DNA of 45,984 nt from positions 1 through 45,984 of IMG/VR virus record IMGVR_UViG_3300033144_008128. One strand, written 5' to 3'. This DNA comes from a virus. The notes beneath the pieces are model-generated. The model was not told the DNA's origin, did no database searches, and saw only the letters and a list, made by a program, of their open reading frames with translations. Both the position numbers and the translations under genes were made by a program. Of the stretch, positions 1-45,984 are shown one piece after another (the first letter of the stretch is position 1; every line of letters starts with the position of its first letter).

Positions 1-225
1 TCTATTGCTAAGGCCTTATTGATTCATGACAAGATAAAGATTGTTAGCAAGCAGACTGCTTCAGAGAGAGCCGGTTATAATTGGAAAGAAGAATTGGCAA
101 AGATGATAGCTGAAGTAGATGTTGTACCAAAAGATGAGGAGCCTGAAGGTGGTTCAAAAACAATACCCGGACTCTCTGATGATGCATTCGGAGACGGAGC
201 AGGCCTTGGAGAACCGCAAGTATAG
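1..225 (+). CDS. Partial CDS, probable portal protein C-terminus
   Basis: The reading frame is open from the first base of the window, so this is the 3' end of a gene that starts upstream. It encodes 74 residues ending in an acidic, Gly/Pro-rich tail (DEEPEGG near residue 47, then DDAFGDGAGLG), which looks disordered. The visible part has no diagnostic motif. The portal suggestion rests only on position: two small genes later comes a prohead protease, and portal genes usually lie just before it. A large terminase or another head protein is possible. The next gene overlaps its last 20 bases. Confidence 0.45.
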   Translation, partial: SIAKALLIHDKIKIVSKQTASERAGYNWKEELAKMIAEVDVVPKDEEPEGGSKTIPGLSDDAFGDGAGLGEPQV

Positions 226-364
226 TATCAATATTGTAGTTGAAGGTTCAGATATTTCATTAGACTTTACAGTTGAAAAGGGGATAACACCATACTGGAC
301 TGAGATACAACGAGCTCTACTTTTAATGTGCATACAAATAGGGAGTCAGTTAGATGAAGAATGA
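206..364 (+). CDS. Small hypothetical protein (52 aa)
   Basis: Unrecognised 52-residue protein. I chose the TTG at 206 because GGAG at 196-199 sits six bases upstream; an ATG at 119 in the same frame would lie deep inside the previous gene. The protein starts MENRKYSINIVVEG and alternates hydrophobic residues like a small beta-rich domain, with a hydrophobic stretch (ALLLMCIQIG) near the end that is too short for a confident membrane segment. It overlaps the upstream gene by 20 bases and the downstream gene by 11, consistent with translational coupling in the head operon. No function is assigned. Confidence 0.5.
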   Translation: MENRKYSINIVVEGSDISLDFTVEKGITPYWTEIQRALLLMCIQIGSQLDEE

Positions 365-629
365 GATTAAGATTGATCTGGATAAGACGACTCACAAGAT
401 TAATGAGCTGTTGAAAAAAGTTAGCTCTAAAGAGGTTGTTAATGAAACTGATGATGTTCCTATGGCTCTTAATGTATTGAAACTACTTGAGGTCTATGAT
501 AATAAAGGTCAACATAATTTCTATGGTACAATCTCAATTAAAATGGTTGGAGTTAAGTGTCGTAACTTGAAAATCACAGAAAGAAGTTTTAAACTGTGTG
601 AAGAGAAAATAGATTTTTTGAAACCATGA
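354..629 (+). CDS. Hypothetical protein (91 aa)
   Basis: Unrecognised 91-residue protein, charged in its first half and more hydrophobic and Cys-containing in its second. The ATG at 354 is preceded by GGGAG at 341-345 with eight bases of spacing. It overlaps the previous gene by 11 bases. The middle (FYGTISIKMVGVKCRNLKIT) looks like beta strands. It lies just before a strong promoter and the prohead protease gene, so it is the last gene of the upstream transcription unit or is read through with it. A minor head or portal-associated role is possible from position only. Confidence 0.6.
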   Translation: MKNEIKIDLDKTTHKINELLKKVSSKEVVNETDDVPMALNVLKLLEVYDNKGQHNFYGTISIKMVGVKCRNLKITERSFKLCEEKIDFLKP

Positions 630-638
630 TATATTTCC

Positions 639-667
639 TTGACAGAATTAAAAATATGAGCTATATT
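639..667 (+). promoter_or_regulatory. Sigma70-type promoter before protease/scaffold gene
   Basis: TTGACA at 639-644, a spacer of exactly 17 bases, then TATATT at 662-667. This is a full -35 match and a 5/6 -10 match (bases seen directly). It lies in the 140-base gap before the prohead protease start at 770, leaving a leader of about 95 bases with a T-rich stretch at 708-722. A good ribosome site (AAGGAG, about 757-762) follows. Two other promoters in this window share the same architecture. Confidence 0.7.
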
Positions 668-769
668 AACACAACAACAGGCATAACCATTAAGTTAGCT
701 TGCTATGTTCTTTTTTATTTTTCACCTCAAAAAGACTAGTGAGCTACTTTCGTTTTAAGGAGAAATAAT

Positions 770-2386
770 ATGCCAGGTAAAATTGAACTTCCCGTAATAA
801 TCAATTTAAGAGAGTCCGAGGAACCTGTAATAGAAGAACCCAAACTTGAGGATGCTTCTATTACAGCTGCGTTTAGGATTCAAGAGACTTCCCCCATAAT
901 TGAGTTTATTGAAGAGAAAGGGAAGAAGAAAGCAATCTACAGAGTTATACAGGCCGGTTGGTCTGGTAATGGTTTTTATTATAGTAAAGATGTAACCCCG
1001 CAATTAGTTCCCTTCATTGAAAACAGACCTATGTTCTTCGCTGATCACATTGAACCTGCTCAAAAGAAAGATATGGTATTTGGCCAGAAACTGAAAGAAG
1101 CTGTTGCTGTGGCAGAAAAAGTTTGGGCCACTGATGATGGTCAAGTATTGGCGAAGTTGGCACCGGTTGGTAATCCTGCTACTAGTTGGATTTGGGAAGC
1201 TGCTCAAGCTCATCCAGAGATTATAGGTAATTCAATTGATGCTTATGGCAAAGTGAAGAAGGGTGAGGCCGAAGGAAGAAAAGGTATGATTGTTGAATCA
1301 TTTGTTGGTTATGATTCAACTGATTTTGTTTATAAACCAGCTGCTGGTGGTAAATTTATGTCAGTGACAGAAGCCAAACAAGTTAGTAATGATGTCAACT
1401 TTGTTCAGATAGAAGGTCAAACACCAGATTTATCTGGAAAGACAACAACCACAGAAGGTGATGTCACTGGTAACATTCCTTATGTTTACCCTGATTATGA
1501 TTTAGAAACTGGTACTATCTATCCTTATTCTGATAGTGCTACAATTGAATCTACTCTCTCTGAGGATGATTATTCTCTTAAGGAAGCAGCAAAGACTCTC
1601 AAGGATGTAATTGATTCGAGACAAAAGAGATCTCTTTTCTGGAACATTGGTTATATTTTAATTGATTTCCTAGCTGATATTTCAATGGATCGTAATATGT
1701 CAGATGATGAAAAGAAAAAGAAAATTGATACTGCACTTAAAGATTTTGTGGGTCAGATAAGAGAAATAGACCCTATAACATTGTTTAATGAAAGCCTAAT
1801 AGAAGGTGAAGACATTAAACCTATAGATAAACTGAAGAATAAACTGGAGGACAATATGGAAAAGAACGAATTACTTGAGGCCCTTAAGTCTTATACTCCT
1901 GCTCAGATACTTGAGTCGAATCCTGATCTATACAACGCCATTGTGAAAGCAAGTGTTGAAGATAAAGACGTCCAAGCAGCACTGGGCAAGCTTCCTACTC
2001 TGGAGAAAGATAATAAGGAGCTTCTTGAGAAAGTTGAGACTCTGTCTACTGAGAAGAAAAAGGCAGAAGACGATCTCAAGGAATCCAATGACAAGCTTCA
2101 GAAGTATGTTGAAGCAGAGGAGAAGGCCGAATGGGCCGGTAAGGTTGATGAGTACATTAAGGAATCAAAGATCGATAATGCATTGGTCACTGAAACCTTT
2201 AAAGGTCAACTGATGGAATCCAAAGACGAAGAGAAAGTCAAAACTCTTCTTGATGATCGTAAAGGTTTGAAAACAGAAGCGGATCCGAACTTTGACAACG
2301 GTAAGCCCACCAAAACCACGGAACAGGAGAAAGAGGCTACCATTCCATCTAATGAGCAACTGGCGATAGACATCAAGTCACGCTAG
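770..2386 (+). CDS. Prohead maturation protease with scaffold-like C-terminal region
   Basis: Probable capsid maturation protease (herpesvirus/S78-like serine protease group) fused to a scaffold domain; 538 residues. Residues about 55-195 carry the expected pattern: FFADHIEP with the candidate catalytic His93, GNSIDAYG with the candidate nucleophile Ser155, and an ESFVGYDSTDFVYKPAAGG segment near 177-194 as in phage proteases. Residues about 195-360 are a linker of low recognisability. Residues about 363-538 are helical, Lys/Glu-rich and coiled-coil-like, ending in a disordered acidic tail, as in scaffolds. An internal in-frame start at 1856 would make the scaffold part alone. Transcription probably starts at the promoter at 639-667. 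Family assignment is by pattern recognition, and the catalytic residues are inferred. Confidence 0.8.
   Translation: MPGKIELPVIINLRESEEPVIEEPKLEDASITAAFRIQETSPIIEFIEEKGKKKAIYRVIQAGWSGNGFYYSKDVTPQLVPFIENRPMFFADHIEPAQKKDMVFGQKLKEAVAVAEKVWATDDGQVLAKLAPVGNPATSWIWEAAQAHPEIIGNSIDAYGKVKKGEAEGRKGMIVESFVGYDSTDFVYKPAAGGKFMSVTEAKQVSNDVNFVQIEGQTPDLSGKTTTTEGDVTGNIPYVYPDYDLETGTIYPYSDSATIESTLSEDDYSLKEAAKTLKDVIDSRQKRSLFWNIGYILIDFLADISMDRNMSDDEKKKKIDTALKDFVGQIREIDPITLFNESLIEGEDIKPIDKLKNKLEDNMEKNELLEALKSYTPAQILESNPDLYNAIVKASVEDKDVQAALGKLPTLEKDNKELLEKVETLSTEKKKAEDDLKESNDKLQKYVEAEEKAEWAGKVDEYIKESKIDNALVTETFKGQLMESKDEEKVKTLLDDRKGLKTEADPNFDNGKPTKTTEQEKEATIPSNEQLAIDIKSR
1856..2386 (+). CDS. Nested capsid scaffold protein (internal start)
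   Basis: A second product probably starts inside the protease gene in the same frame. A perfect GGAGG at 1846-1850 lies five bases before the ATG at 1856 (codon 363 of the long product). The 176-residue product begins MEKNELLEALKSYTP, has a heptad-like Leu/Lys/Glu stretch (residues about 55-95) and a disordered C-terminus: the usual composition of an assembly scaffold. The arrangement matches lambda, where Nu3 scaffold is translated from within protease gene C (established knowledge). Here it is inferred from the ribosome site and domain boundary. The protease would be expected to remove the scaffold during capsid maturation. Confidence 0.65.
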   Translation: MEKNELLEALKSYTPAQILESNPDLYNAIVKASVEDKDVQAALGKLPTLEKDNKELLEKVETLSTEKKKAEDDLKESNDKLQKYVEAEEKAEWAGKVDEYIKESKIDNALVTETFKGQLMESKDEEKVKTLLDDRKGLKTEADPNFDNGKPTKTTEQEKEATIPSNEQLAIDIKSR

Positions 2387-2446
2387 TCATTAGATAACTG
2401 AAGTTAACTAATGTTTTATTTAATTGTAATTAATAGGAGGTCGTAA

Positions 2447-2890
2447 ATGGCTGCATCTTCGAACATCAAAATTCTAACCCATCCCACAAGCCTCCTGCAT
2501 GTGATTCAGTATCCTAAGAAAACCAGTGAGGTTCTTGCTCAAGGTGATTTACTTGAAGAGAACGGATCCGGGGCCGAGGCTGTTGACAGCGCGGCTAACA
2601 ATGTTTTCATAGGTATTGCAATGACAGGTTCAGAAGCTAGTGATATCCGTGATATCGCAGTTTGTATTAAGGCAGTTATCAAAATCCAAATGGCTGGTGG
2701 TCAGTCATTGAATTTTGGTAATGCTGCTACCTGGGCTGCAGGTGCAAATGGGACGGATTGGACCTTTACCAAGACCACAACAGAAGGACTTGTTTGGGCT
2801 TTAGAAACAATTGCTACTGCTGGTTCTGGTAAAGCAATGTTAGATGTCGTGGCACTGGAGTCTGGGATCTTTCAAACTGTAACTTCTTAA
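2447..2890 (+). CDS. Capsid decoration protein-like, copy 1
   Basis: 147-residue protein that looks like a phage head decoration/stabilisation protein of the small beta-barrel type (DUF2190-like pattern). It starts MAASSNIKILTHP, contains QGDLLEENGSGAE near residues 32-44 and an FIGIAM strand, and ends with a conserved stretch (WALETIATAGSGKAMLDV). It is clearly paralogous to the next gene, which has the same opening, the same central motif and the same ending but an added Thr/Ser tail that this copy lacks. AGGAGG lies just before the start. It sits between the protease/scaffold and major capsid genes, where decoration genes are normally found. Confidence 0.7.
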   Translation: MAASSNIKILTHPTSLLHVIQYPKKTSEVLAQGDLLEENGSGAEAVDSAANNVFIGIAMTGSEASDIRDIAVCIKAVIKIQMAGGQSLNFGNAATWAAGANGTDWTFTKTTTEGLVWALETIATAGSGKAMLDVVALESGIFQTVTS

Positions 2891-2903
2891 AGGGAGGTCA
2901 TAA

Positions 2904-3407
2904 ATGGCTGTATCTTCGAACATCAAGATCTTGACCTTGCCTGTAAAGTATGTTCATGTGATTGAATATCCTAAGGCATCAAGTGAAGTAATAGCTCAAG
3001 GGGATCTTTTAGAGGAAAATGGAAGTGGAGCTGAGGTTGTTAATGGCGCCGATAATGATATCTTTATTGGTGTTGCTGTTGATGGTTCTACATCTACTCA
3101 ATTAGATCCAATAGCTGTAATGATCAGAGGAATCATCAAAATCCAGATGGGTGCTGGTGAATCAGCTACTTTTGGTCAGGCTTTGAAATACAATGCAGGT
3201 GCAAATGGCACTGATTGGGATTTTGCAACAGCCACAGCTGAAGGTATTATTTGGGCTTTAGAAACACTTGCTACGGCAGGTACAGGTAAAGCATTAGTGG
3301 ATGTGCTTGCTCTTGAAACAGGAATTTTTGAAACGGTAACTGGTACGTCAACATCAACAAGTACGTCAACATCCACTAGTACGTCAACTACAACTACAAC
3401 AGCTTAA
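2904..3407 (+). CDS. Capsid decoration protein-like, copy 2, with Thr/Ser tail
   Basis: 167-residue paralog of the gene just upstream (same MA-SSNIKILT start, the QGDLLEENGSGAE motif, and a WALETLATAGTGKALVDV ending). It differs by a C-terminal tail at residues 148-166 consisting only of Thr and Ser, followed by a final Ala. The tail codons are the same mixture of ACN, TCN and AGT found in the giant linkers 12 kb downstream, so the tail was probably gained by sequence transfer within the phage. If the protein coats the capsid, every decorated site would display a Thr/Ser tail. GGGAGG precedes the start by eight bases. The decoration role is inferred from fold pattern and position. Confidence 0.7.
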   Translation: MAVSSNIKILTLPVKYVHVIEYPKASSEVIAQGDLLEENGSGAEVVNGADNDIFIGVAVDGSTSTQLDPIAVMIRGIIKIQMGAGESATFGQALKYNAGANGTDWDFATATAEGIIWALETLATAGTGKALVDVLALETGIFETVTGTSTSTSTSTSTSTSTTTTTA

Positions 3408-3431
3408 TTTAATTATTCAAACGGAGGTAAA

Positions 3432-4610
3432 ATGAGAAAGGGAACATTAAGAAGTCTCATTGAAGGTTGCAAACTGGAAACCGGTGGGAGTGATGCATCG
3501 GCTCAACTCCTGGCTGCAGATAAACTTCAGGGGCTTTTCGATAAGGGTGATATTACACCTAATGATTTCTCATTCAAGGCCATGTTTGAGGAATTGGTAG
3601 ATCCGGAACATAAGTTCACTATGGAAACGGATGCCAAGGAACTCGCAGAAGCCGTAACAGCCTCTGCATTTCCCACGATTACTGGAGTTGTCATTAATTC
3701 GACAATTATCCCTGCTTATGAATTGGCAGTGGGTCCTTCGGCTCGTTTAGTATCAGAGTCGAATGCTATTAAGACCAGTCGTGAGGAAATAGCAGGTTGG
3801 ACGGCCGGAGGCCAATTTGAAATGAGACCGGAACACACGAGCTACCAGGAAGACGTGATCACAGAGAAATACTGGAGTGTTGATAAGTATGACTTTGGTA
3901 AGATCATCAGTCTTACTCGGGAAGCAATCTTTGATGATCGCTCCGGAGAGTTAATTACCAGGGCTCGTTCGCTTGGTGAAAAAGGTGGTCAATTAAGGGC
4001 CAAAATCATTACACAAACATTCGAAGTTGCTGCTCGTACTGCACAAGGCGAATCAACATCCCAGGCGGCTGTATATAAAGGTACTGCTATAACGGCAGGT
4101 AATTTTTATAATGCAGATCACTCGGCATTGATTGATTCAGCTGGTGTAAATGCTAACCTGGTTACTTCAAATGCTTTAGGTAATGATCAGGCAATTAACA
4201 CCGCTAATACAGTGTTCTCAAAGTTTGTTGATGAGAACGGAGAAACCATTATCATAACTCCTGTAGTTATGGTTTATCCACCTGCCTTACATCAGACTGC
4301 ACAGGAACTATTGTTTGGTACAACCAAACGCTCTATCTCGGCTACACTTGATGAAGGTCACTTGGGTAACATCTGGCAGGGTCGCTTTGATCCTATAGAA
4401 TTACCATTCCTTACCAGTGATACAACCTGGTACATTGGTGCTCCTACAAAACAGATGGTTTGGTTGTGGGTATGGAAACCGGAAACCAAGGTTCAAAATG
4501 CTGATTCAGAATCTGCATTCCATGCACAGATCGTTCTTAGGTATCGGTTCAGTTGGTATGGTGGTTGTGCCCATACTGATTATCGATTTATGGTTAAGAA
4601 CACTGCTTAA
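3432..4610 (+). CDS. Major capsid protein (HK97-like fold)
   Basis: 392-residue probable major head protein. Features that fit are its length, its position after protease/scaffold and decoration genes, a charged helical N-terminus (about 1-70), and the mixed alpha/beta body with a long strand-helix segment (KYWSVDKYDFGKIISLTREA, near 153-172) and DDRSGELITRARSLGEKGG after it, as in Mu-like/HK97-fold head proteins. The C-terminus (LRYRFSWYGGCAHTDYRFMV) is aromatic-rich, as often seen in this group. GGAGG stands a few bases before the start. It carries no Thr/Ser tail. A hairpin follows 24 bases after the stop. Confidence 0.8.
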   Translation: MRKGTLRSLIEGCKLETGGSDASAQLLAADKLQGLFDKGDITPNDFSFKAMFEELVDPEHKFTMETDAKELAEAVTASAFPTITGVVINSTIIPAYELAVGPSARLVSESNAIKTSREEIAGWTAGGQFEMRPEHTSYQEDVITEKYWSVDKYDFGKIISLTREAIFDDRSGELITRARSLGEKGGQLRAKIITQTFEVAARTAQGESTSQAAVYKGTAITAGNFYNADHSALIDSAGVNANLVTSNALGNDQAINTANTVFSKFVDENGETIIITPVVMVYPPALHQTAQELLFGTTKRSISATLDEGHLGNIWQGRFDPIELPFLTSDTTWYIGAPTKQMVWLWVWKPETKVQNADSESAFHAQIVLRYRFSWYGGCAHTDYRFMVKNTA

Positions 4611-4633
4611 TTGAAAATGAAATTCAATAAATA

Positions 4634-4665
4634 GATCGGGACTCAGTATCTAAACAGTCCCGGTC
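4634..4665 (+). terminator. Hairpin after capsid gene, possible weak terminator
   Basis: A 10-bp stem (4634-4643 pairing with 4656-4665, one G-T pair, core CGGGACT/AGTCCCG) closes a 12-base loop. The run after it is only moderately T-rich (TCATTTAT), so it may be an attenuator or an RNA-stabilising end rather than a full rho-independent terminator. Its place right after the major capsid gene fits a need for higher capsid than downstream expression. Confidence 0.5.
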
Positions 4666-4688
4666 TCATTTATACTTGGAGGTCAGAT

Positions 4689-5030
4689 ATGCTGCCTATT
4701 ATGCAGATAGTGATCAAGAATGATTTACTGGAAAGAGGGACTTCCATCTTCTTGGAGGAGATGTTTAATAAGTATGGCGTTGATTCAAGAACTATTGTTT
4801 ATGGTGATCTACGTCCTCTATTTAAAAATCCGCCTGAGTTTATAATAAAGAAATTTGAATTGGACAAAAAGTTATCTGAAGAGGATATGAGTAAATTCAA
4901 GAAGTTGTGCAGAATATCAACACCAAAGGCTGCACCTCCTAAACCTCCGGTGACAACGTCAACTCCACAAGTACTACCCAAGGTTCAATACCCAATCAAT
5001 AAACCTAAGGGGACCGGGAAGACTAAATAG
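4689..5030 (+). CDS. Hypothetical protein (113 aa) with Pro-rich tail
   Basis: Unrecognised 113-residue protein. Residues about 1-78 look globular and helical, ending with FELDKKLSEEDMSKFKKLCR. Residues about 79-113 are Pro/Thr/Lys-rich and disordered (KAAPPKPPVTTSTPQ). GGAGG at 4678-4682 sits six bases before the ATG. It follows the capsid gene across a hairpin and precedes the glycan-enzyme cassette. A role in head completion or as a linker protein is possible, but nothing in the sequence decides it. Confidence 0.6.
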   Translation: MLPIMQIVIKNDLLERGTSIFLEEMFNKYGVDSRTIVYGDLRPLFKNPPEFIIKKFELDKKLSEEDMSKFKKLCRISTPKAAPPKPPVTTSTPQVLPKVQYPINKPKGTGKTK

Positions 5031-5046
5031 TCCAACATATTTCGTC

Positions 5047-5052
5047 TATAAT
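5047..5052 (+). promoter_or_regulatory. Possible -10 element before glycan-enzyme cassette
   Basis: A perfect TATAAT at 5047-5052 lies 38 bases before the first glycosyltransferase start. The -35 position at 17-base spacing (5024-5029, TAAATA) matches only three of six bases and no TG extension is present. It is therefore a weak candidate compared with the three clear promoters in the window. Confidence 0.3.
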
Positions 5053-5089
5053 GAACCATAAAACTTATAAATGTTAAATGGAGGACGAT

Positions 5090-6376
5090 ATGAAACGTAT
5101 TGCTATTTTTACTACATTCACTTCTTCTGATCATGCCTACTCATTAAATAATGTTGTTATAGATCAGATCAAGATGTTTCTACGAGCTGGATATAAACCC
5201 GTGGTATTAGTTGCGGAAGGGTTTAATCCAGTTGGTGTTTATGGGGATAAAGATGTTGAACTAAGACACATCCCTAAAGTCTTCTTGAGTAATGAAGGTA
5301 AATTGCCTGACAATTACTATGAGGATTCGGAAATAATGACGGGATCCCTTAGAGAGTTACTTAAGGATGTAGGGGTTTGTGTCACTCATGATATCATCTA
5401 CCAACCTGCCCACTTAATTCATAATTTAGCATCAAGAAAAGTTGCAGAGGAACGCCCAGATTTAAGATGGCTGCATTGGATACATAGTGCAACTAGCCCC
5501 AATATATTGTGTAATAAAGAAGAGGTTAGGATGTTGATCAAACGCCCTTTTCCTCATGCGTTCATCTGTTATCCAAATCAATATGATAGAACCAGAGTTG
5601 CAACCAATTTCAGATATGAGGAACATTTGGTTAAGTATGTTCCACACCCAATTGATATACCTGAGTACTTAGGCTTCCATGAATATACAAGAGAGTTTGT
5701 TGACAAATACTCTCTTATTGGTGCAGACATGGTGATGGTCTATCCTGTTAGGCTTGATAGGGGAAAGCAGATTCAAATGAATATAAGAAGCATGGCTGCT
5801 TTGAAACGCAGAGATAAGTCAGTAAGATTGATCATTGCTGATTTCCATTCAACTGGCGGAGATAAGGTTACATACAGAGCTCAAATGAAAAAGCAGGGCA
5901 TGGAACTAGGATTGAATGAAAATGAATTGATCTTCACTTCTGATTTCAGAGATGAAACAAAAGGTAGTGTACCTCGGGAAATGATAAGGGATTTATTTAA
6001 TATATCTAATATCTTTCTACTTCCTTCAAGATCTGAGACTTATTCATTGATTGCTCAAGAGGCTTCTATTTGCGGCAACCTTGTTATATTGAATTTTGAT
6101 TTCCCTGCAATGAGAAGTATCTATGGAGAACATGCCTTGTACTTTAAGTTCTCTAGTAATGTTGATGCATTGACTGGATTGGATGGGGAAACCTTAACAG
6201 ACTATAGAGGTGGAGAGAAATACTTTGATGACATGGCCGCTGCAATCTGTTATGAACTAGATAATAATAGAGTTATAGGATTGAGAGATAAACTAAGGAA
6301 AGAAAGAAACCTTGATTATGTTTTTAAGAACCATTTTGAGCCTCTGATCTATGGTCTTGAGGAGGAACTCAAATGA
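5090..6376 (+). CDS. Glycosyltransferase, GT-B fold (GT4-like)
   Basis: 428-residue retaining-type glycosyltransferase of the GT-B fold. The C-terminal half shows the nucleotide-sugar binding region: VYPVRLDRGKQ near 218-227, a central strand (SVRLIIADF), and an E-x7-E motif (Glu316 to Glu324 in SETYSLIAQEAS), followed by a hydrophobic strand. There is no signal peptide or membrane segment, so it should act in the cytoplasm. I chose the ATG at 5090 over one at 5078 because GGAGG at 5080-5084 is well spaced for it. It opens a run of overlapping genes for glycosyl-, sulfo- and methyltransfer. The acceptor is unknown; the phage's own Thr/Ser-rich virion proteins are an attractive candidate. Confidence 0.75.
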   Translation: MKRIAIFTTFTSSDHAYSLNNVVIDQIKMFLRAGYKPVVLVAEGFNPVGVYGDKDVELRHIPKVFLSNEGKLPDNYYEDSEIMTGSLRELLKDVGVCVTHDIIYQPAHLIHNLASRKVAEERPDLRWLHWIHSATSPNILCNKEEVRMLIKRPFPHAFICYPNQYDRTRVATNFRYEEHLVKYVPHPIDIPEYLGFHEYTREFVDKYSLIGADMVMVYPVRLDRGKQIQMNIRSMAALKRRDKSVRLIIADFHSTGGDKVTYRAQMKKQGMELGLNENELIFTSDFRDETKGSVPREMIRDLFNISNIFLLPSRSETYSLIAQEASICGNLVILNFDFPAMRSIYGEHALYFKFSSNVDALTGLDGETLTDYRGGEKYFDDMAAAICYELDNNRVIGLRDKLRKERNLDYVFKNHFEPLIYGLEEELK

Positions 6377-7089
6377 GGATGAGTGTATTAGTTTCTTCTT
6401 TTAATAGATCAAAAACTTTGGCAAGATTAATGAATAGTGTTCTTCGAGATCAAGCCCATGATGATATTGAATTAGTCATAGTAGATGATGCCAGTGTTGA
6501 TGAGACCGAAGAACAAGTTAATTATTTTAAAAAGAACCTGGGATTTAAGAACATCGTCTACTTGAAGAATGACGTGAGAAGTGAGAGAGTCATGTCATAC
6601 AATCGGGCCATGGAGGCCTCTACTGGTGATTGGTTGATTCATATAGGTAGTGATGATGAATTATTTCCCAGGTTTGTTGAGTTCTTTATGTATTGGGTTG
6701 AACAACACCCAGATGCAAAACTCTTCAATTTTGGAAGAGCTGCTATTAATAAACACAATCACAGATCAACGACTGCACCAGGTCAGGCTTTTACTAAAGG
6801 TCAACAATTCAATAGTGGATTGATTTCTGCAGGCCAATTTGCATGGCATAAAAGTATAAGCAAGCAAATCGAATTTCCAGTTGTAAGAGATTGTTACAAG
6901 TTTGCTGATGAATCAAAGATCCCTATTACAGGCATGCTTGATAAGGAGGGCAAACAAATGTATTATAGTAGATTCACAAGAACCTTGGGTAATCCATGGG
7001 GAGAGGACTTCTATATGTTCTGGAGACTGACAAGAAAAAACCAACCGGTTCACATTCCCATCATAGGGATTGTGATTAATGTAAGATGA
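6373..7089 (+). CDS. Glycosyltransferase family 2 (GT-A)
   Basis: 238-residue GT2-type enzyme. The N-terminus has the typical opening strand (MSVLVSSFNRSKTL), the VIVDDASVDET motif (Asp38, Asp39) that binds the nucleotide, and GSDDEL (Asp94, Asp95), the metal-binding DxD-type site. The C-terminal part is short, so this is a compact enzyme with no membrane anchor. The start overlaps the previous stop (ATGA), and GGAGG at 6361-6365 is spaced seven bases away. Sugar donor and acceptor are not predictable. The overlap with both neighbours indicates co-translation within the cassette. Confidence 0.75.
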   Translation: MRMSVLVSSFNRSKTLARLMNSVLRDQAHDDIELVIVDDASVDETEEQVNYFKKNLGFKNIVYLKNDVRSERVMSYNRAMEASTGDWLIHIGSDDELFPRFVEFFMYWVEQHPDAKLFNFGRAAINKHNHRSTTAPGQAFTKGQQFNSGLISAGQFAWHKSISKQIEFPVVRDCYKFADESKIPITGMLDKEGKQMYYSRFTRTLGNPWGEDFYMFWRLTRKNQPVHIPIIGIVINVR

Positions 7090-7892
7090 ATATCCTAGTC
7101 TTTCATGGCGGTGATTTATTTATAAGGCCCTTTCTTGATGGGTGGATCCAGAAGGGGCACACCTTTCGTGCAAGTCCTAACTTCAGTTATTGGACTAATT
7201 GTGAGCCAGATTTATTAGTATTTGAAATGTGTACTGGCAATATTGTACATTACAGTACAAAAGATGAAAGATGGCAGGATGTAAGGGCTGTATGCAGGGC
7301 ACATGGTGTTGGGATAAGGATGAATATCTATAAGGGAGTTGACTGGAGCAAGGTAAGTGACCTTGTATTTGTTACTGATTGGTTGAAGAGACAGACAGAT
7401 GGGTTTGATTTTGGTGATACTAAATTGCATGTAGTTAACAATGGTGTTGATTTAAATAAGTTCACTTTGAAGAAGTCATTCAAGCCCACATATAAACTAG
7501 CCTTTGTAGGACATCCAAGCGGTGCAAAGGGGTATGATGACTTACCTGATATAGTTAAAAGATTTAAGAAGATTGATTCAAGATATAAGCTCTATGAAGC
7601 TAATAAACAGATACCACATGATAAGATGAATGACTGGCTTGAGGATAAAGATTATATCTTGGTTCCATCTCATTATGAAAGTTTTAGCTTTGCAGTAGCT
7701 GAGGCCATGGCCAAGGGGATAAGACCTTTGATAAATCATTGGCCTGGTGCTGAAGAGACATGGGGAGATGAGTTCTTCATTAAAGATTTTAATCTTGAAC
7801 AAGATCCAGAAAGATTCAGAAAGATAATTGAAAATAAGTATAACCTGAAAAAGACTATAAAGAAATTAAATGCGATTTATGGAATTAAATAA
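7086..7892 (+). CDS. Glycosyltransferase, GT-B fold (short)
   Basis: 268-residue glycosyltransferase. The C-terminal domain is recognisable: NNGVDLNKF near 118-126, LAFVGHPSGAKGYDDL near 138-153, and the E-x7-E motif Glu198-Glu206 in HYESFSFAVAEAMAKG, followed by the strand IRPLI. The N-terminal domain is shortened compared with typical enzymes of about 350-400 residues. No signal or membrane segment is present. It overlaps the previous gene by four bases and the next by 23. It probably transfers a sugar in the same pathway as its neighbours; the specificity is unknown. Confidence 0.7.
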   Translation: MNILVFHGGDLFIRPFLDGWIQKGHTFRASPNFSYWTNCEPDLLVFEMCTGNIVHYSTKDERWQDVRAVCRAHGVGIRMNIYKGVDWSKVSDLVFVTDWLKRQTDGFDFGDTKLHVVNNGVDLNKFTLKKSFKPTYKLAFVGHPSGAKGYDDLPDIVKRFKKIDSRYKLYEANKQIPHDKMNDWLEDKDYILVPSHYESFSFAVAEAMAKGIRPLINHWPGAEETWGDEFFIKDFNLEQDPERFRKIIENKYNLKKTIKKLNAIYGIK

Positions 7893-8616
7893 GGCTCCTT
7901 TGATTATAGGAGGTTCCGGTGGCTCGGGTACTAGGGCTGTGACTAAAGTTTTTATGGAAGCGGGCTATTATATGGGTTCTGAGTTACAGGTCAATAGTTT
8001 TGATGACTTACCAATTGCTAGGTTCTTTAATAAGTGGACTAGAATTTACTTGATTGATAACTGTATTCACGAGATAATGCGTAAAGGTTTTGAAAAGTTT
8101 TTAGATGATCACACCAAAGAGTTAGATAAGAACAAGAAATGGGGTTGGAAAGAACCAAGAACAGTCTTCTTTATTCCATTAATATATAGTTATTTCCCAG
8201 ATATGAAGTTCATACATGTAATTAGAGATGGCAGAGATATGGCTTATTCTAAAAATTACAGACAACAAAAGGAATTATTTGACGTCTTCTTTGATGTTAA
8301 GTGGTTCCCTCAGTTTTGCTTTGAAGCTGCAGTCATGTTCTGGGCTAAAACAAATATAAGAACAAAGAAGATGGGATTGAAGATATTGAAAGATAGTTAT
8401 CTTTGCATCAAATTAGAGGATCTGTGTTTTAATACAAATAAGACAATTCAGAAAATGGTAGATTTTATGGGGTTAAGTGGTATAAATATGGAAGACTTAG
8501 TTGATTGCATTGAAATCCCTAAAAGTATTGGTAGATGGAAATCAGATCCTAAATGGGCGGATAAACTACACAACTTAGCATTAGTGGGATTGAAGGAATT
8601 CGGATATGACATTTGA
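7870..8616 (+). CDS. Sulfotransferase family protein
   Basis: 248-residue PAPS-dependent sulfotransferase-like protein, expected to move sulfate from PAPS to a hydroxyl, here probably on a glycan. Visible motifs are the 5'-phosphosulfate loop IIGGSGGSGTRAV (residues 12-24), WGWKEPRT near 91-98, and the 3'-phosphate site HVIRDGRDMAYS with Arg119 and Ser127. These are the standard PAPS-binding landmarks. The start at 7870 overlaps the previous gene by 23 bases and has no strong ribosome site; an ATG at 7879 is an alternative. A second, more divergent sulfotransferase lies 4 kb downstream in the cassette. Confidence 0.75.
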   Translation: MRFMELNKAPLIIGGSGGSGTRAVTKVFMEAGYYMGSELQVNSFDDLPIARFFNKWTRIYLIDNCIHEIMRKGFEKFLDDHTKELDKNKKWGWKEPRTVFFIPLIYSYFPDMKFIHVIRDGRDMAYSKNYRQQKELFDVFFDVKWFPQFCFEAAVMFWAKTNIRTKKMGLKILKDSYLCIKLEDLCFNTNKTIQKMVDFMGLSGINMEDLVDCIEIPKSIGRWKSDPKWADKLHNLALVGLKEFGYDI

Positions 8617-9217
8617 TGAAAGAGTAAAATTAATTGAAAGCTGGGGTTCTGACAATTTAGTAAGATTTGGTGGTATTAAGAACGGTGGTATCTGGCTTCA
8701 ACAAGAACCAAGAGAGATGGCCAACCTCATTGGGTTTCTATTGTATAAGGATCTCAAGGATATAAATTATTTAGAGATTGGTTGCGCTGCTGGAGGTTCT
8801 ACTTATGTAATGAACTATTTCTTGGATTTAAAAAATATCATATTGATTGATAACAATAAACATCCAAGATATCGTAGACTAAAGAAGATATTAAAAGGTA
8901 TCAAATACAATAAATGGGTGGGTGACTCACAATCTAAGCAAGCACGAGAGTTCGTGTTGAATCTAAATTTACAATTTGATATAATATTCATTGATTCTGA
9001 CCACACTTATCATGGAGTCAAAAATGATACATTAGCTTATCTACCCTTTTTAAAAGAAGATGGATTCATAGTCTTTCATGATGTGGAGGGGGTTGCTGAT
9101 GTTAAAAGATGGATTAGAAAGTGTGTTCAAGATAAGACTATGAATATTAAACATGTAACTAATTTTATTCAAAACAGAAATGGACTAGGAGTAGGTGTCT
9201 ACAGGAAAGAAAAATAA
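8606..9217 (+). CDS. SAM-dependent methyltransferase (class I, Methyltransf_24-like)
   Basis: 203-residue class I methyltransferase. Motif I is YLEIGCAAGGS (residues 55-65), an acidic strand end follows (ILIDNN, about 79-84), and FIDSDHTYHGVKND (about 128-141) with LKEDGFIVFHDV matches the Methyltransf_24/cephalosporin hydroxylase-like group, whose members often methylate sugar hydroxyls in polysaccharide or glycan clusters. It overlaps the preceding sulfotransferase gene by 11 bases and shares a base with the next gene (TAATG). In this cassette it probably caps or modifies glycans; the substrate is inferred from context only. Confidence 0.75.
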   Translation: MTFDERVKLIESWGSDNLVRFGGIKNGGIWLQQEPREMANLIGFLLYKDLKDINYLEIGCAAGGSTYVMNYFLDLKNIILIDNNKHPRYRRLKKILKGIKYNKWVGDSQSKQAREFVLNLNLQFDIIFIDSDHTYHGVKNDTLAYLPFLKEDGFIVFHDVEGVADVKRWIRKCVQDKTMNIKHVTNFIQNRNGLGVGVYRKEK

Positions 9218-9807
9218 TGCATTTAACTTGTATGAAATGGCTTGAATATTGTAGAGATAAGTATCCCAAACATTTTAATGATTGTAGTGTTCTTGAGATA
9301 GGTAGCTTAAATATAAATGGCTCTGTTAGACCTTATTTTAAGGGGTGTGAACACATAGGACTTGATTGGAGACCTGGAAATAATGTTGATATTGTAGCAT
9401 TAGCACATGAAATTAGATTTGAGAAGAAATTTAAAACTCTTATATCATGCTCAATGTTAGAACATGACCCTTATTGGGAGAAGAGCTTATTAAATATGAT
9501 AGATCTGTTGGCAGAAGATGGAGGGTTATTCTTGTCTTGGGGTGGAATGAATTGTCCTCCACATTTTCTTGAGACTGCACCAGATGGAAAGTTTCATGCA
9601 TTGAAAGCCAGTTTGGTGTTTGATTATTTGACAAATAAGGGACTTTACGTTCATGAGTTTGGAAGGGAAGATTCTTTCATGAAATACATGAGACTATGGG
9701 ATATTGATTCAAGAGTAGCAATTAGCTGTTTCAACTTGATTGGATTTAAAAATAAGAACTACCCAAAAACTGAACAATTATTCTTTAGAGCTAATGAGGA
9801 TGACTAA
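9217..9807 (+). CDS. SAM-dependent methyltransferase-like protein
   Basis: 196-residue Rossmann-type methyltransferase-like protein. SVLEIGSLNINGS (about 24-36) stands for the SAM-binding motif, though the usual Gly-x-Gly is loosened, and HIGLDWRPGNNVDIV (about 46-60) gives the acidic residue after strand two. ISCSMLEHDPYWEKSL (about 81-96) and LLAEDGGLFLSWGG fit the later core strands and helices, as in the Methyltransf_11-like group. It is coupled by TAATG overlaps to both neighbours. The role is presumably glycan methylation or a related modification, but the altered motif leaves activity uncertain. Confidence 0.65.
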   Translation: MHLTCMKWLEYCRDKYPKHFNDCSVLEIGSLNINGSVRPYFKGCEHIGLDWRPGNNVDIVALAHEIRFEKKFKTLISCSMLEHDPYWEKSLLNMIDLLAEDGGLFLSWGGMNCPPHFLETAPDGKFHALKASLVFDYLTNKGLYVHEFGREDSFMKYMRLWDIDSRVAISCFNLIGFKNKNYPKTEQLFFRANEDD

Positions 9808-10475
9808 TGAAAAACATTACAGGATTAACTGTTTTCTATAAGACTCCTCATCTCATTGATATTTCTTTAAGATCTCTTAGGAAATACTATCCTGACATGC
9901 CTTTGATCTTAGTGAACAATTCAGTTGAAGATGATGAGTGTACTGAAGCTCTAAGAAGTTTCGTCATAGAAGACAAAAAGTCTACACTGGTTCAACTAGA
10001 TATGAATTATGGACATGGACCTGGATTGAATAGAGGCATGGAACGAATAACAACTGATTATGTTTATATCTTTGATTCTGATTCAGAGATAATAAAAGAG
10101 AACCTACTTGAGAGTCTGGCTGCCGAAATGACCTCTAAAACCTATGGGGTGGGGTTTACTAGATTAACTTCAAGGGGTGGATCCCATAGAGATGGGGGAA
10201 GTTTAGATGATCCCGATGTTATGACCTATCTACATCCATTGGCTTGTTTGATTTCAATGAATCAATATAAGAAGTTTCCGGCATTCAGTTCGGGTGGAGC
10301 TCCATTCAATAAAACCATGAGTGCTATAAAGGACTCGGGTATTTCTGATATTTTAATAAAGTATTTCCCTGTTATTGGGCTTAACAGGGGAAGAATAAAT
10401 GCAAATTATATAAAACACCATGGAGGGAGTACAAGAGCTAGGTATGGTATTTGTAGTCCATACATTGGAGTATAA
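9807..10475 (+). CDS. Glycosyltransferase family 2-like, copy A of a tandem pair
   Basis: 222-residue GT-A type protein. It opens with ITGLTVFYKTPHLIDISL, has LILVNNSVEDDE (nucleotide-binding strand and acidic pair, about 33-44), a GHGPGLNRGME helix, and YIFDSDSEI with the metal-binding Asp90-x-Asp92. It aligns along its whole length with the next gene (TVFYKTP/TVYRTP openings, NNSV/DNSV, YGHG/EGHG, FDSD/MDSD, and a shared THKSG/KHHGGSTRA ending), so the two are a tandem duplication. Enzymes of this length without membrane helices are soluble. The start overlaps the previous stop. Confidence 0.7.
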   Translation: MKNITGLTVFYKTPHLIDISLRSLRKYYPDMPLILVNNSVEDDECTEALRSFVIEDKKSTLVQLDMNYGHGPGLNRGMERITTDYVYIFDSDSEIIKENLLESLAAEMTSKTYGVGFTRLTSRGGSHRDGGSLDDPDVMTYLHPLACLISMNQYKKFPAFSSGGAPFNKTMSAIKDSGISDILIKYFPVIGLNRGRINANYIKHHGGSTRARYGICSPYIGV

Positions 10476-11147
10476 ATGTTACAGATAACAGGAATAACAA
10501 CTGTTTATAGGACTCCTGATTTGTTGAAAGATTGTTATGAATCATTCAGGGAGTTTTATCCTGAGCTTCCATTTATTATAATTGATAATTCGGTTGATGA
10601 CTCATGTCTATCATTAACTGATAAGTGGGTTGAAGAAGGTCATAATATTACTGTAGTTAATAATGAGAAGAATGAAGGACATGGGGATGGTATGCATCAA
10701 GCAATTGCTTTGTCTAATACACCTTATCTATTTATAATGGATTCAGATGTTGTAATTAGAAGACCTAGATTATTAGAAGACATGATGACATATATGATCT
10801 CTTCAATTTATGGAGTAGGTTGGTTATTGAATCTTGACAGAGGAGGTAGAAATGTTCCTGATCTTTTTACGGGGGATATAATCAGATATTTATATCCTGC
10901 CTTCATGCTTCTCAATAGAAGTTTGTATTATGAGTTTCCTAAATTTACTAGGTTTGGTTTACCACCTTTAAGGGCAATGCAGGAGATACATGATGCAGGC
11001 CTGTCTAATAAAATATTAGTTGATTTTCCAGTCAGAGTATATGTGACTCATAAATCTGGTGCTACTCGTAGTCAATATGGAGATTGTGAAGATATAGTTG
11101 ATGGCTTTAAAGGTATAAAAGGTGATATGAATAACCCAAATATTTAA
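10476..11147 (+). CDS. Glycosyltransferase family 2-like, copy B of a tandem pair
   Basis: 223-residue paralog of the preceding gene, starting immediately after its stop codon. The GT-A landmarks are FIIIDNSVDDS (about 33-43), NEGHGDGMHQAIA and FIMDSDVVI with Asp89-x-Asp91. The two copies have diverged strongly outside these motifs, so they probably add different sugars or recognise different acceptors. It is the last gene before a promoter that drives the peptidase gene, so the first part of the cassette may form one transcription unit. Confidence 0.7.
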   Translation: MLQITGITTVYRTPDLLKDCYESFREFYPELPFIIIDNSVDDSCLSLTDKWVEEGHNITVVNNEKNEGHGDGMHQAIALSNTPYLFIMDSDVVIRRPRLLEDMMTYMISSIYGVGWLLNLDRGGRNVPDLFTGDIIRYLYPAFMLLNRSLYYEFPKFTRFGLPPLRAMQEIHDAGLSNKILVDFPVRVYVTHKSGATRSQYGDCEDIVDGFKGIKGDMNNPNI

Positions 11148-11155
11148 AAATATGA

Positions 11156-11184
11156 TTGACCCACAATGAAAAAATTCTTATTAT
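11156..11184 (+). promoter_or_regulatory. Sigma70-type promoter before peptidase gene
   Basis: TTGACC at 11156-11161, a 17-base spacer, then TATTAT at 11179-11184; each element matches five of six consensus bases. Transcription would start near 11191, which is downstream of the ATG at 11166 and upstream of the ATG at 11211. This supports the shorter peptidase start. Confidence 0.6.
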
Positions 11185-11210
11185 TAGTCAATAAGGCAAG
11201 GGGTGTAAAA

Positions 11211-12047
11211 ATGAAAGACTTCAGTAAATATAAATTAGATGTTGAACCTTCACCTCTCGACTCAAGAGATTTTAAAGCTGAGGCTATATTTTCTAAACAT
11301 GCTGCTGTACCTGCTACTCTAGACTTACGTAGTGACCTTCAGAAAATAAGAGATCAGGGTTCTCAAGGAACTTGTGTTGCACAGGTTGGTGCTTGCATGA
11401 AGGAGTGGCAGGAACTTCAAGACATTGGTTTTAAACAATATATGTCACCTCAATTCATTTACAATAATAGATCTACTAGTGGAAGTGGGATGTACCCAAG
11501 AGATTTAATGAGTATACTTAGAAATATGGGTTCATGTCCAGAGAGTATGTTCCCTTATGGTTCAGAGGGAAAACCTCTATTGAATGTTTATAAAGAAGCT
11601 AAGAATCATATAATACAACACTACGCAAGAGTTAATATTATTGAAGGTCTTAAAACTGCACTATCAAAAAACGGCCCTTGCTATGGTACATTCCCAGTTT
11701 ATAACTATGGGCCAAGTATGTGGAAGCCTTCATTCAATGGGCCAGTACTAGGTTATCATGCTATGACCTTTGTGGGATATAATTCAAAAGGGTTTATTAT
11801 AAGGAACTCATGGGGTGATGACTGGAATGACAAAGGTTATACAGTCTTTCCTTATGAAGACTGGGGTCTTCAAGTTGAATGCTGGACTTGCATTGATGCA
11901 GAATCAGGTGAAGAAGACTTCAAAGATGGGTGGAGAGAATTTTGGTATTATAAATGGCGATGGGTACGAGAGCATTGGAAAACATTAATCTATGCTGTAC
12001 CTGTTTTAATCTTTCTTGGATACATACTTATAGATAAGGTGTTCTAA
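11211..12047 (+). CDS. Papain-like (C1A) cysteine peptidase with C-terminal membrane anchor
   Basis: 278-residue papain-fold peptidase. The active-site pieces are in the right order and spacing: Gln49 and Cys55 in RDQGSQGTCVAQ, His183 in GYHAMTFVGYN, and Asn199 in IRNSWGDDWNDKGY. The N-terminal segment (PSPLDSRD, LDLRSDLQKI) resembles the short lead-in of bacterial and phage C1A enzymes. There is no signal peptide, but residues about 258-275 (LIYAVPVLIFLGYILI) form a membrane segment after an aromatic, positively charged stretch, giving a C-tail-anchored enzyme with its catalytic domain probably in the cytoplasm. AGGGG seven bases before 11211 and the promoter at 11156-11184 favour this start over 11166. 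The target is unknown: virion protein processing or host envelope proteins. Confidence 0.75.
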   Translation: MKDFSKYKLDVEPSPLDSRDFKAEAIFSKHAAVPATLDLRSDLQKIRDQGSQGTCVAQVGACMKEWQELQDIGFKQYMSPQFIYNNRSTSGSGMYPRDLMSILRNMGSCPESMFPYGSEGKPLLNVYKEAKNHIIQHYARVNIIEGLKTALSKNGPCYGTFPVYNYGPSMWKPSFNGPVLGYHAMTFVGYNSKGFIIRNSWGDDWNDKGYTVFPYEDWGLQVECWTCIDAESGEEDFKDGWREFWYYKWRWVREHWKTLIYAVPVLIFLGYILIDKVF

Positions 12048-12754
12048 TGACTGATTTCTTTAAAGTTTATGGACTTCCAAGAACAGGGACAAACTTTACA
12101 AGAGTTATGATTTCAGACAACTTTGAAATAACACACATTAGGTTTTTTGGATATAAACATGCTGCTCCTTTTTATCAAATTGATTGGACGGGGAAGGATT
12201 GGGATAGACCATTTGGGGAAGAGAGACCACATAGAGTAGCTAAGGCCGAAGAGATAAGAGAAGAAGTGGAAGAAGCTGTAAGAAATGATAGATTCTTTTT
12301 TGTCATGACTGTTAAGAACCCTTATGCTTGGTATGTTAGTAATCTTAATAGTTTAGTAGATTCAAGACTAAGGATTATGAGTAATTGGATGAATTGGTAT
12401 AATGAACGTAATTGGGAGTATATTCATTATCTTGAGAGTAAACCTTCAGTCTCATATATAATAAGATACGAAGATTATTATAACAATATAGAGTCTGCGG
12501 TGAGTCAAATTGGTGATAAATTTGGTCTGGTAAGAATGTCCTCAGTTTTTAAGATAATTGATGAAGTAGTAGGACCTAAAATGTTATTGACTCCTCCTCC
12601 AGATAAAAATGGTATTTATTACCACAACTGGGAGTGGTATCAAAATAGATCATATTTAAAGTTATTGGATAAAAGATGTATTAGTCATATTAGCAATAAT
12701 GTTGATAAAGACATAATGAAATTTTTTAAATATGAGGTCTTGAATGAAATGTGA
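12047..12754 (+). CDS. Sulfotransferase-like P-loop protein
   Basis: 235-residue protein with sulfotransferase-superfamily landmarks. YGLPRTGTNFTRVM (residues 8-21) resembles the 5'-phosphosulfate binding loop, and FVMTVKNPYAWYVSNL (85-100) sits where the 3'-phosphate site lies, with Lys in place of the usual Arg. YIIRYEDYYNN (about 147-157) matches the late strand found in the family. It is clearly divergent from the other sulfotransferase in this cassette. It overlaps the peptidase gene (TAATG) and the next glycosyltransferase by 11 bases. Sulfation of a glycan is the likely role. A related P-loop kinase-like function is possible. Confidence 0.6.
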   Translation: MTDFFKVYGLPRTGTNFTRVMISDNFEITHIRFFGYKHAAPFYQIDWTGKDWDRPFGEERPHRVAKAEEIREEVEEAVRNDRFFFVMTVKNPYAWYVSNLNSLVDSRLRIMSNWMNWYNERNWEYIHYLESKPSVSYIIRYEDYYNNIESAVSQIGDKFGLVRMSSVFKIIDEVVGPKMLLTPPPDKNGIYYHNWEWYQNRSYLKLLDKRCISHISNNVDKDIMKFFKYEVLNEM

Positions 12755-13652
12755 TAATTTATCAATAGTGGTTCCCACTGCAGGGAATCCAGGCTTAGCC
12801 CGAAGTTTGGAGACATATAGAAAATATGCTCCAGAGGCAAAAGTAATAGTAGTAGATCAATTACCAAGTGGAAGTCTTACACATGAACAGGTTGATGACC
12901 TAACTGATGCTTATCTCTGGGTTTATAGGACTCTAGGTTTTTCTAAGGCAGTGAACATGGGAATCGAGATTGCTGATACTGACTTCATCTGTGTTGCTAA
13001 TGATGATGTTGAATTAGTCAATGAAAGATGGTGGCTTACAATTCTTACAAGATTTGCAAGGATGCCAGATGTTGGTGCTATCAATCCGGCTTCAATTAAG
13101 GGGTACAGAGAAGAATCAGATCAGCTGCCTTGTAGCTGCGGAGTTGAATTGATGGAAGTCAATGATAATTGCCCCCAATGTAGGTCTTATAAAGAGGAGT
13201 ATACTGAAGAGGATTATGATTATCTCATGACTGAACGAGTATTAAAGAATAGCCCATTGAATCCAGTAAGACCTGAAAGTTTTTGTGATGGCATTATGAC
13301 TTGGTTTACAGTCTTCAGAAAAGAAACACTGGAGATGATAAAAAATAATGGCTGTTATTATGATGAACGATTCTATCCTGGTGGTGGTGAAGACTATGAT
13401 CTTATGTGTAGGATGTATGATCTAAAATATGAAGATAAGAACGCACCACATCGGGCAATTGGAGTTAATGATTCTTGGGCCTATCATCACTGGTTTGGTA
13501 CAAGAATAAAGAATCCACCTGTAGTAATTGAAGCATTAAGGTGGAATCAATTAGATGTAACTGAAGGAAGTAAATATGGAGACAATTGGAATCTGTGGGG
13601 TAGAAAAGACCCAAGTATTCCTATGCCTCCTTGTACAAAAATTCCGTTGTAG
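12744..13652 (+). CDS. Glycosyltransferase family 2 with inserted Cys4 motif
   Basis: 302-residue GT2-type enzyme. It has LSIVVPTAGNPGLARSLETY at the start, VIVVDQLPSG for the nucleotide strand, CVANDDVELV with Asp87 and Asp88 at the metal site, and a late DGIMTWFTVFRKE / PGGGEDYDLMCRMYD block with the ED catalytic-type motif. Between the two halves, at residues 130-146, four cysteines in a C-x-C then C-x2-C pattern look like a zinc ribbon, which is unusual for GT2. The C-terminus (HHWFGTRIKN) carries a His pair often seen near the active site. It is the last enzyme of the cassette and is followed nine bases later by a virion-like gene. Confidence 0.75.
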   Translation: MKCDNLSIVVPTAGNPGLARSLETYRKYAPEAKVIVVDQLPSGSLTHEQVDDLTDAYLWVYRTLGFSKAVNMGIEIADTDFICVANDDVELVNERWWLTILTRFARMPDVGAINPASIKGYREESDQLPCSCGVELMEVNDNCPQCRSYKEEYTEEDYDYLMTERVLKNSPLNPVRPESFCDGIMTWFTVFRKETLEMIKNNGCYYDERFYPGGGEDYDLMCRMYDLKYEDKNAPHRAIGVNDSWAYHHWFGTRIKNPPVVIEALRWNQLDVTEGSKYGDNWNLWGRKDPSIPMPPCTKIPL

Positions 13653-13661
13653 GAGGAAGAA

Positions 13662-14579
13662 ATGCCTTGCGAAATTTTAATAAAGGGTGACACCAATGCA
13701 GGTGGAGTAGTGAACTATACACACTCAGACCCCGATAAAGACAAAAGAGGAGTATACAAAAAAGGATATCCAGTTATAGTAAAAGAATATCCTCATAGTG
13801 GTTGGGGATATATGGAAGGTCATCCATATTTTGTACAAGCAAGAGTTACGGATGGTGATGTAGCAGACGTAGAAGCAATGATTGCTTCAACCTTTAGTGG
13901 TAATTCAATGATTCAAGATTGGACAAGGTTGATTGATTTTGCTACTGTCAATAATGATATCCCTATTGATGGTTGGAGAGTCAATGTATTTGCTACTAAT
14001 CCTGGAGCCAATGACTTTGCAGGTGTTACACAGGTCATGGTTGAGAATTATTTAACCAAGTGGAATGCCTCAGTAGTTCAAGCAATAGTAAATGAAGTAA
14101 GATTTGATGTTGCTATTTATGAAGATTCAGTACCTGATCCTGGTGCCATTCAATCAGAAGGATTTTGGGGTGTTGTACCAACTGATGTTCTATTTAATGA
14201 AACATCTTATGTTGAAGGAACTGGAGTTCATACAGTTGAAGCTGATTACTCTGGAAGTAGCTTTGATGCAGATCAAGTTGAAAAAAGAGTAATTAATAGA
14301 GGTGGAATTGTTTCTTCCAATACTGCTGGAGTTATAACATTTAACATCAATAGAACTGATGTATTTCAGTGGTTCCAACAAGAACTAAGAGAAGTTCTTG
14401 AACAGACAATGTATCGCAGACAATTCAGAGTTCTAGAAACTACAGTTGATTTAATTGTTTCTACTGGGACAAAAACCACAGTGTCTCATTTAAAAGGTGA
14501 CAGGGATTATTATACTCTAGAAGTCACTTTAGCCCAATTAGAGAATTATATAGTGAATAGGCTTGATGAGATAATTTAA
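13662..14579 (+). CDS. Hypothetical virion protein (305 aa)
   Basis: Unrecognised 305-residue protein, probably structural given its neighbours. The N-terminal 60 residues are rich in aromatic and charged residues (RGVYKKGYPVIVKEYPHSGW). The middle resembles a mixed alpha/beta domain (VEAMIASTF, IPIDGWRVNVFAT), and a beta-rich region with DYSGSSFDADQVEKRVINRGG follows near 202-222. A C-terminal helix pair ends in LAQLENYIVNRLDEII. It has a strong ribosome site (AGGAGGA seven bases upstream). It may link the adhesin genes downstream to the particle, but no family match is evident from the sequence. Confidence 0.6.
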   Translation: MPCEILIKGDTNAGGVVNYTHSDPDKDKRGVYKKGYPVIVKEYPHSGWGYMEGHPYFVQARVTDGDVADVEAMIASTFSGNSMIQDWTRLIDFATVNNDIPIDGWRVNVFATNPGANDFAGVTQVMVENYLTKWNASVVQAIVNEVRFDVAIYEDSVPDPGAIQSEGFWGVVPTDVLFNETSYVEGTGVHTVEADYSGSSFDADQVEKRVINRGGIVSSNTAGVITFNINRTDVFQWFQQELREVLEQTMYRRQFRVLETTVDLIVSTGTKTTVSHLKGDRDYYTLEVTLAQLENYIVNRLDEII

Positions 14580-15484
14580 TGGCAGCAATAAGAACTGTTA
14601 TAGTTGACACAGATTCTTTAGAACCTGGTTTTGCTTATACTAATTTAGAAACTGCACAATCAACTGAACAGGGTAATATATCTCTTTCCTCTGGATCAGA
14701 TGAGTATGTAGTTTTTGAATGTTATGCTACAAATGGAACTAATGATGGAATTATAGTGAATATTAATGGTTGGACAACAGAAGTTGATAATTACATTGAA
14801 GTCAGAGGTGAGCGGCTTGAAGGTGCGTCTTGGGATGCATCTAAATGGAGAATTGAGGTAACAGATGCTGATCCTCTAGGTATAGGTGAAGATTATGTTA
14901 GATTAAATGCAGTTCAACTAAGTAAAGTTTATTCCTCTGATGACACATTTACATCTTGTCTTGGTATAAACAATCAAAATGCTAGTAATGATATTAGAAT
15001 TTCAAATAGTATTATCAGGTGTATTCCTGGAGCAACTGTCAAATATATTGGTATTGATGTTGCTGATGCAGATACAAATTTAACCATTTGGAATACTATT
15101 ATATATGATTATCCAAGACGAGGCGTTGAATCTGCTGGTAATACATTAACTATGTATAATTGCACAATAGAAGGTGCTACGACTGTTGATGGTATCTTTG
15201 TTAATAATGGTGATGTTATTATTAAAAATTGTGCAGTATGGAATAATAATGATGACATAGATGTCGGGGGAGCAGATACTTCAACGATTGACACTTGCGC
15301 AACTGATGATGGAGATGGTGATAATCCAATTACGCCGGTCAACTGGGCTAATGTTTTTGAGAATTGGACATCAAATGATTATAGATTAAAATCAGATGAT
15401 ACTGATTTAAAAGATAAAGGATTGTCAGCACCCGGAGGTGGACTATTTAGTGATGACATAGTAGGAACTTCAAGACCTCAGTGA
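14579..15484 (+). CDS. Right-handed beta-helix adhesin-like protein, lacks its C-terminal cap
   Basis: 301-residue protein with beta-helix character: repeated short rungs such as LTIWNTIIYDYPRRGVES, LTMYNCTIEGATTVDG and VIIKNCAVWNNNDDI in residues about 160-230, as in PbH1-type repeats of phage tail proteins and bacterial surface proteins. It ends DDIVGTSRPQ, then TGA. In a homologous unit at about 39.4 kb the same segment (DDIVGNSRP) runs straight into a DWDxGAxE cap. Here the cap (DWDVGAHEYLS) is the start of the next gene, in the same frame, beyond two TGA codons. The protein therefore looks like an adhesin body separated from its cap. Substrate recognition or host binding is likely. Confidence 0.65.
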   Translation: MAAIRTVIVDTDSLEPGFAYTNLETAQSTEQGNISLSSGSDEYVVFECYATNGTNDGIIVNINGWTTEVDNYIEVRGERLEGASWDASKWRIEVTDADPLGIGEDYVRLNAVQLSKVYSSDDTFTSCLGINNQNASNDIRISNSIIRCIPGATVKYIGIDVADADTNLTIWNTIIYDYPRRGVESAGNTLTMYNCTIEGATTVDGIFVNNGDVIIKNCAVWNNNDDIDVGGADTSTIDTCATDDGDGDNPITPVNWANVFENWTSNDYRLKSDDTDLKDKGLSAPGGGLFSDDIVGTSRPQ

Positions 15485-15499
15485 GAGGAAATAAATTGA

Positions 15500-18400
15500 A
15501 TGGCCGATTGGGATGTAGGAGCCCATGAATATTTAAGTGAAACAACAACTAGTACGTCTACTAGTACTTCTACATCTACGTCCACTAGTACTTCAACTAC
15601 AACAACTTCAACTACTACATCTACGTCTACAACTACTACATCTACCAGTACAACTACGACATCAACCAGTACGACATCTACAAGTACGTCAACTACAACA
15701 ACTAGTACATCTACATCAACTACTACTACCTTAATACCAGATGATCCAGAGTGGATTGAAAGATATGAGAATGGATCTGGATATGATAATTCAGATTGGC
15801 AAACTGCTGATGTTGACGGTGGCTCTACTTATGACCCAAATCAAGATGTATCCAGTGTATCTGGTGCTCCTGGGGATTGGGGAAATGAGTGCTTAAAAGT
15901 TGATGTAGTTAGTGGCGAAGACGCTAGAAATAGAGCTATTATTTATGACCCCGTTTATCAGAGTGTTGTTTATTTAAAAATTGAAATTATAGTTAATAGT
16001 GAATCTTTATCTAATGATACACTTAGGCGTTTTCTAAGTTTAAGCACTTCTGATTCTTTTTCTGTTGTAGAATTAAGGATACATAAACAGTCTGACAATG
16101 TATATCTTAAATGTACCATATCACATGATGGCTCTACTTGGAATGGTTATCTTGGTCTTAATCCAATTTCACTTGATACAAAGTATAGAGTTGAAGTAAA
16201 ATATGATGCTGATAATGAGAAATGGGGTTGGAGAATAGATGGTGTAAATCAGCCAAATGACATAGACTCTGTTGACCCAATTATTTCAGATGGCACATTA
16301 ACAACAGGTAAAAAAGATAACATTCGACAATTATATACTGGTTCATTTTCCGCCGAGAGTGGTGGTGCTGTAACTTATTATATTGATAATATAGGGGCAG
16401 ATACTCGTGGATGGATAGGCGATCAGGGTACAGGAACAACAACCTCTACTTCTAGTTCTACATCTACAACAACTACTTCCACTTCAACTACTTCCACTTC
16501 AACTAGTACAACTACTACCAGCACTAGTACGACAACTACATCTACTTCAACCAGTACAAGCACGTCTACATCAACTAGCACGACATCTACATCTACTTCA
16601 TCCACCAGTACAACTACAACTACGGTTCCTGGGTCTTGGGACGTAGGAGCCCATGAATATTTAAGTCCAACTACGACATCTACATCAACAAGTACAACAA
16701 CTACAAGTACGACAACTACGTCTACATCAACTAGTACGACATCTACATCAACTAGCACTAGCACGACAACTACGTCTACATCGACTAGTACGACAACTAC
16801 GTCTACATCGACTACTAGTACTTCGACATCAACTAGCACTAGTACGACAACTACGTCTACATCAACTAGTACGACATCTACATCAACTAGCACTAGTACG
16901 ACAACTACGTCTACATCGACTAGTACGACATCAACTTCAACAAGCACTAGTACGACATCAACTAGCACTAGCACGACAACTACATCAACTAGCACTAGTA
17001 CGACAACTACGTCTACATCAACTAGTACGACATCTACATCAACTAGCACTAGTACGACAACTACGTCTACATCGACTAGTACGACAACTACGTCTACATC
17101 GACTACTAGTACTTCGACATCAACCAGCACGACCACTACCAGTACTAGTACGACAACTACGTCTACTAGCACTAGCACGACAACTACGTCTACCAGTACT
17201 AGTACGACAACTACTTCAACATCAACTAGCACGACAACTACTTCAACATCAACTAGCACTAGTACGACAACTACTTCAACATCAACTAGCACGACAACTA
17301 CTTCAACATCAACTAGTACGACAACTACGTCTACTAGCACTAGCACGACAACTACTTCAACATCAACTTCAAGTAGTACAACAAGTACGTCAACTACTAC
17401 CACTTTGATTCCAGACGACCCAGAGTGGATTGAAAGATATGAAAACGGTTCTGGATATGATCAGTCTTGGAATACAGCTCAAGTTGGTGGTTCTTCTACT
17501 TATGACCCAGACTACCTAACCTCTAGTGTTTCTGGTGCTCCCGCTGATTGGGGAAATGAGTGTCTTAAAGTAGAAGCTTTAGATGGTGAGGCAGCTAACA
17601 ATTATTCCATTGTTTACAATTCTCCTTATGAAGAGATTGTTTATGCTAAGGCAGAGATTATAATTGATAGTTATAGTCTTCCTGATCAATATACTGGAAG
17701 AAGGTTATTTACAATATCAAATTATGACTGGAACGGTTTGTTTGAGTTAAGGTTATATAACTTCGGTGGTTCTATTCATTTTCAGGCTTATGTTTACAGG
17801 GATGGTGCTAGTTATAATGCCTACTATAGCCTTAATACGGTTTCAACTGACACTCCATATAGAATTGAAGTTAGATATGATGCCACGAATAATAAGTGGG
17901 CTTGGAGAATTGATGGTGTCAATCAACCCAATGACCAAGATACATCCGATCCAGTATCGTCAGATGGAACACTGTTACCTGGTCGTAAAGATGAAGTTAG
18001 ATCAATTAATGTTGGTTCTCGCACAGGGGAGTCTGGTGGAGATGTTCTATATTATTTTGATAATATAGCTTTAGATACTCGTGGTTGGATAGGTGATGAG
18101 GGAACAGGAACAACCACATCAACTTCAAGTTCGACAACTAGTACATCGACAAGTACCACTTCTACGTCTACATCCTCAACTAGCACATCTACTACAACTA
18201 CCTCTACCAGTACAACGACGACAAGCACTAGTACGACAACTACATCAACGTCAACGTCAACCAGTACTTCAACCAGTACTACATCAACCAGTACGACCAC
18301 TACATCAACTAGTACATCGACTACCACTACATCAACTACTAGTACATCTACAACGACTACAACATTGATACCAGAAAGATGTGAAAAGTATGAAAGTAGC

Positions 18401-21400
18401 GGAGGATATGATTTAACAGGTTGGATAGAATCAATTGAGTCTGGTTCTAGTTATGACCCTAATGTTGCTACTTCTGGAGTTGCTGGAACTTCAGTAAGTT
18501 GGGGTAATGAATGCCTAGAGGTTGACGTCGCTGGAAGTGAAGATGCTTATGCTTATAATGATATATTTGGTGAAAGTGAATCAATTACATATTGGCGATT
18601 TGACCTAATTATAAACGCTGAGTCATTGGCAGATGGAGAACGAAGAAGGTTATTTACATCTGCAGGTTTGTCTAACTCAGCCTGGCAAGTTGGTATCTAT
18701 CAGAACTCAGGAAGTCTTTATCTAGAGTTAAATTCCCGTCATGATGGTACTGACAACTATTATCTAAGTTTAAACTCAATTTCATTAGATACCGAATATA
18801 CAATAGAAGTTAAGTGGGATGCTACTAATAATAAATGGGCTTGGCGGATTGATAGTGTTGATCAGCCCAATGATCAGGACTCAGTTGACCCTATTACTTC
18901 TGAAGGTAATTTAACAAGTAGTCATCCTACTAGTTGTAGGTATATTTATGTTGGAGGCAGGGCCTGGGACTCAAAAGCTGTTAAGGCTTATATTGATAAT
19001 GTTGCAGGAGATACTGATGACTGGATAGAGTCAGGATGTACAGGTACAACTACTTCCACTTCTACTACATCAACAAGTACGTCGACTACTACTTCAACAA
19101 GTACAACAACCAGTACAAGTACGACTACTACATCGACCAGTACAACTACTACATCAACATCCACTTCAACTAGTACATCGACATCTACAACAACCACATC
19201 TACTTCAACTTCTACAACGACGACTTCAACAAGCACTACAACGACGTCGACCAGTACTACTTCCACATCAACATCTACTTCTACAACTACGACCAGTACA
19301 AGTACAACGACGACATCAACCAGTACAAGTACGACGACGACTAGCACATCAACAAGTACGACTACAACTAGTACGTCCACTAGTACTTCAACATCAACAA
19401 GTACTTCGACATCTACATCTACCACAACTACGTCTACATCTACCACAACTACGTCTACATCAACTACTACAACTAGCACCAGTAGTAGTACAACTACCAG
19501 TACTTCAACTACTACCACTTTAATACCCGATGACCCTGAGTGGATTGAAAGATATGAAAACAGTTCTGGTTATGATGAGACATGGGATACTGCACTTGTA
19601 GGAGGGACTTCTACTTATGATCCGAATCAAGCTACCTCTGGTGTTATTGGAGCTCCAGTTGACTGGGGAAATGAATGCCTGAAAGTTGATGCCACTAGTG
19701 GTGAATGGGCAGCTAATAAAGCCTTTCCATTTGGAGTAGTATCAGGTACATCTGTTGCTTATCTAAAACTTGATTTTATTTTAGATGATGGATCTGATTT
19801 ACAGAATAATGAGATAAGAAGATTATTTGAGATCAATGATGATGATAGTAGTCAAATAGTTGAAGCTTATGTTGCTAGAGATGGCAGTGGTAATTTAAAG
19901 ATAAGACTTGATTCTTATCATGATGGCAATCAGAATACTTATTGGTCAATACCGACCCTCTTAGAAGATACTGAATATAAGATAGAACTCCGATGGGATA
20001 TTATTGAAGATAAGTGGGGTTGGAGAATTGACGGAATCAATCAACCTAATGATAGTGATGACAGTGATCCTGTAGATTCTGATGGTATACTATCTGGTGG
20101 AGTAATTGGAGTTTATGAGTTGTGGGTTGGTTGCTCAGCTTTTGGAGAGAGTCCTGCCGATGTTATTTATTATGTTGACAATATTGGAGCAGATACAAGG
20201 GGTTGGATAGGAGATGTAGGAGTTGGGACTACTACATCTACTTCTAGTTCAACTACTACAACAAGTACAACCACGACTAGCACTAGTACTTCAACTACGA
20301 CAACTTCCACTTCTACATCAACTACGACTACTAGTACCTCAACTACATCAACCAGTACTTCTACATCAACTACGACAACGTCGACTAGTACAACCTCAAC
20401 TAGTACTTCAACATCCACTACTACAACCTCAACCTCAACATCGACTACGACAACCAGTACAACAACTACATCTACTTCAACTACTACGACTAGCACTAGT
20501 ACGTCTACATCAACTACTACGACCAGCACTAGTACGACTTCAACCTCTACATCGACTAGCACAACAACTACATCGACTAGCACTAGTACAACTACAACTA
20601 GTACTTCGACTACATCAACTAGTACCTCTACTTCTACTACAACAACCTCGACTAGTACTTCTACTACGACAACATCTACTTCGACTACTACGACCAGTAC
20701 ATCTACAAGTACAACTACGACTAGCACCAGCACCTCAACTACATCTACATCGACTAGTACATCAACTACAACTACTTCGACATCAACAAGCACCAGTACC
20801 ACAACGACGTCTACTTCAACCAGTACAACTACATCTACTTCAACTACATCTACTTCAACCAGTACCAGTACTTCAACTACAACGACTAGCACTAGTACCT
20901 CAACTACTACTACCTCAACCAGTACAAGTACAACTACGACCTCGACTTCAACTAGCACATCAACAACTACTACATCTACATCAACTACGTCAACATCAAC
21001 AAGCACCAGCACCAGTACAACGACAACAAGCACAAGCACAAGCACATCTACTACCAGTACTTCTACATCAACTACGACTACCAGTACTTCTACATCAACT
21101 ACGACGTCTTCAACAAGTACCAGCAGCAGTACAACTACGACCAGTACCTCTACATCAACAAGTACTACCACGACCAGTACCTCAACAACTACGACATCAA
21201 CAAGCACAACGACCAGCACATCAACTACTTCAACATCAACAAGTACAACAACTACTTCGACAAGTACTACGACAACATCAACATCATCAACTACTACGAC
21301 ACCAATTTACTTTGGGATAAAGATTTGTAGGATAGATATAAGCAGCAATATGAAACAATATATAACAGCAAGTGACACTGCTGATCAAGAAATTGAGTTT

Positions 21401-21640
21401 GATAGCTACATGGAAGACGAAGTATTAATTGAAGAGTATATAGAAGTAGTGACATCCATTGCAAGATTAATAGGATTGTGGGCTGGACCAATAAATATAA
21501 GTAAATTTTTCATTGACGTTATAGGGATTATGTATTATTTTAATACAAATATTAGTATTAACAGCTATCTCGTCAATGATATTGAAATAGACAAGTACAT
21601 CAAAACAGAGATAGGGTTTATAAGATGTTCCAGGAACTAA
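15500..21640 (+). CDS. Giant adhesin-like protein: four repeat domains on Thr/Ser linkers
   Basis: 2046-residue virion protein. Residues 1-13 are a beta-helix cap (ADWDVGAHEYLS) belonging to the upstream gene's fold. Then come Thr/Ser-only linkers (15-77, 313-375, 391-635, 871-955, 1183-1340, 1577-1934) alternating with four homologous domains of about 227-236 residues (78-312, 636-870, 956-1182, 1341-1576), and a unique C-terminus (1935-2046) with I-x-I strand patterns. Each domain runs from EWIERYEN-like (RCEKYES in copy 3) through DWGNECLKV and KWGWRIDGVNQPND to YIDNIGADTRGWIGD, a beta-sandwich layout like concanavalin/laminin-G-type carbohydrate binders. A fifth copy lies in the giant tube protein. 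Linkers make up almost half the chain. There is no signal peptide. The ribosome site (AGAGG, about 11 bases upstream) is only fair. Confidence 0.75.
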   Translation: MADWDVGAHEYLSETTTSTSTSTSTSTSTSTSTTTTSTTTSTSTTTTSTSTTTTSTSTTSTSTSTTTTSTSTSTTTTLIPDDPEWIERYENGSGYDNSDWQTADVDGGSTYDPNQDVSSVSGAPGDWGNECLKVDVVSGEDARNRAIIYDPVYQSVVYLKIEIIVNSESLSNDTLRRFLSLSTSDSFSVVELRIHKQSDNVYLKCTISHDGSTWNGYLGLNPISLDTKYRVEVKYDADNEKWGWRIDGVNQPNDIDSVDPIISDGTLTTGKKDNIRQLYTGSFSAESGGAVTYYIDNIGADTRGWIGDQGTGTTTSTSSSTSTTTTSTSTTSTSTSTTTTSTSTTTTSTSTSTSTSTSTSTTSTSTSSTSTTTTTVPGSWDVGAHEYLSPTTTSTSTSTTTTSTTTTSTSTSTTSTSTSTSTTTTSTSTSTTTTSTSTTSTSTSTSTSTTTTSTSTSTTSTSTSTSTTTTSTSTSTTSTSTSTSTTSTSTSTTTTSTSTSTTTTSTSTSTTSTSTSTSTTTTSTSTSTTTTSTSTTSTSTSTSTTTTSTSTTTTSTSTSTTTTSTSTSTTTTSTSTSTTTTSTSTSTSTTTTSTSTSTTTTSTSTSTTTTSTSTSTTTTSTSTSSSTTSTSTTTTLIPDDPEWIERYENGSGYDQSWNTAQVGGSSTYDPDYLTSSVSGAPADWGNECLKVEALDGEAANNYSIVYNSPYEEIVYAKAEIIIDSYSLPDQYTGRRLFTISNYDWNGLFELRLYNFGGSIHFQAYVYRDGASYNAYYSLNTVSTDTPYRIEVRYDATNNKWAWRIDGVNQPNDQDTSDPVSSDGTLLPGRKDEVRSINVGSRTGESGGDVLYYFDNIALDTRGWIGDEGTGTTTSTSSSTTSTSTSTTSTSTSSTSTSTTTTSTSTTTTSTSTTTTSTSTSTSTSTSTTSTSTTTTSTSTSTTTTSTTSTSTTTTTLIPERCEKYESSGGYDLTGWIESIESGSSYDPNVATSGVAGTSVSWGNECLEVDVAGSEDAYAYNDIFGESESITYWRFDLIINAESLADGERRRLFTSAGLSNSAWQVGIYQNSGSLYLELNSRHDGTDNYYLSLNSISLDTEYTIEVKWDATNNKWAWRIDSVDQPNDQDSVDPITSEGNLTSSHPTSCRYIYVGGRAWDSKAVKAYIDNVAGDTDDWIESGCTGTTTSTSTTSTSTSTTTSTSTTTSTSTTTTSTSTTTTSTSTSTSTSTSTTTTSTSTSTTTTSTSTTTTSTSTTSTSTSTSTTTTSTSTTTTSTSTSTTTTSTSTSTTTTSTSTSTSTSTSTSTSTSTTTTSTSTTTTSTSTTTTSTSSSTTTSTSTTTTLIPDDPEWIERYENSSGYDETWDTALVGGTSTYDPNQATSGVIGAPVDWGNECLKVDATSGEWAANKAFPFGVVSGTSVAYLKLDFILDDGSDLQNNEIRRLFEINDDDSSQIVEAYVARDGSGNLKIRLDSYHDGNQNTYWSIPTLLEDTEYKIELRWDIIEDKWGWRIDGINQPNDSDDSDPVDSDGILSGGVIGVYELWVGCSAFGESPADVIYYVDNIGADTRGWIGDVGVGTTTSTSSSTTTTSTTTTSTSTSTTTTSTSTSTTTTSTSTTSTSTSTSTTTTSTSTTSTSTSTSTTTTSTSTSTTTTSTTTTSTSTTTTSTSTSTSTTTTSTSTTSTSTSTSTTTTSTSTSTTTTSTSTTSTSTSTSTTTTSTSTSTTTTSTSTTTTSTSTSTTTTSTSTSTTSTSTSTSTTTTSTSTSTSTTTTSTSTSTTTSTSTTSTSTSTSTSTTTTSTSTSTTTTSTSTSTTTTSTSTSTSTTTTSTSTTSTSTSTSTSTTTTSTSTSTSTTSTSTSTTTTSTSTSTTTSSTSTSSSTTTTSTSTSTSTTTTSTSTTTTSTSTTTSTSTTSTSTSTTTTSTSTTTTSTSSTTTTPIYFGIKICRIDISSNMKQYITASDTADQEIEFDSYMEDEVLIEEYIEVVTSIARLIGLWAGPINISKFFIDVIGIMYYFNTNISINSYLVNDIEIDKYIKTEIGFIRCSRN
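15542..15730 (+). repeat. Thr/Ser codon tract A
   Basis: 63 codons, all Thr or Ser, using a varied mix of ACN, TCN and AGT with little G on this strand. It links the cap-like N-terminus to the first domain. Its length equals that of tract B (189 bases). Confidence 0.9.
16436..16624 (+). repeat. Thr/Ser codon tract B
   Basis: 63 Thr/Ser codons after domain 1. It ends at a 15-codon island coding VPGSWDVGAHEYLSP, after which tract C begins. Confidence 0.9.
16625..16669 (+). repeat. Orphan beta-helix cap motif inside the linker
   Basis: This 45-base in-frame island encodes VPGSWDVGAHEYLSP, a near copy of residues 4-13 of the same protein (WDVGAHEYLS). It is too short to fold alone and looks like the scar of a beta-helix module lost by recombination between flanking Thr/Ser tracts. 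Confidence 0.75.
16670..17404 (+). repeat. Thr/Ser codon tract C
   Basis: 245 consecutive Thr/Ser codons. Sub-blocks such as ACTAGTACGACAACTACGTC recur imperfectly, indicating growth by internal duplication. The antisense strand is open over the same region but codes only V/D/L/E, a by-product of the composition. Confidence 0.9.
18110..18364 (+). repeat. Thr/Ser codon tract D
   Basis: 85 Thr/Ser codons between domains 2 and 3 of the giant adhesin, of the same composition as the other tracts. Confidence 0.9.
19046..19519 (+). repeat. Thr/Ser codon tract E
   Basis: 158 Thr/Ser codons between domains 3 and 4 of the giant adhesin. ACTAGT and AGTACT hexamers are frequent, as in the other tracts. 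Confidence 0.9.
20228..21301 (+). repeat. Thr/Ser codon tract F (longest)
   Basis: 358 consecutive Thr/Ser codons (1074 bases), the longest tract in the window, between domain 4 and the unique C-terminus. Synonymous codons are well mixed, so the DNA repeat is imperfect even though the protein is two-letter. Confidence 0.9.
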
Positions 21641-21906
21641 TAGGAAGTGCAGTAAAGGTCTCTGCTACTGTCACCGTTGATGGTGGTGGAGCTGCTGACT
21701 CAGCTAAAATAAGTATATGGCATGTAAAGAGTAATACCAAAGTTGCCGATGAAGAAATCATGGTTGCTAATGGTGATGGCGTCTGGGAATTTGTTTACCA
21801 GAGTTCGACCTCCGATAAAAAGGGGGTCTATAAGTGTATAATCACTGCGGTAAAATCACCATACTCTGACAAGTCAAAAGAAGAATTTGAACTGGAAGAT
21901 AATTAA
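21625..21906 (+). CDS. Small beta-sandwich-like protein (93 aa)
   Basis: 93-residue protein whose strand pattern (VKVSATVTVDGGG, AKISIWHVKS, GVWEFVYQSS, GVYKCIITAV) resembles a single Ig-like or fibronectin-type domain of the sort found in phage structural proteins. The start overlaps the end of the giant adhesin gene by 16 bases, and the stop touches the next start (TAATG). Its acidic C-terminus (EEFELEDN) is probably flexible. It may be an accessory subunit that sits on or assembles the adhesin. This is inferred from the overlap only. Confidence 0.6.
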   Translation: MFQELIGSAVKVSATVTVDGGGAADSAKISIWHVKSNTKVADEEIMVANGDGVWEFVYQSSTSDKKGVYKCIITAVKSPYSDKSKEEFELEDN

Positions 21907-22364
21907 TGGTTATAGTTGCAGGACATTGGGAGATAGGTTATATGACACCAATCATGGAAGCCAACTATTGGAATCTACTTCTCAGAGATTTCGGGGTCAA
22001 GAAATGGATGATGAATCCTGTTTCTGGTATCCGTCACAATGAATGGCAAAAAATAGATTTGAAAGAGTTTCATGACTTTAAAGAAATGTTAGATAGTTGT
22101 GATGGCTTTCAAAGAGTATTTATAGAACCAAGAACAAAACATCAGAATTCGGAAACAACATGGTTGCATGATTTTGAGCATACAGAAGACTGTGTTTATG
22201 TATTTGGGTCAGCTCATTATAATCCGACCTTAGCCAACAAAAGAGGGCAAGATGTTGTTGTTAGTGTTAAGACTGTTAAAGATGATGGGGTTCCATGGGC
22301 AAATCAAATAGCAGCAATTGTACTGTATGATAGGATGATGAAAAATGGCAGTAACAATATCTGA
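21906..22364 (+). CDS. Hypothetical protein, possible SPOUT-like fold (152 aa)
   Basis: 152-residue protein with an order of segments resembling the knotted SAM-binding part of SPOUT methyltransferases: RVFIEPRT (about 70-77), YVFGSAHYN (98-106), DVVVSVKT (116-123) and WANQIAAIVLYD (131-142). SPOUT enzymes usually methylate RNA, and some members act on proteins. No tRNA or rRNA context is visible here, so a role on RNA is unsupported, and the N-terminal half is unmatched. It lies between virion genes and overlaps the next gene by 20 bases. The family suggestion is tentative. Confidence 0.45.
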   Translation: MVIVAGHWEIGYMTPIMEANYWNLLLRDFGVKKWMMNPVSGIRHNEWQKIDLKEFHDFKEMLDSCDGFQRVFIEPRTKHQNSETTWLHDFEHTEDCVYVFGSAHYNPTLANKRGQDVVVSVKTVKDDGVPWANQIAAIVLYDRMMKNGSNNI

Positions 22365-24024
22365 TAATAGAACAATATTAGATCAGGCTGATGCCAATAC
22401 TAACTTTAATACAGGTGATCCAGATACTGCTCTTTATGCAGAAGGCGATGGTTCTGTTACTGTAGCTTATAATACAGCAACAGGTCAGATTTTTTATAAT
22501 GGCACGACCCCAAATTTTACAACTGCCGGTAATGAATTAATTTATGTGTGGTCAGCTTGTGTTGCTACTTTGAACAGTTATAAAGTACCAAACCCGAACG
22601 AAACCGATAGTTCACATGCTATGTGGCTTTCAGATACAACGAATGAGCTTATCATTTATATGGCTGGTAATGACCGGGATGTTTTTAAACATGGAGACGG
22701 TCAAGTAACATTTCAGTGTTTTGTAATTGATATAGATTATTTAGACACAGTGGATACAAACGGTGATTTATTTGAGAATAGTGGAAGTTATGCTTCATTT
22801 GATCCTACTACTACATCAATGGAAGTTGGATCCCATTATACTACTTTATCAAAAGCTCTTGGTGGTGGAACAAATTGTTATATAGATATACTTCGTTATG
22901 GAACCGAAGGGATTTCCATTATTGATGGAACAACTGGTGCTAGAGGAACCTTTGCTGAAGTAGCAACGGCAGACAGAGATACGGCAGATCAAACAGCTCA
23001 TGGTATAATCAGGGAATATACCCCCGGTTCTTATGGTGTACAAGGTACTTTAAAGTTTGGAACTACTAGCACAGGAGATAGTTGGTTTGATGATTCTGGT
23101 GTTTCGATAACGTATGAAGATAGATTAGTTTCTGACGATAAGTTTAGATTCATGGTTCTTGGAAATGTAGCAGGTGGAGAAGAAACCAATTTTTATTTAG
23201 CCAATGCTACTATTACTACTGCTCGTCCTGCAGTTGAAGTTGACATGTCTTCAACTGGAATAAACATACTAAACTTAGACGGAGTGAATTTTGTTGGTTT
23301 AAAGAAGCCTGTAGCATTCCCAACAGACTCTATCAGTTATACACATGATGTTTTGAATTGTTCATTTGTTAATTCAGGTCAGATAGATCCAGGGGCAGTA
23401 GATTTTGTAGATAATAATATTTCAGAATATGATGAAACTTATGAAACTCTTGGCGGTGCTTTAATAATTGATGCTGCTTCAACTGTAACGAATTGGTCTG
23501 GTCTCAGTTTTACATCTAAGGGTACTGGTCATGCAATTTATATTACAGAACCTGGTTCTTATACTTTTGTAAATTATAGTTATAGTGGATATGCAGATCA
23601 GGGCGGAACTGACACTAATAGAGTAATATATAACAACTCGGGTGGTTCTGTAACTATTACTGTATCAGGTGGAGATTCACCAAGTTATAGAGACGGTGTT
23701 TCAGCAGATACAACTATTTCTGCTTCTGTTAATATGACAATACTTGTCAAACATTCAGAAACTCTAGCTGTTATTGAGAATGCTCAAACATCTATACAAT
23801 TACTAGCTTCACCCTATACTCAAATAATGAATGAAGATACAACTGGTGCTGGAATAGCATTTGAAGCCTATACTGGATCAACACCTGTTGATGTTGTTGT
23901 GAAGGTTAGAAAATCAGAAACGACAGATGATCCCCGATATTATGCTGTATCTAGGATTGAGACTGTCCAGTCAGATACAGGTCTTTCTACAACTGTATTA
24001 CTGGAAGAGAACCCCTTTATATAA
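22345..24024 (+). CDS. Beta-rich virion protein (559 aa)
   Basis: Unrecognised 559-residue protein, almost entirely beta-strand in pattern, with Gly/Asp/Thr-rich turns. Residues about 1-150 form one domain with an aromatic core (LIYVWSACVATL, TFQCFVIDIDYL). About 150-400 shows rung-like spacing (INILNLDGVNFVGL, HDVLNCSFVNSGQ) as in a beta-helix. About 450-559 (SASVNMTILVKHSETLAV, STPVDVVVKVRKSE) resembles a carboxypeptidase-regulatory or Ig-like module that ends many tail proteins. It lacks Thr/Ser tracts. It probably belongs to the tail or neck surface; function is from context only. Confidence 0.65.
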   Translation: MAVTISDNRTILDQADANTNFNTGDPDTALYAEGDGSVTVAYNTATGQIFYNGTTPNFTTAGNELIYVWSACVATLNSYKVPNPNETDSSHAMWLSDTTNELIIYMAGNDRDVFKHGDGQVTFQCFVIDIDYLDTVDTNGDLFENSGSYASFDPTTTSMEVGSHYTTLSKALGGGTNCYIDILRYGTEGISIIDGTTGARGTFAEVATADRDTADQTAHGIIREYTPGSYGVQGTLKFGTTSTGDSWFDDSGVSITYEDRLVSDDKFRFMVLGNVAGGEETNFYLANATITTARPAVEVDMSSTGINILNLDGVNFVGLKKPVAFPTDSISYTHDVLNCSFVNSGQIDPGAVDFVDNNISEYDETYETLGGALIIDAASTVTNWSGLSFTSKGTGHAIYITEPGSYTFVNYSYSGYADQGGTDTNRVIYNNSGGSVTITVSGGDSPSYRDGVSADTTISASVNMTILVKHSETLAVIENAQTSIQLLASPYTQIMNEDTTGAGIAFEAYTGSTPVDVVVKVRKSETTDDPRYYAVSRIETVQSDTGLSTTVLLEENPFI

Positions 24025-24052
24025 AGGAGAATATAATAAATTGGAGACTAAT

Positions 24053-24196
24053 ATGAAGTTGAATGAATTAATCCATAGACTAGATGTCTTGGAAGGCAGA
24101 GTGGCTAAATTGGAAAGAACCAAAAAGCCTCTAACTACTTATAAGAAATCTACGAAGAAGAAAGAGGAGATAGAAGATGTCGGACACAATTCTTAG
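24053..24196 (+). CDS. Small coiled-coil protein (47 aa)
   Basis: 47-residue protein with a short Leu-rich heptad stretch (ELIHRLDVLEGRVAKLE, about 5-21) and a Lys-rich, probably disordered end. I chose the ATG at 24053 because GGAG at 24043-24046 is six bases away; earlier in-frame starts lie inside the previous gene. It overlaps the next gene by 20 bases, so it may be translationally coupled to it. A trimerising or chaperone-like peptide is possible, but no family is recognised. Confidence 0.5.
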   Translation: MKLNELIHRLDVLEGRVAKLERTKKPLTTYKKSTKKKEEIEDVGHNS

Positions 24197-26681
24197 TGGT
24201 AAACTAACAGTTTATTACCTTGATGATACTAGGCGTAAACAAATAAAGTGGACAGGGACTACTGATAAAGACGATACACAGAAGATGATTGATGTCTACG
24301 ATGCCACTGAAGATTTGTTTACTATTCCTACTCAGCAAGATGATGGCTTGATATTCTCCGCTGAAACACCTGGAGAATATACAATTGGAAGGATAGATGC
24401 TGGAGATGCTGAGCCATGGTTTATTGATTTAAAAACTATGGAACACATTATTGGAGACTTTGCCAACTTTACTGGATGTGCATTGAAAACATCTGGATGG
24501 CTAAGAGATCCTTTTCCTGGTAATGGATCAGGTACTATAGGTATTGTTGTTGTTCCTGTTACAAATGTTAATATTGATGCTGCAGATGTTGGTGATACAG
24601 TCTCTCATGGAGATGGGGATTCTGGAACATTGCTTGATTGGGTTGATCGTGGTGGTACTGATTTTCTATTTATTAGACCTGACACTAATACACTAGGTGA
24701 TGATTTTAATACAGCCTCTGGTACAATTACATGTGGCAGTGGTGATAATCATACAGCTACACAACTCTTTGCAGCTCATACGGGAGAAATGGTTTGGGGT
24801 AATCCCTTTTCACAGGGTGCTCTTTTACCAGATACCCATGTTTTTATGTATCAAGACGGAGAACGTATAGTTGGTAGTGATCAAACGGATAATGACTGGT
24901 GGGTTGATGGTCATGTTGATAGGGCAGTTCCAATCAAGGATTATCAAACTGCGGCCTTTCCCATTATTGATGAGGGTTATCTAACAGTTAAAGCCAATCA
25001 ATATGGTTCTAAATATACCTATGCTATCATTCGAATGAATACTATATCCGGTGGAAATGTCTCTGCTGGACTCTCATCGGGTGATGATATCACCAATACT
25101 ACTGGATATGGATCAATTACCTATACAAATGCTGCTGATAACTTTTCAGTGGGAGATGAGATATTAGGAACTGATTCTGGAGCTAGGGGAATTATAACGC
25201 AGATCGATACCCCCGGAGCAGGACAAACAGTACATTACTTCTTAGTAGGTGATCCAATAGTAAATTTTAACACAGCTGTTGAGGTCTGTGACAATGAAGA
25301 TGATAATGGTACTGGTAGTAAGGATGGAAATGTTCCGGGTACAGAGGGTCCAGCGGATACGGCTTGGTTTGATGGAGCTTCCGTTCCTACTTATGCTTAT
25401 GCTAATGATCAGGTTGATATTACTGACGATGGAAATGATGAAGAGTATGCTATTGCTATTACCTTGAATCAGTGCTCTCTTGCTCAAATGCATGAATACA
25501 ATAAATACCAGCAAAGACGTGGTAGTGTACTAGATATGGATGGGCTTGATGGACAGGAATGGATTGGTCTAGATTATGCTATTAATTATGCTACAATAAC
25601 AGGAACGGTTGCTGAAGATGTTTTGGTAACAGGGGGAACTTCTGGAGCAACTGGTATAGTTGTTTCAAATCCGGCTGGTTCTGCTAATACTGCCACATTA
25701 AGAAATACTAGAGGTACATTTATTGATGGAGAAGCAATATATGAGAATGATGGAACTGATGAATTTGATGCCTCTGGTTTGACAGTTGAGGTTATTGTTC
25801 CAGTTGCAGAGAGCTCACTTGGTACTCTAGCTGGAACCAACTTCTTTGCTTCAAGAGGAGTTGTATTAATAGATTATAAAGCCATCGAAGAAAATCTCTT
25901 CTCACTCATTGATGTAAAGGGAAATCCAACAGCCAGACCTACCAGTATTAGTGTTGTAATATCTAATCTATTAGAGTTTGATTATGCTTCAGTCTTTAGA
26001 TTGACAGGGGCTAGTGGTACAGTGGATAAAACAGAGTATTCAGCTGCTGGAGGTGAAGGTGTTGGTGATACCACTATTACGGTTGATGGTACAATTGCCT
26101 CTGATGTTCCAAATAAAACTAATGGAGGTACTTTAGTTTTACAGGATGCTGATGATAATGGTAAGGAATATGTTATTCGGTTTTCTTCCTTTGTTCCTGC
26201 AACTGGAGTTGTGACATTAGCTAACCTTGATATTGCTTCTCTTACAAGTGGTGATACTACTACCTTGAATGAGTCTGGAGTCTTTGGAAGTACTTTAGTA
26301 GGAGACTTAGTTTACAATCATGACTTGGATGAAATTTCTTATGTTTCGGTAGTTACAAGTGCTAACTCAGTTAAAATAAATCCTGCTTTCTCTGGAGATC
26401 CTACAGGGGATCACGTAGAATTGAATTGTGTTCCCATTACCCTTATAGACACAGCAGATAATGTGTACTTTATGTTGGTCTTTAAATATAAGGAAATAGA
26501 TGGAACAGCTTCAGCCAGTATGCAGTACAACGTTACTGACATCTATGCTCGACTAAGAGTTAGAAATATATCTACTGCTGCTGTTAAGATTAAAGGTTAC
26601 ACTGGAGATTTTACAATTACAGAAGCAGCGGGTGGTATAGCGGCTGCTACGAGGATTGAGAATACTGTCTATGGATCGTAA
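24177..26681 (+). CDS. Large beta-rich virion protein (834 aa)
   Basis: 834-residue structural protein of unknown family. It opens with a strand pair (SGKLTVYYLDDTRRKQIKWT) and continues with many short repeats built around a turn of the type GDTV/GDEI then SGATGIV or SGARGII (for example DSGARGIITQI near 340 and TSGATGIVVSN near 490), typical of small beta modules in phage tail proteins. The C-terminal 60 residues (ISTAAVKIKGYTGDFTITEA) form another strand-rich end. GAGGAG stands about 12 bases before the ATG. It sits between other virion genes; a baseplate, tail spike or collar part is plausible but unproven. Confidence 0.65.
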   Translation: MSDTILSGKLTVYYLDDTRRKQIKWTGTTDKDDTQKMIDVYDATEDLFTIPTQQDDGLIFSAETPGEYTIGRIDAGDAEPWFIDLKTMEHIIGDFANFTGCALKTSGWLRDPFPGNGSGTIGIVVVPVTNVNIDAADVGDTVSHGDGDSGTLLDWVDRGGTDFLFIRPDTNTLGDDFNTASGTITCGSGDNHTATQLFAAHTGEMVWGNPFSQGALLPDTHVFMYQDGERIVGSDQTDNDWWVDGHVDRAVPIKDYQTAAFPIIDEGYLTVKANQYGSKYTYAIIRMNTISGGNVSAGLSSGDDITNTTGYGSITYTNAADNFSVGDEILGTDSGARGIITQIDTPGAGQTVHYFLVGDPIVNFNTAVEVCDNEDDNGTGSKDGNVPGTEGPADTAWFDGASVPTYAYANDQVDITDDGNDEEYAIAITLNQCSLAQMHEYNKYQQRRGSVLDMDGLDGQEWIGLDYAINYATITGTVAEDVLVTGGTSGATGIVVSNPAGSANTATLRNTRGTFIDGEAIYENDGTDEFDASGLTVEVIVPVAESSLGTLAGTNFFASRGVVLIDYKAIEENLFSLIDVKGNPTARPTSISVVISNLLEFDYASVFRLTGASGTVDKTEYSAAGGEGVGDTTITVDGTIASDVPNKTNGGTLVLQDADDNGKEYVIRFSSFVPATGVVTLANLDIASLTSGDTTTLNESGVFGSTLVGDLVYNHDLDEISYVSVVTSANSVKINPAFSGDPTGDHVELNCVPITLIDTADNVYFMLVFKYKEIDGTASASMQYNVTDIYARLRVRNISTAAVKIKGYTGDFTITEAAGGIAAATRIENTVYGS

Positions 26682-27057
26682 AGCACCTGAACTCTTCATA
26701 GAAGGTATGGAGGTAATAATCAAGAGAGACCTTGAGAAACACAAGGTTCTCTTGATTAGAAGTAACCAAGAGCTTCTATCATATAGGAATGCTAGAAGTC
26801 ATGAAGTTAAAAGAAAAAAGTATTACAAGTCCCTTATTGGTGGTGAAAAATATAATGATGATTCTTTAAGAAGGTCAATGAATGACATTGTTATAAATAT
26901 AAGACACTTCAGTGATAAAGTTAAGTTGTCTGAAGATGCAATAAAACATCATACTCTAATTGTTGATACTCTTTCAAAACAATTAGATGATCAAAACAAG
27001 GGACTTGATGCACTAGCTAAATATCGCAGAGATCATCAAAATGCCGCTAACAATTGA
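26671..27057 (+). CDS. Helical/coiled-coil protein (128 aa)
   Basis: 128-residue, strongly helical, Lys/Glu/Asp-rich protein (RRSMNDIVINIRHFSDKVKL, LIVDTLSKQLDDQNKGLDAL) with no recognisable family. I chose the ATG at 26671, which overlaps the preceding gene by 11 bases; a TTG at 26656 in the same frame is less likely. It overlaps the next gene by 17 bases. Small coiled-coil proteins between large tail proteins often act as assembly chaperones or spacers; that is inference. Confidence 0.6.
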   Translation: MDRKAPELFIEGMEVIIKRDLEKHKVLLIRSNQELLSYRNARSHEVKRKKYYKSLIGGEKYNDDSLRRSMNDIVINIRHFSDKVKLSEDAIKHHTLIVDTLSKQLDDQNKGLDALAKYRRDHQNAANN

Positions 27058-28225
27058 TTATGGTAATGAACTAATAAAGATCACATCACCCACTACTAAT
27101 GTTGATGGACAGGTCTTACATGATTTTATTGAAGACAATATGGCAACCCCCGAGGGTTCATTGTATGCTGATATCATACAACCTGAAGGGAAAATAGAAG
27201 ACCCTTCTAATCCCGGAGTTTTCTCCCAGATAATTATTATTTTGAACTCTCCTTGGCAGGTTCAATTTTGGGGAGGTAGTGGTTATACAAGAATTTATGG
27301 AGCTAAGCTTGTGGGGGGTTTAGCAGATCAACCCATGAAGGCTACAGGAGCAGCTGGAGATATAACTGTACTTGAAAGCCCTGTTGATGGTCTTACTGTA
27401 GTTTCTGGTTCAGGGGTAACTGAACAAGATAAGACTGATATTACTGAAGGAGTCTGGGCTGTTCTCACATCTGCTAGTGAAGCCACTGGTACTTTCGGGG
27501 AGTTGATGAAAGTTCTGGTTGGTATGAATCAACAGAACTATAGAATACGTGATCAAGTCTATGCTAACTTTGGTACTATCAGAAGGATGACTTCTGCTAA
27601 AATTAGATTATATGAGGGCGCTGTTGATACCATAGTTGATCAGAATAATTATAAGCAATACAATTTAACGGCAAATTATAATGGTAGTGGTGATTGCACA
27701 GCATACTATGTTGTAGAAGGTGAGATTGAATGGTATGCACCAGTATCAGTACAAGTCTCTATTGGTTCAATTGAATCAGGAGAGTTGTCTGATGTTTATG
27801 CAGATGATGGAAATAGAATAGTTGTAGCTGAGACTACTAGTAGTCCTGCATGGATGCTTGATTTTTATTTTACAAGTGTACCTGACTCAGCTTTGCAGTT
27901 GACATTCAATGGTCATTACAATGGAAATCCCACACATGATGTGAAACTTTATCAATATAATTATAACACTACTGTCTGGGATGCCGTCACAATTGAGGAT
28001 AATGATTTTCCAAGTAATGCAGTAGATCAAGATTTAACATTTGAACTGCTATCACCAAATTCAGATTACATAAATGGAGGTGAATTAAGATTAAGAATGA
28101 GTCATGATTCACCTGGTAACCCAGTTCACAGAAGTAATATTGATCTATTCAAATTGGATTATTATATTACTACTACAACATCAACAAGTACATCAACAAG
28201 TACAACGTCTACAACTACTACTTAG
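27041..28225 (+). CDS. Virion structural protein with C-terminal Thr/Ser tag (394 aa)
   Basis: 394-residue protein. Residues about 1-110 form a globular N-terminal domain with aromatic strands (QIIIILNSPWQVQFWGGSGY), typical of phage minor tail proteins. Residues about 125-175 form a helix region, and about 225-376 a beta-sandwich-like domain (WMLDFYFTSVPDSALQLTFN, GELRLRMSH, LFKLDYYI). Residues 377-394 are 18 consecutive Thr/Ser, the same tag as on the decoration and tube proteins, ending exactly at the stop. No signal peptide is present. It lies upstream of the head-tail adaptor. The likely role is a surface-exposed virion part; the tag suggests a shared fate with the other tagged proteins. 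Confidence 0.7.
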   Translation: MPLTIDYGNELIKITSPTTNVDGQVLHDFIEDNMATPEGSLYADIIQPEGKIEDPSNPGVFSQIIIILNSPWQVQFWGGSGYTRIYGAKLVGGLADQPMKATGAAGDITVLESPVDGLTVVSGSGVTEQDKTDITEGVWAVLTSASEATGTFGELMKVLVGMNQQNYRIRDQVYANFGTIRRMTSAKIRLYEGAVDTIVDQNNYKQYNLTANYNGSGDCTAYYVVEGEIEWYAPVSVQVSIGSIESGELSDVYADDGNRIVVAETTSSPAWMLDFYFTSVPDSALQLTFNGHYNGNPTHDVKLYQYNYNTTVWDAVTIEDNDFPSNAVDQDLTFELLSPNSDYINGGELRLRMSHDSPGNPVHRSNIDLFKLDYYITTTTSTSTSTSTTSTTTT

Positions 28226-28232
28226 GAGTAAC

Positions 28233-28418
28233 ATGGACGGTTTTGAAAAAGCTACAAAAGGTTGGGTTGCTGGAGGAGATATAACTCTTGCAAGTATAGG
28301 ATTTATATCTTCTATCTCAGTTTTTATTGATGCATTTGCAATGGCTCATATTTGTTTCATAACTATAGCCAGTTATTTTCAAAGTCAGATTGACATGGGA
28401 GTAGAATGTGAAAGGTAG
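28233..28418 (+). CDS. Small membrane protein (61 aa)
   Basis: 61-residue protein that is mostly hydrophobic between about residues 17 and 48 (ITLASIGFISSISVFIDAFA, then MAHICFITIASYF), giving one long or two short membrane segments, with a charged short C-terminus. The ATG at 28233 follows AGGAG at 28224-28228; earlier in-frame starts lie inside the previous gene. Holins have this size and topology, but a single such protein without a lysin beside it is weak evidence. A membrane docking peptide for virion release or injection is an alternative. Confidence 0.5.
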   Translation: MDGFEKATKGWVAGGDITLASIGFISSISVFIDAFAMAHICFITIASYFQSQIDMGVECER

Positions 28419-28424
28419 GAAAGA

Positions 28425-29285
28425 ATGGCTGTTACATTAAAGACCTCAAAAACCAGAATGTTCTCTACTGTCTTGGATGTAGTAAGACGTGGTAGAATGA
28501 TCAAGACCGATACATTAAATTTTGTACCTGAGGATGATCCAACCTATGATTATCCCGTTATAGATGATGGTGAGATTGAGGCTTATATACATCATGCAGA
28601 TGGTATTGTTCTATCATATTTAACACAGATGTATGGAGGCGAAGAAGGACTAAGAACTACTCCTTGGATAACTACACCATATAGATATCCCAAGAATGCA
28701 AATAAGAGCAAGCTAATATCTGTTCAATTGAATGAGGTTGAGGACATCTACACTGCATTCTGGACATTGCATTTTGGAGCGGCTACAGGTACAACTACTT
28801 CTACAACTACAACTACCCCACCAACACCAAAATATAATCCTCCAGAGTATTATACTATTACATCATCTCTTGAAGGTGCTCAAGGTACTGGAGATACAAA
28901 TAATGATAGTACCTCGACTAATGGTGAGATAACAGTTGGAGCTAATGCCTGGGATGAACGTGAAGGAGGTTATCAACTAGGGGATGAATTTTATTTCTCA
29001 GTAGTTGATGTCTATAGGATTATTAATAAATTGAGTGCAGACCTGGCAGCTGCTGCAGTCTTGATGGAAATGTATTCTGAGGCCATACCAAATGCCAATG
29101 AATATGCTACTAGGCTTTATGATGATGCTATGACTGTACTAAAGGAATTAGCTGATCCTGATTCTGGTGTTTCATTGACTGCTACTGTAGATTATGATAC
29201 TGACTCAACACCAGTTGATTATAATATAAATAAGTTAGGAGAAGATCAGAGTAATTATTTAACTGATAATGACCTTGACGTATAA
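28425..29285 (+). CDS. Head-tail adaptor (Mu gp36/DUF1320-like) with Thr insert
   Basis: 286-residue protein. Two blocks match the gp36-like adaptor family: IEAYIHHADGIVLSYLTQMYG (about 51-71) and ADLAAAAVLMEMYSEAIPNA followed by YATRLYDDAMTVLKELADP (about 206-244), both helical, as in proteins that bind under the portal. Usual family members are about 130-170 residues. Here about 90 residues are inserted between the blocks, including a Thr-rich run at 123-131 followed by PPTP. The insert carries the same two-letter composition as the tags elsewhere, placed internally rather than at the end. Placement just upstream of the terminator-like and tube genes agrees with a connector. Confidence 0.65.
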   Translation: MAVTLKTSKTRMFSTVLDVVRRGRMIKTDTLNFVPEDDPTYDYPVIDDGEIEAYIHHADGIVLSYLTQMYGGEEGLRTTPWITTPYRYPKNANKSKLISVQLNEVEDIYTAFWTLHFGAATGTTTSTTTTTPPTPKYNPPEYYTITSSLEGAQGTGDTNNDSTSTNGEITVGANAWDEREGGYQLGDEFYFSVVDVYRIINKLSADLAAAAVLMEMYSEAIPNANEYATRLYDDAMTVLKELADPDSGVSLTATVDYDTDSTPVDYNINKLGEDQSNYLTDNDLDV

Positions 29286-29374
29286 TAGAAATTATAATAT
29301 ATTGAATTAATTATATCCTTGAAAGATAGGGTATGTAAATACTTCACTTATATCTCTGAGAGATGGGATATGAC

Positions 29375-30307
29375 ATGGCTACTACAAAAGACCTGATCAT
29401 TCAGGTACACCGTACATTTTTAGATAACAGAGATAAGATCCCCTTATTAAAAACATTCAAAAAAGGTGTCTTGCCTCCTTTGCCTGTGTTTCCAGCTATG
29501 GCAATACTTCCTATACGTGATGACTTCAACTACATGTATTCCGGTGGGAAGTATAGAGTATCAAGAGAGATAGAAATTCAGATTGTTGGAAAGTCTTTGA
29601 GGAAAAGAGATGCAAGAGATCAAGTTCAAACTCTGATAGATGGCTGCATAAGAATCATTAGAGATAATCCTACCTTTAATGATTTGTGTTATGACACTTA
29701 TGCAGAGTCTCAAGATCTTGAAGACCCCATTGAACGTACTGACTCTGTCTTGGAAATTGGTACAATTAAAGTATTATGTTATAGTTTTGAATACAAACCA
29801 ACAAGGGCTGCTCGCTCTGTTACCCTATATGAATCAAGTGGTACTCATTTATTAAGTCAGATTTATGATAGATTCCACAGTCATAAGTTAGATCCTGATT
29901 ATCCTTTAAAAGCTTTAAAACAATTTCATGTTCAAACAATGGGTCCAAAGGTTCAATTCCCTGCAGCAATTCTATCAGAGTTGATTGGTGATAGAGAAAG
30001 AACAATGGCAGGTATAGACATAGTTAATAGAGAAGTTAGATTAGAGATCTTTACTAAAATGTTAGACAAAGACTTTGCCTTATTCAGTAATCTTGATTTA
30101 GCTGAGAATGCTAAAAGAATAATTCAGTTGGATAGTACATTAGGTGGAGCAGTCCAAGATTCAGAAGTAGATAATATATCATATTTTAGATTGCAAGATG
30201 ATAGTCTTGGTCTATTATATAATACAATAATAACAACGGTCTGTCAGACACAAGAGTATCTGAGAGATGAGGAGGTTATGGATGAAAAAGATCAGAAAAG
30301 TTGGTAG
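29375..30307 (+). CDS. Tail terminator/completion-like protein with internal duplication
   Basis: 310-residue protein composed of two similar halves. Each has a helix, a strand pair ending near REIEIQIVGKS (about 68-78) or REVRLEIFTK (mid second half), a helical stretch, then a final strand pair (IGTIKVLCYSFEYKP; LGLLYNTIITTVCQTQEY). This layout resembles tail terminator or neck proteins, which normally have a single copy of about 130-150 residues. Its position between the head-tail adaptor and tail-tube genes fits. The ATG at 29375 gives MATTKDLIIQ; an ATG at 29363 is an alternative with four extra residues. The start of the next gene overlaps its end. Confidence 0.6.
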   Translation: MATTKDLIIQVHRTFLDNRDKIPLLKTFKKGVLPPLPVFPAMAILPIRDDFNYMYSGGKYRVSREIEIQIVGKSLRKRDARDQVQTLIDGCIRIIRDNPTFNDLCYDTYAESQDLEDPIERTDSVLEIGTIKVLCYSFEYKPTRAARSVTLYESSGTHLLSQIYDRFHSHKLDPDYPLKALKQFHVQTMGPKVQFPAAILSELIGDRERTMAGIDIVNREVRLEIFTKMLDKDFALFSNLDLAENAKRIIQLDSTLGGAVQDSEVDNISYFRLQDDSLGLLYNTIITTVCQTQEYLRDEEVMDEKDQKSW

Positions 30308-30638
30308 GATACAACCACGAGGTTCAGTGGATTTTTATAAAGAAAACCCTGACCTTTTTCATGAATTAAACATTGGTGAAACCATTGAAGTTCCTGATGA
30401 TGTATTTCCATTACTAAAGGGAGTAGTTGAGACCAGTGAAGTCTCATCTAATTTTACTACTTCATCAGTGAAGCCCAAAGATAAGAAGACTTCAAGGACA
30501 AAGAGTCAAAGTCTAGCTTACATCGAAGCCAACCTTAGCAAGGAAGAAAGAGAAAAGAAGGATGGCGAAGATATGGGATTGAATGATAGTTCTAAACTCA
30601 ACAGAAAAGAAGGATGGCGAAGATATGGGATTGAATGA
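30282..30638 (+). CDS. Small Lys-rich protein truncated by tandem duplication
   Basis: 118-residue protein. The N-terminal half (GRIQPRGSVDFYKENPDLFH, then GETIEVPDDVFPLLKG) looks like a compact beta domain; the rest is Lys/Ser/Glu-rich and disordered. GGAGG at 30270-30274 is seven bases before the ATG at 30282. Near its end a 52-base tandem duplication shifts the reading frame, so the protein ends at an early stop (KEGWRRYGIE). Without the extra copy it would continue with NSSLPKEDDVVIKHEDK and end at 30732. The C-terminal sequence after the repeat is therefore probably not the original one. No family is recognised. Confidence 0.5.
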   Translation: MKKIRKVGRIQPRGSVDFYKENPDLFHELNIGETIEVPDDVFPLLKGVVETSEVSSNFTTSSVKPKDKKTSRTKSQSLAYIEANLSKEEREKKDGEDMGLNDSSKLNRKEGWRRYGIE

Positions 30639-30656
30639 TAGTTCTAAACTCAACAG
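30551..30656 (+). repeat. Exact 52-bp tandem duplication causing a frameshift
   Basis: Bases 30551-30604 are identical to 30603-30656, a direct repeat with a 52-base period and no mismatch. Because 52 is not a multiple of three, the second copy is read in another frame, moving the stop from 30732 to 30638. The perfect identity indicates a recent event or an assembly artefact. Confidence 0.9.
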
Positions 30657-30765
30657 CAGTCTACCAAAAGAAGACGATGTTGTAATTAAACATGAAGATA
30701 AGATAAAGACAGAAGATAAGGTAGAAGACTAAAACAGGTCAAGCCTAATCTCTTAGGAGATTTTA

Positions 30766-31089
30766 GTGGGAACCCGTGTAACTTGGCAAAACCTGTGGTT
30801 TATTGAAGAGACTGCTGATATTGAGTCTAGATGTAGTTTTGATACTACAAATGGAGTAGGTGTTGGTGATGGAGTTTTTAGATTATTAGTTCGGTCAGTT
30901 CCTACCTTCAATTATCCCAATCGAATCAAGTATGCACCAAGATCAAGTGGGTTTGCTGAACCATATTCTGGTGATTTAATTGCTAGTACTAATAGCTTAT
31001 CATCTGTTAGTTTTTCACTTAATCTTGATGCTTACCTATTAAGCCTGTTTGGAAAGATACTGCTGGTAGTTATTATATCTACACAATGA
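30766..31089 (+). CDS. Tail tube-like paralog, N-terminal piece (frameshifted)
   Basis: 107-residue piece of a tail-tube-like gene. Its start (GTRVTWQNLWFIEETADIES) matches the starts of the two other tube paralogs (ATLAYWQNRLFIQQ and ATRTLWQDKYAIEQ). The GTG start at 30766 has AGGAG at 30755-30759. Near 31040-31052 the frame is lost: in the -1 frame the sequence continues PVWKDTAGSYYIYTM into the following piece, whereas this frame ends in a non-homologous ILLVVIISTQ. I see no classic slippery heptamer, so a mutation or sequencing error is more likely than programmed frameshifting. Confidence 0.6.
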   Translation: MGTRVTWQNLWFIEETADIESRCSFDTTNGVGVGDGVFRLLVRSVPTFNYPNRIKYAPRSSGFAEPYSGDLIASTNSLSSVSFSLNLDAYLLSLFGKILLVVIISTQ

Positions 31090-32063
31090 ATCCTTATACT
31101 TCTCCTATTCCTACTTATTACTTGGCTACTGTTAGACCTACTCCAGATGATGGAGATGTAGTAAATGATGACAGGGCTTCCACTGAGTTATGGGGAGGTC
31201 TTGTAACTTCTTTAGGTATCAGTGGAGAAGCTGGTAGTATAATGAACCTGAGTGCAACAGTATCAGGAGCCAGATATAATAGAACAAATATAGTTGGAGA
31301 GATTTCAAATACTCCCAGATTAAATTTCAAACTAGGTAAGAATGGAACGATACCTACTTCTGCTTCTTGCTTACGAGAGTCAGCCTATGGAAGCTTTACA
31401 ACACTGGATGCAAGTATTGGTAATGTCGGCGATGATGATAGTTTCACTGACCCTGACTCTTTGGGTACTGGCTCGGTTGAAATTTCAAATTCAACTGGAA
31501 ACCTTAATTTTTCTTCTGCTGATGTTTCTTCTTATGCTAACCAAAATATTGCTATCACTTATACTTCTGGTTCAAGAGTGAATGCTTACAATACATTTGA
31601 TATGACAGTTGCTGATCTACCTGAGGCTTTAAAGTTTCAAGACGTTACAATTTTAATAGATGGAGGACCAGTAAGTTGTCATAGTTTAGCTTTCTCTTCT
31701 AGTTGTGGAATAGAACCAAAATATTATGATGAAAGAAATTCTTACGATTTCTTTTTAGGAAAAATAAATTCTTCTTTGACTTTGGATATACCCTTTGGTG
31801 ATACGAATTATGGCAGTGCTGAAGCCTTCTATAATTATATGGGAGATAATGATCATTACATTCAGATCTATTGGGGTGCTTCAAGCCCAGCTACTGAAAA
31901 TCAAATAGCTCTAAGATTGAATGGAAAGGTCAAATCTCCAAGCTTTGGTAGTGCAGGAGGAGAGATAACATCTAAGGTTCAATTTGAATTAATGACTAAT
32001 CAAAGTTATGAAAGTGTGGAGGTAGTTACTGCTTATACCAGCAGTAAACTTGACAGAAGTTAA
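31086..32063 (+). CDS. Tail tube-like paralog, C-terminal piece (frameshifted)
   Basis: 325-residue remainder of the same tube-like gene. It matches the N-terminal domain of the giant protein downstream block by block: the Gly-rich GLVTSLGISGEAGSIMNLSA versus ISGKPGDVMR, NIVGEISNTPRL versus NVIGRISNEPRL, LKFQDVTILIDGG versus FKFQDLVATI, and a late SPATENQIALRLNGKVKS block. The real protein start is upstream in the other piece; the ATG at 31086 is merely the first in this frame and is overlapped by the N-terminal piece. Combined, the two pieces make a protein of about 430 residues. Confidence 0.6.
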   Translation: MNPYTSPIPTYYLATVRPTPDDGDVVNDDRASTELWGGLVTSLGISGEAGSIMNLSATVSGARYNRTNIVGEISNTPRLNFKLGKNGTIPTSASCLRESAYGSFTTLDASIGNVGDDDSFTDPDSLGTGSVEISNSTGNLNFSSADVSSYANQNIAITYTSGSRVNAYNTFDMTVADLPEALKFQDVTILIDGGPVSCHSLAFSSSCGIEPKYYDERNSYDFFLGKINSSLTLDIPFGDTNYGSAEAFYNYMGDNDHYIQIYWGASSPATENQIALRLNGKVKSPSFGSAGGEITSKVQFELMTNQSYESVEVVTAYTSSKLDRS

Positions 32064-32064
32064 T

Positions 32065-35000
32065 ATGGCTACTTTGGCTTATTGGCAGAATAGACTATTC
32101 ATTCAACAACTTTATCATGCAGAATCTAGGATGGATTTTGATGATAATGCTACAGGCCTTCAAGGAGGGGGATTGAATGATAGCTTTCTGGGTTTAGCAG
32201 GAACCTATCCTGATATCTCAGTACCTTCATTACTTGTTTCTAATCCCAAAACCACTGGATTGTCTGAGTACCATACTGATGATTCAATTCAAAGCATTCA
32301 GAATCCTATCACTGTTTCATTCAGTTCTTTAATGGATCCTTATTCATTTACCCTTTATATAAAGGGCTTGATGCAGGGAAATACTATTGAAGCAGGGACT
32401 TTTACTACTCAAGGTTATACTGATCCTGATCCATGGTTGTATTATAGTCTATTAAAACCTATGGGTAACTTAAACCCCATTGATACAGATCGAGAGTCAT
32501 TTGAGTATTGGGGAGCAATACCTTCCAGTGTTACTATCTCAGGTAAACCTGGTGATGTAATGAGGAATAACGTAACCTATTTAGCACTTAGTGCAGATAG
32601 GACAAATGTTATTGGAAGAATATCAAATGAACCAAGATTGATTTATAAGGCTGGTGATGGAGGTAACCCACCTTCTAATTTGGATGTGTACAGGGAGTCC
32701 TCTTATAATTCTTACACCTTACTTGATAGCTCTCCCACTTTCGTTTCAGACAATTCAAACTTTACTACCCCTAACCACTTGTCAGCAGGTAGTGTAGAAA
32801 TAGCGAATAGTACTGGGCATTTCAATTTTTCTCAGGCTGATCTTGACAGCTATAGCAACCAGAATATAATTGTATATTACAGTAAGTCTGAAAGATCTGA
32901 GTATTATAGTGATAAGAGAGTTGGATTTGCTGGCAATGTTGTTCCTTTTAAATTTCAAGATTTAGTTGCAACCATAAATAGTCAAACAGTTGATCTGACT
33001 AAGATAGATATAAATCTTACAAATAATATAAGTGCTAATTACTATGACAGACAAAAGGGGTATAAATGGGTCTTAGGTAAACTGGATGGTACTGTTAATC
33101 TTCATATCAACTGGGGAGATTCAGTTGTTGGAGGGGCTGAAGGTATCTATGAATATTTTAAAGAAGACCTACATGCATTACAATTCTATTGGGGTTCTAC
33201 TACACCAAATTCTGAAGGAGAAGCAGAGTTAACCTTTGATGGAAGGATTAAATCTTTAGCTATCAATGACCATAATGGAGAACTTCATTCAAATGTTGTT
33301 TTTGAAGTAGCTAAAGAATTTACTACATTCCAGATAGAAATAGGAATAGATGAGAATAAACTGCAGTCTACTTCTACATCAACTACATCAACCAGTACAA
33401 CTTCAACCAGTACAACCTCTACATCAACAAGTGTTACTGGGACTTTATCAACCAGTACTACCTCAACCAGTACAACCACAACCAGTACGACTACTACTTC
33501 GACAAGTACTTCGACATCTACAACTACTTCGACATCTACAAGTACGACCTCTACAACAACAACACCTCCTAGTTTAGTTGAATCTACAATTGGAGCAGCG
33601 GGAGATTATCCAACAATAGCAGCATGGGTTGCAGATAAAGCGGGGGATTTTGTTACAGATGGACAGACGCAGAAAGGTATCTTAATTGATGCTAATTTGA
33701 ATGTAACATCAACCACTTCAATTACTGGAGCTACAACTAGCCGAGATAATTATTGGTGGTTGACGTCTGATCTCAGTACAAGAAGACATACGGGAGGAGA
33801 GGGTACTGGGGCCAGCTTAACGGCATCATCAGATATAGGTGCTGCGGCACTACTTCAATCAGACAATGATGTTAGGATAGATTTCATTGAAATTGATTGT
33901 AATAGTAATGCAGAAATAGGGCTGCGTATCCATGGAGGAGATCTCTGGGTATTGATTGATGGAAATATTATACATGGGGCGGGTACCAGCAGTATCCCTA
34001 TAGTTGGGGGTATAGGCATCACAGTTGAAGACAGTGGCGAGAGTGACATCTGGATTAGAAACAATTCAATCTATGACATTACTGATGTTAATGGTACTGG
34101 AGATGCTTATGGAATATACATTGTGGATCCTGGGCATCGTGAATTATTTCTTCATAACAACAGCATCCATGAGATAGGAGATTCGGGGGATGCTAATTGT
34201 TATGGTATATATTCAAATGAAGCTGATCTACATGAATGTATTAATAATATTGCAATAGATATTTTAGGAACAGTAACTAGTGAATGCTTTTCTAACTTGG
34301 GTCAGGTCTATGCTTCAGGATTAATTTCTTCTGACATCACGGCAATAGGTGCTAACTCAAGAATTAATGAAACTGCGGCACACATTTGGGCTCAACCCCA
34401 GAATAGAGATTATCATTTGATGGATGGTTCCTATGCCTTAGAAAATGGTACAGACCTATCAAGTTATTTTACTCATGACTATGAAGAAGATACACGTCCA
34501 TATAATACAGGTAATTGGGATATAGGTTGTGATGAAGGTACTCCATTTGTAACTAGTACATCTACATCTACTACATCGACATCTACTACAACTACCTCAA
34601 CTACAACTACCTCAACTAGTACTACGACGACTAGTACGACGACTACGTCTAGCAGTACCTCAACTACAACTACTTCAACCAGTACTACTACGACGTCTAC
34701 ATCGACTACGACAACTAGCACTACGACGACTAGCACTACGACGACTAGCACTACTACTACTTCAACAAGTACTACATCGACTACTACAACACCTTCTTAT
34801 ACAATAGTTGAATCAACCATCGGGGCTGCCGGAGACTATCCTACAGTTGCTGCTTGGATCACAGACAAGGCTGGGGATTTTGTTGGAGACAATGAACAAC
34901 ATAAAGGCATCTTAATTGATAATACAAATTATGATATCACTTCAACAATTACTTTCACTGGAGCCACAACGGATGCTACTAGGAATTGGTGGCTGACCTC

Positions 35001-38000
35001 TGATCCAAGTGTTAGACATACAGGAGAAGAAGGCACTGGTGCTAGAATAAGAGCCGCTGCTATTATACCAACATTGATTGATATTGAAGATGACTGTATT
35101 ATAGATTATGTAGAGGTCAATGGTAATACTGATGTATGGCCGAATGCTATTGGAATAACAATTGACTCTCCAAATTATTGTAGAATTGATAGCTGCATAG
35201 TTCATAATATTGGGGGTGGAGCGGCGAATGTTGCCATTTGGACAACTGGAAATGGAATTGATGTTGACTTATGGAACAATTTGATTTATGATATAGTGGG
35301 AGATGGACTAGGAGGACTTGTTGTAGGTATTTTTATAGCTCCTAATGAGAACCTTATTCAAATATACAATAATACAGTTGATGAAATTGGAGTCTCTGGA
35401 GATGATGCTAATGGGATCTCTCTTGATTCCTTTCTTACTTGGGGTTACTGTAGAAATAATATCGTTACTAGGATGACTGGAACTACTACTAATTGTTTCT
35501 TTCAAACTGCTGGTTGGACTAATTCTCATAATATATCATCAGATACTACTGCACCTGGTACAGATGCTTTAACAGAAAGATCTATCTTTAATATATGTGC
35601 AGATCCAACCAACAGAGACTATCATCTTGTTACTGGTTCTGATGCTTATGAATCAGGATGGGATGGTACTTCATATTTTACTAATGATATAGATGGTGAC
35701 ACAAGACCTTCTGGAATTGCTTGGGATAGAGGAGCCGATGAAGCACTTAGCTTGGCTACATCTACTTCAACTAGTAGTACAACGACAAGTACCACTTCTA
35801 CTTCTTCTTCAACCAGTACTACTGTGACAGCTACATCTACAAGTACAACGTCAACCAGTACTACATCTACTTCATCTACTACGACGTCAACAAGTACATC
35901 TACGTCAACCACTACTACGTCAACCACTACTACATCAACTAGTACGACGACTACGAGTACTACTTCTACGAGTACTACTTCTACTACAACCACTCCTTCT
36001 TATACAATAGTAGAATCCACAATAGGAGTTGCAGGTGCTTACACAACGATTGCAGCTTGGGTTGCAGGCCAGGCTGGAGACTTTGTTGCAGATGAGGAAA
36101 GACAGAAAGGTATATTAATTGATAATACCAATTATGATCATAGCACTGATGTTGCTTTAACAGGGGCTACCACAGACTCAACTAGAAATTGGTGGTTGAC
36201 TTCAGACCCCTCAGTAAGACATACAGGTGAAGAGGGAACTGGAGCTAGAATAAGGTCAACTGCTGACAATCAGTATGTGTTAGGTATTCAAGATGATGCT
36301 ATAATTGAGTTTATAGAATTTAATGCAAATAAGAACGGAACTCAGGCTGGTTTATATGTAGCCAGTGGAGGATTTTGTAAGATAAATAGCTGTATCATTC
36401 ATGGTATGAGAAGTGGAATAGGTAACAATGGAATCTTGATAACTGGTGCTGGTCAATCAATAGAGATATGGAATAACTTGATCTATGATGTTTCTGATAC
36501 TGGAACTTCTAATACTCAAAATGGAATCTTTATTGTCACTGGTGCTCAGGAATCTATAAGAATCTATAATAATTCAATTGATGATATAGGTGATTCTGAT
36601 GATTCTTCTTGTCTGGGGATTAACCTAAATACATTTATTACTACTGGAGAGTGTAGAAATAATATTGTGACTTCGATTCGTGGAACTATCAATAGTTACT
36701 GTTATTTTAATCATGCTGGATATCAAAACTCTCATAATGTATCTTCAGATGATACAGCACCTGGTACAGATGCTTTAACTGGCAGAGATGACAATTCTAT
36801 TATATATGCTGACCATCTCAATAGAGATTATCATTTGGTTGAAGGTACAGATGTACTAAACAATGGCTGGGATGGATCATCTTATTTCACAAATGATTTT
36901 GAAGAAGACATTAGACCTTCCCCCCAATATAATAGATTCTATGAACCTCTTTCTTCACATGTGGAAATACCTCATAGCAGTTTGATGTCATTTAGTGATG
37001 GTGTAAATGATAAACCTTTTAGTATTAGTGCTTGGATTTATATTAACAGTGGTGAGGCTATTCAGGGGTTCCCAATCCTTGAGAAAGTGGATGAACGAGA
37101 TGAAGGATGGGAATTTTATGTTTCAACTTCTTTGATTATTTATCTCTATGATCATGATTCTGTTTTTACATATATTGGACGCTATTTTGATGGTATGTCT
37201 TCTTATGAAGAAGAATGGATTCATGTTGTTTGCAGATATAATGGTAGTTCAAATGTATCTGGGTTAAGGTTATCTTTGAATAGTGTACCTTTGACAACCG
37301 TCCCACTTACTAGTGGAACCTATGAGCATCTTACGACAGAGTCTTCTACAACTGAAATTGGTTTACATGATGGAGGTTTTGGTATCTTTCCTACTGGACG
37401 TATAAGAGATGTTAAAGTTTTCTCAGAGGAATTATCACAATCTGCTATAAATCAAGAATATTTAACAGAAGATTATACAACCAACCTAGTTGCTCATTAT
37501 AAACTACATGATAATGCAGACGATTTCGGATCAAATTCATTACATGGTACAAGTTATAATGTGACATTTCATTCTGCACCTGTTTGGGATAGAGGCTGTG
37601 ATGAGGGTACACCATTTGTTGCTTCCACTTCAACTAGTACTTCAACTAGTACTTCAACCTCTACTACCTCAACCTCTACTACGACAACTAGTACATCAAC
37701 CACTACTACATCAACATCAACTAGTACAACAACTACACTCATTCCTGGAGATCCTGAGTGGATTGAAAGATTTGAAAATGCATCCGGTTATGATAATCCA
37801 ACAGACTGGACTGAAGAAAATTCACCTGATCCTAATTATCCAACTTCAAGTGTATCAGGGGCTCCAGCAGATTGGGGTAATGAATGCTTTAAAACAACAC
37901 CTACAGCTGAATATGGAGTAGGAGATGTCTTTGGTTCAAAGGAATCTGATACTTGGTTGAAGTTTGAATTTATCATAGAAAGTGAATTACTATCTAATAG

Positions 38001-39549
38001 CACCTCTGATAGGATTTGTTTAGTTATATCAGAGGATGGTGAAGTAGCAGAGTTCTATATTTATAAAGATGGAAGTGGGAACTTACAGATACGAGCAATA
38101 ATACATCATGGAGACCCCCCAATACCTTATGGATATTATTACAGTCTAACTTCTCAATACTTATCTTTAGACACTCCATACAGGATTGAGTTTAAATACA
38201 ACTGGACTAACAAGAAATGGGCCTGGAGATTAGATGGAATCAATCAACCAAATGATAATGACTCATCAGCTCCTATAACTTTAGAGGGGACAATTGAACC
38301 GGATTACGCAGATTCTGCGGGTGTTAGACACCTAAGGGTAGGAGGTAATACTGAATCAACAACTTATTGGGATAACATAGGTGGAGATACAAGAGGTTGG
38401 ATTGGAGATAGTGGAACTGGAACTACAACAAGTACCTCTACAACAAGTACAAGTACATCGTCTACTACAACAAGTACAACAACAACTTCTACCAGTACCA
38501 CGTCCACCACAACTACTGGACCTTCAGAGTCAATAGTTGACCCTGATGATGGAGGAGGGACAGACTATACTTCACTATCCATTTGGGAATCTAATGAGCA
38601 AGGACCTTTAACTCAGGTAGCTTTAGCCACTTGTCGTTGTACTGGTGGTACTGCTGATACATCTACAGTAGTTTTAGAAAGTTGGACTACCAGCTCTGAT
38701 CATTATGTTAAGATTTGGACTGATCCTTCAGAATCATACAGACATAATGGAGCTTGGAGTACTGGAAATAAATATAGATTAGAAGTTCAAAGTGGATCTG
38801 GAAGTTGCATTCACTCAGTTGATGCATTTCATTTAAGACTCGAAGGATTACAGATGGAAGCTGAAGATGATGGAAGCAACCCAACCAGAGGATTTACAAT
38901 ATCTGAATCTGGAAGTAATGATGTTGAATATTATATAAGTCATAATATTTTTAAGAAGCCCAGTGGGTCTTTAACTGCTCAAGAAGCTGACTTAATTTCA
39001 ATACAGGTTGGTGGAGGAAGCGTAGGCTCTGGTTCAGTGGCTTATATCTGGAATAATATTGTATATCATACTAATGCAACTAACAGCAGTGGTATACTAT
39101 CTGCAGATGAGTTCCCTGATGCTTTCATATATAATAATACAGTATATGATGCTTACTATGGTATAGTTGTATGGGAGAGTACTACTATAAAGAATAATTT
39201 AGTACAGAGTTCTTCAGATTCAGACTATGTTGAGAATACTTCTCCAAGTGGTACTAATAATTTAGACCAAGATGGCTCAGCTCCTGCATCTAATCCTATT
39301 AATAATAAAAATGTTGATTTTCTGGATGAAACGGGGTTGGATTTTAGATTGTATTACACAGATGATGATGCTAAAGAAGCTGGAGCTAATCTTGGCTCAG
39401 ATAATGATTTACCATTTAGTGATGACATTGTTGGTAATTCAAGGCCCACAGATACTGACTGGGATTGTGGAGCTTCTGAAGCAATAAGTAGTTACACAAC
39501 GACATCAACAAGTACAAGTACAACAAGTACAACGACGACAACTATTTGA
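32065..39549 (+). CDS. Giant tail tube-like/adhesin fusion protein
   Basis: 2494-residue protein. Residues 1-434 are a tail-tube-like domain, paralogous to the proteins on both sides (MATLAYWQNRLFIQQ start, PFKFQDLVATI, KWVLGKLDG). After it, Thr/Ser linkers (435-500, 830-909, 1232-1310, 1854-1891, 2120-2151, 2478-2493) separate: beta-helix unit 1 (501-829), unit 2 (910-1231), unit 3 with a laminin-G-like domain inside (1311-1853), one copy of the EWIERFEN domain also found in the 2046-residue adhesin (1892-2119), and beta-helix unit 4 (2152-2477). Units 1-3 begin VESTIGxAGxYxTxAAW; all four end in a WDxGxxE cap. I chose the ATG at 32065 because it aligns with the paralogs. It probably decorates the tail with receptor-binding arms; copy number is unknown. 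Confidence 0.75.
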   Translation: MATLAYWQNRLFIQQLYHAESRMDFDDNATGLQGGGLNDSFLGLAGTYPDISVPSLLVSNPKTTGLSEYHTDDSIQSIQNPITVSFSSLMDPYSFTLYIKGLMQGNTIEAGTFTTQGYTDPDPWLYYSLLKPMGNLNPIDTDRESFEYWGAIPSSVTISGKPGDVMRNNVTYLALSADRTNVIGRISNEPRLIYKAGDGGNPPSNLDVYRESSYNSYTLLDSSPTFVSDNSNFTTPNHLSAGSVEIANSTGHFNFSQADLDSYSNQNIIVYYSKSERSEYYSDKRVGFAGNVVPFKFQDLVATINSQTVDLTKIDINLTNNISANYYDRQKGYKWVLGKLDGTVNLHINWGDSVVGGAEGIYEYFKEDLHALQFYWGSTTPNSEGEAELTFDGRIKSLAINDHNGELHSNVVFEVAKEFTTFQIEIGIDENKLQSTSTSTTSTSTTSTSTTSTSTSVTGTLSTSTTSTSTTTTSTTTTSTSTSTSTTTSTSTSTTSTTTTPPSLVESTIGAAGDYPTIAAWVADKAGDFVTDGQTQKGILIDANLNVTSTTSITGATTSRDNYWWLTSDLSTRRHTGGEGTGASLTASSDIGAAALLQSDNDVRIDFIEIDCNSNAEIGLRIHGGDLWVLIDGNIIHGAGTSSIPIVGGIGITVEDSGESDIWIRNNSIYDITDVNGTGDAYGIYIVDPGHRELFLHNNSIHEIGDSGDANCYGIYSNEADLHECINNIAIDILGTVTSECFSNLGQVYASGLISSDITAIGANSRINETAAHIWAQPQNRDYHLMDGSYALENGTDLSSYFTHDYEEDTRPYNTGNWDIGCDEGTPFVTSTSTSTTSTSTTTTSTTTTSTSTTTTSTTTTSSSTSTTTTSTSTTTTSTSTTTTSTTTTSTTTTSTTTTSTSTTSTTTTPSYTIVESTIGAAGDYPTVAAWITDKAGDFVGDNEQHKGILIDNTNYDITSTITFTGATTDATRNWWLTSDPSVRHTGEEGTGARIRAAAIIPTLIDIEDDCIIDYVEVNGNTDVWPNAIGITIDSPNYCRIDSCIVHNIGGGAANVAIWTTGNGIDVDLWNNLIYDIVGDGLGGLVVGIFIAPNENLIQIYNNTVDEIGVSGDDANGISLDSFLTWGYCRNNIVTRMTGTTTNCFFQTAGWTNSHNISSDTTAPGTDALTERSIFNICADPTNRDYHLVTGSDAYESGWDGTSYFTNDIDGDTRPSGIAWDRGADEALSLATSTSTSSTTTSTTSTSSSTSTTVTATSTSTTSTSTTSTSSTTTSTSTSTSTTTTSTTTTSTSTTTTSTTSTSTTSTTTTPSYTIVESTIGVAGAYTTIAAWVAGQAGDFVADEERQKGILIDNTNYDHSTDVALTGATTDSTRNWWLTSDPSVRHTGEEGTGARIRSTADNQYVLGIQDDAIIEFIEFNANKNGTQAGLYVASGGFCKINSCIIHGMRSGIGNNGILITGAGQSIEIWNNLIYDVSDTGTSNTQNGIFIVTGAQESIRIYNNSIDDIGDSDDSSCLGINLNTFITTGECRNNIVTSIRGTINSYCYFNHAGYQNSHNVSSDDTAPGTDALTGRDDNSIIYADHLNRDYHLVEGTDVLNNGWDGSSYFTNDFEEDIRPSPQYNRFYEPLSSHVEIPHSSLMSFSDGVNDKPFSISAWIYINSGEAIQGFPILEKVDERDEGWEFYVSTSLIIYLYDHDSVFTYIGRYFDGMSSYEEEWIHVVCRYNGSSNVSGLRLSLNSVPLTTVPLTSGTYEHLTTESSTTEIGLHDGGFGIFPTGRIRDVKVFSEELSQSAINQEYLTEDYTTNLVAHYKLHDNADDFGSNSLHGTSYNVTFHSAPVWDRGCDEGTPFVASTSTSTSTSTSTSTTSTSTTTTSTSTTTTSTSTSTTTTLIPGDPEWIERFENASGYDNPTDWTEENSPDPNYPTSSVSGAPADWGNECFKTTPTAEYGVGDVFGSKESDTWLKFEFIIESELLSNSTSDRICLVISEDGEVAEFYIYKDGSGNLQIRAIIHHGDPPIPYGYYYSLTSQYLSLDTPYRIEFKYNWTNKKWAWRLDGINQPNDNDSSAPITLEGTIEPDYADSAGVRHLRVGGNTESTTYWDNIGGDTRGWIGDSGTGTTTSTSTTSTSTSSTTTSTTTTSTSTTSTTTTGPSESIVDPDDGGGTDYTSLSIWESNEQGPLTQVALATCRCTGGTADTSTVVLESWTTSSDHYVKIWTDPSESYRHNGAWSTGNKYRLEVQSGSGSCIHSVDAFHLRLEGLQMEAEDDGSNPTRGFTISESGSNDVEYYISHNIFKKPSGSLTAQEADLISIQVGGGSVGSGSVAYIWNNIVYHTNATNSSGILSADEFPDAFIYNNTVYDAYYGIVVWESTTIKNNLVQSSSDSDYVENTSPSGTNNLDQDGSAPASNPINNKNVDFLDETGLDFRLYYTDDDAKEAGANLGSDNDLPFSDDIVGNSRPTDTDWDCGASEAISSYTTTSTSTSTTSTTTTTI
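33367..33564 (+). repeat. Thr/Ser codon tract 1 of giant tube protein
   Basis: 66 codons, nearly all Thr/Ser (one SVTGTL interruption), separating the tube domain from beta-helix unit 1. Confidence 0.85.
34552..34791 (+). repeat. Thr/Ser codon tract 2 of giant tube protein
   Basis: 80 Thr/Ser codons between beta-helix units 1 and 2, beginning right after the unit 1 cap (WDIGCDEGTPFV). Confidence 0.9.
35758..35994 (+). repeat. Thr/Ser codon tract 3 of giant tube protein
   Basis: 79 codons of Thr/Ser with isolated Val and Ala, between beta-helix units 2 and 3. Confidence 0.85.
36925..37575 (+). other. Laminin-G/concanavalin-like domain inserted in beta-helix unit 3
   Basis: The segment coding residues about 1621-1837 of the giant protein looks like a LamG-type lectin fold: SHVEIPHSSLMSFSDG, PFSISAWIYINSGE, FPILEKVDERDEGWEFYV, EEWIHVVCRYNGSSNVSGLR and GRIRDVKVFSEELSQSAINQ. 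It interrupts unit 3 between its DIRPSPQ segment and its cap VWDRGCDEGTPFV. Such domains often bind glycans. Boundaries are approximate. Confidence 0.65.
37624..37737 (+). repeat. Thr/Ser codon tract 4 of giant tube protein
   Basis: 38 Thr/Ser codons leading directly into the LIPGDPEWIERFEN domain, the same junction (Thr run then LIPDDPEWIERYEN) seen three times in the 2046-residue adhesin. Confidence 0.9.
38422..38517 (+). repeat. Thr/Ser codon tract 5 of giant tube protein
   Basis: 32 Thr/Ser codons between the EWIERFEN-type domain and beta-helix unit 4. A final tract of 16 codons (39496-39543) precedes the C-terminal residue. Confidence 0.9.
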
Positions 39550-39578
39550 TTGACCGAGAGGTGTAAATTGTTTATATT
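39550..39578 (+). promoter_or_regulatory. Sigma70-type promoter before tail tube gene
   Basis: TTGACC at 39550-39555, a 17-base spacer, then TATATT at 39573-39578. The -10 and spacing are the same as in the promoter at 639-667. The tube gene starts 32 bases further on with a GGAGG ribosome site. A dedicated promoter fits the high copy number needed for a tube subunit. Confidence 0.65.
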
Positions 39579-39610
39579 AACTTATAACCCTTAAATAACT
39601 GGAGGTAATT

Positions 39611-40708
39611 ATGGCTACAAGAACGCTGTGGCAGGATAAATACGCCATAGAGCAGACGGCTACTCTTATTGCTAAACCGGATTTTGATCCGGCTGGTGCT
39701 ATTGGGATCGAGGGTACAGGGGCAGCGAATGGGGTTTTCCTCAATCCTACTACTGACCATCCTCATCTGAATCCTAGTTCTGCTATCAATGAACAGGAAC
39801 TCGCGATTGGTTTGTCACAAAGACACCATCTTGAGTACAACACCACGACAGCTGAACCAAACAGCGTCACATTAAATATGCAAATGAATGCTTATAACCT
39901 TTCCCTTTTTATCTGGCTATTATTTCAATCAGCAGCAGGTGAAGGTGCAGATGGTTCTAATACTATCATGTCTGCAATACCATACACAGAGGCTGATTAC
40001 GAAATCTATTGTTCCATCTCTCGTTTGTTAGGTGGAGTATCTGGAGATGCTGATACAGTATCACAGTACATGGTTGGATGTATTTGTAGTTCTTTTACAA
40101 TTACAGGAGAGTCTGGTGGTATTATGCAACTCTCAGCAGAGATGATGGGAGCTAACTGGGCAATAGCTAATAATGATTTAGGAACAGAAACATGGGCTTC
40201 TTTGGCATTCTCTGATAAGGCTCCATTGAAATTCCAGGACATGAGCTTCCAATTGGATGGTGAAGTTGTTGACATTCCTTCTATTTCATTGACAGTTAAT
40301 GCTAATGTCACACCACAATTCTACAACAATGATACTATCCAAAAATTTGTACTGGGTCGTATGGCTGTTGAAGGAAACTTCGGAGTCCCCTTTGGTACTG
40401 CATCTGGACAGGATGAATCTCAGCAGATTCTTGACTTTCAAAATGGAATTGATAAGCGAGTCCATGGTTGGTGGGGAGATTCAGATGGCGCTGCTGATAA
40501 TGCTGTTGCTTTTGTCACTAATGCCAGGTACACAGAAACTGAAATGGCAGATGCAGAAGGTGAAATAGTTACCAACTGTACATTTGCAGGAGTATATGAT
40601 GCAGATGGAAACAATGCAATTGAAATGTATGCTGGCTATGCAACTGCTGATTTGGTACGTGGAGCACCAGCAGCCACAACAACATCTACATCTACATCAT
40701 CTACATAA
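39611..40708 (+). CDS. Tail tube protein with C-terminal Thr/Ser tag
   Basis: 365-residue probable main tail tube subunit, the intact and shortest of three paralogs. It starts ATRTLWQDKYAIEQTATL and has a central hydrophobic region (AYNLSLFIWLLFQSAAG), a FTITGESGGIMQLSAEMMG stretch, PLKFQDMSFQLDGE and a VLGRMAVEGNFGVPFGTASG region, all aligning with the other two copies. Residues 356-365 are Thr/Ser only, a short version of the tag. It has its own promoter and a strong GGAGG site, then the assembly genes and tape measure, which is the usual order tube, chaperones, tape measure. The tube assignment rests on this order and on family pattern. Confidence 0.7.
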   Translation: MATRTLWQDKYAIEQTATLIAKPDFDPAGAIGIEGTGAANGVFLNPTTDHPHLNPSSAINEQELAIGLSQRHHLEYNTTTAEPNSVTLNMQMNAYNLSLFIWLLFQSAAGEGADGSNTIMSAIPYTEADYEIYCSISRLLGGVSGDADTVSQYMVGCICSSFTITGESGGIMQLSAEMMGANWAIANNDLGTETWASLAFSDKAPLKFQDMSFQLDGEVVDIPSISLTVNANVTPQFYNNDTIQKFVLGRMAVEGNFGVPFGTASGQDESQQILDFQNGIDKRVHGWWGDSDGAADNAVAFVTNARYTETEMADAEGEIVTNCTFAGVYDADGNNAIEMYAGYATADLVRGAPAATTTSTSTSST

Positions 40709-40740
40709 TTAATTAGAATCTAACCTAAAGGAGGTACCAA

Positions 40741-41202
40741 ATGATTACTGCAGTCGAACGTAGAACTGTTCCTTTTGTACTTGAGGAAGACCGTGCAAGT
40801 ACACCCAAAGAGCAATCCATTTTTTGGATTATGCCCAAAAGAAGCCATGAAGCTAACATAACATTGTCACGTTATGGTGGAACTTCAAAGGATGGAAGAC
40901 AAGGCTTCAGGGACTTCAATGTTAAAAAGCTGGACACAGCAGACATTGATGAATTTGTCTCATTGGTTGAAAAAGTTGAGAGATATCAATTAGCATCAGA
41001 CAGTGATTTCTATGGGCAATTCAAAGATGGAGTCATTGCTGAAACTATTGATAAAATGATTTTGACTGAAGTAGCAAGGTCTATGAGTTCTGCTCATCTA
41101 ACTGAAATTTTTGATGCAGCAGGTGATACTCATAAATTGGAACAGGGACGTTGGGTTGGTGATCAACCACCTATAAATCTTCAAGAAAAATTGGAGAAAT
41201 AA
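40741..41202 (+). CDS. Probable tail assembly chaperone, first
   Basis: 153-residue protein between the tail tube and tape measure genes, where tail assembly chaperones (lambda G/GT-type) are encoded. It opens with a strand-rich part (FVLEEDRASTPKEQSIFWIM), has an EANITLSRYGG segment, and ends with a helical region (EVARSMSSAHLTEIFDAAGD, LQEKLEK). GGAGG stands seven bases before the start. The next gene starts on its stop codon (TAATG), so unlike lambda no frameshift is needed to join the two. Assignment is by position and approximate size. Confidence 0.55.
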   Translation: MITAVERRTVPFVLEEDRASTPKEQSIFWIMPKRSHEANITLSRYGGTSKDGRQGFRDFNVKKLDTADIDEFVSLVEKVERYQLASDSDFYGQFKDGVIAETIDKMILTEVARSMSSAHLTEIFDAAGDTHKLEQGRWVGDQPPINLQEKLEK

Positions 41203-42074
41203 TGAGACTATCAATAACTGGTAGTTTTAGTCTAGAGGGGCAGTGGACTGAGCCTACGGAGGAGCCCCTTAAGACTTCTATTAAGTATCAGTTGTTGACA
41301 TATAGTCAAGTTATTAAATATCGTAACAGGTTACTTTCTCCAGCTGATTTAGGTACAAATGTTCATGCTATATATAATTGTATATATAATGGAAAACAGT
41401 TTGTAGAATTAGATAAGGAGAGTGTTCATGATTTTTTACTTATTATGGACACAAGCCTTTATAATTCTTTGATTGAAGAGATGCTAAGAGATTCTATGTT
41501 ATCAGTTGAAGAGTATAGGAAACTTGAGTTCATTGTCTACTACTTAAATTGGAAAGCTGATGAACATAGTAGAAGAACAAGTTATGATTGCAATGCATGT
41601 AGGAAATATAATTTTCTAAAAACCAGATATTGTTATCTTGAAGAAACTTCATTCAAATTACCTGATCTTATTGTTACAGAGGAACCTGAGACAGGTGAAA
41701 AGATTCTAGATAAGGAAAGAGAACTGAATGATAAAGACACTACAGAATCTGAATTGTTTGAAGTACTTAATGAGTTATCACTGATCCATAAAAATATGTC
41801 TGCCTTTGAGATTTTTATAATGTACTTTGGTAGTATGATGGAGAATGGTGTTAAAATTGAACTATGTCCTGAGGCCCTCAAAATACATTCAGAAAATCTT
41901 GCCGAGATGTTTGAGATGGAATCTAGATGTCATGAGTATCATGTCTTTCCATTTGAAGGTGGGCAATTTGATCAGACAGCTTTGTTGATTGAAGCTTTTG
42001 ATGCAATAAGGTCTGGTAGAAATACATTCCATTCTAAAAAGATGGAAGAAGTAACAAGAAAGAATGCTAGCTAA
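41202..42074 (+). CDS. Probable tail assembly protein (290 aa)
   Basis: 290-residue, mostly helical protein of unrecognised family located where a second tail assembly chaperone would be. A Cys cluster (Cys130, Cys133, then Cys144) within YDCNACRKYNF suggests a small metal site, but only three cysteines are seen. The central part is acidic (TEEPETGEKILDKERELNDK). It overlaps both neighbours by one base (TAATG), pointing to coupled translation with the first chaperone and the morphogenesis gene. Function is inferred from context. Confidence 0.5.
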   Translation: MRLSITGSFSLEGQWTEPTEEPLKTSIKYQLLTYSQVIKYRNRLLSPADLGTNVHAIYNCIYNGKQFVELDKESVHDFLLIMDTSLYNSLIEEMLRDSMLSVEEYRKLEFIVYYLNWKADEHSRRTSYDCNACRKYNFLKTRYCYLEETSFKLPDLIVTEEPETGEKILDKERELNDKDTTESELFEVLNELSLIHKNMSAFEIFIMYFGSMMENGVKIELCPEALKIHSENLAEMFEMESRCHEYHVFPFEGGQFDQTALLIEAFDAIRSGRNTFHSKKMEEVTRKNAS

Positions 42075-42670
42075 TGGCTTTTAAAGTTCCTAATGTCATA
42101 GCACCAAATACTAAGAAAAAGACTGTTGAGTTAGCCTTAGGTGGTAAGTCAATAACAACAGGAATGACAATTTTCTTTAAGGAGTTTAAAGACACTATTG
42201 AGAAGGTTGCTAAGGTCTCTAGAGATATGAAACCTATTTGGAGGGTAGTACAAAAAGAAGTGATGGCTGGAATTGACGAAATCTTTGAGAAGGAAGGATC
42301 ACTACAAGAGGGTGATTGGCCTAAACTAAAAGAAAGATATGCTAAGAAGAAGAAAGAGGCAGTAGGGGACAGAGGGATATTAGTTTATTCAGGTGTTATG
42401 CAAGCCTCAATTCAAGTTGAAAGGATGACTAGTAATAGTTTAAAGATTACTGCTAAAGATCCAAAGGCTCCTTTACATCATTTTGGTGGAAAAATACCTG
42501 GCGGAAAAGGTACTATGCCAAGAAGACCTTTTATGTATATGACAGATGATACACAGAAAAGAATAATTGAGGCCTTGAGTACTACATATACAATGGCTAT
42601 GAACAATAAAAACAATCCTAGACCTAAAGAAGTATGGAGTCAAACAGCAAGAAAAATTAAAGGAAGATAA
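42074..42670 (+). CDS. Phage virion morphogenesis protein (Mu gpG/Phage_tail_S-like)
   Basis: 198-residue protein. The block DWPKLKERYAKKKKEAVGDR (81-100), then ILVYSGVMQASI (102-113), and a late HHFGGKIPGGKGTMPRRPFM (135-154) are the hallmarks of the gpG-like/tail-completion family (W-x-x-L then SG-x-L/M then HxFG, then MPxRPF). Family members help form the tail or the head-tail joint. It starts on the preceding stop codon (TAATG) and precedes the tape measure by two bases. It is somewhat longer than typical members because of an extended N-terminus of about 40 residues. Confidence 0.7.
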   Translation: MAFKVPNVIAPNTKKKTVELALGGKSITTGMTIFFKEFKDTIEKVAKVSRDMKPIWRVVQKEVMAGIDEIFEKEGSLQEGDWPKLKERYAKKKKEAVGDRGILVYSGVMQASIQVERMTSNSLKITAKDPKAPLHHFGGKIPGGKGTMPRRPFMYMTDDTQKRIIEALSTTYTMAMNNKNNPRPKEVWSQTARKIKGR

Positions 42671-42672
42671 AA

Positions 42673-45600
42673 ATGGGAGCTGATGTAACTAAAAAACTTG
42701 AGATCATTATCTCCAGTAAAGCTGACATGACTAATGCCCTTAAGAGTATTAAAGCTTTTCAGAAACTAGGTGAGAGAGTTACTGAGTTAGAGAAGAAACT
42801 TGGGAAGGCTAATCAAAGACTAGGAGGGTTCAAAAGACAAAGTCAGATAACCAGAGACAAGATAAAGGCCCTTGAACAAGGGACTACTGCTCAAGCTAAA
42901 GCCTTTGAGAAAGCAGCTAGAGCAGCCGAGAAAGAATCTAGAGCACTTCAGAAAACCCAGAAGGTTACAGATAAGACCGCTAAGTCTACTAAGAAACATA
43001 GAACTGAAGTAGATAAATTAGGTAGATCATATAAGAGAACAGAGAAAGCTGCTAAAGGGTATGACAATACACATGGCAAGATAAGAGGTCACACTGAAGG
43101 ATTGAGAAGAGCTATTGGAGCTTTACGTAATCAGATCTTACTTTTTGTCTTTGCATTAAGAGCAGTTATTAATGTAATTACTTCATCTGTTGAAGCTTCA
43201 AATCAATTAGAATCTTCAATGGTTGGACTTAGGGCTGTAACAGAAAAGACTGGTACTTCATTTCATGATGCTCAGATGTTCATGCAGGAGTTTACTGAAA
43301 AAGGTCTGATCTCAGTAGCAGATACAGCAGCTGGTTTAAAGAATTTACTGGCTGCAGGTTTTGGTATGCCTGATGCAATAAAATTAATGAGAACACTTGG
43401 TGATGCTGCTGCATTTAATAGGCAGGGTACACTTGAGTATGGTCAAGCAATTGTCGGAGCTACTCAAGGTATCAAGAATCAAAACTCAATCATGACTGAT
43501 AATGCTGGTATCACAAAGAACCTTAATATAATGTATAAGGAATATGCAGCCACCTTGGGTAAAGGAGCTATGTCTTTAAGTGAAGTTGAAAAGAATCAAG
43601 CCATTCTTAATGGGTTCTTGAAAGAAGGAGCATTGTTTACTGGCAACATGGCTAAGTTAACTGATACATACATGGGTAAGACTCAAAAATTATCTCAGAG
43701 TATATTCAAAGCCAAAGCGGCCTTTGGTGATTTAATAAAATCAGGACTAAAACCTTTTGTTGCTGAGATAGAAAAAGTTGTTGCAATCGTCGCTGATTGG
43801 ATAAAACAAAATGAGATTCTTATCAAATCTGAAATCAAGGTTTTCTTAGAAGCCATTGTCACTAGTCTTAAGGTAGTGTGGAGTGTATTAGCAGGAGTCA
43901 ATGATGCCTTCAAGACTATGGGATTAACTATGAAAGATGTACTTGTCACTTTTGCCTTATTCAAGGGTACTACATTCATCATAACTAAATTAGGTGTTGC
44001 TGTTGCAGCATTAGGTAAGGCACTCTTCTTTATATGGGGTCTATTTTTTGGTGGAACCACAGTAATAGTACGGGCTACTAAAGCTTTACAAAAAATTGGT
44101 ATAGTTATTAGAACAGTTACTATGGCTATGAGAGTTGGTGTTCCTGCTTTAGTAGCATTAAAAGCTGGAATGATTGCACTTACTGGTCCAATAGGAGTCG
44201 TAATTGCATTAGTTTCACTTGCTGCTGCAGCTTGGGCTTATTTTTCACTACAGGCAAAGCAAGCTGCCAAAGTTTCAACAGAGACCGCAGAGGCACAAAA
44301 ACAGCAAGCCCGAGAATCAATAAAATCAAGTTATGATCTATCTCAATCAATGATTGCTAAATATACTCAACAACTTGAGAATGTTAAACTGACTAAAATA
44401 GAGATAGAAGTTTTAAAGGAAAAGCTTTCAATAGAAGAAGGACTCTTTATATTTGCTAGAAGAGCTGAAGCTGTTGAACAAGCCCGTGAAAGATTAAAAC
44501 CAGAAGGTAGAGATACAGCAGCAAGTGAGGTAATAGCATTTAAGAAAGTAGAAGAGGCCAGATTTAAAAGTAAAAAAGACCTTGAGGGGATGCTTAAAAT
44601 ACAAGAAGCTAGGGTTGAAGAAGAAAAGAAATTGGTTGTTGGGTATGAAGAGGAAACGAGGGCACTTCAACAACAAAATAGAATAGACTCTCAGAGATTT
44701 ACAACTGCAGTAGGGATGGGTAATTTATCTGATAAGCAATTAGCTAAATTTAGTGCACAGAGAAAGGTACAGAAGAAAGCAGGAGAAGATGATCTAGACG
44801 AACGAAAGAGGTGGCTTGCAGACCAGAATGAATCATTAAATGTTCATCAGGCACTATTACTGGCTTTAAGAATGATGTTGGGTATTGAAGAAGATATAGT
44901 GGATACAACAAAAAAACAAAATGATGCAAAAGCAAAATCACTATCAGGGTTGTTGTCTTTAATTGCAAGATTAGAGGGAGAAGCAGCTAAAATAGGAATT
45001 GAAGGTATTGGTTTAGAACTTGTGAATTTTAAGGCTAAGATAGCTGGGCTAGAAGTTCAGTATGATAAGTGGGCTGCCTCAGGATTAAAGATTGAAAAAC
45101 ATCTTAAAAGGTTAAGAGAACTACTTGATGACTTGATTGACCGTGGACCACTGGGCATCCTGAAGGATACATTTCAAGAACTACAAGATAAGATCGCTGC
45201 TCTTGGGATGACTCCATTGGAAGCTAAGTTCAATAAAATAGCTACAGAGGCTGAAAAGGCTGGAAGAGCTTTAGACGATTTTTGGAATGGACTAAGTCTA
45301 GATGATTTACTGAAACCTGGAATGTTAGAGTTCCTTACAAAAGTAGAAGGAGCAATTGAGAATTTTGCTAATGAACAAAGAAAGATACTTACAGAAGAGA
45401 CCACAAAGAAATGGGCAGATAAATCTGCTGACTCAGTAAAGAAGCTTTCAGATACATTTGTTGACTTAGCATCTGATAGAATACAGGGACCAATTGCTGG
45501 GGGTTTATTTGGAGCAGGAGATAAAGGAGCAATGGATCGCATCAAGACTCAAATAGATCATGCACAGAGATTGCTTGTGATTCAAAGGGAATTTGAAGAT

Positions 45601-45984
45601 AGACAGAGAGCTATTGAAGCAACAAAGGGAGAAGGACCAAAGGAGGAATTAAGAGTAGCTGAAGAAATAGCCAAAGCCCGAATGGATCTTGATACTCAAA
45701 TCACTATGTCTGCAGCAATTGCGGCTGAAGAGAGAATGGCAATAGTTGCTAATGAGTGGACGCAGCGTCTTGATATGATGGAGCAATTTGTAGGAGGTTG
45801 GCAGAATCTAGGTGGAGTACTTGCAGACGTCTTCATCGGTCAAAGTAATGAGATGGAAACTCAGATTGATAGACAAAGAGATTTAATGAACAGAGGAAAA
45901 ATAGATCAAAGAGAGTTTGAGGATAGAAAAGCACAAATAGAAAAAGCAGCTCAGTTAGATAGAGAACAAGCAGCGGCCAAGTTT
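42673..45984 (+). CDS. Tail tape measure protein (partial, 3' end outside window)
   Basis: At least 1104 residues with no stop before the window ends. The ATG at 42673 gives MGADVTKKLEIIISSKADMT. Residues about 30-165 are a long Lys/Glu coiled coil. Around 175-370 comes the typical tape-measure segment (NQLESSMVGLRAVTEKTGTS, LKNLLAAGFGMPDAIKLM, GATQGIKNQNSIMTDNAGIT, YMGKTQKLSQSIFKAKAAFG). Around 415-540 there are hydrophobic stretches (FALFKGTTFIITKLGVAVAA, ALVSLAAAAWAYFS) for membrane passage during DNA entry, and later parts return to coiled coil. Tape length sets tail length; its total length is unknown here. Confidence 0.85.
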   Translation, partial: MGADVTKKLEIIISSKADMTNALKSIKAFQKLGERVTELEKKLGKANQRLGGFKRQSQITRDKIKALEQGTTAQAKAFEKAARAAEKESRALQKTQKVTDKTAKSTKKHRTEVDKLGRSYKRTEKAAKGYDNTHGKIRGHTEGLRRAIGALRNQILLFVFALRAVINVITSSVEASNQLESSMVGLRAVTEKTGTSFHDAQMFMQEFTEKGLISVADTAAGLKNLLAAGFGMPDAIKLMRTLGDAAAFNRQGTLEYGQAIVGATQGIKNQNSIMTDNAGITKNLNIMYKEYAATLGKGAMSLSEVEKNQAILNGFLKEGALFTGNMAKLTDTYMGKTQKLSQSIFKAKAAFGDLIKSGLKPFVAEIEKVVAIVADWIKQNEILIKSEIKVFLEAIVTSLKVVWSVLAGVNDAFKTMGLTMKDVLVTFALFKGTTFIITKLGVAVAALGKALFFIWGLFFGGTTVIVRATKALQKIGIVIRTVTMAMRVGVPALVALKAGMIALTGPIGVVIALVSLAAAAWAYFSLQAKQAAKVSTETAEAQKQQARESIKSSYDLSQSMIAKYTQQLENVKLTKIEIEVLKEKLSIEEGLFIFARRAEAVEQARERLKPEGRDTAASEVIAFKKVEEARFKSKKDLEGMLKIQEARVEEEKKLVVGYEEETRALQQQNRIDSQRFTTAVGMGNLSDKQLAKFSAQRKVQKKAGEDDLDERKRWLADQNESLNVHQALLLALRMMLGIEEDIVDTTKKQNDAKAKSLSGLLSLIARLEGEAAKIGIEGIGLELVNFKAKIAGLEVQYDKWAASGLKIEKHLKRLRELLDDLIDRGPLGILKDTFQELQDKIAALGMTPLEAKFNKIATEAEKAGRALDDFWNGLSLDDLLKPGMLEFLTKVEGAIENFANEQRKILTEETTKKWADKSADSVKKLSDTFVDLASDRIQGPIAGGLFGAGDKGAMDRIKTQIDHAQRLLVIQREFEDRQRAIEATKGEGPKEELRVAEEIAKARMDLDTQITMSAAIAAEERMAIVANEWTQRLDMMEQFVGGWQNLGGVLADVFIGQSNEMETQIDRQRDLMNRGKIDQREFEDRKAQIEKAAQLDREQAAAKF

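Follow-up and report, generated by a model that had tools for sequence, protein, structure and literature searches.

The uncultured tailed phage analysed here probably puts a coat of sugars on its own particle. This is probable because the first enzyme of its glycosyltransferase (GT) cassette is found almost only alongside long Thr/Ser tails across related phages. The whole stretch of DNA that was analysed, called the window below, has 45,984 nucleotides. We consider it quite likely that the phage encodes a cytoplasmic O-glycosylation of its own virion; no glycan was measured. In the pathway that we propose, the GT4 enzyme encoded at 5078-6376 would set the first sugar on Thr/Ser in the tails or linkers of a cement protein, the tail-tube protein and giant appendage proteins. 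The remaining GTs would lengthen the chain by one sugar per step, methyl- and sulfotransferases would cap it, and the building of the glycan would precede or accompany particle assembly. The glycosylation of the tracts, the order of the enzymes, the identity of the sugars and any benefit (shielding, adhesion or spacing) are all inferred.

Gene content of the cassette

The cassette (5078-13652) is flanked by the capsid gene on one side and by the genes of giant Thr/Ser-tract proteins on the other. It contains six GT genes, two methyltransferase genes, one clear and one motif-level sulfotransferase gene and a gene for a papain-type peptidase, all on the + strand. An earlier note, made from the DNA alone, had described this placement and ten genes, most of them overlapping. 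All ten are open frames and most overlap by 1-23 bases; the note missed the peptidase gene as an eleventh, and it began the cassette at 5090, where there is indeed an in-frame ATG, although the frame starts at the ATG at 5078.

The proposed six GTs, two of GT-B and four of GT2-like type, are borne out by matches to the Pfam families PF00534 and PF00535, respectively. The GT-B enzymes are the GT4-like product of the first gene (5078-6376; 1e-9) and that of 7086-7892 (5e-7), which has homologues in the sister records G031, G016 and G011. The GT2 enzymes are encoded at 6373-7089 (3e-20; homologues in sister cassettes), 9807-10475 (3e-14), 10476-11147 (3e-15) and 12744-13652 (3e-6). The last of these, the product of the conserved last gene, carries a GGGEDYD motif (alignment A2), and a homologue also ends the cassette in G009, G011, G016 and G031. 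Its profile matches chondroitin synthase (2z86, 1.5e-6) and GalT1 (5hea, 2e-4).

Both methyltransferases claimed are also supported. The SAM methyltransferase at 8606-9217 matches Methyltransf_24 (PF13578, 1e-15) and has homologues in L212, L220 and others, while that at 9217-9807 matches phrog_32762 (1e-19) and has relatives in L150, L151 and L155. The two sulfotransferase-like genes fared differently. The product of 7870-8616 is clearly a sulfotransferase (Sulfotransfer_3, PF13469, 1e-12; relatives in L156 and L224), since PF13469 and PF00685 both score over the cut-off and the profile criterion for the superfamily is thus met. The product of 12047-12754 is only a probable one: its PF13469 match (6e-4) lies below the Pfam cut-off, and the resemblance of GLPRTGTN and VKNPYAWYVS to two PAPS-binding motifs was judged by eye. 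Sulfation is represented in only 4 of 50 records, which rules it out as a core property; it is a minority option. The C1 (papain) cysteine peptidase (11166-12047; PF00112, 3e-12; PDB 3ois, 3e-20) has a C-terminal hydrophobic helix according to its hydropathy, and its role is unknown.

Except for the peptidase, the cassette proteins have no membrane-like segments (maximum Kyte-Doolittle 19-mer below 1.2), in agreement with what had been said of the ten enzymes, and the cassette has no flippase-like gene. With GTs that lack a membrane segment, the criteria for gtrABC O-antigen conversion, namely GtrA as a membrane flippase and a GtrB with membrane helices, are unmet. This bears on the alternative that the cassette remodels the O-antigen or capsule of the host against superinfection and that the Thr/Ser tracts are unmodified flexible linkers. 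Phage GTs are often serotype-converting, and two of the genes carry a PHROG annotation as GtrB-like O-antigen conversion proteins. However, the missing anchor and flippase, together with the fixed site of the cassette between capsid and tail genes, argue against this alternative, which we regard as unlikely also in view of the pairing data given below.

The first gene product meets the criteria of the GT4 superfamily, namely a GT-B fold, here a predicted one, and an EX7E motif, whose residues E320 and E328 are invariant in five relatives (alignment A1). Structure prediction, which had been put forward as a check on the enzymes, gave a model of moderate confidence (pLDDT 76) in this case and an unusable one for the last GT2 (pLDDT 49). 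The nearest match of the predicted GT4 fold is MshA (3c48, E 1.5e-13), and the fold search also returned BshA; the likeness is to small-molecule GT4s and to no known peptide GT, which counts against the proposed role. The family has 100 viral relatives versus 6 in a set of genomes that covers 84,980 species. Identity is 46-48% between the window GT4 and GT4s from phages with capsid matches of only about 1e-6. No relatives were found among named phages with the GT4 and the sulfotransferase as queries, and none in viral contigs or named phages with the window's capsid and cement proteins. We lean towards the GT4 as the initiator that adds the first sugar to Thr/Ser; the initiating activity is inferred. 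Conservation is seen in the first gene and, among sister phages, in the last one, while the interior of the cassette is swapped between phages. Each phage therefore probably bears its own glycan on a Thr/Ser scaffold of the same kind.

Thr/Ser tracts and candidate acceptors

The sense strand of the window encodes 18 Thr/Ser runs of at least 8 residues, with 865 Thr and 466 Ser (1331 residues); the antisense strand encodes no run of this length. The hundreds of potential acceptor sites that had been claimed near the cassette are thus present. Codon usage in the runs is the same as in other genes, and the peptide TSTTTTST, which occurs 87 times, is spelled in 76 ways at the DNA level. The tracts are therefore under selection as protein, and an origin by DNA microsatellite expansion is ruled out by the diversity of spellings.

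The runs occur in proteins of both head and tail, all encoded on the + strand. The candidate acceptor on the head is a phage cement (head decoration) protein (2904-3407; PF09956, 26.4 bits, cut-off 24) with a C-terminal Thr/Ser tail of 19 residues (3345-3401). It is encoded between a paralogue without a tail (2447-2890; Phage_cement_2, PF09956, E 7e-4, below the cut-off), which serves as an internal comparison, and the major capsid protein (3432-4610; phrog_4523, E 5e-16). The main candidate acceptor is a giant protein (15500-21640) with 972 residues in Thr/Ser runs between repeated domains. A protein from the structural region (27041-28225) ends in an 18-residue Thr/Ser tail, and a second giant protein (32050-39549) has 303 residues in Thr/Ser runs and a C-terminal tract. 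The candidate on the tail is the tail-tube protein (39611-40708; Phage_tube_2, PF18906, 2.8e-13), which has a short C-terminal Thr/Ser tail (tract 40676-40705).

Pairing of GT4 genes with Thr/Ser tails

A survey for co-occurrence of tracts and cassette across genomes, as the earlier note had suggested, was run from two independent starting points, and the lack of co-occurrence that the note had named as refuting its reading did not arise. Starting from the GT4, a Thr/Ser tract of 12 or more residues was found within 10 kb at 62 of 80 viral loci, compared with none of 119 control loci (Fisher 1e-35, without correction for kinship). The GT4 loci are related by descent and most share one capsid family. 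When the GT4s were clustered at 60% identity, tracts were present in 30 of 34 clusters, and in 14 of the 18 outside the common capsid family. Among the exceptions, five of the seven that were followed up carry tracts at other places on the contig; 13 of the 80 loci are on records without a tract in the portion read, mostly short fragments. One 31-kb record (G062) has cassette genes and no tract. The GT4 closest to that of the window (57%; L142/G051) has no tract in 36.9 kb, but its contig ends inside the cassette. The usual order is conserved: capsid, then one to three small proteins with tails, then GT4, with a median tract-GT4 distance of 838 bases. The tails sit on differing carriers, a cement protein in the window and, in G009 among others, different small proteins.

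Starting from the capsid family, loci with at least 3 kb downstream had both GT4 and tails in 44 cases, neither in 7, tails only in 2 and GT4 only in none. The result is similar for capsids clustered at 80% (25, 6, 2 and 0) and for loci with at least 5 kb downstream (31, 5, 2 and 0; Fisher 4e-5). The group without GT4 and tails comprises only seven loci, three of which have the most distant capsids (42-43% identity). Two loci with related capsids (L428 and L430) keep GT2 and methyltransferase-like genes, yet have neither tails nor a GT4 of the window type. It is thus the GT4 that tracks the tails, and the notion that any GT cassette goes with tracts is ruled out. One locus (L424) has tails, but the nearest 6 kb contain no cassette and its 19.9-kb contig lacks a GT2.

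The near-exclusive pairing of GT4 and tails supports the head-and-tail self-glycosylation that the earlier note had read from the genes, and tails are present on the cement and tail-tube proteins; the glycan itself remains an inference, as do its chemistry and the roles in mucus binding, immune masking or defence evasion that the note had put forward. Thr/Ser linkers without GTs do exist, a point for plain linkers beside a cassette acting on the host: 36 of 50 tract-bearing records have no GT2 match, and many of them are pure poly-Thr. Against this stand the frequency of tracts at GT4 loci, far above background, and the fact that GT4 presence tracks the tails within one capsid family. The pairing could also reflect mere inheritance in one structural gene island, with virion proteins glycosylated outside the tracts. 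Hitchhiking is possible as GT4 and tracts adjoin, and one capsid family is common to most GT4 loci. This explanation seems very improbable to us, given that the pairing persists outside that family, that tails occur on different carrier domains and that L428 and L430 have GT genes without tails or GT4.

We give even less credence to glycosylation of phage DNA with hypermodified bases, which is carried out by GTs of other phages according to work cited in PMC12619734. No modified-base synthesis gene was recognised in the 46 kb, although the contig is a fragment and others could lie outside. The sulfo- and methyltransferases and the sugar-nucleotide genes of sister cassettes suit an oligosaccharide better, and the linkage to Thr/Ser tails would be left unexplained.

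Relation to known systems and meaning

The statement that no such system had been described was too strong. In mycobacteriophages, phage-encoded GTs modify capsid and tail-tube proteins (Freeman et al. 2023, Cell Host Microbe 31:1216), glycans are reported at the C-termini of these proteins, and in cluster O an O-methyltransferase is also involved, as relayed by the citing papers PMC11600133 and PMC12619734. Like these phages the window encodes GTs plus methyltransferase, and its tail-bearing proteins occupy the virion sites named there (head, here a cement protein, and tail tube); glycans there are inferred. The enzymes differ. The GTs gp108-110 of mycobacteriophage Che8 gave no profile match to the window's two conserved GTs, and the best BLAST hit (E 0.016) was to a tract protein that is not a GT. 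The window system hence works like the mycobacteriophage type with different enzymes. Furthermore, the Che8 GT genes are located at the genome's right end, whereas the window cassette follows the capsid gene. The C-termini of the Che8 capsid and tail proteins, unlike those of the window's cement and tail-tube proteins, have no Thr/Ser tract, though phages of this kind are reported as glycosylated, a point in favour of sites outside tracts. Further differences are the sulfotransferases of the window, its roughly 10 enzymes and its more than a thousand residues that could act as acceptors. Virion glycosylation is therefore already known, and the window system is a new, unrelated and much denser variant, with its glycan inferred.

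The glycosylation islands for serine-rich repeat adhesins (SRRP; Fap1, GspB) of Gram-positive bacteria also adjoin the gene of a long Ser/Thr-rich protein. There a cytoplasmic initiator, the two-protein complex Gtf1-Gtf2 (GtfA-GtfB), acts on Ser and later GTs extend the chain stepwise; the Fap1 cluster has six genes (PMC5207161). The window cassette likewise lies beside a long Thr/Ser-rich protein, and its last GT2 weakly matches the GT annotated as GalT1 (5hea). Neither Pfam nor PDB sequence searches gave a GtfB-like match; the GT4 is followed by GT2 or sugar-nucleotide genes. The annotated frames of the window include no accessory Sec genes and no cell-wall anchored Ser-rich protein, and contain structural phage genes instead. 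The SRRP product is a cell-wall adhesin, while the product proposed here is a virion. Chloroviruses and giant viruses encode the glycosylation of their own capsids, as we propose for this phage; they infect eukaryotes, and their glycosylation sites and enzymes differ. We know of no Thr/Ser tract carriers in them.

On balance, and with less assurance than for the window phage itself, we favour a widespread, undescribed class of phages with 'mucin-like' virions, in which a phage-enriched GT4 family initiates dense O-glycans on the Thr/Ser tails and stalks of both head and tail proteins, and swappable enzymes, sometimes including sulfation, finish them into differing coats. If true, this would widen the range of phage virion glycosylation, now a few mycobacteriophages, to many uncultured phages. 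It would also provide a defined acceptor (the Thr/Ser tails), a candidate initiator that can be tested on peptides and a modular finishing cassette. Members with and without tails in one phage family form a natural comparison for the function of a sugar coat, and the GT4 family may supply single-protein Thr/Ser glycosyltransferases.

Gene content of the cassette and the Thr/Ser tracts

The window is a genome fragment of an uncultured virus (45,984 bases), with the head genes on the left and the tail genes on the right. Two tandem cement-protein paralogues (2447-3407) and the major capsid protein (3432-4610) are encoded at one side; the tail tube protein (39611-40708) and the tape measure (from 42673) are encoded at the other. 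Eleven genes (5078-13652), which lie on one strand and mostly overlap, are placed between the capsid gene and the genes for giant appendage proteins. This cassette starts with a gene for a GT-B/GT4-like glycosyltransferase (GT4, 5078-6376) and ends with a GT2 glycosyltransferase gene (the last GT2, 12744-13652). Ten of the genes had been listed in an earlier note, and the present analysis agrees with that list: six glycosyltransferases, two methyltransferases, a clear sulfotransferase and a probable one that is recognizable at the motif level only. The same note had stated that none of these ten has an evident membrane helix, and indeed they have no membrane-like segments. The eleventh gene had been overlooked. 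It encodes a papain-family C1 peptidase (11166-12047) with a C-terminal hydrophobic, membrane-like helix. A homolog of this peptidase occurs in two other loci with GT4 (L213 and L214), and distant homologs are found in Lak megaphages and in phage THSA-485A.

The sense strand of the window encodes 18 runs of at least eight Thr/Ser residues, which comprise 865 Thr and 466 Ser. The bulk of these runs are linkers separating the repeated domains of two giant proteins. Thr/Ser tails also terminate one cement protein, which scores over the Pfam cut-off, and the tail tube protein. The DNA of the tracts is varied in spelling and ordinary in codon usage; selection therefore acts on the amino acids. Elsewhere in the window a small frame ends in an exact tandem repeat (30551-30656) that consists of two copies of a 52-base unit; this is possibly a recent duplication or an assembly artefact.

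Cassette architecture in related viral records

Relatives of the window were sought with a degenerate Thr/Ser DNA pattern, which retrieved 119 viral stretches. GT2 genes were present in 14 of the 50 records examined from this search, and multi-gene clusters were strongest in records sharing the mixed STSTTTT tract style of the window. Full gene maps were obtained for four of these mixed-style sister records (G009, G011, G016 and G031). All four have the same order: the capsid gene is followed by small proteins whose C-termini are Thr/Ser tails, then by a GT4 homolog, a variable interior, a homolog of the last GT2 and finally giant Thr/Ser proteins. The sister GT4 homologs match GT4 of the window at 1e-118 to 1e-133; the sister capsids match its capsid at only ~1e-4 to 1e-8. 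The interior of the sister cassettes contains a sugar-nucleotide dehydrogenase, an epimerase and a DegT aminotransferase, and that of the window contains sulfotransferases. Since sulfotransferases were found in only 4/50 sister records, sulfation would be an option that is taken by some phages.

Co-occurrence of GT4 and Thr/Ser tracts

GT4 has 100 viral relatives, as compared to 6 in a collection with one genome per species. For the viral scans the best 80 loci were taken; many of the records are fragments. Thr/Ser tracts are present at 62 of these best 80 GT4 loci and at none of 119 control loci, which had been retrieved with an unrelated peptide pattern. Furthermore, when seven of the exceptions were followed along their records, five of these seven turned out to carry tracts elsewhere. 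The result is maintained when the GT4 proteins are dereplicated at 60% identity (tracts in 30/34 clusters) and also when only records outside the common capsid family are considered at this identity (14/18 clusters). GT2 genes over the cut-off occur in 46/50 GT4 records versus 3/50 control records. A co-occurrence of tracts and cassette across genomes, which the earlier note had proposed as a check, is hence confirmed for GT4. Two GT4 homologs with Thr/Ser tracts (L226 and L227) reside on contigs binned as Deltaproteobacteria/Desulfobacteraceae; this binning is a possible hint at the host, with the contigs being either a prophage or a mis-binned phage. Another GT4-bearing phage record (L362, G089:75000-93901), which has 11 GT2 matches, encodes proteins of very large size in which periodic repeats of the STSTSSTTTSSSTSTT type occur.

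An independent test set out from the capsid family to which the sister capsids belong and counted loci with at least 3 kb of downstream sequence. GT4 and tails occur together in 44 loci and are both missing in 7; two loci have tails only and none has GT4 only. After clustering of the capsids at 80% the corresponding numbers are 25, 6, 2 and 0. The Fisher values for this co-occurrence are not corrected for kinship and are considered as effect sizes. One of the two loci with tails only (L431) is a short contig whose end carries cassette genes. The other (L424, 11065-16961) has kept the Thr/Ser tails and has no glycan cassette downstream; a recent loss or relocation is possible.

It could be argued that glycosyltransferase cassettes in general accompany the tails. 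This is ruled out by two loci from related phages, L428 (10000-20885) and L430 (7766-12785), which have GT2 genes after the capsid and neither Thr/Ser tails nor GT4. Hence it is GT4 which goes with the tails.

Known systems and a putative glycosylation pathway

For mycobacteriophages it has been published that enzymes of the phage itself glycosylate the capsid and the tail tube, and in cluster O an O-methyltransferase accompanies the glycosyltransferases (Freeman et al. 2023, as cited in PMC11600133 and PMC12619734). The three glycosyltransferases of mycobacteriophage Che8, however, show no relationship to the two conserved enzymes of the window, GT4 and the last GT2, and they are located at another genome position; the capsid and tail proteins of Che8 also lack a Thr/Ser tract. 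The logic of the cassette is nearer to that of the serine-rich repeat adhesin islands (PMC5207161), although these have a two-protein initiator and export genes, neither of which was seen here. A literature search, which left most subscription papers uncovered, found no description of the combination of cassette and Thr/Ser tracts.

GT4 has an invariant EX7E motif and is predicted to be a GT-B enzyme; its predicted fold is nearest to MshA and BshA. By profile comparison, the last GT2 is similar to chondroitin synthase and to GalT1. Among the genes of the cassette it is GT4 whose presence follows that of the tails, and for this reason GT4 is the leading candidate for adding the first sugar to Thr/Ser. 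This is an inference from sequence, and no modification has been observed. In the proposed pathway GT4 would transfer the first sugar onto Thr/Ser, and the remaining enzymes of the cassette would extend and cap the glycan. In the cement pair (2447-3407) the first paralogue has no tail and the second has a Thr/Ser tail; the virus thus provides a built-in control pair, tailed versus untailed, in tandem.
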